From an uncultured Ruminococcus sp. (lineage in GTDB: Bacteria; Bacillota; Clostridia; Oscillospirales; Acutalibacteraceae), in assembly GCA_905234015.1 (NCBI GenBank), contig CAJOFK010000027.1, positions 1 through 40,092 of the forward strand: DNA of 40,092 nt, written 5' to 3'. Of this stretch, positions 1-40,092 are shown in pieces. The position numbers and the translations under genes are program-made. The notes under the pieces are model-generated. The model had not been told where the DNA came from. It saw only the letters and a list, made by a program, of their open reading frames with translations, and did not search any database. Each line of letters opens with the position of its first letter. The first letter of the stretch is position 1.

Positions 1-98
1 TGACACCCCTCGAAAAGAGATGTCAGTATTTTGCTTAATTCTTTAATTCTGCCATAACACGCCGTTTTTTGTGTTGTCTACACAATTTGGGGCGGTTC

Positions 99-130
99 AC
101 AGCTGCACTTCGCTGCAGCTGTCCTTTTTT
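99..130 (+). terminator. Rho-independent terminator of an unseen upstream plus-strand unit
   Basis: ACAGCTGC at 99-106 pairs with GCAGCTGT at 115-122 and is followed by CCTTTTTT. This is a clear intrinsic terminator in the plus direction. No plus-strand gene ends just before it inside the window, so it ends either a gene lying to the left or a small RNA within 1-98. The rest of 1-264 holds a weak imperfect hairpin at 2-26 and no convincing coding sequence. Confidence 0.7.
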
Positions 131-222
131 GCGTATATTAATACAGCCGGGAACACGCGGTAATAATCTCAGTCCGTGCTGTCTCCCCGACCGAAGCACT
201 TCCTGCTTCCTACTTTACTGCT

Positions 223-258
223 TAAAACTTAAGAGGCTGTTGCATCAGCAACAGCCTC
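223..258 (-). terminator. Terminator of the pullulanase operon
   Basis: GAGGCTGTTGC at 233-243 and its perfect complement GCAACAGCCTC at 248-258 form an 11-bp stem with a 4-nt loop. On the minus strand the stem is followed by TTAAGTTTTAAG, a weak U-rich tail. It lies 7 bp past the stop of the dockerin pullulanase, as expected for the operon end. Confidence 0.75.
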
Positions 259-264
259 GAATAA

Positions 265-3200
265 TTAGGTTTCTAAAATCGGTTTAGCGTCGGGATTCTT
301 ATCGGGATCCACATCGTAGAATACGAGGTTAATACCGTCCTTGCTGTCGTCGATTACAATCCAGAGCTCGTTATTTATAAAGCCCTTGCAATCTCCGGAC
401 TGCGGCGAACCGCTGTCGGATACGATAATATTGTAAGCGTCGTCGTTTGTGGAAGCGGTAAACTTATACTCATACCATCCGTCTACGATATCCTCATCGG
501 TGAATGTGCCGCCGGGCCATGTTCTTACCTTGGAGTAGTTGTAGGAGGAATCCTCTCCCTCGCTGCTGCCCCAGATCCAGAGTGTGGGAGCCCAGGTCTT
601 ATCGCCGCTGTGCTTAACGCGGATAGTGATATCGGTGGAAGCGGTGTTGTAATAGAAGTTATACTCAACCTCGCCGTAAGGAATCTTAACCTCTGCGGGC
701 GGAAGCTTAGTCTCGTCAACCGCGTAGCCTAAAGCCTTTGCGGGAGTGAGCTTATAGGTCTCGCCTACTCTGCCCTCATATGTAACGGAAGCTGTTACCT
801 TATAGGGAGAGCCGTTCTCGAGGTAGTTAACCGTTACCTTACCTGTACCGACGCTCATCTTTGCGAGCGACTTCTGAAGCATTGTTGCGTCCTCAACGGT
901 TACTTCGCCGTCGAGATTTACGTCCGCAAGCTCAGTCTGAGCTTCCGTCGGTGTAACCTTCTTAGCGACAATCTTCTGAATAAATGTTACGTCGCCGATA
1001 TTAACAGCGTTATCGCCGTTGATATCCTTCTTAACGCTTTCGGGCTTATAGAAGCCGCAGCTTATAACAACGTTCTGATCCTCAGCGGTATAGGTTCCGT
1101 CCATACTGCCGTCAACGCCTACAACATCGTAAATCTTACCTACGGAAGGCTCGGCGATTGAGTAAGAGGAACCGATTTTTCCGGTGATTGAATACTCGTC
1201 GAGAACCTCGCCTGTTACGGCGTTCTTAGCGAGTACGTTTACTGTACCTAAATCGGATTTTAAAGCAACCTTATCAAAGCTTGCCTTATCAACGGCAACT
1301 ATCATCGACTTTGCGGGAAGCTTAAACTCACTGCCGCTTTCTCTGAGCTTCTTAACGCCTGCCTGCTTATCGTCGGCAATTACAACCCAGTCCTTATTTC
1401 CGCCAATCTCATTGAGAGTAATTGTGGCTTCCTTTGAATCGGTATTCATAAGTACCGCGAGCTTATTCCATTCACCCTCGGTTGAATTAGTCCAAACAGC
1501 GGAATAAGTATAGCTTGCGTCCTTACCGGAGTAAATGAGGTATCCGTTCTGAGATTCGTTCGTATCGTCTGTAAGCGGCGAGAAATGCTTACGGATATCG
1601 AGCAGTCCCTTATAGTAGGAAACGATATCGGCATTCGACTTAGCGAGCGACCAGTCAATCTTATTAAGGTCGGGAGATGACTTATAGCTGTTAGCGTCGT
1701 TATCCTTGGAACGTCCCATTTCCTCGCCGGCGAGTGTGAAGAACACGCCCTGGCTCATAGCGAGGATACCGCCGGTGAGCTTACTCTCGGCTACGAGAAG
1801 AGGATGACGCTTACGGAAGTAATCGGTGAGATTCTGAGAATCAGCGAGTCTGTCCCATAATGTCTGATTATCGTGGCAGGAAGCGTAGGTTACGCACTGC
1901 GAAGGCTGCTTAGCGTGCCAGTTCCCGCTCTTTGTATTAGCAAGAATACCGTAGGTTACGCTCTGATAGGAGCCCTTTGTGCCCTGAACCCAGCCTGTGT
2001 TTGTCTTCTGGAATACGCCGCCCTTGATACCGTCGCGGATTCCGTCGTTAAAGAAAGCAACTCTCTCGTTTAACGCGGAAGCGTTAGACTGAATAGCCTG
2101 CTTAACAGGAGTTCCGGAGCAGGTTGTTGACGGGAAGTTAGCGGAGCCGCCTGTCCAGCCTTCGCCCCAGATTGTGAGCTTCGAGTCAACCTTATCCATT
2201 TCCTCGCGGATGAGGTTCATTGTCTCACAGTCATGAAGTCCCATAAGGTCAAAACGGAAGCCGTCGATATGGTACTCGTTAACCCAGTAGAGGCAGGACT
2301 GAATCATATAATTTCTGTACATAAGATTATCGGAGGCAGTCTCGTTTCCGCAGCCGGAGCCGTTAGAGAAGCCGCCGTCAGCCTTCATATGATAGTAATA
2401 GTTAGGAACCGTATACTCAAAGCAGGAGTCGGTTGAGAAGGTATGGTTGTAAACAACGTCCATAATTACGGAAATACCTGCATTATGGAGCGCCTGAATC
2501 ATAGCCTTACATTCCTTGATACGAACGTTTCCGTCGTAGGGGTTAGAGGAATAGGAGCCCTCGGGAACGTTGTAGTTAACCGGGTCATAGCCCCAGTTGA
2601 ACGCGCCGCTGCTTGCCGCGGCCTCGTCGATTGAACCAAAGTCATAGAAAGGGTTAATCTGAACGGCTGTTACGCCTAAGTCCTTAAGATAGTCAACGCA
2701 GGTTGCAACCTTGCCCTCGTTCTTAAGGGTTGTACCTGTTTCGGTGAAGCCGAGGAACTTACCGCGGTTTGCGTCGGAAACGCCCGAATTCTCGTCAAAG
2801 GAGAAGTCCTTAACGTGAATTTCCCATACGGATGACTGAGTGCTTCTGTCCTGAACAACGTGAACGTCCTTATCCCAGCCGTCGGGGTTGGTCTTTGAAA
2901 GGTCGCATACCATTGAACGCTTTCCGTTTACGCCGGTTGCGATAGAATAAACGTCAGCGGTTTCTTTAGTAGTTTCTTTGCTGCCGGTTACGTTTTTGGC
3001 GGTGATTGTGTAGGTGTAGTAGGTATTAACCAGATTGCCTTCAACCGTAGCCTTCCAGATGCCCGTAAAGGTAGACTCGTCGCCGGGGGTTTTGAGTTCC
3101 TTTTCAAGCTCGGTCTTACCTAAATCCTGCGCGCCCTTTTCGGCGTCGGAGCCGGTGGCGAAGCGGTTCAAGGTAATTTTTGAAGCTGTAGGCGCCCATA

Positions 3201-3399
3201 CCTTAAAGGTTGTGGACTCCTTGGTGTAATTAGCGCCGAGGTCATTTCCGTTGTAGCCGTAGTCGTTATCGAGCTGACGGGCGGCATTTGAGTAGGCGGT
3301 ATCGCCCGAGGCGGACTTAGCCGTTGCCGCGCTTGCCATTACAACTGATGACGCTATTAATACAGCGCAGAGTACGATTGACAAAATCTTTTTTGCCAT
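265..3399 (-). CDS. Secreted type I pullulanase (GH13_14) with dockerin and CBM26-like module
   Basis: This is a secreted debranching enzyme hydrolysing alpha-1,6 links of pullulan, amylopectin or limit dextrins. Residues 1-25 are a signal peptide (cut after ASA). A CBM48-like N-terminal domain spans about 50-160, followed by the GH13 barrel with the pullulanase signature NWGYDP (268-273), DVVYNHT (314-320), FRFD with nucleophile D384, WGEGW with acid/base E413, and CHDN with D510. The C-terminal part holds a MucBP-like repeat (about 716-783), a type I dockerin (about 791-848) with two calcium loops (D792/N794/D796/N800/D803 and D826/N828/D830/T834/D837), a second MucBP-like repeat (853-917), and a Trp/Tyr-rich module (922-1040) resembling CBM26. 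The dockerin implies attachment to a cohesin scaffold, as in Ruminococcus bromii amylosomes. An AAAGGAGG site lies 7 nt before the ATG. It starts 37 bp after the preceding pullulanase gene. The family call is firm; the CBM26 assignment is less so. Confidence 0.95.
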   Translation of the reverse strand: MAKKILSIVLCAVLIASSVVMASAATAKSASGDTAYSNAARQLDNDYGYNGNDLGANYTKESTTFKVWAPTASKITLNRFATGSDAEKGAQDLGKTELEKELKTPGDESTFTGIWKATVEGNLVNTYYTYTITAKNVTGSKETTKETADVYSIATGVNGKRSMVCDLSKTNPDGWDKDVHVVQDRSTQSSVWEIHVKDFSFDENSGVSDANRGKFLGFTETGTTLKNEGKVATCVDYLKDLGVTAVQINPFYDFGSIDEAAASSGAFNWGYDPVNYNVPEGSYSSNPYDGNVRIKECKAMIQALHNAGISVIMDVVYNHTFSTDSCFEYTVPNYYYHMKADGGFSNGSGCGNETASDNLMYRNYMIQSCLYWVNEYHIDGFRFDLMGLHDCETMNLIREEMDKVDSKLTIWGEGWTGGSANFPSTTCSGTPVKQAIQSNASALNERVAFFNDGIRDGIKGGVFQKTNTGWVQGTKGSYQSVTYGILANTKSGNWHAKQPSQCVTYASCHDNQTLWDRLADSQNLTDYFRKRHPLLVAESKLTGGILAMSQGVFFTLAGEEMGRSKDNDANSYKSSPDLNKIDWSLAKSNADIVSYYKGLLDIRKHFSPLTDDTNESQNGYLIYSGKDASYTYSAVWTNSTEGEWNKLAVLMNTDSKEATITLNEIGGNKDWVVIADDKQAGVKKLRESGSEFKLPAKSMIVAVDKASFDKVALKSDLGTVNVLAKNAVTGEVLDEYSITGKIGSSYSIAEPSVGKIYDVVGVDGSMDGTYTAEDQNVVISCGFYKPESVKKDINGDNAVNIGDVTFIQKIVAKKVTPTEAQTELADVNLDGEVTVEDATMLQKSLAKMSVGTGKVTVNYLENGSPYKVTASVTYEGRVGETYKLTPAKALGYAVDETKLPPAEVKIPYGEVEYNFYYNTASTDITIRVKHSGDKTWAPTLWIWGSSEGEDSSYNYSKVRTWPGGTFTDEDIVDGWYEYKFTASTNDDAYNIIVSDSGSPQSGDCKGFINNELWIVIDDSKDGINLVFYDVDPDKNPDAKPILET

Positions 3400-3436
3400 A
3401 AAAATTCCTCCTTTAAGCCTTTTTAACAGGCATAAT

Positions 3437-6256
3437 TTATGAAATATCCAAGCTCTGCATAAGAGCCTTTTTCCTGCGTTTATAATACAGCACTCCGAGC
3501 GCCGCCGCCAGCGCGAGTATAACCGGTACGGCTATTAAAAGCGTTCCCGAAAATCCCGAGGGAGTGTATATATACAGCACGGTCTGCTCCGCCGCCGAAA
3601 ACTCTCCCGTATTGTTATCGGGAATTTTTGAGAGCTTATAGTTCTCAAACTCAATATTTTCGGTCTGATAGGGCGTTCCGTTATCGCCGGTCTGTGAATC
3701 GGTAGAAAGAATCTTACCGTCGTCCGCCATATAGATTATGTTGATACGGCAGGCGGTATCGTCGGCGGTCTTTTTAATATAGCGGTAGTTCACCGTCTTA
3801 TCCTTATCCGAGAATACGCCGCAGCCGTTTTTCGGGAGCCTTTCGAGATTAAGGCTGTAGCCGTCAACGGCGGGGATATCCATAGTGCGGTAGGGCTGTC
3901 CCTTGCGGTTAGTCATAACGAGAGTATCGGTTATATTCTTCTCGGTTGAGTCATCAATAAAGTTAAAGGTAACGCTCGAATACGAGCCGTCGTATTTCTC
4001 GCAATAGAAATCGCAGTAACGAAGCTCCGAATTAAACTTGCCGGATTTGCCGTCTGATTTCTTGATATTATAATTCATAAGCACGCGGTTAAGCGGCTGA
4101 ACCTCGTAGGCGCTGCCCTTTTCACCGTTTATAACGTAGCTCATAAACACTTCGTTATTGCAGTGATAGCGCACCATAACCTTTCCGTTTTCAACCTTCG
4201 GGGAAATGCTTTCGTAGGCGTCCTTATCGACCAGTATCGCGGCTGACTTGGCGGGGAGGTTCATTCCCGAGCTGACGTAACCGAGCTTTTCCATACCGGC
4301 GGTCTTATCGCTGCACAGCTGAACGTAGCTTCCGCCGAAGCTGACGTTCTGAGCCTTATCGCCGCTGTTAAACAGCACCACTACCCTCTTGTATTTAACG
4401 TCCCTGAAGGTGTACGCCAGTACGTCGCCGGGCATATTATCAAGAAATCTTATCCGGTCTGCCGTGCTTACGGAAGCGTCGGTAAAGCCGGGGATGTTCT
4501 TTCTTATTTCCATAAGTCCCTTGTAGTAATCGGAGACGTCGCCGAAGGTATAAACATCCTCCCAGTTAATCTTATTGCGCTTAACTCCGGACTTATAGCT
4601 GTTTTCGTCGCCGTCCTTACTGCGGCAAAGCTCCTCTCCCGCGAGGATAAAGCTTATGCCCTGAGATGTAAAGGTTACCGCGGCGGCAAGCTTATTCATC
4701 GCCGTTAAGTCCTCATAGCGTTTACGGTACTCTGCCTTTGAACCCTTTACCGATTTAACGAGCTTATCCCACAGGGTGAGGTTATCGTGGCAGGAGGCGT
4801 AGGTTACGCATTGAGACGGAGCCTTAGCCCAGCCCATCGTGCTGTCCGACTGAGCTATAATACCTGTTTTAAGGTTGGATTTATTATTTCCGGACTGAAT
4901 AAAGCCCGTATCGGTACCGGCTGTGCTGCCCTTAATGGCATCGCGGTACATATCGTCAAACGCGCCGATTCTTAAATCCAGCTTAGCGACGTTATCCTGA
5001 GTCGCGAGCACGGTGCCGCTGTCGGCGGAGGTATTGAGATTCCAAGCCTCGCCGTACATAATAAGCTTTTCGCCGCCCTCGAGCTTATCGAGAGACGCTC
5101 TTATTTTATTCATTGTACCGACGTCGTGAAGCCCCATAAGGTCGAAGCGGAAGCCGTCGATATGATATTCCTTCGCCCAGTAGGTTACGGAATCAACCAT
5201 AAACTTCCTAAACATCTTACGCTCGCTCGCGGTATCGTTTCCGCAGCCCGAGCCGTTCGAATAACTGCCGTCGGAATTTCTGCGGTAGTAGTAGTTGGGA
5301 ACGGTGAGGTTAAAAGGAGAATCCTTCCATTTCTGAGTATGATTATACACAACGTCCATAATAACGCCTATGCCGGCTTTATGGAGCGCCTGAATCATCT
5401 TTTTACATTCCTTGATACGAACCGCGCCCTTATACGGATTTGAGCTGTAGGAGCCCTCGGGGCAGTTGTAGTTAACCGGGTCATAGCCCCAGTTATATAC
5501 GGAATCCTTGCCGCTTTTATCGGTCTCGTCTATTGAGCCGAAATCATAAAACGGGTTAATCTGGACGTAATTCACGCCGAGCCTTTTAAGGTAGTCGACG
5601 CAGGTCGGCTCGTTTGAGGAAACGGAATCAACCGTAGTGCCCGTCTCGGTAAAGGCGAGATACTTTCCGCGGTTGCTTTTTGAAACACCGCTCGATTCGG
5701 AGGATGAAAAATCGCTTATCTGAACCTCCCATATTCTCGCGTCGGTCTGTTTATCAACGCTTATATGCCTGTCGTTTTCCCAGCCTTCAGGATTGGTCGA
5801 AGCCAAATCAACAACCATACTGCGCTTTCCGTTCACTCCGCATGCCTTAGCGTAAATATCGGAGGTTTCGTAGGATTTATTGCCCCTCGTAATAACGAAG
5901 GTATAGTAGATATTCTTTAAATCACCCGCAACGTGAACCGCCCATATTCCGGTGCGTTTATTTTTAGTCATCGGAGTGATTTTAACGTACTTTTTAGCAG
6001 TACAGGAACGGTAAAACTTAACCCTTACCGCGCGCGCAGAAGGCGCCCATACGCGGAATATGGTTACTCTCTTGCTGTAAATTGCTCCGAGCTCGCCGCT
6101 GAAGACGGTTTTATCGAGCTTTTTCGCGTAAGCCTCGTAATCCTTAGCGGCTGAAACAGACGGAGAAATACACATTCCGACCGAACAAATTATCAATATT
6201 AACAGTAAAGAAAATACACGTTTTAATGTCATATTATTATCCCGATTATAATTCAT
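3437..6256 (-). CDS. Membrane-anchored type I pullulanase (GH13_14) with MucBP repeats
   Basis: This is a paralogue of the downstream pullulanase, sharing its N-terminal CBM48-like region (about 50-150) and full GH13 motif set: NWGYDP (255-260), DVVYNHT (301-307), FRFD with nucleophile D372, YGEAW with acid/base E403, and CHDN with D491. It has no dockerin or CBM26-like module. Instead it carries MucBP-like beta repeats (about 690-752, 757-826, 836-897) and one transmembrane helix (about 904-924) followed by a basic KRRKK tail. No LPXTG motif precedes the helix, so membrane anchoring rather than sortase linkage is inferred. The signal peptide is around residues 9-37. Start choice is uncertain: the ATG at 6256 has only a weak AAAGAT site, and the internal ATG at 6232 gives a more typical signal peptide. 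It is the first gene of a two-gene operon. Confidence 0.93.
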   Translation of the reverse strand: MNYNRDNNMTLKRVFSLLLILIICSVGMCISPSVSAAKDYEAYAKKLDKTVFSGELGAIYSKRVTIFRVWAPSARAVRVKFYRSCTAKKYVKITPMTKNKRTGIWAVHVAGDLKNIYYTFVITRGNKSYETSDIYAKACGVNGKRSMVVDLASTNPEGWENDRHISVDKQTDARIWEVQISDFSSSESSGVSKSNRGKYLAFTETGTTVDSVSSNEPTCVDYLKRLGVNYVQINPFYDFGSIDETDKSGKDSVYNWGYDPVNYNCPEGSYSSNPYKGAVRIKECKKMIQALHKAGIGVIMDVVYNHTQKWKDSPFNLTVPNYYYRRNSDGSYSNGSGCGNDTASERKMFRKFMVDSVTYWAKEYHIDGFRFDLMGLHDVGTMNKIRASLDKLEGGEKLIMYGEAWNLNTSADSGTVLATQDNVAKLDLRIGAFDDMYRDAIKGSTAGTDTGFIQSGNNKSNLKTGIIAQSDSTMGWAKAPSQCVTYASCHDNLTLWDKLVKSVKGSKAEYRKRYEDLTAMNKLAAAVTFTSQGISFILAGEELCRSKDGDENSYKSGVKRNKINWEDVYTFGDVSDYYKGLMEIRKNIPGFTDASVSTADRIRFLDNMPGDVLAYTFRDVKYKRVVVLFNSGDKAQNVSFGGSYVQLCSDKTAGMEKLGYVSSGMNLPAKSAAILVDKDAYESISPKVENGKVMVRYHCNNEVFMSYVINGEKGSAYEVQPLNRVLMNYNIKKSDGKSGKFNSELRYCDFYCEKYDGSYSSVTFNFIDDSTEKNITDTLVMTNRKGQPYRTMDIPAVDGYSLNLERLPKNGCGVFSDKDKTVNYRYIKKTADDTACRINIIYMADDGKILSTDSQTGDNGTPYQTENIEFENYKLSKIPDNNTGEFSAAEQTVLYIYTPSGFSGTLLIAVPVILALAAALGVLYYKRRKKALMQSLDIS

Positions 6257-6289
6257 ATTATCTTTAATATTTTAACAAATTAATGACAA

Positions 6290-6320
6290 TATATATTTCT
6301 GATTTAGAATTATTGTTCAA
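6290..6320 (-). promoter_or_regulatory. Possible promoter of the pullulanase operon
   Basis: On the minus strand TTGAAC (6315-6320) is followed by an AT-rich stretch with TATATA (6290-6295, 19-bp spacer) or AATATA (6292-6297, 17-bp spacer). It is the best sigma-A-like match upstream of the 939-aa pullulanase but is not strong. No catabolite-response palindrome was recognised nearby. Confidence 0.35.
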
Positions 6321-6458
6321 GTGCTTAATTTCTCAACGTAGAAAATACAGGCTGTTTTTAGTGCATATTCACTATAGAATTTTTTCCACGTTAAATACCG
6401 TCACAAAATGAGGACAACTACATAATATGTATCGAGTAAATTCAAACGGAGGAGAAAA

Positions 6459-6767
6459 ATGGAAACAGTAACATACACCGTCCGCAAGGGCAACACCTTA
6501 TTCGGAATAGCTAATTTCTTCGGGACTACGGTCGAGAAAATACTCCAGGTAAATAACATCCCCAATCCCGATATGATATATGTAGGTCAAAAAATCCTCG
6601 TGCCCGTAGACGACGAGGATAAAAACGGATATATTTATATTACGCGTCCCGGGGACACGCTCTGGTCAATTGCCATGAGATTCGGCACAACGGTCGAAAG
6701 TATCGCCAAGAAAAACGGAATGTGCAACCCGAATATCCTTTACCCGGGAACAAGGTTATATATTTAG
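6459..6767 (+). CDS. Small protein made of two LysM domains
   Basis: The 102-aa protein consists almost entirely of two LysM domains (about 4-49 and 57-102), each with the pattern Y-x-V/I-x-x-G-D/N-T-L and an N-x-I-x-N-P-D/N-x-I-Y-x-G core. LysM domains bind N-acetylglucosamine-containing glycans such as peptidoglycan. There is no signal peptide or membrane helix, so either export is atypical or the protein acts inside the cell, for example at the forespore surface as for some spore-coat LysM proteins; this is inference. A strong GGAGGAG ribosome site lies 5 nt before the ATG. It is a single-gene unit divergent from the pullulanases and convergent with rpoD. Confidence 0.85.
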   Translation: METVTYTVRKGNTLFGIANFFGTTVEKILQVNNIPNPDMIYVGQKILVPVDDEDKNGYIYITRPGDTLWSIAMRFGTTVESIAKKNGMCNPNILYPGTRLYI

Positions 6768-6903
6768 AAATTGAAAAATAATAATGGATAATTAAAGCAC
6801 CTAACGGCAACCAACCGTTAGGTGCTTAATTAGTTATGTCGTGAATGAAATTGAGAAGTAATATCAAGCTGACTGCACGTCATTCATTCTCAATTTTCAA
6901 TTT
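6768..6903. repeat. Palindromic intergenic element with terminal inverted repeats
   Basis: The gap between the LysM stop and the rpoD stop begins with AAATTGAAAA and ends with the inverse TTTTCAATTT. It contains a second inverted pair around 6846-6895 (AATTGAGAA against TTCTCAATT) plus the central terminator hairpin. The layout resembles a small non-autonomous inverted-repeat element (MITE-like) that has settled exactly between two convergent genes. There is no coding capacity. Whether it is repeated elsewhere in the genome cannot be seen here. Confidence 0.4.
6795..6827. terminator. Bidirectional terminator between the LysM gene and rpoD
   Basis: AAGCACCTAACGG (6795-6807) and CCGTTAGGTGCTT (6815-6827) form a perfect 13-bp stem with a 7-nt loop. 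The minus side is followed by TTTAATTATCC and the plus side by AATTAGTTATG, so it fits best as the end of the dnaG-rpoD transcript and can serve the LysM gene as well. Confidence 0.75.
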
Positions 6904-7987
6904 AGTCAAGGTAGTCCTTGAGCTTTTTGCTTCTTGAGGGATGGCGCAGCTTGCGCAGAGCCTTAGCCTCAATCTGACGTATACGCTCACGGGTAACCTT
7001 AAACTCGCTTCCGACCTCCTCGAGGGTACGGCTCTTTCCGTCCTCAAGTCCGAAGCGCAGTCTTAACACCTTAGCCTCACGCGGAGTAAGAGTAGCGAGA
7101 ACCTCCTCGAGCTGCTCCTTTAAGAGCGCGTGGGAAGCCTCGTCGGCAGGCGCGGGAGTATCGCTGTCGGGGATAAAATCTCCGAGGTGGCTGTCCTCCT
7201 CCTCACCGATAGGAGTTTCAAGAGATACAGGCTCCTGAGCTACACGAACGATTTCTCTTACCTTATCAACAGAGATATCGAGCTTTTCGGCAATTTCCTC
7301 GGAGGAGGGCTCGTGGCCTTTTTCGTGGAGAATCTGAGTGCTTACCTTTTTAACCTTGTTGATTGTTTCCACCATATGTACGGGAATACGGATTGTTCTT
7401 GCCTGGTCGGCGATAGCACGGGTGATAGCCTGGCGAATCCACCATGTAGCGTATGTAGAGAACTTAAAGCCCTTTGTATAGTCGAACTTTTCAACCGCCT
7501 TAATAAGTCCGAGGTTACCCTCCTGAATTAAATCAAGAAACTGCATTCCGCGTCCGAGATAACGCTTAGCGATACTTACAACAAGACGTAAGTTAGCCTC
7601 GGAAAGGCGCTTTTTAGCGTAGATATCACCCTCGGCGATTTTTATGGCAAGCTCGATTTCCTCCTCGGGAGTAAGAAGCGGTACGCGTCCGATTTCCTTA
7701 AGGTAAACCTTAACGGGGTCGTCAATCGAAATAGCTTCGCCGGAGTCGGATTTTCCGTCCTCCTTCTTAGCCTCCTCCTCGGCAAGCTTCTCAAAATCGA
7801 TATTCTCGATATCCTCGATAATCTCGATTCCCTGCTGCTCTAAGGAGTCGTAAAGCTTTTCAAGCTCCTCGGGCTTAAACTCGATTTCACCGAGCGCCTC
7901 GATAATTTCGTCGTTGGTAAGATTACCCTTAGACTTACCGAGCTCGGTTAATTCCTTTATTATACTTTTCTTTTCATTTGCTGCCAT
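6902..7987 (-). CDS. rpoD: Primary RNA polymerase sigma factor (sigma-70/SigA)
   Basis: This is the housekeeping sigma factor that directs RNA polymerase to -35/-10 promoters. The 361-aa length is typical of Firmicutes SigA. Region 1.1 covers about 7-75; region 1.2 starts at [11 protein letters not shown] (90-100); region 2 (about 126-200) contains the [28 protein letters not shown] and [13 protein letters not shown] blocks for core binding and -10 recognition; region 3 is about 205-280; region 4 (294-348) ends with the helix-turn-helix [18 protein letters not shown] for -35 recognition. It follows dnaG by 30 bp, the classical macromolecular synthesis operon order. An AAAGGA site lies about 10 nt upstream of the ATG. 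Confidence 0.98.
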
Positions 7988-8017
7988 AAGCCATCAATCC
8001 TTTCATATACTGCTTTA

Positions 8018-9781
8018 TTACTGACGGTTTTCCTTAAGTCGTCTGAGTTGTTCCTGAATATCCTCGATAGACGCGCTGTCCATATCCGAGGTTTTTTGAT
8101 TATAATATTCTTCCTTAAGTACATTAACATTCTCAGCTAAGGTTTTTTCGTTAGCCATCCGCGAAAATTCGGAATTTGCTATCTGATATATCTTAGCCGT
8201 CTCATCGGGAGTGAAATCCCCCGAAACGGAACTTAAGGCGTCCTCACCATTTTTAATTCTGTTAGAGAAATATACGAACAGTTTACGGTTAAAATCGGTC
8301 TGAAACTCGCTTTCGTCAATCATTGAGAGAACGTCGGAAAGCTTGTCCTGATTTTTTAATAAATAAGCTAATATGCCTTCCTCGGCTATAGCCGCGCGGG
8401 GCTTTTTATAGCGGTCAGAATTTATCTTATCTTCCCTGCCGCTGAGCTTCGTGCGCATAGCCCTGAACTCATCGCGGCTTCTTTCGCGGTTTCGTTTCCT
8501 GCCGGCTTTTTTAAGCTGATGTTTTACCGCGTCGGGCGAAACTCCGATTTCCTTAGAGATTTTAGAAACGTAAACATCCTGCTCAATCTCGTTGTCGAGA
8601 GTCGCGAGTATACCTACAACCTCGTTGAGATACCCGACCTTACCCTCGGGAATTTCAAGATTATACCTGCCTTTTAATTTACCTAAACGGTACTCGATAT
8701 CGTTTCCGCTCGACTCAATTACGTTTTTAAAGGCGTTGTGAGCGTTTTCACCCTTGTTTCTGAGAAATTCATCGGGATCCTTACCCTCGGGAATGGTGAT
8801 AACCTTAATTAACAGCCCCGCATTTCTCAAAAAGCCTATTGCTCTCGCGGTAGCCTTCTGACCGGCATCATCGGAGTCGTAGCAGATAATTACCTCATCT
8901 GCATACCGCTTCATAAGAAGCGCCTGCTCCTGAGTGAGCGCCGTTCCGAGAGTAGCTACGGCGTTAGTAAAGCCCGCCTGATTAAGCGCTATAACGTCCA
9001 TATAACCCTCGCAGAGTATCAGCGTTCTCTCCCCGGAGTTTTTCGCGTTATTAAGGGAAAAGAGATTCGCGCTCTTTTTAAACACGGGGGTGTCGGAGGT
9101 ATTTAGGTACTTAGGCTTAGCGTCGGTAAGAATACGTCCGCCGAAGGCGATTACATTGCCGCGCAAGTCGATTATCGGGAACATCACCCTGTCGTAAAAG
9201 CGGTCGGAAATACTTCCGTTTTTATTCTGGTAAGCGAGGTTTGCGCTTACAATTTCACTGTTTTTAAAGCCGAGCGATTTAAGGTGCTTAACGAGCGAGT
9301 CACGGCTCGCGTCGGCATATCCGAGCCCGAAGTGGCGGATTGTCCGCTGAGAAAGCGCCCGCCTGTGAAAATAATCGAGACCGACTGCGCCCGCTTTACT
9401 GTTGAGCTGACTGTGGAAAAACCTCGCCGCTTCGCGGTTAGCCTCAAAAATCCGCTTTCTTAAAGCGCTCATAGAGTCGTCGAAGCTTTCCTCCGGCATA
9501 TCGAGTCCGGCGCGCTGAGCTAAAAACTTTACCGCATCGATATAATCGAGGTTTTCAATCTTCATAATGAAGGTAATTACGTCGCCGCCTACTCCGCAGC
9601 CGAAGCAGTAAAACGAGCCGTTTTCCGTATAAATATTAAAAGAGGGAGTTTTTTCGCCGTGGAAGGGACAAAGCCCGACCATATTTCTGCCACGGCGTTT
9701 AAGGCTTACATAGGATGAAGCAACCTCGGTCATATCGTTACGAAGCTTCAACTCCTGTAAGAATCCGTCCGGCAACGGCAT
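8018..9781 (-). CDS. dnaG: DNA primase
   Basis: It makes RNA primers at the replication fork. The start is set at 9781 because AGGAGGTGA sits 4-6 nt upstream; an open frame extends 19 codons further but without a comparable site and without primase homology. In 587-aa numbering the CHC2 zinc ribbon has C38, H41, C59 and C62, the catalytic core runs to about residue 320, and the TOPRIM centre has E258 (CEGYMD) and D302/D304 (YDSDDAG). The C-terminal part (about 420-587) is the variable helicase-binding region. It is transcribed ahead of rpoD, 30 bp apart. Confidence 0.97.
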   Translation of the reverse strand: MPLPDGFLQELKLRNDMTEVASSYVSLKRRGRNMVGLCPFHGEKTPSFNIYTENGSFYCFGCGVGGDVITFIMKIENLDYIDAVKFLAQRAGLDMPEESFDDSMSALRKRIFEANREAARFFHSQLNSKAGAVGLDYFHRRALSQRTIRHFGLGYADASRDSLVKHLKSLGFKNSEIVSANLAYQNKNGSISDRFYDRVMFPIIDLRGNVIAFGGRILTDAKPKYLNTSDTPVFKKSANLFSLNNAKNSGERTLILCEGYMDVIALNQAGFTNAVATLGTALTQEQALLMKRYADEVIICYDSDDAGQKATARAIGFLRNAGLLIKVITIPEGKDPDEFLRNKGENAHNAFKNVIESSGNDIEYRLGKLKGRYNLEIPEGKVGYLNEVVGILATLDNEIEQDVYVSKISKEIGVSPDAVKHQLKKAGRKRNRERSRDEFRAMRTKLSGREDKINSDRYKKPRAAIAEEGILAYLLKNQDKLSDVLSMIDESEFQTDFNRKLFVYFSNRIKNGEDALSSVSGDFTPDETAKIYQIANSEFSRMANEKTLAENVNVLKEEYYNQKTSDMDSASIEDIQEQLRRLKENRQ

Positions 9782-9925
9782 AAACTCACCTCCTGTTTTC
9801 AATTTATTAAAAGAGTCAGGATTAAAAAGCGAACGCAAAACCTGCGCCCCGGCCTAATCCCCGAATCCTACATTAATAAGTACGAATAAAAAATAAAAAT
9901 TCCTAAAAATTTTTAAAATAATACT

Positions 9926-10555
9926 TTATTCGCCGATTTCGCAGTACTTTTCACCCTTTACATCAATTTCCGTATCGCCGCTGGTAGCGTCAAGCACATT
10001 CTTTTTAAGCGCTTCGAGCAAATCAAGCGGAATATGAAAAGCAAGCTTTACGGTATCGGCAAAGACGGTATCGTCAACAACTCCCCCGCCGTTTAAAACG
10101 AGGGTATTAAGCTTACCGTACCGCTCATACGAACAGCATATTTCGCACTCGGCGCAAACGCTCATAGTCACTATTCCCGAGGCCTCGAGAGCAATTTTAG
10201 CGCCCTGAGAATACGCGCGCACCAAACCTCCGGTGCCGAGCAGAACTCCGCCGAAGTATCTCGTTACAACCACAACAGCGTCGCATACTCCGGATTTAGT
10301 AAGCACATCAAGCATAGGCACGCCGGCAGTACCCTGAGGCTCGCCGTCGTCGCTGTAGCGCTTAACGCCGCCCTCCCTGAGCACATAGGCGTAGCAGTTA
10401 TGGCGCGCGTCCCAATGCTCTTTTTTTATTTTATTTATGAACTCCTGAGCCTCTTCCTCGGTTTTAACAGGCTTAGCGTAGCCGATAAACCGCGAACGCT
10501 TTTCAACGAACTCATCACTCGAGGAGGTTTTTATCGTTTTATAACTGTCACTCAT
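9926..10555 (-). CDS. YigZ/IMPACT (UPF0029) family protein
   Basis: This 209-aa protein belongs to the YigZ/IMPACT family. The N-terminal UPF0029 domain (about 13-125) carries the family hallmarks SDDGEPQGTAGVP (68-80) and VTRYFGGVLLGTGGLVRAY (97-115). The C-terminal part (about 140-195) matches the position of the ferredoxin-like DUF1949 domain. The biochemical role in bacteria is not settled; eukaryotic IMPACT acts on translational control through GCN1/GCN2. No good ribosome site is visible before the ATG. It stands alone, with the tandem repeat region upstream and dnaG downstream. Confidence 0.93.
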   Translation of the reverse strand: MSDSYKTIKTSSSDEFVEKRSRFIGYAKPVKTEEEAQEFINKIKKEHWDARHNCYAYVLREGGVKRYSDDGEPQGTAGVPMLDVLTKSGVCDAVVVVTRYFGGVLLGTGGLVRAYSQGAKIALEASGIVTMSVCAECEICCSYERYGKLNTLVLNGGGVVDDTVFADTVKLAFHIPLDLLEALKKNVLDATSGDTEIDVKGEKYCEIGE

Positions 10556-10666
10556 AATAACAACTCGGTTTAATAAATCATTTCCATGTAAAAACGCCGC
10601 ATTTATAATTCTATATCAGAATTATAAATCATCTCACATACAAAGTAGAGAAAAAAAGACGGCAGC

Positions 10667-10736
10667 AAAAAGCGTACGCACATCGTGCACAGCTTTTTCA
10701 GTCATTGCTCGTGCGCGTTAAACGCGCAACTGAGCA
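10667..10736. other. Two-hairpin structured element, copy 1
   Basis: Hairpin 1 pairs AAAAAGC (10667-10673) with GCTTTTT (10692-10698). Hairpin 2 pairs TGCTC (10706-10710) with GAGCA (10732-10736) and, past an asymmetric bulge, TGCGC (10712-10716) with GCGCA (10724-10728). The same architecture with different bases is found at 18659-18729. It may be a structured RNA or a palindromic dispersed repeat; the strand is undecided. Confidence 0.55.
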
Positions 10737-10836
10737 GACAATATAAATTGATTCTCTGTAGAAACGCCGCTTTTATAATTCTATATCAGAATTATGAATC
10801 ATCTCACATACAAAGTAGAGAAAAAAAGACGGCAGC

Positions 10837-10906
10837 AAAAAGCGTACGCACATCGTGCACAGCTTTTTCAGTCATTGCTCGTGCGCGTTAAATGCGCAAC
10901 TGAGCA
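10837..10906. other. Two-hairpin structured element, copy 2
   Basis: This is a copy of the 10667 element, displaced exactly 170 bp. It differs by a C-to-T change in the apical loop of hairpin 2 (GTTAAAC to GTTAAAT), which converts one inner pair to a possible G-U. All stem bases are otherwise retained. Confidence 0.55.
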
Positions 10907-10990
10907 GACAATATAAATTGATTCTCTGTAGAAATGCCGCGCTTATAATTCTATATGAGAACTATAAATCGCCTTGCATATTATGTAGAG

Positions 10991-11020
10991 AAAAAAAGAC
11001 GGCAGTCCGTGCCGTCTTTT
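10991..11020 (-). terminator. rpmE terminator
   Basis: AAAAGACGGCA (10994-11004) and TGCCGTCTTTT (11010-11020) make an 11-bp stem with a 5-nt loop. On the minus strand the stem runs into seven Ts, a strong intrinsic terminator for rpmE. The left half of this stem is repeated in the two upstream 170-bp units without its partner. Confidence 0.88.
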
Positions 11021-11051
11021 GTCTTTTCTTGTCTTTTTAATCAAGTCAATA

Positions 11052-11252
11052 TTATTCCATATTGAAACGCTTTTTAAATCTGTCAACACGTCCGCCTGTA
11101 TCAACTAACTTCTGCTTTCCGGTAAAGAACGGATGACATTTTGAACAAACTTCAACACGGATGTCCTTCTTAGTTGAACCGGTCTCGATTACGTTACCGC
11201 AAGCGCATCTGATAGTAGTCTGCTCATACTTGGGATGGATTCCATTTTTCAT
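11052..11252 (-). CDS. rpmE: 50S ribosomal protein L31
   Basis: The 66-aa protein begins MKNGIHPKY, the usual L31 start, with a GAGGTGA ribosome site 5 nt upstream; the longer open frame to 11282 lacks such a site. C16, C18, C36 and C39 form the zinc ribbon, so this is the zinc-binding (C+) form of L31, a component of the large ribosomal subunit. It is a single-gene unit with its own promoter (11295-11323) and terminator (10991-11020). Confidence 0.97.
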
Positions 11253-11294
11253 TTTATTCACCTCATTCGGGATATAATTCATTGCAACAGTAGA

Positions 11295-11323
11295 ATTATA
11301 CTATAGTTTCCTGCAAAATGCAA
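11295..11323 (-). promoter_or_regulatory. rpmE promoter
   Basis: On the minus strand TTGCAT (11318-11323), a 17-bp spacer and TATAAT (11295-11300) form a near-consensus sigma-A promoter about 40 bp upstream of the L31 start codon. Confidence 0.8.
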
Positions 11324-11397
11324 GTCTTTTTCTCTTATTTTTTTCTTTTTTCAATGCTTTTCTTATTTACGGCAGATAATTTCAGGCGGCTTTCGGG

Positions 11398-12228
11398 TTA
11401 TTTTCTGCTTTCAACATAATAGCTGTATTCGTTAAGGCACATATTAAGGCTCTGCATAACCTCGGCGTTTTCCTCACCGACATATCGGTAGGACTTAAAA
11501 TTAGCGTTCATCGAGGTTACGTCCTCCTTATCGTCAGGATAACGGAGCACAAAGCCGTAGTCCTTAGCGTTCTTATCGAGCCAAGCCGACGCCTTAGAGT
11601 TTTTGAACTTGCCCTTTTCCTTACTTCTGAAGCTCACCATAAGTCCGGTCTGGAACTCGCTTCTGCCCGCCTGCGGAATAATAAGGTTGGTTTTAGCCTG
11701 AGCCTTAACCTCGGAGAGTCCTTCTTCTTTTATATAGCGCTTATACTCGGCTTCGTAGAGCTTTTTCTGCTCGTCGTAGCTGACGTAGGCGTACTTAACG
11801 TAAAGGCTTATACCTTCTTTCTCAGCGGCAGCAAGCAGTTTATCGAGGCTCTTTTCCGCTAAGGGGTTGAGCTTATAGGTGCCCTTATCTACTAAATCAG
11901 GCACGTAGGTTTTTTCAAGGGGCGTAGTTTTATTTACAACTCGGAGAAGCTCATCGTCGTGATTTTCTTCTTCCACGGTAAAGGAGGAGGAATTTTCCCT
12001 TACGGAGCTGTTTATAAAGAAATGCACTCCGGTAATAATTCCGCCGGCGACAATTCCGACAATCAGAACGGCTACGAGAATCCTAAGCAGATTGAGCTTC
12101 AGATTAGACGAACCTAAGCCGCCCGAGGATTTCGGATAAACCGCGCTTTTATATTTCCTTTTTTTAGGAGGCTTGAACTTAAAGGTCATACCTCTCCTGC
12201 CCCTGCTGTAATGGGAACGTTTATACAT
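11398..12228 (-). CDS. VanY-like (peptidase M15B) protein lacking its zinc ligands
   Basis: It resembles VanY/DacB-type D-Ala-D-Ala carboxypeptidases in fold motifs but probably not in activity. A basic cytoplasmic start is followed by one transmembrane helix (about 46-72), and an extracellular domain (about 105-276). The region YVSYDEQKKLYEAEY aligns with the usual YRSYxxQxxLY block, and YGFVLRYP (224-231) and YRYVG (247-251) are intact. The zinc motif SxHxxGxAxD is instead SEFQTGLMVSF (190-200), placing F192 and S199 where His and Asp belong, and the usual EPWHxRYVG is NFKSYRYVG, placing S246 at the second His. A structural or regulatory wall-binding role is inferred. It starts 4 bp after the thrS stop with an AAGGAG site inside thrS; an internal ATG at residue 14 with a close GGAGAGG is an alternative start. 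Confidence 0.8.
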   Translation of the reverse strand: MYKRSHYSRGRRGMTFKFKPPKKRKYKSAVYPKSSGGLGSSNLKLNLLRILVAVLIVGIVAGGIITGVHFFINSSVRENSSSFTVEEENHDDELLRVVNKTTPLEKTYVPDLVDKGTYKLNPLAEKSLDKLLAAAEKEGISLYVKYAYVSYDEQKKLYEAEYKRYIKEEGLSEVKAQAKTNLIIPQAGRSEFQTGLMVSFRSKEKGKFKNSKASAWLDKNAKDYGFVLRYPDDKEDVTSMNANFKSYRYVGEENAEVMQSLNMCLNEYSYYVESRK

Positions 12229-12232
12229 AGGA

Positions 12233-14176
12233 TTATTTTATCTCCTTAGTTTCAATTTCTTTCTTCGCCATAGCAATAAAGTCGGAAAGCGGCATTGAGC
12301 CTAGGTCTCCGTCCTTTCTGTGGCGGACTGATACGGCGTTGTTTTCGATATCCTTATCGCCGACTACGAACATATAGGGAACCTTCTGAAGCTGAGCCTC
12401 ACGGATTTTATAACCGATTTTCTCGCTTCGGTCGTCGATTTCAACGCGCATACCCTCAGCCTCTAAAGCCTTTTTAATATCGTAAGCGTAATCGAAGTGA
12501 CGGTCGGCAATCGGTAAAATCTTAACCTGAGTCGGAGCAAGCCACATCGGGAACGCGCCCGCGTACTTCTCGATAAGAAGCGCTAAGGTTCTCTCGTAGC
12601 AGCCAATGGAGGTACGGTGGATGATATAAGGATTCTTCTTTTTACCGTCCTTATCAACATATTCCATACCGAATTTCTCGGCTATCATACCGTCAATCTG
12701 AATTGTAATAAGGGTATCTTCCTTACCGTAAACATTCTTTATCTGAATATCGAGCTTAGGTCCGTAGAACGCCGCCTCGCCGATACCGATTTCGTAAGGA
12801 ACCTCGAGATGGTCAAGAATTCTTCCCATCATATTCTGAATAGTATTCCACTCTTCCTCAGTTCCGATATATTTTTCCCTGTCATCGGGATCCCACTGGG
12901 AGAAGCGATAACTTACGTCCTCGTAGAGTCCGACAGTCTTCAGCATAAAGATAGCAAGCTCAAGACAGTTTTTGAACTCGTCCTCAAGCTGCTCGGGGGT
13001 ACACATAAGGTGTCCCTCGGAGATTGTGAACTGACGTACACGGATAAGTCCGTGCATTTCACCCGAAGCCTCGTTGCGGAAAAGCGTTGAGGTCTCGTTA
13101 TATCTCAGCGGTAAATCACGGTAGGAGCGCTGACGGTTGAGGTAAGCCTGATACTGGAACGGACAGGTCATCGGACGAAGCGCAAATACCTCGTCGTCCT
13201 TTTCCTCGTCGCCGAGTACGAACATACCCTCCTTATAATGGCCCCAGTGGCCGCTGATTTTATATAAATCGGACTTAGCCATAAACGGAGTTTTAGTTAA
13301 AAGCCAGCCGCGCTTCTGCTCCTCATCCTCAACAAAACGCTGGAGAAGCTGAATAACTCTCGCGCCCTTCGGAAGAAGAATCGGGAGCCCCTGGCCGATA
13401 ACCTCGCTTGTAGTAAAGAGCTCAAGCTCACGACCGAGCTTATTATGGTCGCGCTTTTTAGCCTCCTCCATCATTGTGAGGTGCTCCTCGAGCATTGAAG
13501 CCTTCGGGAAAGCTACGCCGTATACACGGCACAGCTGAGCGTTTTTAGCGTCGCCGCGCCAGTAAGCGCCTGTTGTAGCGGTTAAGGCTATCGCCTTAAT
13601 TGCGCTTACGTCCATAAGGTGAGGGCCTGCGCAGAGATCGGTGAAATCGTCCTGCTTATAGAAGCTGATTTTCTCACCCTTATCGCTGTGCTCCCTGCAG
13701 AGCTCAACCTTATACGGCTCGTTCATATCCTCTAAGAGCTTAACCGCCTCGTCGGGTTCGAGCTCAAATTTCTCGAGCGCGATTTTAGACTTTACAATCT
13801 TCTTCATCTCGGCGGTAATTTTATCAAGGTCCTCAGAAGAAAACGGTTTTTCAACATCAAAATCATAATAGAAGCCTGAATCTACAGCGGGACCTATAGC
13901 GAGCTTAGCCCCGGGATAAAGGCGCTTAACCGCCTGAGCGAGAACATGAGAGGCTGTATGCCAGAACGCCTTTTTACCGTTTACGTCGTCAAAGGTGAGA
14001 AGCTCAACCTTACAGTCCTTGGTTACGGGAGTTCTGAGGTCGCATACCTCGCCGTCAATTTTAGCGGCGCATACGGACTTATAAAGTCCCATTCCGATTG
14101 ATTTCGCAATCTCGGCGGGAGTAATATTCTCCTCGTACTGATTAACAACTCCGCCTTTTAATTCAACATTTACCAT
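12233..14176 (-). CDS. thrS: Threonyl-tRNA synthetase
   Basis: It charges tRNA-Thr with threonine. The start is placed at 14176 (MVNVELKGG), with AAGGAG 8 nt upstream; the open frame running 24 codons further is the T-box terminator read through. The order is an N-terminal TGS domain (about 1-62), an editing domain with the HTASH motif, a class II catalytic core and a C-terminal anticodon-binding domain. Zinc ligands of the core can be placed at the Cys of MTCPFQ, the His of SEGHLMC and the His of IIHRTSIGCYER. The usual CPxH of the first motif is CPFQ, a variant not affecting the zinc Cys. It is controlled by the T-box leader upstream and likely co-transcribed with the VanY-like gene. Confidence 0.97.
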   Translation of the reverse strand: MVNVELKGGVVNQYEENITPAEIAKSIGMGLYKSVCAAKIDGEVCDLRTPVTKDCKVELLTFDDVNGKKAFWHTASHVLAQAVKRLYPGAKLAIGPAVDSGFYYDFDVEKPFSSEDLDKITAEMKKIVKSKIALEKFELEPDEAVKLLEDMNEPYKVELCREHSDKGEKISFYKQDDFTDLCAGPHLMDVSAIKAIALTATTGAYWRGDAKNAQLCRVYGVAFPKASMLEEHLTMMEEAKKRDHNKLGRELELFTTSEVIGQGLPILLPKGARVIQLLQRFVEDEEQKRGWLLTKTPFMAKSDLYKISGHWGHYKEGMFVLGDEEKDDEVFALRPMTCPFQYQAYLNRQRSYRDLPLRYNETSTLFRNEASGEMHGLIRVRQFTISEGHLMCTPEQLEDEFKNCLELAIFMLKTVGLYEDVSYRFSQWDPDDREKYIGTEEEWNTIQNMMGRILDHLEVPYEIGIGEAAFYGPKLDIQIKNVYGKEDTLITIQIDGMIAEKFGMEYVDKDGKKKNPYIIHRTSIGCYERTLALLIEKYAGAFPMWLAPTQVKILPIADRHFDYAYDIKKALEAEGMRVEIDDRSEKIGYKIREAQLQKVPYMFVVGDKDIENNAVSVRHRKDGDLGSMPLSDFIAMAKKEIETKEIK

Positions 14177-14199
14177 AGTGATTACTCCTTGCTTTAAAA

Positions 14200-14428
14200 T
14201 AGAAAGCCCCAATATTCCTTTAAGGAATATTGGGGCGATAGCTTTCACATCGCGGTTCCACCCAACTTCGGTATAAAACCCTCAACTGCCTTTAACGGAG
14301 CTGCCCGCCGCGCCATTTCCTGCACGGAGCTCAGAGGCGGTAACAAAAGACTGCTTTTACGCGCTTGCACCGACCGCGCGCTCTCTTGAAAAGCACATTC
14401 TCTTATCGTGTCCTCATCAAAGCTTAGG
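14200..14428 (-). ncRNA. T-box riboswitch leader of thrS
   Basis: The minus strand carries the T-box core GGGTGGAACCGCG (14251-14263), which pairs with the acceptor end of uncharged tRNA. It is followed by an intrinsic terminator whose arms are GCCCCAATATTCC and its complement (14206-14236), ending in TTTCTATTTT. Upstream are a stem I region with GGTGCAAGCG and a specifier region in which ACC (14339-14341, a Thr codon) precedes CCTCTGAGC. Uncharged tRNA-Thr should stabilise the antiterminator and allow thrS transcription. The T-box identity is clear; the exact specifier position is inferred. Confidence 0.92.
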
Positions 14429-14431
14429 ATA

Positions 14432-14460
14432 AGTATAATACTGAATTTTTAAAATGTCAA
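14432..14460 (-). promoter_or_regulatory. Promoter of the thrS T-box transcript
   Basis: On the minus strand a perfect TTGACA (14455-14460), a 17-bp spacer and TATACT (14432-14437) predict a start near 14425, just ahead of T-box stem I. Confidence 0.88.
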
Positions 14461-14469
14461 TACACTTTT

Positions 14470-15666
14470 TTAACTATTTATATCTTCAATTAATTTATCG
14501 ATTTTTTCCATATCTACGTCGCTTACGGGAGCGTCGGCGTGGAACTCTCGGGCTTCCTCGTTAGAAGCCACAACGCCCTCCTCAAAGTTCTCGACCTTAT
14601 CCTTTTCAACAAGAATAGCGTCGTCATCGCCCTCAGCCTCGGGAGCGACAACAAGATCCTCGGCGTCGCTTTTATCGCCGTAGCCGTACTCGTAGTCATA
14701 GTCCTCGGTATATTCCTCGTCAGCGGCGGTAACGTAGTTCTCGGACTCAACCGAGCCGTACGAATAATCGTAATCGTAATCGCCGGTCTGCTCCTCGGGA
14801 GCAACAACGGTATTATCCTGGAACGCTCCGTAAACTCTCTGCTCCTCGTCGAAATCGTCAAGGTCGTACTTTAAGAGCTGCTCATCTGAGGAATAGTTCT
14901 TTTTCGAAATCTCAAGGTTGAAGAAAACGATATAAAGTCCCATAGCGAAGAACGCGAAGGAAATAACGTTTTCGGAATAATCGAGACCGTTATAAATAAT
15001 CGAGAAGATGTTATAAACTCCGGAAGCGATACCGATAGCCGCAAGCGGGAAGCCGTATAAAAACAGCGACTTAACGGGATTTTTACCCTTAACCGTAGCT
15101 ATTACCATACCGAGCTTAAACAGGAAAATCATCGCGAAGGCGTAGCAGAAAAGCCTGAGCGGATTTATCGAGTAAATCGACATTGTGCGGTTATTCAAGA
15201 ATTCGTTGATAAGAATCAAGCCGCCCCAAACCGGCATAGTAAGGAAAAGCGCGCCCATTCTCGGCAGGAAGTTTCTTCCCTGCAAATGCGCAAGGGCAAT
15301 TATAACCATACAAATCGACGTCAGCATTCCGAATACGGTCATAGCGAGAGTAAACAGGTCGCTGCTTCCGTTCTGAAGCGCAAGAATCAGCGTCAGCGCC
15401 GATTTAGACGCAATCATTGCCGCCGATATCACTGCGAATACCGCGGCAGGAATATTCTTTGAAAGAATATACACCGGTGAGGTTTTCTTATCTATCGCGA
15501 CAAAAACGATATTTACGGCGAACATCGCGAGCACAAGCCCCACAACTATATAAGACGCAAAATTATCGTCAGCGCTGAAACCCACCGAATAAATCTGCAT
15601 AACCTTTACCGCCACTGCCGCCAAAGCAAGCGGGATAAAAGATATCCAACATAATTTAGATTTCAT
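14470..15666 (-). CDS. Eight-helix membrane protein with a long acidic cytosolic tail
   Basis: No family was recognised. The 398-aa protein has about eight hydrophobic helices in residues 7-250 (roughly 7-27, 39-58, 71-90, 103-126, 135-155, 170-191, 200-222, 232-250). A tail of about 145 residues follows, dense in Asp, Glu and Tyr (for example GDYDYDYSYG and YTEDYDYEYGYGD), likely disordered. The helix count and short basic loops suggest the tail is cytoplasmic. The gene has its own consensus promoter (15714-15742) with an inverted repeat over the start region, and no clear terminator before the thrS promoter. The ribosome site is weak (GAAAGAAAG). Confidence 0.8.
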   Translation of the reverse strand: MKSKLCWISFIPLALAAVAVKVMQIYSVGFSADDNFASYIVVGLVLAMFAVNIVFVAIDKKTSPVYILSKNIPAAVFAVISAAMIASKSALTLILALQNGSSDLFTLAMTVFGMLTSICMVIIALAHLQGRNFLPRMGALFLTMPVWGGLILINEFLNNRTMSIYSINPLRLFCYAFAMIFLFKLGMVIATVKGKNPVKSLFLYGFPLAAIGIASGVYNIFSIIYNGLDYSENVISFAFFAMGLYIVFFNLEISKKNYSSDEQLLKYDLDDFDEEQRVYGAFQDNTVVAPEEQTGDYDYDYSYGSVESENYVTAADEEYTEDYDYEYGYGDKSDAEDLVVAPEAEGDDDAILVEKDKVENFEEGVVASNEEAREFHADAPVSDVDMEKIDKLIEDINS

Positions 15667-15686
15667 ATTTTACACTGCTTTCTTTC

Positions 15687-15715
15687 ATATATTATGTAAA
15701 GCGAACATAATATAT
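15687..15715. promoter_or_regulatory. Perfect 11-bp inverted repeat over the transcription start (possible operator)
   Basis: ATATATTATGT (15687-15697) and ACATAATATAT (15705-15715) are exact inverse complements around a 7-nt centre. The right arm touches the -10 box of the membrane-protein promoter and the left arm covers the early transcript. This is the position of a repressor operator; a 5' mRNA hairpin is the alternative. Confidence 0.5.
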
Positions 15716-15742
15716 TTTAAGACAAACCGTCCCTTATGTCAA
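15714..15742 (-). promoter_or_regulatory. Promoter of the membrane-protein gene
   Basis: On the minus strand TTGACA (15737-15742), a 17-bp spacer and TAAAAT (15714-15719) match the sigma-A consensus closely. Confidence 0.82.
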
Positions 15743-15779
15743 GAAATAAAATAAAAAAGCTGAGGATTAGAGTGAGAAT

Positions 15780-16355
15780 ATGAAGAAAAAAATAACGGCG
15801 CTTTTGGTAATACTTGCTATAATGGCGGCAGTACCGCTTTTTTCAAACCTTAAAAGCATAAAATTCCCGGAGGAAAAACCGAAAAATCTTACACAAGCCG
15901 AGATTATCACCCGCACGGCGGCTAATAATTTCAGGAAGCATTACTGCAGGGAAACGCTTAAGGCACTGGTTTTAATTCTAAATTCGAATTATAAAGCAGG
16001 TGCATTCGATAAAAACGATATGATAAAAAAGTCCGACTTTATAAAAAAGTTTAAAAAGGGAAAGGATTATTATTCTATAATAGAAAATACAGTTAAAAAA
16101 ACCGGCGACGAGTGCATCTCCTATAAAGGCAAGGCTGCCTCAATCCCCTACTTTAAGGTATCAAAAGGTTATACGAACAGCAGTAAAAAATACCCTTACC
16201 TTAAAGCCTGCGCCTGCCCGTGGGACACCCGCAAAAAGGACTGTAAAAACAGCGAGAACACCGTAGGAGTTAGCATAAACACCTTAGACAAGCTCTGCGC
16301 TATGGGACTGGACTGCAAAACCGCGCTTAGGCATTTTATAGACGCAAGGTATTAA
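15780..16355 (+). CDS. Miniature SpoIID-like protein, probably without lytic activity
   Basis: This is a 191-aa exported or membrane-tethered protein with an N-terminal hydrophobic segment (about 5-22). Three blocks line up with SpoIID/LytB proteins: CRETLKALVLILNSNY (56-71) with the usual EALKAQAVAARTY; GDECISYKGK, SKGYT and YLKACACPWD (109-149) with the GxxIxYxGK, SxGxT and PYLxxVxSPWD blocks; and the C-terminal VGVSINTLDKLCAMGLDCKT (162-181), then ALRHF, with GVGMSQYGAxxMAxxG and ILxHYY. SpoIID is the sporulation lytic transglycosylase; its catalytic Glu (in the EMP block) corresponds to N50 here. The protein is also much shorter than SpoIID. The relationship is read by eye and should be treated as probable. 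It is divergent from the membrane-protein gene. Confidence 0.55.
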   Translation: MKKKITALLVILAIMAAVPLFSNLKSIKFPEEKPKNLTQAEIITRTAANNFRKHYCRETLKALVLILNSNYKAGAFDKNDMIKKSDFIKKFKKGKDYYSIIENTVKKTGDECISYKGKAASIPYFKVSKGYTNSSKKYPYLKACACPWDTRKKDCKNSENTVGVSINTLDKLCAMGLDCKTALRHFIDARY

Positions 16356-16363
16356 AACCGCGC

Positions 16364-16392
16364 TTGACAACTGCTCCTATATAAAATAGAAT
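16364..16392 (+). promoter_or_regulatory. Promoter of the DUF5677-like gene
   Basis: TTGACA (16364-16369), a 17-bp spacer and TAGAAT (16387-16392) precede the start codon at 16415. Confidence 0.72.
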
Positions 16393-16414
16393 AGAACCGA
16401 AAGGTTATGATTTT

Positions 16415-17266
16415 ATGAGCAATAATCAGAATGAGGGAATTTCAAAACACTTTTACTCGGCAGGGCTTTCGGACGTTCAGGTTCAGAATTTGCTTACGGG
16501 TATTGCGAAAATGCGCGCCGACGAGCGCAGCTTTTCCGAATACTTCGGCGAAAACTGGGCTCCCGCGTTTGAGCTTTCCGAGGGCTTTTATATACTTATC
16601 TCCCGCGCAGGTTCGGACTACTCAAAATATGTAAGCTCGCTTACCGAGGATATAACCGAGAACAAGGTGAATACATATACCGCCTTAAGCAGACTTTATA
16701 CACGCGCCGCTCAGCAGTATCTCGAAATACTTACGCTCGTTAAGAACGGATTTTCCGACGGAGCGTTCGCGAGGTGGCGTTCGATGTACGAGCTCTTCGT
16801 CATAGTTTCGTTTATTCATAAGTTCGGCGAGGCGGTTGCCGAGAAGTTTATCGAGGCTTCCGAATCCGAGGACCGCTACGACTGGGCTATGGAGAGCGGA
16901 GTTTTTCCCGAAAACAAACGGCACGTCACCTTCGGCGATATCTTAAAGCACTGCGATATCGACGCCGACGTATGGAAGGAGAACTACACCGTTGCAAATC
17001 AGACAGTCCATGCCTCACCGCAGGGAACCTTCGGACGTCTCGGCGCTCAGGACGGCAAAAAGCAGCTTTCGCTGAGAAGCGGCTACGGGATCGCCGCGCC
17101 GGCTATTCACTGCGCCAACACTCTCGCGCTGATTTCGTCGATGTTCTTCTCGGTATTCCCCGAAGAAAAGACTATGGATAAAATGTCGCTCGCGGCTAAG
17201 CTGCTCGACGAGCTGACTACAGTTTACTGCGATATTCACGACAGTCTTTTTCCGGACGAAGAATGA
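16415..17266 (+). CDS. DUF5677-like protein
   Basis: This 283-aa soluble, mostly helical protein has no signal peptide. The segment GAFARWRSMYELFVIVSFI (about 115-133) and the later NQTVHASPQGTF (about 195-206) recall the DUF5677 family, in which an R-x-x-x-E helix and a conserved His motif recur. The function of that family is unknown; related proteins are often found in accessory or defence neighbourhoods, but nothing around this gene supports a defence role. It has its own promoter, an AAAGG ribosome site, and a long-loop hairpin after the stop. Family recognition is by eye. Confidence 0.65.
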   Translation: MSNNQNEGISKHFYSAGLSDVQVQNLLTGIAKMRADERSFSEYFGENWAPAFELSEGFYILISRAGSDYSKYVSSLTEDITENKVNTYTALSRLYTRAAQQYLEILTLVKNGFSDGAFARWRSMYELFVIVSFIHKFGEAVAEKFIEASESEDRYDWAMESGVFPENKRHVTFGDILKHCDIDADVWKENYTVANQTVHASPQGTFGRLGAQDGKKQLSLRSGYGIAAPAIHCANTLALISSMFFSVFPEEKTMDKMSLAAKLLDELTTVYCDIHDSLFPDEE

Positions 17267-17287
17267 TACCGTATACAGTAAATGAAT

Positions 17288-17327
17288 AGGAGTGGCTCAA
17301 AACTCAAAAGAGAAAAAAGCCACTCCT
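17288..17327 (+). terminator. Hairpin after the DUF5677-like gene
   Basis: AGGAGTGGCT (17288-17297) pairs with AGCCACTCCT (17318-17327) around a 20-nt A-rich loop, 22 bp after the stop. It lacks a U-tract on the plus side, so termination is likely but not certain. Confidence 0.45.
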
Positions 17328-17350
17328 TAGCAATACAATTTTAGAATATA

Positions 17351-17498
17351 AGCGAAATTGTCGCAAAGCGACAGCTAAATTGTTTCTTGCAAAACAGCTA
17401 AATTTTTCGGGTTTCCGAAAAGCTAAATTAAATTCGCTTCAGCGCGCCGCAGGCGCATTTAGCTCCGACAGGAATTTAGCTTGGCAGCGAATTTAGCT
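17351..17498. repeat. Array of small hairpins joined by AGCTAAATT linkers
   Basis: AGCTAAAT occurs at 17373, 17396 and 17421, with a variant AGCGAAATT at 17351, and its inverse ATTTAGCT at 17457, 17474 and 17491. The spacers between the direct copies are themselves inverted repeats: GTCGC/GCGAC, GTTT/AAAC, and TTTTCGG/CCGAAAA. The central GC-rich segment (17435-17456) separates direct from inverted copies, so a large nested cruciform is also possible. There is no coding potential. It lies between convergent genes at the far end of the polysaccharide operon. Confidence 0.65.
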
Positions 17499-17530
17499 GA
17501 GGCTGACCTTTTTTTCGGTCAGCCTCTTTT
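17499..17530. terminator. Terminator at the end of the polysaccharide cluster
   Basis: GAGGCTGACC (17499-17508) pairs with GGTCAGCCTC (17517-17526) over a T-rich loop. On the plus side it runs into TTTTCG; on the minus side it lies 9 bp after the aminotransferase stop but is followed by AGCTAAATT. It is probably used for the minus-strand operon and as a backstop for plus-strand transcription. Confidence 0.65.
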
Positions 17531-17535
17531 CGTTA

Positions 17536-18639
17536 TCATTTTTTACAGCTTAAAATCACATCGCAAATCCTGTCGACATCCTCAAGCGGTAAATCCGCGT
17601 ACAGCGGCAAGGTCAGAACTCTCTTAGCGACATGAAGCGCCGCAGGAGTTTTAAAAACGTCGTACTTTCCGTTAAACGCAGAGAATGTATTAGTAAGCGG
17701 ATAGAAATATTTTCTTGCGATTATATCGTTTTCGGCAAGCTTTGAGTAAACCTCGTTTCGGGTTGAGCCGAATTCCTTTTCCTCAAATACAGCCGGGAAA
17801 TAAGCGTAATTAGGCTTTACGTCGGGCTGAACTGAGTTGAGCTGGATACCCGCGGTTTTTTCAAGGCGCTCGGTATAACGCTCGACAACCCTTCTGCGCT
17901 TTTCGATTTCCTCGTCAAGATGGCGCAGGTTGCAAAGTCCCATAGCGGCGCAGAACTCGTTCATTTTAGCGTTAGCTCCTACCGCGCTTACCTCCTCGGG
18001 ACCGTGAATACCGAAGTTTTTAAGGTTGTAAAGCACCTTTCCGAGCCTTTCACTCTTAAAGGACACTGCTCCGCCCTCAATGCTGTTAAAAACCTTTGTG
18101 GCGTGGAAGCTGAAGCAGGAGGCGTCTCCGTAAGTGCCTATACCCTTTCCCTTATAAGTTTCGCCGAAGGTATGAGCCGCGTCGTAGATAACCTTAAGAT
18201 TATACTTTTCAGCTATTCTGTCAATCTCCTCGATGTTGCACACATTTCCGTAAACGTGCACAGGGAGTATCGCGCAGGTCTTATCGGTGATAAGACTCTC
18301 AAGCTTTTCAACGTCCATCGTGTAATTATACGGGTCGATATCGCAGAAAACAGGCTCAAGCCCGTTTCTGACGATAGCGTGAGTTGTGGACGCAAAGGTA
18401 AACGGCGTGGTGATAACCTCGCCCTGAAGATTCATCGCCTGCAGGGTAAGCTCAATCGCCATATGACCGTTGGTAAAAAGGTCGAGCTTCTCTACGCCGA
18501 GATAATCCTTAAGCACCGCCTGAAACTCCTTATGCTTAGGCCCCATATTGGTGAGCCAGTGGTTATCCCATATAGAACGTATTTCTTCGATATATTCGTC
18601 AAATTCGGGCATTGACGAACGTGTTACCATAATTGCCAT
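17536..18639 (-). CDS. DegT/DnrJ/EryC1/StrS aminotransferase
   Basis: This PLP-dependent sugar-type aminotransferase would move an amino group onto a nucleotide keto-sugar or a related keto substrate. The start is set at 18639 (MAIMVTRS) because AAAGGAG lies 8 nt upstream; the longer frame runs through a structured repeat. In 367-aa numbering TPFTFAST is the phosphate-proximal block, D153 in YDAAH contacts the pyridine nitrogen, and K182 in FSFHATKVF is the Schiff-base lysine followed by EGGA. Length and motifs are standard for the family. It is the last gene of the cluster, separated from the permease by 148 bp. The substrate cannot be read from sequence; 4-amino-4,6-dideoxy sugars are typical for relatives. 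Confidence 0.9.
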   Translation of the reverse strand: MAIMVTRSSMPEFDEYIEEIRSIWDNHWLTNMGPKHKEFQAVLKDYLGVEKLDLFTNGHMAIELTLQAMNLQGEVITTPFTFASTTHAIVRNGLEPVFCDIDPYNYTMDVEKLESLITDKTCAILPVHVYGNVCNIEEIDRIAEKYNLKVIYDAAHTFGETYKGKGIGTYGDASCFSFHATKVFNSIEGGAVSFKSERLGKVLYNLKNFGIHGPEEVSAVGANAKMNEFCAAMGLCNLRHLDEEIEKRRRVVERYTERLEKTAGIQLNSVQPDVKPNYAYFPAVFEEKEFGSTRNEVYSKLAENDIIARKYFYPLTNTFSAFNGKYDVFKTPAALHVAKRVLTLPLYADLPLEDVDRICDVILSCKK

Positions 18640-18658
18640 AAAAGGTTCTCCTTTACAA

Positions 18659-18729
18659 GAAAGCGTAACACCTAAGTGCGAAGCTTTCGTATATCCGTCG
18701 CTCGTGCGCACGCAGGGCGCAGCTGAGCG
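18659..18729. other. Two-hairpin structured element, diverged copy 3
   Basis: Hairpin 1 pairs GAAAGC (18659-18664) with GCTTTC (18683-18688). Hairpin 2 pairs CGCTC (18699-18703) with GAGCG (18725-18729) and TGCGC (18705-18709) with GCGCA (18717-18721), with the same 1-versus-3-nt bulge as the copies at 10706 and 10876. The closing pair T-A of those copies is C-G here. On the minus strand hairpin 1 ends 7 nt before the AAAGGAG ribosome site of the aminotransferase gene. Confidence 0.55.
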
Positions 18730-18748
18730 GGCGATACAAGTTTTTGTG

Positions 18749-18777
18749 CTTTATAAGGAACGCAGTTTCTTATAAAG
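18749..18777. terminator. Hairpin after the permease gene
   Basis: CTTTATAAG (18749-18757) and CTTATAAAG (18769-18777) make a 9-bp stem just past the permease stop. On the minus strand it is followed by CACAAAAAC rather than a U-tract, so it may attenuate or stabilise the mRNA end rather than terminate. Confidence 0.35.
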
Positions 18778-18787
18778 TGAATAAGGT

Positions 18788-20203
18788 TTATTCAACCTCC
18801 GTAATTCTTCCGAATTTATCTTTATACTTTAGCTTACAGAATACCGCGAACACAACGCCTATAAGCGCCCATCCGCCCGCAATTATCCATTCTTCCGTTG
18901 TAAGAGAGGCGCCGCTGCCGGGGATTAAAAACATCACTACTATAAACATCGACAAAAGCACCGCTGCTATACCGATAATCCTGTATCTTTTTATCTTATA
19001 AGGTCTCGGCATATCGGGGAATTTTTTTCTTATAATCAGGAAGGATATCGCCACCATACAGTAAGCAATACAGCACGCAAAGCTCGCCGAATCGGAAACC
19101 CAGATAAGCATTTTTCTGCCGAAAAGCGGAGAAATTGCCGAAAGTCCGCCGATAAGAAGCAGAGCGTTCACGGGGGTTTTATGCTTTTTATGAAGCTTCG
19201 AGAACTTATGAGGAATCATATACGCCTCCGCCATAGAGAACAGCGCGCGGCTTCCTCCGATAAGGAAGGAGTTCCAGCTCGTAACAATACCGCAAAGTCC
19301 GCCGATAATAAGCACCTTAGCCATAATATCGCTTGAGAACACCTTAGCCATAGCCTCGGCGGTAACAAGTCCCGAAGCCTCGGCGGAAGCCTTAACCTCC
19401 GAGGCGCTCATCGCGTAGCCTACCGCCAGTACAACAAGCGCGTAGAACGCTACCGCGAGCACAATACTGAGAATAAGAATTCTTCCGAGCTTTTTAAGCG
19501 GAACGTTAATCTCCTCAGCAGCCTGAGGAATAACGTCAAAGCCCATCATAAAGAACGGAGCGATAACCGCAACCGACATAATATTCTTAAGGATATCGCC
19601 GCCGTTTTCGCCGATTATACCCTGACTCATAAGGTTCGAGGGCGAACCCCTGAGAGCAGATACCGCAACGAGGAGTATTCCCACTCCGGCGATAACAAAG
19701 GTAAGAATCGTCTGTAAGATTGCCGCGGATTTAACTCCGCGAATATTAATAAAGGTTATAAACGCCGCGAAGGCTACCGCAACAGCGAGCCACGAAGCGT
19801 AAACGTCAAAGCCCGCAATCGTATATAAGTATCCCTGAAGAAAATCGGGAAAAATATACGAAATAATAGTCGGCAGAGAGCACGCCTCAAAGCACACTAC
19901 TCCGATATAGCTTAAAATAATCGCCCATGTACAAACAAACGAGCCCGCGGGACCCATAGCTCTGTAGCTGAAAACATGCTCGCCGCCGCATTTCGGCATA
20001 GCAGTCGTAAGCTCCGCGTAAGTCATTCCGACGAAATAAATCATTATTCCGCCGATAACGAATCCGAGTGCCGTTCCGATTGCGCCTGCGTTGCTTATCC
20101 ACTCGCCGGTGGAAACAACCCAGCCCCAGCCGATCATCGCTCCGAACGCCGTAACAAGTACGTCGCCGGCGTTTAATACTCTTTTAAATTTTTGTTCCTT
20201 CAT
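18788..20203 (-). CDS. APC-family amino acid permease
   Basis: This is an inner-membrane transporter of the amino acid-polyamine-organocation family, 471 aa with about 12 hydrophobic segments. The first helix carries AFGAMIGWGWVVSTG, matching the unwound G-rich TM1 substrate site, and the family block ELTTAMPKCGGEHVFSYRA follows TM2. The middle helix FFMMGFDVIPQAAEEI corresponds to the TM6 region with the conserved GxDxxxxxAEE. The substrate is likely an amino acid or amine; direction (uptake or exchange) cannot be read. A GGAGGT site lies 3-4 nt before the ATG. It lies 51 bp after the ornithine cyclodeaminase-family gene, suggesting that the two handle the same metabolite. Confidence 0.92.
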   Translation of the reverse strand: MKEQKFKRVLNAGDVLVTAFGAMIGWGWVVSTGEWISNAGAIGTALGFVIGGIMIYFVGMTYAELTTAMPKCGGEHVFSYRAMGPAGSFVCTWAIILSYIGVVCFEACSLPTIISYIFPDFLQGYLYTIAGFDVYASWLAVAVAFAAFITFINIRGVKSAAILQTILTFVIAGVGILLVAVSALRGSPSNLMSQGIIGENGGDILKNIMSVAVIAPFFMMGFDVIPQAAEEINVPLKKLGRILILSIVLAVAFYALVVLAVGYAMSASEVKASAEASGLVTAEAMAKVFSSDIMAKVLIIGGLCGIVTSWNSFLIGGSRALFSMAEAYMIPHKFSKLHKKHKTPVNALLLIGGLSAISPLFGRKMLIWVSDSASFACCIAYCMVAISFLIIRKKFPDMPRPYKIKRYRIIGIAAVLLSMFIVVMFLIPGSGASLTTEEWIIAGGWALIGVVFAVFCKLKYKDKFGRITEVE

Positions 20204-20254
20204 ATTACCTCCATAAATTACCCAAACCGCATAGCGGAAAGATTACCTAAGGGC

Positions 20255-21376
20255 TTAAAGCGCTGAGCTGTCCCAGAGCTTTAAGGTTGTACCGATGTTG
20301 CCCTTTTTAGCGTTGTTATAAACATCAAAGCCCCAGGCAACGTCCTCAATCGGCATTCCTCCTACCGCGTAAAGAATAATCTGATCATCGCTGTCGCGTC
20401 CGGTTTTTTCCCGGCAGATAATCTCGCCCAAATCGGTTATATCCTCACGCTTAATCTTCCCCTCGGTAACGGCATCATAAAATCCCATTCCGAGAAGTGT
20501 TGATACGTTCTTCTGAGTCGGGAGAGGATTACCCGTACCCCAGCCGTCGTACATCCTGTAATTATCGGATACGAGCTTAACCTCCGGTAAAGAAAGAAAC
20601 TCAGTATCGACAAGAAGCGCCGAAGCGCTGATTACGAGCGCGCCGTTTTTAAGCCACTCGCGCTTAACGCGGGGATTGTCCTCGAATTTTTCCGCGTTGG
20701 TAGTGCCGTAGAACACTATATCCGAGTCCCTGCACGCGTCCTCTATACTATCGCATACAACGTAATTTTTTATATTTTCAAATTCAGCACGGCAGTATTC
20801 AATAAAGCCTTTAACGCCGCGTTCGCTCCTGCCCTTAATCTTAACTGTATCAATACCGGGGCAAGCCTCAACAAAGCTCTTTAAGGTATATCGGCTCATA
20901 ACTCCGGGGCCGATAATCGAAACTGTTTTCGTGTCCTTTTTCGCAAGGTACCTCGCACCTACTCCGGAAACGGCTCCGGTTCTCATCGCGCTTAAAATAT
21001 TAGCGGACATATACGAAACCGGTGCGCCGGTATCGGCGTCAAGCAGCGACATCATAAGAATTGAACGCGGGAGTCCCTTATCCTTATTATCGGGATTTGA
21101 GCCGTAAGTCTTAATTCCGAAGGAATGGAAACGTCCTCCGAGATACGCGGGCATAGCCATAAACCTGTAATCGGGCTTATGAGTAGGCATCCCCTCAACA
21201 TTGCTCTCCTTAGGGAAAGCAACTCGTATACCGTGCTCGTTAGCGTCCTCGCCGCCCATCCGGTAATCCTGCTTATTAAGCAGTACGAACACATCCTCCA
21301 TAGAGTCCATACAGCTCTTCATATCGCGGACGCCCGCTTTTATCATATCTTCTTCGTTTAAGTAAAGTAATTCCAT
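20255..21376 (-). CDS. Ornithine cyclodeaminase/mu-crystallin family protein
   Basis: This is an NAD(P)-binding enzyme of the OCD/mu-crystallin superfamily, 373 aa. K89 in FGIKTYGSNPDNKDKGLP sits at the family's substrate lysine, MRTGAVSGVGARYLA (131-145) is the conserved helix, and IIGPGVMSRYTLKSF (154-168) is the Rossmann dinucleotide loop. Members convert ornithine to proline, reduce cyclic imines, or make opine-like N-carboxyalkyl amino acids such as the SbnB product. The exact reaction here is unknown. The conserved Asp usual in true ornithine cyclodeaminases was not confidently placed. A GGAGGGG site precedes the ATG. It lies between an ATP-grasp ligase (13 bp) and an amino-acid permease (51 bp), which favours an amino-acid-derived product. 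Confidence 0.85.
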   Translation of the reverse strand: MELLYLNEEDMIKAGVRDMKSCMDSMEDVFVLLNKQDYRMGGEDANEHGIRVAFPKESNVEGMPTHKPDYRFMAMPAYLGGRFHSFGIKTYGSNPDNKDKGLPRSILMMSLLDADTGAPVSYMSANILSAMRTGAVSGVGARYLAKKDTKTVSIIGPGVMSRYTLKSFVEACPGIDTVKIKGRSERGVKGFIEYCRAEFENIKNYVVCDSIEDACRDSDIVFYGTTNAEKFEDNPRVKREWLKNGALVISASALLVDTEFLSLPEVKLVSDNYRMYDGWGTGNPLPTQKNVSTLLGMGFYDAVTEGKIKREDITDLGEIICREKTGRDSDDQIILYAVGGMPIEDVAWGFDVYNNAKKGNIGTTLKLWDSSAL

Positions 21377-21389
21377 ATTCCCCTCCGTG

Positions 21390-22661
21390 TCAGCACTTAA
21401 TACGCTTCGGGTCTATAGGATCCCACAGCATATTATTGCCGTCTGTATCAAGTATTTCAACCGCGTTTTCAACCGCGGTAATCGTTTTTTTCAAAGCCTG
21501 AATATTTTCGCAGGCAATCAGTACATACGCGAAAACCTGAGCGGTTGTGCCCTTTGACATAAGCTTGTCCCCTGCTTTTTTAAGCTGACAGAACTCAACT
21601 ACACCGTCAATTTCAGAAGCCTTATCAACTCCGTTTATTGAGCCGATTATACCGGGCTTAAGCGCAAGCGTAAGTATAAACGAGCTTCCGTCAAAGAACG
21701 GGTTGCTCTTTTTAAGCTCGTTTTTATCCATTGAGCCCGTAAGCGAAAAGCGGATAAGCTCACGAACTTGGTTATAACCTGAAAAGCTCTCGATAAGCTT
21801 ATATGAGAAACCGCCGTTTAAACGATAACCTATTTCATGAATATAGAATCCGCCGTCCTCGTAAAAGCCCTGAACGAACACAAAACCGTTGTTCATATTA
21901 TTATCGGCGAAGAATTTAACCACGGAGGGATTCACCTTCTGAGTCCATTCCTTAAGTCTTGCGGAAGGAAGATACATTCCCTGTCCGACCGGAGCGATTG
22001 AGTCGTCGATAATATTAACGTAGCGGTCACCCATACCGGTGAGCACGGCTTCACCGCCGTCTATCATATAATAAGCGCTGAACTCATTATGGGCGTTCAT
22101 AAGCCTCTCGATAAGAAGCTCGCCGCACTTTGAGAAAGTAAAAGCTTTTTCACACAGGCTCTCGTAATCACCGCTGTTATAGCACTTAAAAACTCCTCTT
22201 GAGCCGCTGTTATCAACAGGCTTAATAACTACAGGAAACTTTATATCGCTTATATCCTTAAAATTATCGCGGTTAACCTTTTTCCACGGCACCACCGGAA
22301 GTCCGGATTTCTCGCACGCAAGTTTAAACTTATCCTTATTGATACTCATATCAATATTCTCAGCATTACCCCAGAAGCTGAGATTTGACTTACGGCAGAT
22401 TTCCTCCGCGTACGGCAGCAGCGAGTCTACATATCCTGTTATAAGTCCGTCTGCCTGCTCGTCCTTACAGAGCTTCACAACAGCGTCAACGTCCATAGCG
22501 TTAACCATAAAGCTCTTGTCGGCAAGCTTCTTCGCGGGTGAATCGGCGAGATAATCGGTAACGAGAACCGTAACCCCCATTTTTTGAGCTTCCTTTACAA
22601 TCTCGCAGGCAGGCTGAACGCCGCCTAAAAGCAGAAGCCTCTTACCCTTCAAATCGTTCAT
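21390..22661 (-). CDS. ATP-grasp ligase (second of two)
   Basis: This 423-aa ATP-grasp protein would join a carboxylate, through an acyl-phosphate, to an amine or similar nucleophile. An N-terminal preATP-grasp Rossmann-like domain (LLLLGGVQPACE at 9-20) is followed by the ATP-binding KPVDNSGSRGV loop (147-157), IERLM (184-188) and the metal-binding HEIGYRLNGG (275-284). The layout is that of the carbamoyl-phosphate synthase/biotin carboxylase-like and L-amino acid ligase group. It is a distant paralogue of the ATP-grasp protein at 23622-24821, with clearly different substrate-side sequence. AAGGAG lies 5 nt before the ATG; 9 bp separate it from the PLP protein gene upstream. Confidence 0.88.
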   Translation of the reverse strand: MNDLKGKRLLLLGGVQPACEIVKEAQKMGVTVLVTDYLADSPAKKLADKSFMVNAMDVDAVVKLCKDEQADGLITGYVDSLLPYAEEICRKSNLSFWGNAENIDMSINKDKFKLACEKSGLPVVPWKKVNRDNFKDISDIKFPVVIKPVDNSGSRGVFKCYNSGDYESLCEKAFTFSKCGELLIERLMNAHNEFSAYYMIDGGEAVLTGMGDRYVNIIDDSIAPVGQGMYLPSARLKEWTQKVNPSVVKFFADNNMNNGFVFVQGFYEDGGFYIHEIGYRLNGGFSYKLIESFSGYNQVRELIRFSLTGSMDKNELKKSNPFFDGSSFILTLALKPGIIGSINGVDKASEIDGVVEFCQLKKAGDKLMSKGTTAQVFAYVLIACENIQALKKTITAVENAVEILDTDGNNMLWDPIDPKRIKC

Positions 22662-22670
22662 AATTACTCC

Positions 22671-23618
22671 TTACTCCGTAAAATTCCTGATTTTATTGAC
22701 GATATACTCCATATCGTCCGCGGTATAACGCTGGTCTGTCGGAATCGGCAGAATATCCGACGCCATACCGTACTCCGTATCGTCCTCGCCGCAGCTTTCA
22801 AAAACATACGGCCACAACGTCGGAATATATATCTTAATTTCCTGAAGCTGTTTTCTAAGTTTTCTTCCGTTATCGACGTACAGCGGATACATAAACGCTC
22901 CCTCGGGAAGCTTTAAGCTCAGCTTATTAATACCCTTTAAGGCGTTATGAAGATACTTAAAATTTTCGGTACGTCTTTTTTTAACGAAATCATAATCTAT
23001 CCCTCTTAAAAGGTTTTCGGTAAGCAGGGACATTTTTTTAACGGGCTCATTCTTAAAAAGCCTGTTGTTATCGGCGTATTCTCCGTAGAACTCGGACGCG
23101 GTGCGCTCGAATCTTCCGAGCAGAAAATTCATCCGCTTATAGCTTTCGTCAAGCCCGGGCTTTATATCCGAAACGGCGTCGGTATAAAGAAACGCGCCGT
23201 CCGTTACGCCGAAAAATTTACGGCAGGTATAAAGCGTATCCACTCCCTCAACGGGCATCTGAAAATACGCCTGCGCGTTATCGACGATAACTCTTTTGTA
23301 CTTCTCTTTAAACGCTTTTATTGTATCGTTATCAAGCCGGCCGTAATAGTTTACGAGATACAGCCAGTCGCCGCCGATATTCAAATCCACGGGAAGAAAA
23401 TCCTCCCCGATATGATACATTTCAACCTCAACATTTTCGCGCCTGCATACGTTTATAACAGAATCGCAAAGAAAATACGGAATAAAAATCTTTTTTATCT
23501 TCTTAGCTTTAATAAGGTACGCAAGGCAGTTTCGCCCGCAGTTAAGCGCGAGCGCGCCCTCGTGCAGCATATTTCCGTGAAAATGTTCAAGCTCAATATA
23601 TCCGCCTATTTCTCTCAT
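22671..23618 (-). CDS. Short DegT-like PLP-dependent protein
   Basis: This 315-aa protein has fold-type I aminotransferase motifs of the DegT type: IFIPYFLCDSV (44-54) in the substrate-site region, VDNAQAYF (112-119) with D113 for the pyridine nitrogen, and YTCRKFFGVTDGAFLY (130-145) with K134 as the likely Schiff-base lysine. It is shorter and more diverged than the DegT aminotransferase at 17536-18639. Its substrate is unknown. It lies between the two ATP-grasp ligase genes (3-bp and 9-bp gaps), so it very probably works with them. A GGAG site lies close to the ATG. Confidence 0.8.
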   Translation of the reverse strand: MREIGGYIELEHFHGNMLHEGALALNCGRNCLAYLIKAKKIKKIFIPYFLCDSVINVCRRENVEVEMYHIGEDFLPVDLNIGGDWLYLVNYYGRLDNDTIKAFKEKYKRVIVDNAQAYFQMPVEGVDTLYTCRKFFGVTDGAFLYTDAVSDIKPGLDESYKRMNFLLGRFERTASEFYGEYADNNRLFKNEPVKKMSLLTENLLRGIDYDFVKKRRTENFKYLHNALKGINKLSLKLPEGAFMYPLYVDNGRKLRKQLQEIKIYIPTLWPYVFESCGEDDTEYGMASDILPIPTDQRYTADDMEYIVNKIRNFTE

Positions 23619-23621
23619 AAC

Positions 23622-24821
23622 TTACTCCAGAATAACGTTAATCCACTTCTCCGAGTTATCCATCATATCGAGCATCTGCTCCATTGAGTCAAACCTCATT
23701 ATCAAAACTCCGAGGGTTGTATTCGCGCCGGTGAACGCCTTGATTCTGTCGCCCGGCTTGTTAAGAATATGATTCTCAACAATATGACTTTTACCCTCGT
23801 CGGTAATCTCAATCTCCTTAAGGATTCCGTCCTTAAGGCTGTGCACGGCGTAATACGCATAGAAGCCGTCAGGCTTAACCATCTCGCAATCAAGCTTTTC
23901 GCCCGCGGCGGCCCTTACGGAATACTCAACCAAGTCTATTCCCGTCGCGTAACGAATAATCTGAGGAATATAATTTCCGCCGTCACGCGGAGCAACCTCC
24001 ATTAAATAAACGTTGAAATCCTTATCAATTCTTATATCAAAATTATACGCCGTCGTTTTCATATCAAGCGCCGTGAGCAGACGCTGAATCTCAAAATGGA
24101 TTTTATCGTGAATTTCATCGGGCATATTGTACGGGAAGCTTGCGGCTATCGGAACGAACGGGTTAACGCACTTCGGGTTGAAATGGTCGTTTGCAAAGCA
24201 CCTGAAAACCAGCTTTCCGTCAACGGACAGTCCGTCGCCCGCAATCTGATATCCGTATTTTTCAACAAACTCCTCAATAATAATTTCCTTTTTCCTTGAG
24301 AAATCAAACGCCGATTTTATTTTATCCGCTGCATCGGCACAACTATCGATACGGCTGACGCCCTTACTTCCCGATGAATCAACAGGTTTTACGATAACCG
24401 GGAACTTAAAACAGCCGCCGCTTAAATCATTTACAGCCTCGCGGGGTGATGAGTAGCCCCTCGCCTTCGGTGTACAAAAACCATTTTCGGCAAGAAACTT
24501 ACGAAATTTATTTTTATCGCAAAGCAGGTCAACGGATTCATAGGGATTTGTCGGCAAGCCCATTTTTTCTGCGACATATGCCGCGGTAGGAGCCGCAGGG
24601 TCGGAAGCGTAAGCGAGAACGCCTTCAACCTTTTCCTTTAAGGCAACCTCTAAAACAGCGTCCTTATCGGTAGTGCTGACGAGGTAAAACTTATCCGCCG
24701 CGTGCTGCCCGGGATTATCGGTAAGAAAATCGCACAGCACGGTATAGTACCCGAGCTTTTTTGCGGTTTCTATAGCGACAACCTGCTGAGCCGAGCCGCC
24801 GAGCAAGAGTAATTTTTTCAT
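23622..24821 (-). CDS. ATP-grasp ligase (first of two)
   Basis: This 399-aa ATP-grasp protein has a preATP-grasp domain (KKLLLLGGSAQQVVAIETA, 2-20; DPAAPTAAYVAEKMGLP, 74-90), ATP loop KPVDSSGSKGV (145-155), IIEEFVE (181-187), N260/D262 and the metal-binding EVAPRDGGNY (275-284). The PRxGG form and the overall layout match the L-amino acid ligase and carbamoyl-phosphate synthase-like group, which couple ATP cleavage to amide formation. It overlaps the flippase gene by 4 bp (ATGA), the tightest link between the polysaccharide genes and the following tail, and suggests translational coupling. Its acceptor and donor are unknown; decoration of an amino sugar with an amino acid is one inference. 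Confidence 0.88.
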   Translation of the reverse strand: MKKLLLLGGSAQQVVAIETAKKLGYYTVLCDFLTDNPGQHAADKFYLVSTTDKDAVLEVALKEKVEGVLAYASDPAAPTAAYVAEKMGLPTNPYESVDLLCDKNKFRKFLAENGFCTPKARGYSSPREAVNDLSGGCFKFPVIVKPVDSSGSKGVSRIDSCADAADKIKSAFDFSRKKEIIIEEFVEKYGYQIAGDGLSVDGKLVFRCFANDHFNPKCVNPFVPIAASFPYNMPDEIHDKIHFEIQRLLTALDMKTTAYNFDIRIDKDFNVYLMEVAPRDGGNYIPQIIRYATGIDLVEYSVRAAAGEKLDCEMVKPDGFYAYYAVHSLKDGILKEIEITDEGKSHIVENHILNKPGDRIKAFTGANTTLGVLIMRFDSMEQMLDMMDNSEKWINVILE

Positions 24822-26281
24822 TCTTTTACTTTTCCTTTTTTCTTAAACTTAACGAGAAACGATTTTACGATTTCCATAACATACTCATATGACTCCAGCT
24901 TAAAGAACTTTGAGCCGAATATATAAATCGCTCCTCCGAGAATTACCTGAATCAAAAGCCTCAGTACCAGCGGAATCGGTATAAATCCTATGCCGTATAC
25001 ACAGGCGCCCATAAACACCGCTAAGCCGATTGCGGGAAGAATATCCCTTATCTGGTCAAAGTAACTGTAGCCGAGCAATTTTTTATTCGGCCATGAATTG
25101 ATAATCTGACTGAATACACTCTGAACAATCATACCATACGCCATAACAAGCACTCCGAACCAAATTGTTGAGAACATTATAGCAAGCCCGACAGCCTTCT
25201 TAATAATCTCAAGAATCAAGAACAAATCACTTCGTCCGACCGCCTTAATAGCGTTTAGGTTAGCGGTATGAATCGGATAAAACATATAGGTTACGCAGAA
25301 AATCTGTAAAAACGGCACACACGGCAGCCATTTATCGGTAAGAACAAGCGACACTACCGTATTCGCGCAAAACGCAAGTCCCATCATCAGCGGAGCCATA
25401 ATATACGTACTCACCCTGATTGAACGGCGCGTCATCAGCTTAACCTTTTCTTTATCATCCTGCTCCTTCGACATAGTCGGCAGCAGCACACTGTCAATCG
25501 AAATATTGATATTGTTAACTATGATATTAGGGAACTGGTTTCCCTGATTATAGTAAGCTAAATCCGACTTAGAGTAAAACTTACCTATTATAAGCTGGCG
25601 CAGGTTCGTATAAACCGTATCAATAAGCGACGAAACAAGCAGCTTCCAGCCGTACGAGAACAGCCCCTTAAGCCGCTTAAACGAGAACATCAGCTTAGGC
25701 CGCCATTTTACCGTAAACCACAGCACCGTAGTATCAATAGTGAGGTTTACGAGCTTCTGCGCTACAAGAGCCCATACTCCCGCGCCGAGCAGAGCGAGAA
25801 TTATTCCCGCCGCGGCAGACGCGAGCGTTCCGCCGAGCGTCGCCCAGAAGAACTTTTTAAACTGCATCGTCCTCGAGACATACGCCTGCTGGACATTTTT
25901 CAGCCCCGATACTACAACCATAAGGCACAGCACCCTGACTATAGCCGTTAAGGACGGGTCATTGTAGAAGGACGCGATAAGCGGCGCGCAGAAGAAGGTA
26001 ATAGCGTAAAGCACAAGGCACCACACCATATTGAAATAGAATACCGAGGAGAAATCGAGGTCGTCGGCGTTCTTTTTCTGAATAAGCGCGTTGCCGAGTC
26101 CGCTGTCTACAAAAACCTGAAGAATCTGCGTAAACACGAGTACAAGCGCAATAGTACCGTACGCCTTAGGCGCAAGTATTCTCGCCAGTACAATAGAAAC
26201 GATAAATTGTATTATCTGTGCTCCGCAGCGTTCCGCAAAGCGCCAGAAAAAATTAGTAACTACCGTTTGTTTATTTGCCAT
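24818..26281 (-). CDS. Wzx-type polysaccharide flippase
   Basis: This 487-aa polytopic membrane protein of the polysaccharide transporter branch of the MOP superfamily would flip undecaprenyl-linked repeat units across the membrane. The N-terminal block ANKQTVVTNFFWRFAERCGA and the PKAYGTIALVLVFTQILQ stretch are typical of WzxC-like members, as is SLIDTVYTNLRQLIIGKFYS in the middle. About 12-14 hydrophobic helices can be counted, with a basic C-terminus (KKKGKVKE). AAGGG precedes the ATG. The next gene downstream starts inside its stop codon. Confidence 0.92.
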   Translation of the reverse strand: MANKQTVVTNFFWRFAERCGAQIIQFIVSIVLARILAPKAYGTIALVLVFTQILQVFVDSGLGNALIQKKNADDLDFSSVFYFNMVWCLVLYAITFFCAPLIASFYNDPSLTAIVRVLCLMVVVSGLKNVQQAYVSRTMQFKKFFWATLGGTLASAAAGIILALLGAGVWALVAQKLVNLTIDTTVLWFTVKWRPKLMFSFKRLKGLFSYGWKLLVSSLIDTVYTNLRQLIIGKFYSKSDLAYYNQGNQFPNIIVNNINISIDSVLLPTMSKEQDDKEKVKLMTRRSIRVSTYIMAPLMMGLAFCANTVVSLVLTDKWLPCVPFLQIFCVTYMFYPIHTANLNAIKAVGRSDLFLILEIIKKAVGLAIMFSTIWFGVLVMAYGMIVQSVFSQIINSWPNKKLLGYSYFDQIRDILPAIGLAVFMGACVYGIGFIPIPLVLRLLIQVILGGAIYIFGSKFFKLESYEYVMEIVKSFLVKFKKKGKVKE

Positions 26282-26299
26282 CTTTATCCCTTCAATTAG

Positions 26300-27241
26300 T
26301 TAATTAGCGCTGCCTTTTTTAGTAATCTTAATACTCCACATTCTCTGAGCAAAAAGCTTTTTCGCGCTTAGCTTATGTCTTATATTTTTCTTATACTCTG
26401 TGTACTCTTTTCGGGTAAGCTGTTTTTCCTTCATACCGTGAATAAGGCAACCGAGGTATAAGGCTTCCATACATTTCTCGGCTTTCTCGTTCGAGAGTGT
26501 TCTCGAAAAATCAAGCATGGTTTTATACCAGTTCTCATCTTTTTTAAAATCGAATTTATAGTTTGCGCTGTAGCTTGAACCGCTTTTGATTATATGGCGG
26601 TAAGCGCTCATAGGCTTCTGAATACAATGAATTTTTCCGCAGCTTACAAGCGCGAAGAACATTATCTTATCTCCCGGAGAAAGTCTTTTCTCAAGAATTG
26701 TTTTATCGAAAATATCCTGAGTCATAAAGTTGCGGCACAGCATAGTCGTAAGCTGGCCAGGCATAATGCCTCGCAGGAAATGTTCGAGCGTATAAAGCTC
26801 GTCCTTACATTCGGGATAGCTCTCCCCCGTAGGCTCGTTGTTTTCGTCAACAACAATGCAGTTGTGCGCAACCGCCGTATAATCGGGGTGACTTTCAAGG
26901 AAGCTTACTTCCTCCTCTAGCTTATTCTCATCCGTCCAGAAATCATCGCCCTCGAGAGTAATAAGGTATTTACCCCTGCTTCTTAAACGCAAATCAGCTC
27001 CGTTCGTAATTTCACAGCGGAACATATTTGTTTCGCGGTAAAAAACCTTTAGCTTTCCCGGATGAGCTTTTTCGTACTCCTTAAGCACCGCTCTCGTCGA
27101 GTCGGTTGAAGCGTCCTCGCCTACGAGAACCTCCGTAGAATAACGGGTTTTCTGCATTAGTATACTGTCGAGCGCCTTAGCGATATATTTTTCGTGGTTA
27201 AAGGTAGGCACCAAAACGCTTATCATTACATTTTCACTCAA
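26300..27241 (-). CDS. GT2 glycosyltransferase
   Basis: This is a cytosolic GT-A fold family 2 transferase of 313 aa: MISVLVPTFNHEKYIAKALDS is the nucleotide-binding start, GEDASTDST the second Asp block, and LEGDDFW the DxD-like metal site. It adds one sugar to the lipid-linked repeat unit; donor and acceptor are unknown. The start is TTG at 27241 with GGAGG 7 nt upstream; the ATG five codons later is too far from that site. It lies 18 bp before the flippase gene. Confidence 0.9.
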   Translation of the reverse strand: MSENVMISVLVPTFNHEKYIAKALDSILMQKTRYSTEVLVGEDASTDSTRAVLKEYEKAHPGKLKVFYRETNMFRCEITNGADLRLRSRGKYLITLEGDDFWTDENKLEEEVSFLESHPDYTAVAHNCIVVDENNEPTGESYPECKDELYTLEHFLRGIMPGQLTTMLCRNFMTQDIFDKTILEKRLSPGDKIMFFALVSCGKIHCIQKPMSAYRHIIKSGSSYSANYKFDFKKDENWYKTMLDFSRTLSNEKAEKCMEALYLGCLIHGMKEKQLTRKEYTEYKKNIRHKLSAKKLFAQRMWSIKITKKGSAN

Positions 27242-27291
27242 AAAACCGCCTCCGTCTTTCTGTCCGCGGCGCTTTTAACGCAAGGACTTAT

Positions 27292-28416
27292 TTAACTGCT
27301 CGTACCCGTAGCGGCGAAGTAGAATACATACGGGAACGTCTGCGCTCCGTTACGCACAATAAACGTAAGGAACCAGTATAGAATAATCGGAACTATCGTA
27401 ATAACATACTGAATCTTATTACCGAGCACTTTTTCTCTTACTCCGAGATTCTCGGTAATAAACGGGATGGAAATTACGGCAATAATATCGAAATAGTACG
27501 CCGCGCGAATTACCGTAGATGACGCAACGAACATAACAAGCGACATCACAAGCGAAATGATAATCCAGAAGTTTATAACCTTACTGTGATCCCAGATACG
27601 GTTGCACTGCCTTCCTCTCCATATTACAAGCGCCGCGATGAAAAGCCAGAATACAATTCTTATATATCGTCCGCCGGCGAGAGAATCTTCCATATAGTGA
27701 CCGTAACGGCTTGTTGAGAAGATACTCATACTCGCGAGTATCTCAAACACCTGCTTATAGAATAAAATCACAACACCTGAGGCAAAAACGACAATAAGCT
27801 TAAACAGCTTTGCGACACGGCTTTGAAGCGAAAAGCTTATGATATACAGTATAACGCCTATAATCGCCGTATTATGGAAGGTCATCGCGATAAATATACA
27901 CAGCGCAAACCATACAGGCTTTTTATTTACTACAAACTGATATGAGAAAAATACAATTATAAGAGCCATACTCTGACGCAGGATATTAAGCGACAGGTTG
28001 TACCACATAAAGTAGTAAACAAGAAACGCGAACGGAATACTTATCTTATCCTTAAACGGCTTAAGTCCGAAGTAAAGCAGAACCATATGCAAAAGCTCGT
28101 AGTTAAAGTAGAACACATGCGGGTCGTGCGAAATACGCGAGGATAAGAAGTTTACCGCGGCGTAGCCGATTCCCACGCTGTACTCTCTCGCTTTATTCAG
28201 ATATCCTATCATCGAGCCGTAGGAGCACGCCTTCTCAAACCAGTAGTTACCGTAAAGAAGCACGTCGTAACCGATATTATAATCTCTCAGTCCCGCAAGA
28301 ATACTCGGAATCAAAAGAGCAAGGATAACCATAAACGCGCTGAAATATTTATTTCTTTTATATTTGCCCGAAACATAAAGCAGAAATGCCGAGCTTATAA
28401 AGGTTAAAAGATACAT
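27292..28416 (-). CDS. EpsG/Wzy-type polysaccharide polymerase
   Basis: This 374-aa polytopic membrane protein has about ten hydrophobic segments. The AGLRDYNIGYDVLLYGNYW stretch in the first third and the LNILRQSMALIIVFFSYQF helix are characteristic of the EpsG family, which includes Wzy-like polymerases that link repeat units on the outer face of the membrane. It is the only polymerase-like gene in the cluster, which fits a single Wzx/Wzy system. AAGGGG lies before the ATG; 10 bp separate it from the preceding gene. Confidence 0.88.
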   Translation of the reverse strand: MYLLTFISSAFLLYVSGKYKRNKYFSAFMVILALLIPSILAGLRDYNIGYDVLLYGNYWFEKACSYGSMIGYLNKAREYSVGIGYAAVNFLSSRISHDPHVFYFNYELLHMVLLYFGLKPFKDKISIPFAFLVYYFMWYNLSLNILRQSMALIIVFFSYQFVVNKKPVWFALCIFIAMTFHNTAIIGVILYIISFSLQSRVAKLFKLIVVFASGVVILFYKQVFEILASMSIFSTSRYGHYMEDSLAGGRYIRIVFWLFIAALVIWRGRQCNRIWDHSKVINFWIIISLVMSLVMFVASSTVIRAAYYFDIIAVISIPFITENLGVREKVLGNKIQYVITIVPIILYWFLTFIVRNGAQTFPYVFYFAATGTSS

Positions 28417-28426
28417 ACAGTGCCCC

Positions 28427-29392
28427 TTAAATATGCTTATACATAAACAGAAGAAGTTTTTCGAGTCCCAGCGAATACATAAGATCGGTAAATACGCCGA
28501 GCTTTGAGGAGTAATACTTTCTTACTCCTGCAACCCTGAAGAACTTACGCGGAGAAAATCTCTCGATAAGGTCCTTTCTCTTTTGCGCGACGTCTCTGAA
28601 CTGTTCGAGAATCTCGCGTTTATCATCGGTGCAGTAGTTAAGCATTGTTGAAAAATCCTGCACCCTGCTTGTAACTATCTCGAGCTGCTTCGCTTTAGTC
28701 CTGTCGGATACCGAAGAAGTACCCGAACGGCGCGTGGCGTTGCTGTCGTGGAGACGGTGCTTATCGTAAATTCTCTGGTCAAGGTAGCAGTCTCCGAGCG
28801 CTATCGCCGCAATACCTAAAAGCACGTCGTGAAAACGGTGGCCTTCCTTCAGCTTATCGAGGCTGTTTTTTTCTATAACATCCGAAACCTCTCTGCGGAA
28901 GCTCATTGTATAACCCGAGCCCTGATGCTTACACATACTCTCAGCGGGAAGCTTAATAAGCTCTCCGGTATCGGGAATAAGGTGGTAAGGCTCTCTAGTC
29001 CTCAGAGGCCTTCCGAGGCTGTCGATGAATTTTACATTTGACTGTATCATCATCGCTTCGGGCTTCTCGGCATAAAGCGCCTCGAAGGTTTTTATCTTAT
29101 TCAAGTCCCATACGTCGTCCTGGTCGGAGAGGTAGATTGTATCTCCGCGGGACATAAATATCGTCTTGAAGAAATTATCGTAGTAGCCTAAGTTCTTTTC
29201 GTTTTCAATTATCTGCCAATTATCAAGGCCGTATTCTTCTATATAGCTTTTAACGACCTGCACGGTGTTGTCGGAAGACACATCGTCGCACATAATAACT
29301 TCGTCGGGCGGCTGAGTCTGGAGCCGAATTGAATCGAGCTGTTCAATTATATACTTTTCGCCGTTATAGGTCGCCATTACAACTGAAACCAT
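28427..29392 (-). CDS. GT2 glycosyltransferase, probable rhamnosyltransferase
   Basis: This 321-aa GT-A family 2 enzyme has SVVMATYNGEKYIIEQLDS at the start, CDDVSSDNT as the second Asp block, and YLSDQDDVW, the metal site typical of RfbF-like rhamnosyltransferases and relatives. The complete dTDP-L-rhamnose set in the same operon supports rhamnose as donor, but the assignment rests on motif similarity only. AAGGA lies 8 nt before the ATG, and it starts 4 bp after the preceding GT4 gene. Confidence 0.85.
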   Translation of the reverse strand: MVSVVMATYNGEKYIIEQLDSIRLQTQPPDEVIMCDDVSSDNTVQVVKSYIEEYGLDNWQIIENEKNLGYYDNFFKTIFMSRGDTIYLSDQDDVWDLNKIKTFEALYAEKPEAMMIQSNVKFIDSLGRPLRTREPYHLIPDTGELIKLPAESMCKHQGSGYTMSFRREVSDVIEKNSLDKLKEGHRFHDVLLGIAAIALGDCYLDQRIYDKHRLHDSNATRRSGTSSVSDRTKAKQLEIVTSRVQDFSTMLNYCTDDKREILEQFRDVAQKRKDLIERFSPRKFFRVAGVRKYYSSKLGVFTDLMYSLGLEKLLLFMYKHI

Positions 29393-29396
29393 ATAC

Positions 29397-30485
29397 TTAT
29401 TCCTTATAACAATTTAAAATATAATCTGCCGTAGTTTTAATATCATAGCCCTTTTTCGCAATTTCCGAATTGCGCTTTATCCGCGTATCGGTGTCAGAAA
29501 GGGTTTCACTTAAAATGATATCGGCAATTTCATCCGCGCTGTCGTTTATAGAGAACCATTTAACCGAGCCGCAAAGCTCCGTTTCCGGAGATACGGTATC
29601 GGAAAGGAAAAGCGGAAGTCCCGCCGCCTGAGCCTCAATTCCGACAATCGGAAGTCCCTCATAAAGCGACGGCATAATAAACGCGTCCATAGCCTTCATC
29701 AAATCGGGGATATCCTCCCTCACTCCGGCGAATATAACCTTATCGCTTATTTTAAGCGCTCGCGCTTTATTTTCGCAATCGCTTTTATGCTCGCCGTCAC
29801 CTACTAAAAGAAGCGTACTTTCAGGTTTTTTCTTAAGAATTTCGCTGAAAATATCGAGCAGGAAGGTGTGGTTTTTCTGATCGGTAAAACGTCCGACATG
29901 ACCGAAAAGCACGGCGTTTTCCGGAACGCCTAGTTCCTTTCTCTTTTCAGCCGCAATTTTCTCATCATAAAGAAAACGCGAGGTTATAATTCCGTTTTTA
30001 ATAAGAGTAAATTCATCCCCGCCGAACAGCCACTTTCCGGCTTCCGTAGAACAGGCAAACTTATAGTCAGCAATTTTACAGAGCTTTTTACGGTTCATTT
30101 TGTGAAGCAGAACCGAAGCCTTTCCCATACTGGGCGCGGTGTTGTGAGAATGAACAATAATCTTTTTCGCGCCGCTTTTTTCGGCAAGCTCAAGCGGAAT
30201 AATATTAGCCGCAGAGTTTTTATGAACGTGAATTACGTCGTAGTTATTCTCGAGCAGCTTGCTTATATCCTTTTTATAAGCGAAGGGATTACTGTGGGGA
30301 GAAACCCGGTGAATTATACCGCCGAGCTTTTCAAGACGGTCGCCGAGCGCGGGATTCTCAACAGCCGTTACGAACTCAAACTGAACCTCATTCCTGTCAA
30401 TCTGAGTATAAAGGTTGAGAAGAAACGTCTCTATACCGCCGATATTTTTATCAAGCTCAAAATGTAAAACCCTGATTTTTCCCAT
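29397..30485 (-). CDS. GT4 glycosyltransferase
   Basis: This 362-aa GT-B fold family 4 transferase resembles EpsF-type enzymes. The acceptor-side glycine-rich IGGIETFLLNLY lies near residues 15-26, HVGRFTDQKNHTFLLD starts the donor domain, and SLYEGLPIVGIEAQAAGLP is the conserved E-x7-E nucleotide-sugar site. It probably extends the repeat unit on the cytosolic face. AAAGGAT directly precedes the ATG. It lies 15 bp after the other GT4 gene. Confidence 0.9.
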   Translation of the reverse strand: MGKIRVLHFELDKNIGGIETFLLNLYTQIDRNEVQFEFVTAVENPALGDRLEKLGGIIHRVSPHSNPFAYKKDISKLLENNYDVIHVHKNSAANIIPLELAEKSGAKKIIVHSHNTAPSMGKASVLLHKMNRKKLCKIADYKFACSTEAGKWLFGGDEFTLIKNGIITSRFLYDEKIAAEKRKELGVPENAVLFGHVGRFTDQKNHTFLLDIFSEILKKKPESTLLLVGDGEHKSDCENKARALKISDKVIFAGVREDIPDLMKAMDAFIMPSLYEGLPIVGIEAQAAGLPLFLSDTVSPETELCGSVKWFSINDSADEIADIILSETLSDTDTRIKRNSEIAKKGYDIKTTADYILNCYKE

Positions 30486-30500
30486 ATCCTTTAATCCTCT

Positions 30501-31622
30501 TTACTTTGAAATCAATTCTTCTATAAGACTTCTTGTTTCTTCGGCTGCGCGCTTAACGTCGTATTTTTCTACCGCGCATTTATAGCCGTTTTCGATAAGC
30601 CTTTCGGCTAAGTTTTTATCCCTGTATACTCTTAAAACCGCCTCAGCCGCAGCCTCGGGGTTATCCGGCTCAACTAAAAGTCCGTTTTCACCGTCGCGCA
30701 CAATCTCGGGAATTGCGTCCACCGCACAAGCGACAACCGGCTTTTTCGATACCATATACTCGGGCAGCACAAGTCCGAAGCCTTCCCATCTGCTCAGAAG
30801 CACAGCCGTATCAAACTCCGCGACATAATCCGCTGCGTTATCCGTCCAGCCCGTAATCATAAGCGAGTTTCCTATTACGCATTTATTCGCGAGAGCTTCA
30901 ATTTCATTCCGCTGCTCGCCGTCGCCGACGATTATAAAATACGCGTTCGGTATTTCCTTTTTTATAATACCTGCCGCTTTTATAAATACGTCGGGTGCCT
31001 TCTGCTCGCTTATTCTTCCGACCATTCCGACGACGTAAGCGTCCCCGGGAATACCTAAGGCGCTTTTTCCGGGAGCTTTTTTACCGGTGTATCCGTCAAT
31101 ATCGATTCCGTTTAAAATAACACGCAGCTTTTCGGGCTTACAGATTTTGTGTTTTAAAGCGTCGCCGCGCTCCGCCTCGGAAATACACACAATCTTATCC
31201 GAAAAATGAGCCATTATCCTCTCAAGCAGAGCGAGAATTTTCTTCTTTTTAGAAGAAACCTTCATATTGAACGCCCAGCCGTGAGGGTTGTATATCAACT
31301 TATTTTTTATAAAAAGATTCCCGAGCCTTGCCGAAGCGCCCGCCTTGCTCGAATGAGCGTAAACGACGTCAGGGCGGTATTTCTTTATAAGCCTGCGAAT
31401 CTTAAAAGCTGTTTTTAAATCGGAAAAACCGATTTCTCTCTGCATATCAACGAACTCAACAGCGTCGACAAGCCCCTCAAAATCGGAAAGGCTGTAGTCG
31501 TTTGAGCACACAAGAATATTCTCGAAGCGCTCCCTGTCGGAGTATTTAAGCATCGTTTCAAGATACCTGCTCACTCCGCCTGCCGCCTGAGCGATATGCA
31601 TTACTTTTATCTTATTATCCAT
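30501..31622 (-). CDS. GT4 glycosyltransferase
   Basis: This 373-aa GT-B family 4 enzyme has AGGVSRYLETML at the N-terminus, NPHGWAFNM in the acceptor domain, MVGRISEQKAPDVFIKAA opening the donor domain, and SRWEGFGLVLPEYMVSKKP as the E-x7-E-like block. The HSSKAG and NPHGWAF motifs recall enzymes that act early in repeat-unit assembly, but the sugar is unknown. It starts 4 bp after rmlC with no strong ribosome site, so it is probably translationally coupled to rmlC. Confidence 0.9.
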   Translation of the reverse strand: MDNKIKVMHIAQAAGGVSRYLETMLKYSDRERFENILVCSNDYSLSDFEGLVDAVEFVDMQREIGFSDLKTAFKIRRLIKKYRPDVVYAHSSKAGASARLGNLFIKNKLIYNPHGWAFNMKVSSKKKKILALLERIMAHFSDKIVCISEAERGDALKHKICKPEKLRVILNGIDIDGYTGKKAPGKSALGIPGDAYVVGMVGRISEQKAPDVFIKAAGIIKKEIPNAYFIIVGDGEQRNEIEALANKCVIGNSLMITGWTDNAADYVAEFDTAVLLSRWEGFGLVLPEYMVSKKPVVACAVDAIPEIVRDGENGLLVEPDNPEAAAEAVLRVYRDKNLAERLIENGYKCAVEKYDVKRAAEETRSLIEELISK

Positions 31623-31626
31623 AGCA

Positions 31627-32235
31627 TTATTTTACTGAATAATCCTTTATTCCCGACCATTTCTGATCCTTATCGCTGAGATTGAGCTTAGTGCCGTCCT
31701 TAAGCGAGTAGCCTGCGGCGCTCGGAGTTCCGTCGTATTCGCCCTCTATCTCCGGCCATTCAATTCCGATATCGGGGTCGTTCCACGCGAGACCGCCCTC
31801 GTCGTTTGCGTGATAAAAATCATCGCACTTATAGCAGAATTCCGCTGTATCGGTTAAAACGAGAAAGCCGTGAGCGAAGCCCTTAGGAATAAGAAACTGC
31901 TTTTTGTTTTCCTCGGATAGAATACATCCGTACCATTTTCCAAAGGTTTTACTGCCTTCTCTTAAATCGACGGCAACATCAAAAACGGAGCCCTTTATAG
32001 CCCGCACGAGCTTAGTCTGCGGGAACTTTTTCTGAAAATGAAGTCCCCTTAAAACGCCCTTAGTCGACATCGACTGGTTATCCTGAACGAATACAACGTC
32101 GATTCCGGCTTCCTTCATATCGTTCTCGTTATAGGTCTCCATAAAGTAACCGCGGCTGTCGCCGTGTACCGCCGGAGTTATAAGGCATAGGCCCTCTATT
32201 CCGGCAATGTTTTTCTCAACTGTAATCTGTCCCAT
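31627..32235 (-). CDS. rmlC: dTDP-4-dehydrorhamnose 3,5-epimerase
   Basis: It epimerises dTDP-4-keto-6-deoxy-D-glucose at C3 and C5, the third step to dTDP-L-rhamnose. In the 202-aa form starting at 32235 (MGQITVEKN) the cupin core has GDSRGYFMETY (25-35), the catalytic His in VLRGLHFQ (H66), DVAVDLREGS and FAHGFLVL. The longer open frame upstream overlaps rmlD and is not used: AAGGAG lies 10 nt before 32235. It overlaps the rmlD end by 20 bp. Confidence 0.96.
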   Translation of the reverse strand: MGQITVEKNIAGIEGLCLITPAVHGDSRGYFMETYNENDMKEAGIDVVFVQDNQSMSTKGVLRGLHFQKKFPQTKLVRAIKGSVFDVAVDLREGSKTFGKWYGCILSEENKKQFLIPKGFAHGFLVLTDTAEFCYKCDDFYHANDEGGLAWNDPDIGIEWPEIEGEYDGTPSAAGYSLKDGTKLNLSDKDQKWSGIKDYSVK

Positions 32236-33148
32236 TCTTCTGAATCTCCTTAAGATATCTCGAAAGCGCGTTCTTCCATTCAGGCAGAGGCTTAAAGCCG
32301 TTAGCCTTAAGCTTGCTCTTATCAAGGCGGCTGTTAAACGGACGCTTAGCCTTCGATAATCCGTATTCCTCGGTAGTTACGGGAATAACCTTTGTATCAT
32401 AACCCGCCTGCTTATAAATCTCGCAGGTGAAATCATACCAGCTTATAAAACCGCCCTCGTTAGTGGCGTGGTAGTAACCGTACTTTTCGCTCTCGCACAT
32501 ATCGGCGAGCAGTACCGAAAGGTCAAAGGTGTAGGTCGGGGTGCCTATCTGGTCGTTTACCACCCTTACGGTATCGTACTTTTTACCGACATTAAGCATT
32601 GTCTTTATGAAATTGCCGCCGTTTTTGCCGAATACCCACGCTATACGGACGATATAAAACTTGCTCAGAGTTTTGCTAACATAAAGCTCGCCCTTAAGCT
32701 TGCTGTCGCCGTATACGCAAAGCGGAGAATAGTCCTTACAATCGGGCTTCCACGGCTCTTCTCCCTCACCGTTAAAAACATAGTCGGTGCTTATATAAAT
32801 CAGCTTGCTGTCGGTTTTTTTACACGCTTCGGCGATATTTTTCGTACCGTCGGCGTTTATTGAGTAAACCTTAGCGCGGTTTTCCTCGTCCTCGGCAGCG
32901 TCAACCGCCGTCCACGCGGCGCAGTGAACCACCGCCTCGGGCTTAATCTCCTCAATTGTATCAAAAACAGCCTTCTTATCGGTAATATCAAGCTGCCTGT
33001 ATTCTGCGCGAACAACGGCACCGTCAGTTCCAATGCCGTTGTATTTATCGGTTATATCGCTTGAGACAACCTCGTGTCCTCTGTTTAAAAGCTCGCGCAC
33101 AACGTCATATCCGAGCTGTCCGCAAACTCCGGTTACCAGAACTTTCAT
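32216..33148 (-). CDS. rmlD: dTDP-4-dehydrorhamnose reductase
   Basis: It reduces the RmlC product to dTDP-L-rhamnose with NAD(P)H. This 310-aa extended short-chain dehydrogenase has GVCGQLG (7-13) as the dinucleotide loop, STDYVFNG (120-127) and YGDSK with Y146/K150 as the catalytic pair. The RIAWVFG and GTPTYTFDLS blocks are typical of RmlD. It lies 97 bp after rmlB; no regulatory structure was seen in that gap. Confidence 0.96.
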   Translation of the reverse strand: MKVLVTGVCGQLGYDVVRELLNRGHEVVSSDITDKYNGIGTDGAVVRAEYRQLDITDKKAVFDTIEEIKPEAVVHCAAWTAVDAAEDEENRAKVYSINADGTKNIAEACKKTDSKLIYISTDYVFNGEGEEPWKPDCKDYSPLCVYGDSKLKGELYVSKTLSKFYIVRIAWVFGKNGGNFIKTMLNVGKKYDTVRVVNDQIGTPTYTFDLSVLLADMCESEKYGYYHATNEGGFISWYDFTCEIYKQAGYDTKVIPVTTEEYGLSKAKRPFNSRLDKSKLKANGFKPLPEWKNALSRYLKEIQKNGTDYS

Positions 33149-33245
33149 CTAATCACCTGAATCAAATATTCCTTACGCATCCGCCTTACACCCTTAAATC
33201 CTCCGGGCAGGCTTACGCGCTTATTTTCTAATAAAGAAATAAAAA

Positions 33246-34265
33246 TTATTTATTTCCGTACATCTTCTCGTAGTAATTCCGGTAATCGCCGCTGATAATC
33301 TCTTCCCACCATTCGCGGTTTTCGAGGTACCATTTTATAGTCTTTTTGATACCGTCCGCGAACTTTGTTTCAGGAAGCCAGCCGAGCTCATTATGGATTT
33401 TTGTCGGGTCGATAGCGTAACGCATATCGTGGCCTTTTCTGTCCGTAACGTAAGTGATAAGGCTCTCGGGCTTACCAAGCTCCTTGCAGATAAGCTTTAC
33501 GATATCAATATTCTTCATCTCGTTATGACCGCCGACATTATAAACCTCGCCTACCTTGCCTTCGTGAATAATGAGGTCGATAGCACGGCAGTGATCCTCA
33601 ACATACAGCCAGTCGCGCACGTTAATTCCCTCGCCGTATACGGGAAGCGGTTTATCGTTAAGCGCGTTCGCAATCATTAAGGGAATGAGCTTCTCGGGGA
33701 AATGATAGGGACCGTAGTTATTAGAGCATCTCGAAATAGTTACGGGAAGTCCGTAGGTTCTGTAATAAGCGAGAACCAGCAGATCCGCGCCCGCCTTTGA
33801 GCTGCTGTAGGGAGAGCTTGTGTGGATAGGAGTATCCTCGGTAAAGAACAGGTCGGGTCTGTCGAGCGGTAAATCACCGTAGACCTCGTCCGTACTTACC
33901 TGATGATATCTCTTTATACCGTACTTACGGCACGCGTCCATAAGCACCTCGGTACCGATAATGTTGGTTCTGAGGAAAATCTCGGGGTCCTCGATTGAGC
34001 GGTCAACGTGGCTTTCAGCCGCGAAGTTAACCACGATATCGGGCTTTTCCTCCTCAAAAAGCTTATCGACAGCCTCGCGGTCACAGATATCGGCCTTAAC
34101 GAACCTGAAGTTCGGGTTATCCATAACCGGCTTTAGGGTTGATAAATTACCCGCGTATGTAAGCTTATCAAGACAAATTATCCTGTAATCGGGATGTTGC
34201 TTTAACATATGAAATACAAAATTAGAGCCTATAAATCCTGCTCCGCCCGTAACAATAACAGTCAT
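33246..34265 (-). CDS. rmlB: dTDP-glucose 4,6-dehydratase
   Basis: It converts dTDP-glucose to dTDP-4-keto-6-deoxyglucose. The 339-aa extended SDR has GGAGFIG (7-13), the TDE catalytic motif (125-127), Y153/K157 in YSSSK, and the family block SRCSNNYGPYHFPEKLIPL. Its product also serves as precursor for 4-amino-4,6-dideoxy sugars, so the DegT aminotransferase at the end of the cluster could draw on it. It starts 18 bp after rmlA, with AAAGGTTAGGA before the ATG. Confidence 0.97.
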   Translation of the reverse strand: MTVIVTGGAGFIGSNFVFHMLKQHPDYRIICLDKLTYAGNLSTLKPVMDNPNFRFVKADICDREAVDKLFEEEKPDIVVNFAAESHVDRSIEDPEIFLRTNIIGTEVLMDACRKYGIKRYHQVSTDEVYGDLPLDRPDLFFTEDTPIHTSSPYSSSKAGADLLVLAYYRTYGLPVTISRCSNNYGPYHFPEKLIPLMIANALNDKPLPVYGEGINVRDWLYVEDHCRAIDLIIHEGKVGEVYNVGGHNEMKNIDIVKLICKELGKPESLITYVTDRKGHDMRYAIDPTKIHNELGWLPETKFADGIKKTIKWYLENREWWEEIISGDYRNYYEKMYGNK

Positions 34266-34283
34266 AATATCCTAACCTTTCTT

Positions 34284-35180
34284 TTAATGCAGTACATCAA
34301 GATATTTTCCGTCGACAACATCCTTAAGATACTGTCCGTACTGGTTCTTCTTTAATTCCTCGTAAACGGCGAGAATCTCATCCTTTGAAATCCATCCGTT
34401 GAGGTAAGCAATCTCCTCAAGGCAGGCTACCTTTCTGTGCTGATGGTTTTCAACCGTCTTTACGAAATTAGTAGCCTCAACAAGGCTCTCGTGAGTTCCG
34501 GTATCAAGCCAGGTAAAGCCCTGACCGAGAAGCTCAACGTTGAGCGCGCCTTTTTCGAGGTAAATTTTATTCAAGTCGGTAATCTCGAGCTCGCCTCTTT
34601 TTGAGGGCTTAAGATCCTTTGCGTATTTAACTACGTTATTGTCGTAGAAATAAAGACCGGTAACGCAGTAGTTGCTTTTGGGAGCCAAGGGCTTTTCCTC
34701 AATCGAAACAGCCTTTCCGTTCTCGTCAAACTCAACAATACCGAAGCGCTCGGGGTCGTCTACATAATAACCGAAAACAGTTGCGCCCTTGCCGCTTTCG
34801 GCATTCGCAACCGCCTGCTTAAGGCGCTTTTTCAAGCCGTGACCCGCAAAGATATTATCGCCGAGCACCATCGCGACGCTGTCAGTTCCGATAAATTCGG
34901 CGCCGATAATAAACGCCTGAGCCAGTCCGTCGGGAGAGGGCTGAACCTCATACGAAAGATTAACTCCGAACTGGTTGCCGCTGCCGAGGAGTTCTTTAAA
35001 TCTCGGAGTATCCTGCGGCGTTGAAATAATAAGAATATCACGGATGCCGGCGTTCATAAGCACGGACATCGGATAGTAAATCATAGGCTTATCGTAAATA
35101 GGTAAAAGCTGTTTTGATGTAACCTTTGTGAGCGGATAAAGTCTTGTGCCTGAACCGCCCGCTAAAATAATACCTTTCAT
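34284..35180 (-). CDS. rmlA: Glucose-1-phosphate thymidylyltransferase
   Basis: It makes dTDP-glucose from glucose-1-phosphate and dTTP, the entry step to dTDP-rhamnose. The start is set at 35180 ([18 protein letters not shown]), the family's normal start; nine more codons are open upstream. [11 protein letters not shown] is the nucleotide-binding loop, [18 protein letters not shown] the signature, and [13 protein letters not shown] AMVLGDNIF and EKP blocks follow. The length of 298 aa is typical. It is the first gene of the polysaccharide operon. The ribosome site (GGAAAGG) is about 14 nt away, longer than usual. Confidence 0.96.
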
Positions 35181-35302
35181 ATCAATCAAAAGCCTTTCCG
35201 CCCGCAACCGTAAGCATATCCGGGACCGCCTTTAAGCGGGCTTATTCAAGCGGCCTTTTAATCTCGCAATACGCCTATTTTAACATAAGCATAGCCTCTT
35301 AT
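35181..35302 (-). other. 5' leader of the polysaccharide operon
   Basis: About 115 nt separate the predicted transcription start (near 35296) from rmlA. The leader contains partly complementary GC-rich segments (GCCGCTTGAA and AAGCCCGCTTAAAGGCGG on the minus strand), but no recognised riboswitch, JUMPstart sequence or clear terminator. Between this leader and the DUF4003 terminator (35331-35443) only AT-rich sequence was seen. Confidence 0.4.
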
Positions 35303-35330
35303 ATTATACAATATTCAGCCGAAAATTCAA
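35303..35330 (-). promoter_or_regulatory. Promoter of the polysaccharide operon
   Basis: On the minus strand TTGAAT (35325-35330), a 16-bp spacer and a perfect TATAAT (35303-35308) form the only good sigma-A promoter seen upstream of rmlA. No other promoter of this quality was noticed inside the 17.6-kb cluster. Confidence 0.72.
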
Positions 35331-35443
35331 GCAAATTACTCATAATTAGATATTATGGTAAAATATGAATTAAAATAATAATCAAGAGCTGTTTTTATAG
35401 TTGTTTTTGACATAATAAAACAAGAGGAATTAGACATAATAAC

Positions 35444-35477
35444 AAAAAAAGCCTGCTCAAAACAGCTTTGAGCAGGC
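35444..35477 (-). terminator. Terminator of the DUF4003 gene
   Basis: GCCTGCTCAAA (35451-35461) and TTTGAGCAGGC (35467-35477) form an 11-bp stem with a 5-nt loop, followed on the minus strand by seven Ts. It separates the DUF4003 gene from the polysaccharide promoter. Confidence 0.92.
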
Positions 35478-35494
35478 AATAATTCAACCGTATA

Positions 35495-36463
35495 TTAAAG
35501 ATGCATAAACAGATTTGTGTAAAGAATTACATAGAGGAAAGTAATCTGCGGTACTACCAGATCGGTATCCGAATCAGCATCCGTATTCTTGATTTCCGTT
35601 TCTCTCAGAGCGAGCTGAGCCATCTGAGCCGCGTACATTCTGCGAGCTTCAATACCCATTCCGAGGAAGCCTTTAAAGGGCTTATGCCCCTCGAGCGCGT
35701 CGTCAGCCTCGGCTATCAGCTCTACGATTTCATCCGCGCCGGCCTCAAGCCCCGCGAGCATTCCGAGCATAGCGTATCTGTAACCCGGGAAATACATATG
35801 CCTTGCGTCCTTTAAGCCCTCGCAGATATCAAAAACCTTCTTGCACTTATCCTCGGCATTTCCGTCAAAAAGCGCGAGAACTCTTCCGAGGAAAAGACAG
35901 ATTTCCTCGCTGCTGAAATCATTTTCCGTAAGTATATCGCGGCAGCGCTCGCCCTCGGCAAGCACCTCGTTAACGTCACGTCCGGATACCGCGGTAAGCG
36001 CCGCGAAAGGCATCGAGTTTTCATCTGCCGTCCATTTTTTAGAGCCCATCATCTTTTCGTAAATCTCAAATGTGCGCTCAATGCACTCGTCGGTTTCCGT
36101 CTCGTCAACGCTGTCCGCGATAATAATCGCTACGTCAACGAGCGTTTCGTTGCTTACTCTTCCGCCGAGCGCGGTACGGATTTCCGCCAGCCTTTTTACA
36201 TACGCGACAGGGTCGTCACAATGAGTTAAGCGCGTGATAAGAACATAAAGCGAATTACCGTTAAAGCGGGAGAATCTGCCCGCGTTTTCTCTGTATATTT
36301 TGCGGCATTCCTCAAAACGCCTTAAATCCGGAGTCTGATTCATAGCGACGCAAAGTCCCGCCTCCGCGAGAAGCATATCGATATTTCCGAGTCCCTCGCC
36401 CTTAGCAAGTACGGAATAGTTTTTTAAGAACGCTTTACATTTCTTTTTTACAAGATTATTCAT
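35495..36463 (-). CDS. DUF4003 family protein
   Basis: This cytosolic, largely alpha-helical protein of 322 aa resembles the Firmicutes DUF4003 family, whose function is unknown. Features consistent with that family are the N-terminal AxxFLKNYxVL segment, the repeated helices around the middle, and the GKAEDKCKK-type segment (here GNAEDKCKK) followed by YFPGYRYAMLGMLAG. The start at 36463 has AAGGAAGG 8 nt upstream; a GTG 11 codons earlier is less likely. It has its own promoter and a strong terminator, so it is a single-gene unit. Confidence 0.75.
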   Translation of the reverse strand: MNNLVKKKCKAFLKNYSVLAKGEGLGNIDMLLAEAGLCVAMNQTPDLRRFEECRKIYRENAGRFSRFNGNSLYVLITRLTHCDDPVAYVKRLAEIRTALGGRVSNETLVDVAIIIADSVDETETDECIERTFEIYEKMMGSKKWTADENSMPFAALTAVSGRDVNEVLAEGERCRDILTENDFSSEEICLFLGRVLALFDGNAEDKCKKVFDICEGLKDARHMYFPGYRYAMLGMLAGLEAGADEIVELIAEADDALEGHKPFKGFLGMGIEARRMYAAQMAQLALRETEIKNTDADSDTDLVVPQITFLYVILYTNLFMHL

Positions 36464-36504
36464 AGGCGCTACCTTCCTTGAAAGATTCTTTTTCACGCTT
36501 ATTC

Positions 36505-36533
36505 ATTATACTTCAGCAAAAAATTATTTTCAA
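36505..36533 (-). promoter_or_regulatory. Promoter of the DUF4003 gene
   Basis: On the minus strand TTGAAA (36528-36533), a 17-bp spacer and TATAAT (36505-36510) match the sigma-A consensus. Confidence 0.82.
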
Positions 36534-36608
36534 TACTTTTTACATATTTTTCAAAAAATTTTGTTTATAAATAATAGTTTTTTTAATTGATAAATAATCA
36601 GGTTTTTG

Positions 36609-36637
36609 TAGACATTAAAAGCAGGATGATATATAAT
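36609..36637 (+). promoter_or_regulatory. Promoter of the BMP-domain protein gene
   Basis: TAGACA (36609-36614), a 17-bp spacer and TATAAT (36632-36637) lie 30 bp upstream of the start codon, with GGGAG as ribosome site. Confidence 0.8.
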
Positions 36638-36667
36638 TATAATATATGACTTCAGGGAGTAATTACT

Positions 36668-38617
36668 ATGAGTGACGCTAATTATAAAGAAGCTCTTAAA
36701 CTTGCTCAAAAAGAATACCGCGCCTGCGTATTTAAAGGCAAATCGCCTTTTCTTCCGGTGCTTGACGACTTCCTCCTCGGGGAGAGCGTATCAACCGGAA
36801 TAGACCTCGGACTCGTTCAGATTCCCGCGGACTTTATCGTCGGCACAAAAACGAAAGGCCGCTCAAACGCCTTCGCCGCGAATTTTATGCCGATTCTCGA
36901 CGAGGATACCGAGTTCGCCGAAAAGTGGAAACGGCTCTGCGAGGCTCACGAAACCGAGGGAATACGCGACCCGATTAAGGCGTACGAATATATGAACCGC
37001 TTCTACGTCCTGGAGGGAAACAAGCGCGTCAGCGTACTTAAATTCTTCAATGCCGATACTATAGTCGGCAACGTTATCCGTATTCTTCCCGAAAAGACCG
37101 ACGACCTTGAGGTTGAGCTGTACTACGAATTTGTCGCCTTTTATAAGCTGAGTAAGATTAATTTTATCGAGTTCAGTAAAAAGGGCAGCTATTCCGAGCT
37201 TCAGAAGGTACTCGGGAAGGAAGCTGACGAGGAATGGAGCGAGGACGAGCAGAAGCAGTTCGCGGCTGTTTATCATTATTTTAAGCAGGCGTATATTTCT
37301 AAAGGCGGCGACCGGCTCCAGTCTACCGTCGGCGACGCCATGCTCAGTTATATTAAGGTCTACGGATATCCGGAGCTTATGAAAACCGATACCGCCGATA
37401 TAAAGAAGAATCTATCGAAAATCTGGGAGGATGTTTCTCTCCAGCAGGACGAGGAGCCTATCGAAATCAAATCCGACCCCTCAGAGGAAAAGAAGCCCGG
37501 CGTGCTCTCAAAGGTACTGCCTCAGATAATCCCCTCGGTGCTTAAAGTTGCGTTTATTTACGACGGCACTCCCGAGGGCTCGGGCTGGGTTCACGAGCAC
37601 GAAAAAGGCAGGCGGCACGTTCAGCGCGTATTCGACGGAAAGATTGAAACCAAGGCGTATCCGAACGCTATGGACGACCCGATGAAGGCTATCAAGCAGG
37701 CAATAGCCGACGGCAGCAAGGTCATCTTCACCACCACCCCGAGACTGCTTCAGGTAAGCCTCAGAGCCGCGGTTGAGCACCCGGAAATCGTAATAATGAA
37801 CTGCTCCTTAAATAAATCCCACCGATATATAAGAACCTACTACACCCGTATGTACGAGGCTAAATTTATCCTCGGAGCGCTCGCGGGCTCGCTTACTGAA
37901 AGCGGAAAGCTCGGTTACGTCTGCGACTACCCGATATACGGTCAGATTGCGGCGATTAACGCCTTCGCAATCGGCGCGCAGATGACTAACCCGAGAGCCA
38001 AGGTCTACCTCGAATGGTCGGCGGTCAAAGGCGCTAAGAACGCCGCAAAATCGCTTGAGGAGCAGGATATTCATATAATCTCATCTCAGGATACGGCGCG
38101 CTTTTTAGAGGACGACCGTCACAGCTTCGGCCTCTCTTATGTACGCGGAGATATACTTGAATTGCTCGCGAATCCCGTGTGGAACTGGGGAGTTTATTAC
38201 GAAGAAATTTTAAGGCGCGGACTTAACAACAGCCTTAAATCCGAGTACGAAAGCAGCAGCAAGGCGCTTAACTACTTCTGGGGAATGTCCGCCGGAGTAG
38301 TCGATATAGTATATTCTCAGAACCTATCCGAAGCCTCAAAGCGTTTTTGCGATTTGCTTAAAGAAAGCATAAAGCACGACCTCTGTATTCCGTTTTTAAC
38401 TCCGCTTATCACGCAGGACGGCGAGAAAATCGGCGAAGATCAAAAGTCCTTAACGCTCGACCAGATTATAAGCATGGACTATCTTGTAGAAAATGTTGCC
38501 GGTACTATCCCCCGCTACGACGAGCTCAGCCCGATGGGCAAGGCTACGGTAGATATGGCGGGTATTGAGCAGTCTCAGGACAGCGCCGTTGACGATGAGG
38601 ACGGTGACGAAAAATGA
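36668..38617 (+). CDS. Cytosolic protein: ParB-like N-terminal domain plus BMP ligand-binding domain
   Basis: This is a 649-aa two-part protein. Residues about 45-140 resemble the ParB/sulfiredoxin-like fold, with RFYVLEGNKRVSVLKFF (111-127) at the place of the (D/E)GxxR motif. Residues about 292-545 resemble the BMP/PnrA periplasmic-binding domain (VAFIYDG at 294-300, KVIFTTTPRL at 351-360, KFILGALAGSLTESGKLGYV at 399-418), which binds nucleosides in lipoprotein ABC transporters. Here there is no signal peptide, lipobox or membrane helix, so a cytosolic sensor role is inferred rather than uptake. The tail is acidic. It starts a plus-strand operon and overlaps the metallophosphoesterase gene by 4 bp, implying translational coupling. 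Confidence 0.78.
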   Translation: MSDANYKEALKLAQKEYRACVFKGKSPFLPVLDDFLLGESVSTGIDLGLVQIPADFIVGTKTKGRSNAFAANFMPILDEDTEFAEKWKRLCEAHETEGIRDPIKAYEYMNRFYVLEGNKRVSVLKFFNADTIVGNVIRILPEKTDDLEVELYYEFVAFYKLSKINFIEFSKKGSYSELQKVLGKEADEEWSEDEQKQFAAVYHYFKQAYISKGGDRLQSTVGDAMLSYIKVYGYPELMKTDTADIKKNLSKIWEDVSLQQDEEPIEIKSDPSEEKKPGVLSKVLPQIIPSVLKVAFIYDGTPEGSGWVHEHEKGRRHVQRVFDGKIETKAYPNAMDDPMKAIKQAIADGSKVIFTTTPRLLQVSLRAAVEHPEIVIMNCSLNKSHRYIRTYYTRMYEAKFILGALAGSLTESGKLGYVCDYPIYGQIAAINAFAIGAQMTNPRAKVYLEWSAVKGAKNAAKSLEEQDIHIISSQDTARFLEDDRHSFGLSYVRGDILELLANPVWNWGVYYEEILRRGLNNSLKSEYESSSKALNYFWGMSAGVVDIVYSQNLSEASKRFCDLLKESIKHDLCIPFLTPLITQDGEKIGEDQKSLTLDQIISMDYLVENVAGTIPRYDELSPMGKATVDMAGIEQSQDSAVDDEDGDEK

Positions 38618-39201
38618 GAATACTCGCGGTTTCCGACGTTGAATCGGAATACTATTACGAATTTTATAAGCCCGGGCGGCTTGACGGAATCGACCTCATA
38701 ATAGCCTGCGGTGATTTAAAGGTAAGCTACCTTGAATTTCTCGTAACTATGGCGAAATGTCCGCTTTTATATGTTTACGGAAATCACGACGAGCATTTCA
38801 AGCGCGAGCCCGAGGGCTGCATCTGCATTGAGGACACAATTTATAAATTCAAGGGGCTGAGAATCGCCGGCTTCGGCGGCTCTCACCGCTACCGCAACGG
38901 CAAGTATATGTTTACGGAAAGGCAGATGAACCGCAGGATAAAAAAGCTGTTCCCGAAGCTGTTTATCAACCGCGGAATTGATATCCTCGTAACTCACGCG
39001 CCGGCACGCCACCTTAACGACCTCGATACTCAGGCGCACCGCGGTTTCGAATGTTTTAACAAGCTTATTGATAAATACCATCCGAAGCTGTTTTTCCACG
39101 GACATATCCACAGGAATTACGGCGCCTCTATCCCTCAGAAAACGAAGCGCGGCGACACCACGGTAATCAACGCGTTCGACCATTGTATAATAGAAATTTA
39201 A
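38614..39201 (+). CDS. Small calcineurin-like metallophosphoesterase
   Basis: This is a 195-aa binuclear-metal phosphoesterase. The blocks are SDVE (7-10, D8), GD (33-34), GNHDE (56-60), THAPA (127-131) and FHGHIH (161-166). In most relatives the first block is DxH; here the second ligand position is Glu (E10), a conservative but uncommon replacement. The substrate (nucleotide, phosphodiester or phosphoprotein) is unknown. Its ATG overlaps the stop of the BMP-domain gene, suggesting that ligand sensing and phosphoester cleavage are linked. Confidence 0.88.
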   Translation: MRILAVSDVESEYYYEFYKPGRLDGIDLIIACGDLKVSYLEFLVTMAKCPLLYVYGNHDEHFKREPEGCICIEDTIYKFKGLRIAGFGGSHRYRNGKYMFTERQMNRRIKKLFPKLFINRGIDILVTHAPARHLNDLDTQAHRGFECFNKLIDKYHPKLFFHGHIHRNYGASIPQKTKRGDTTVINAFDHCIIEI

Positions 39202-39245
39202 TTCTTTAAAAGAATAATACCAATCCCGGCAGAAAGGCATTTAAT

Positions 39246-40091
39246 ATGAAAAAAGGCTTGGTTCTCGAGGGCGGAGCTATGCGCGGAATGTTTACCGCGG
39301 GAGTGCTCGACGTCCTTATGGAAAATAAAATAAAGCTCGACGGCTGTATCGGCGTATCGGCAGGCGCGGCGTTCGGCTGCAATTATAAGTCAAATCAAAT
39401 CGGACGAGCCGTAAGATACAACAAGCGCTTTTGCAGGGACAAGCGCTACTGCAGCGTGCGCTCGCTTATTAAAACCGGCGATATGTACGGAGCCGAGTTC
39501 TGTTATCACACTATCCCGAATGAGCTCGATAAATTCGATGTTAAGGCGTTTGATAATTCTAAAGTAGAATTTTACATAGTCTGCACGGACGTTATTTCCG
39601 GCCGCCCCGTATATCATCTCTGCGAAAAAGCCGACGACGAGCTGTACGAATGGTTCAGGGCTTCGGCGTCAATGCCGCTTGTATCAAAGCCCGTTAAAGT
39701 CGGCGGCTTCACGCTTCTCGACGGCGGTATAAGCGATTCGATTCCGCTGGAGTTTATGATGAATAAGGGCTTTAATAAAAACGTAGTCGTACTTACTCAG
39801 CCCCGCGATTATAAAAAAGAAAAGCCCTCAGCGTTAGGGCTTATGAAGCTGTCGCTGAGGAAATATCCCGACACGATTAAGACGATTGAGAGGCGGTACA
39901 AGGTTTATAACAAAACGCGTGAATTCATTTTTGAGCAGGAAAAGCTCGGCAGCGCGTTCATAATCTGCCCCGAGGAAAAGCTCCCGATTAAACGAATTGA
40001 GCACGATGAAAACGTACTCGAGCAAGTCTACCAAACCGGCAGAAAAACAGCGGAAAATAAATTAAAAGAGCTTTTGGAATTTTTAGGATAA
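39246..40091 (+). CDS. Patatin-like phospholipase
   Basis: This 281-aa serine acyl hydrolase of the patatin family has oxyanion loop EGGAMRG (8-14), nucleophile elbow GVSAG (S38), and catalytic Asp in LDGG (D159). The length and layout match the YjjU/RssA-like bacterial patatins that act on membrane phospholipids. There is no signal peptide, so it acts from the cytosol. AAAGG lies about 8 nt before the ATG, and it follows the phosphoesterase gene by 44 bp, so it may be in the same transcript. The stop is complete, 1 bp before the window edge. Confidence 0.92.
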   Translation: MKKGLVLEGGAMRGMFTAGVLDVLMENKIKLDGCIGVSAGAAFGCNYKSNQIGRAVRYNKRFCRDKRYCSVRSLIKTGDMYGAEFCYHTIPNELDKFDVKAFDNSKVEFYIVCTDVISGRPVYHLCEKADDELYEWFRASASMPLVSKPVKVGGFTLLDGGISDSIPLEFMMNKGFNKNVVVLTQPRDYKKEKPSALGLMKLSLRKYPDTIKTIERRYKVYNKTREFIFEQEKLGSAFIICPEEKLPIKRIEHDENVLEQVYQTGRKTAENKLKELLEFLG

Positions 40092-40092
40092 A

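Follow-up and report, generated by a model that had tools for sequence, protein, structure and literature searches.

What do six closely packed genes at the end of a polysaccharide operon in an uncultured Ruminococcus sp. make, and do they act as one unit? The genes, here called A to F, lie within the window, the 40,092-nucleotide stretch of contig CAJOFK010000027.1 that we analyzed, and had been read in an initial annotation as a single amino acid conjugation module. All six ORFs are on the minus strand at the coordinates first given, and our recomputed spacing bears out their co-directional arrangement: A overlaps wzx by 4 bp, followed by gaps of 3 (A-B), 9 (B-C), 13 (C-D), 51 (D-E) and 148 bp (E-F; F taken to start at ATG 18639). 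Immediately upstream, in the same orientation, lie rmlA and rmlB (33246..35207, minus strand; Pfam NTP_transferase and GDP_Man_Dehyd/Epimerase), rmlD, rmlC, four glycosyltransferase genes, an EpsG-family gene and the wzx-type flippase gene (24818..26281, minus strand; PF13440, 339.4 bits). The block therefore closes, on the 3′ side, a run of same-strand genes 17.7 kb long (35207 to 17536), and the operon is predicted to encode a surface polysaccharide (capsule).

HMM searches confirmed the families first assigned to five of the genes, namely two ATP-grasp ligases, an OCD/mu-crystallin protein, an APC permease and a DegT aminotransferase. Ligase A (23622..24821, minus strand; 399 aa) scores 34.9 bits with PF13535 and 33.9 bits with PF02786, and ligase C (21390..22661, minus strand; 423 aa) scores 23.1 bits with PF02786 and 28.4 bits with PF07478, all over cut-off. 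The two are 25% identical to each other and score 25.8 bits (A) and 28.5 bits (C) with the L-amino acid ligase C-terminal domain LAL_C2, against a cut-off of 29.4 bits; PDB relatives of A include the L-amino acid ligase 3vot (E 2e-18). Gene D (20255..21376, minus strand; 373 aa) encodes an NAD-type dehydrogenase of the OCD/mu-crystallin family, and E (18788..20203, minus strand; 471 aa) an amino acid permease (PF13520, 141.6 bits).

Gene B (sPLP; 22671..23618, minus strand; 315 aa) had been called short DegT-like. Its predicted structure agrees, having a DegT fold, but none of the Pfam and NCBIfam profiles, PF01041 included, matched it at E ≤ 0.001, and a search of PDB sequences up to E 10 came back empty. 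The structural neighbors listed for the model are all DegT proteins, nearly all of them sugar aminotransferases. Residues K134 and D113 of B align with the catalytic lysine (K206) and PLP-binding aspartate (D177) of F and are kept in at least 93% of 80 homologs; 4,039 homologs of B were found.

The sugar aminotransferase F (17536..18639, minus strand; 367 aa from the ATG at 18639; PF01041, 321.3 bits) has a start codon preceded by AAAGGAGAA, within a longer GTG ORF that begins at 18711. Its nearest solved structure is DesI (2po3, E 8e-56). F is under the cut-off of the DesI model TIGR04427 (304.2 versus 650 bits), yet this is its top-scoring NCBIfam model. RmlA and RmlB would supply dTDP-4-keto-6-deoxyglucose to F. 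The components expected of an N-aminoacyl 4-amino-4,6-dideoxysugar pathway, rmlA/rmlB, a sugar aminotransferase and an amide-forming enzyme, are all found in one cluster.

We fetched 80 genome loci with B and recorded the surrounding genes. In 62 of the 80, A is among the three genes preceding B; A or a WbqC-family protein holds this position in 70, and in 49/52 of the loci with 5 kb on both sides. An F-like DegT gene is found in 45 of these 52 loci (61/80 overall), and the A/WbqC-B pair often has wzx on one side and the counterpart of F, a DesI-like sugar aminotransferase gene, on the other. Cultured species with A-B include Blautia parvula (L042) and Ruminococcus albus. As a control, we examined wzx-centred places other than the window's own, keeping 20 of 25; four of those dropped lay at the end of a contig, and the fifth came from a fragmented genome. 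B and A co-occur in the same four of these 20 regions, two of which (L197 and L199) repeat loci already in the B set (L079 and L077), and F, which goes with rmlA/rmlB, occurs without A-B in 12 of the 20. The related loci and the control together show that A-B is more than a chance neighborhood. Conservation of the core does not extend across the genus, since B was absent from all 58 relatives searched (35 of the same genus and 23 of the order).

The remaining control regions carry different ligase or acyl/aminoacyl-transferase modules. Their fillings include a PALP-family PLP enzyme with a PylC-like ATP-grasp protein, once fused to GNAT, and a PylC-like ATP-grasp protein with GNAT; in L192 and L204 the PALP-family enzyme stands beside an ATP-grasp gene in the same region. 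In another, L200, the interval from wzx to DegT encodes two Leu_Phe_trans (aminoacyl-tRNA transferase) proteins, homologs of which are found in none of the 80 B loci. A WbqC gene is also present in L200, located after DegT and outside this interval.

What follows A-B varies. The slot holds a second ATP-grasp ligase, a GNAT or an acyl-CoA-type acyltransferase set, and one slot type comprises LbH, KAS III and SDR genes; labels were assigned by hand for GNAT presence in eight loci and for all six LbH/CoA loci. Mapped on the tree of A, slot type changes 20 times, against a least possible 4 and a shuffled mean of 23.3. L035 and L044 have A proteins 93% and B proteins 86% identical, yet different slots, and the same holds for L020 and L022 (A 95%, B 91%). 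In the window the slot is filled by C, D and E; this trio is also present in two other loci (L032 and L042), which were found through B, making its position after A-B there a biased count. C homologs are 69% identical in L042 and 54% in L032, and E homologs 64-68% identical in L027, L032 and L042. C-D-E is one of several interchangeable cassettes. The six genes are consequently not a single module as initially proposed: A-B is a widespread core, commonly with F, F also occurs without it, and C-D-E is exchangeable. Judged by the refuting condition that the initial annotation set, independent scattering of the six genes, the A-B pair survives and the six-gene unit does not. Nor does its view of two ligases around one PLP protein as a non-standard capsule arrangement apply in this set, a second ATP-grasp gene following B in 34/80 loci.

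The best reading of these data is a modular N-aminoacylation system for dTDP-4-amino-4,6-dideoxyhexose. On balance, we think it probable that the block decorates one capsule amino sugar with an amino-acid side group in two stages, carried out by separately exchanged gene sets: A-B likely puts an amino acid in place, and C-D-E likely extends it by another residue that may be opine-like. The alternative fillings of the control regions follow the same logic, and the known Qui4N substituents and the likeness of D to SbnB described below also favor this scheme. This retains from the initial annotation the idea that an amino acid is built and joined to an amino sugar of the polysaccharide, and discards the six-gene module. 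Gene families and order, A-B conservation and cassette exchange were observed directly; the folds of B and D come from models, and we infer every substrate and reaction. In the core stage, RmlA, RmlB and F would produce dTDP-4-amino-4,6-dideoxyhexose, B would supply the amino acid, and A, predicted to load it on the sugar, would spend ATP to couple its carboxyl to the sugar amine. In the cassette stage, E may import an amino acid; D may act on a C-N bond, either by reductive condensation with a keto acid to give an opine-like acid or by related imine chemistry; and C may link the resulting compound to the first residue through the latter's free amine. Other bacteria carry an acetyltransferase or an acyl-CoA route where C-D-E stands here. 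Once decorated, the sugar would be built into the repeat unit and exported by way of Wzx.

Several other readings share part of this evidence. B could be a second sugar-modifying PLP enzyme, with A loading a common amino acid such as glycine or alanine and C-D-E making and attaching the outer group. The sugar aminotransferases among the modeled neighbors of B and its conserved lysine and aspartate positions fit this scheme, but F already provides a sugar aminotransferase and L192 and L204 pair ATP-grasp with a PLP enzyme of a type usual for amino acid chemistry; we regard it as rather unlikely. It is improbable that A and C instead amidate a uronic acid or another polysaccharide carboxyl: an ATP-grasp capsule amidase is known (PMC11800379) and 6/80 loci contain genes of cluster 17, judged by eye to be UDP-glucose-dehydrogenase-like, but the frequency of F-like DegT and the acyl- and aminoacyl-transferases that otherwise fill the region speak against it. 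The suggestion, also made initially, of a small diffusible peptide or opine merely sharing the operon found no support in the contexts examined. A and C do resemble amino acid ligases producing free dipeptides, but the block has no exporter for such a product and no other natural-product gene, and A-B recurs next to wzx and sugar genes, which leaves this the most improbable of the alternatives.

D is nearest to SbnB in both sequence and predicted structure, is under the SbnB-family TIGR03944 cut-off (152.9 versus 326.9 bits) and is over that of NF004848, 'tyramine oxidase subunit B' (471.7 versus 362 bits). SbnB has been solved with an N-(amino-carboxyethyl)glutamate ligand (4m54). A canonical ornithine cyclodeaminase is less likely, by a small margin, because SbnB, alanine dehydrogenase and imine reductases outrank cyclodeaminases. 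We searched for D in overlapping sets of 59, 391, 3, 397, 20, 297, 50 and 29 genomes (strict E-value limits for the sets of 391, 397, 20, 297, 50 and 29; genome of L071 left out); the separate alignment for D was made without the L042 row. Of 20 regions holding relatives at about 47-54% identity, 17 encode a predicted flavin subunit of an opine dehydrogenase, and a permease is often present, which together with the NF004848 score could mean that D and E are a catabolic pair for opine or amine breakdown, in the capsule operon by accident. However, no flavin/iron-sulphur or other partner oxidase/dehydrogenase subunit is present among the Pfam-scanned window proteins, and the permeases adjoining catabolic D relatives in L093 and L098 share only 24% identity with E. 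Among the genomes searched, D at 65% identity or more is confined to the window's genome and those of L042 (G446) and L032 (G447), and both of these copies (65-72%) directly follow C. We therefore give the accidental catabolic pair little credence.

More broadly, it is possible, if doubtful, that gut Clostridia practice a combinatorial surface chemistry in which a constant DegT-fold PLP/ATP-grasp pair loads an amino acid on a dTDP-4-amino sugar, while capping falls to a plug-in cassette that in some cases brings its own importer. Here a scavenged amino acid would be built into an opine cap, making the capsule sugar dipeptide-like and opine-tagged, and B would stand for a new enzyme family with thousands of members. 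Other gut bacteria have different genes at this slot and could in this way vary their coat. If the two-stage scheme is true, it would offer a gene-level key to predict non-sugar groups on gut-commensal surface polysaccharides and assign a pathway to a large PLP family that neither Pfam nor NCBIfam models. Swapping cassettes at one fixed position may also lead directly to new surface antigens and phage receptors, and strains with near-identical A-B and different slots (e.g. L035 and L044) would be expected to have different outer acyl groups.

The open-access papers searched contain no description of the A-B pair or of the B family; one may be published in the subscription literature. WbqC (PF08889), for which a glycine transferase role has been suggested, replaces A before B in most of nine loci. 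It does so too in Proteus mirabilis H63 and Cupriavidus metallidurans, where an F-like DegT accompanies it and B; unlike A, it is not an ATP-grasp protein. The WbqC family has been described as functionally uncharacterized (PMC5532660). When the wbqC-B-epimerase stretch of Proteus was used in a distant DNA search, no E. coli O-antigen matched, so that B was not tied to one. SbnB and CmnK, which act in 2,3-diaminopropionate formation, are a further comparison through the affinity of D to SbnB, but D misses the family cut-off and no SbnA-like (PALP) gene was found in the block. Campylobacter jejuni Cj1438, whose ATP-grasp domain amidates capsule glucuronic acid, likewise forms an amide on a capsule sugar (PMC11800379). 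However, Cj1438 joins an amine to a sugar carboxyl, whereas here the sugar is the predicted amine donor.

Related in product are O-antigens with Qui4N bearing N-acetylglycyl, N-acetylallothreonyl (Vibrio cholerae O43) or 3-hydroxybutyryl-D-alanyl (E. coli O123) groups, and that of Providencia alcalifaciens O35, with an opine-like N-(1-carboxyethyl)alanyl group on Qui4N (PMC10609480). These are Gram-negative O-antigens, none of them tied to A-B here, but, as in the structure predicted for the window, their 4-amino-4,6-dideoxysugar carries a capped aminoacyl or opine-like group. In Flavobacterium psychrophilum, exchange of the O-antigen R-group places different acyl-making genes against one fixed amino sugar and goes with antigenic differences (PMC6519341). 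That system uses UDP-linked Qui2NAc4N and fatty-acyl groups and is not reported to have an ATP-grasp/PLP pair; the LbH, KAS III and SDR genes of one slot type in our loci are of the same kind.

The initial annotation described six co-directional genes separated by gaps of 3, 9, 13, 51 and 148 bp. We recomputed these values and recovered them exactly, with all six genes on the minus strand, and the 4-bp overlap it reported between the first gene, the ATP-grasp ligase A (23622..24821), and the flippase gene wzx (24818..26281) was confirmed. A is followed by B, a short PLP protein with a predicted DegT fold (22671..23618), by the cassette C-D-E (second ATP-grasp ligase, OCD/mu-crystallin dehydrogenase and APC permease) and by F, a DesI-like DegT sugar aminotransferase (17536..18639). 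The block forms the 3' end of a longer series of genes on this strand, which opens with rmlA at 35207 and also contains rmlB, rmlD, rmlC, four glycosyltransferases (two each of GT4 and GT2), an EpsG-family gene and wzx. A terminator-like site and then a promoter-like site lead toward rmlA from its 5' side; such promoter-like sites are not enriched (28 found, mean of 27.7 in shuffles) and are therefore weak evidence for a single transcript. Between F and the convergent gene, the intergenic DNA at 17350-17526 holds several AGCTAAATT-like motif copies and a strong hairpin (17499-17526). Elsewhere in the window, two large proteins of the alpha-amylase/CBM48 type that also have MucBP domains (265-3399, carrying a type I dockerin, and 3437-6256) resemble ruminococcal starch-degrading complexes, and a 398-aa protein with no Pfam or NCBIfam match (14470-15666) adjoins a threonyl-tRNA-synthetase-like gene.

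Scanning genome contigs with a profile of the B alignment returned 159 stretches, 106 of which encode a relative, and the best 80 loci were kept. Their labelled taxa include Ruminococcus, Lachnospiraceae, Blautia, Selenomonas, Treponema and Victivallales; B was not found in any of 58 relatives of the window's genome. Anywhere in these best 80 of 106 loci, homologues of A occur in 63, F in 61, wzx in 46, a second ATP-grasp in 36, rmlA in 27, rmlB in 23, GNAT in 18 and WbqC-like proteins in 9, the GNAT and WbqC names each resting on the Pfam match of one member. In 70/80 loci one of the three genes preceding B is A or WbqC (49 of the 52 loci that have 5 kb of flank on either side); in 61 it is the gene immediately upstream, no more than 20 bp away in 51. 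Proteus mirabilis H63 and Cupriavidus metallidurans CH34 likewise show the order WbqC then B, with an adjacent DegT protein that shares 42-43% identity with F. Loci L077 and L079 (also fetched as L199 and L197) show a tandem doubling of A, B, second A-like ligase, GNAT, second B-like protein (27-28% identical to B) and DegT. MT838042.1, a 5.8-kb UNVERIFIED record labelled bacteriophage, carries wzx, WbqC, B, an epimerase and DegT and is probably mislabelled bacterial DNA.

The slot between A-B and F is variable. A second ATP-grasp follows B within three genes in 34/80 loci, 15 have GNAT without it, six a hexapeptide acyltransferase with acyl-CoA-type genes (mesaconyl-CoA-hydratase-like plus CitE-like, or KAS III-like proteins), four an NAD-dependent epimerase and seven nothing before F; the remaining 14 have other content or meet a contig edge. 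Optional extras beside the second ATP-grasp are a 2-hydroxyacid dehydrogenase, MmgE/PrpD, an aldo-keto reductase, a TPP enzyme or an importer, namely CitMHS (L014), DctM (L028 and the control region L189) or APC (L027, L032, L042 and the window). Recurrent acid-building cassettes (L015, L019, L030, L035, L060, L062, L190) hold 2-hydroxyacid dehydrogenase and/or MmgE/PrpD, with a ~300-aa protein lacking a Pfam match. Slots differ even between close pairs: L035 and L044 (A 93%, B 86% identical), L020 and L022 (A 95%, B 91%), and the window and L013 (A 83%, B 67%, F 81%). The tree of A requires 20 changes of slot type (minimum possible 4, shuffled mean 23.3); only 2/200 shuffles were as low, so some clustering remains.

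The window's cassette is a rare one. Two other loci, L032 (54% identity for C, 65% for D and 68% for E) and L042 (69%, 72% and 64%, respectively), also carry C-D-E after A-B; in both, a helix-turn-helix gene with weak nucleotidyltransferase similarity, missing from the window, separates B from C (L032:11001-11900, L042:11029-11940); L027 has E at 67% and no D in its locus. At 65% identity or more, D was found in the searched genomes only in the window's own, L032 and L042, a count that is not unbiased since the latter two were found through B. Within its 20-kb region L032 has no F-like DegT, rmlA or rmlB, which is a point against the proposed core scheme, a modular N-aminoacylation of a dTDP-4-amino-4,6-dideoxyhexose for the surface polysaccharide. 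Relatives of D at 47-54% identity have different surroundings in the fetched regions, with a homologue of an FAD protein in 17/20; this FAD protein belongs to Pyr_redox_2 and two small neighbours to Fer2_4, a set like the flavin-containing opine dehydrogenase described in an excerpt of PMC4575208. NF004848 members in L138-L157 adjoin such opine-dehydrogenase-like FAD and 2Fe-2S subunits; the NCBIfam name, 'tyramine oxidase subunit B', was not found in the open-access literature searched and may be misleading. C-D-E could plausibly build an opine-like group.

As a control we took 20 regions picked solely by a wzx homologue; among 291 genomes from the class, 25 had such a homologue, the window's included. 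B occurs in four and A in the same four (L188, L197, L199, L205; two were already among the 80), an overlap with a chance of 1 in 4,845 given independent regions, related genomes being only partly so. F-like DegT occurs in 16, rmlA in 12 and rmlB in 11; the wzx-DegT-rml frame is thus common and A-B is one filling among several. A ligase or acyl/aminoacyl-transferase module was recognisable in 13 of the 16 regions with F-like DegT. Besides A-B, these are PylC-like ATP-grasp with GNAT (L189, and L191 with GNAT assigned by eye), a PALP enzyme with PylC-like ATP-grasp (L204), a PALP-family PLP enzyme fused to GNAT next to PylC-like ATP-grasp (L192:5245-6654, between wzx and DegT), ATPgrasp_Ter (L195), the second ATP-grasp alone (L194), and a PglD-like acyltransferase (L198, and L196 with KAS III). 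In L200 (genome G239), two Leu_Phe_trans proteins (leucyl/phenylalanyl-tRNA-protein transferase; 9585-11231) lie between wzx and DegT, with three WbqC after DegT; the Leu_Phe_trans proteins have no homologue among the 80 B loci. No such module was seen in L203, nor in L206 and L207, which were covered by profile scan only.

Next to wzx and the sugar aminotransferase, an amino acid enzyme, an amide-forming enzyme and a cap recur together, a pattern that supports N-aminoacylation of the amino sugar. The aminoacyl-tRNA-transferase homologues of L200 point in the same direction; these could catalyse tRNA-dependent aminoacylation of a capsule sugar. We infer every reaction in the system. The system is real, widespread and modular, and its functional class is already known. 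Groups described on Qui4N, a 4-amino-4,6-dideoxysugar, include N-acetylglycyl, N-acetylallothreonyl, hydroxybutyryl-D-alanyl and the opine N-(1-carboxyethyl)alanyl (excerpt of PMC10609480), and in Flavobacterium psychrophilum acyl-making genes are exchanged while the amino sugar stays the same, which goes with antigenic differences (excerpt of PMC6519341). Beside these known systems, the A-B pair, the uncharacterised B family and the importer-bearing cassettes appear to be new.
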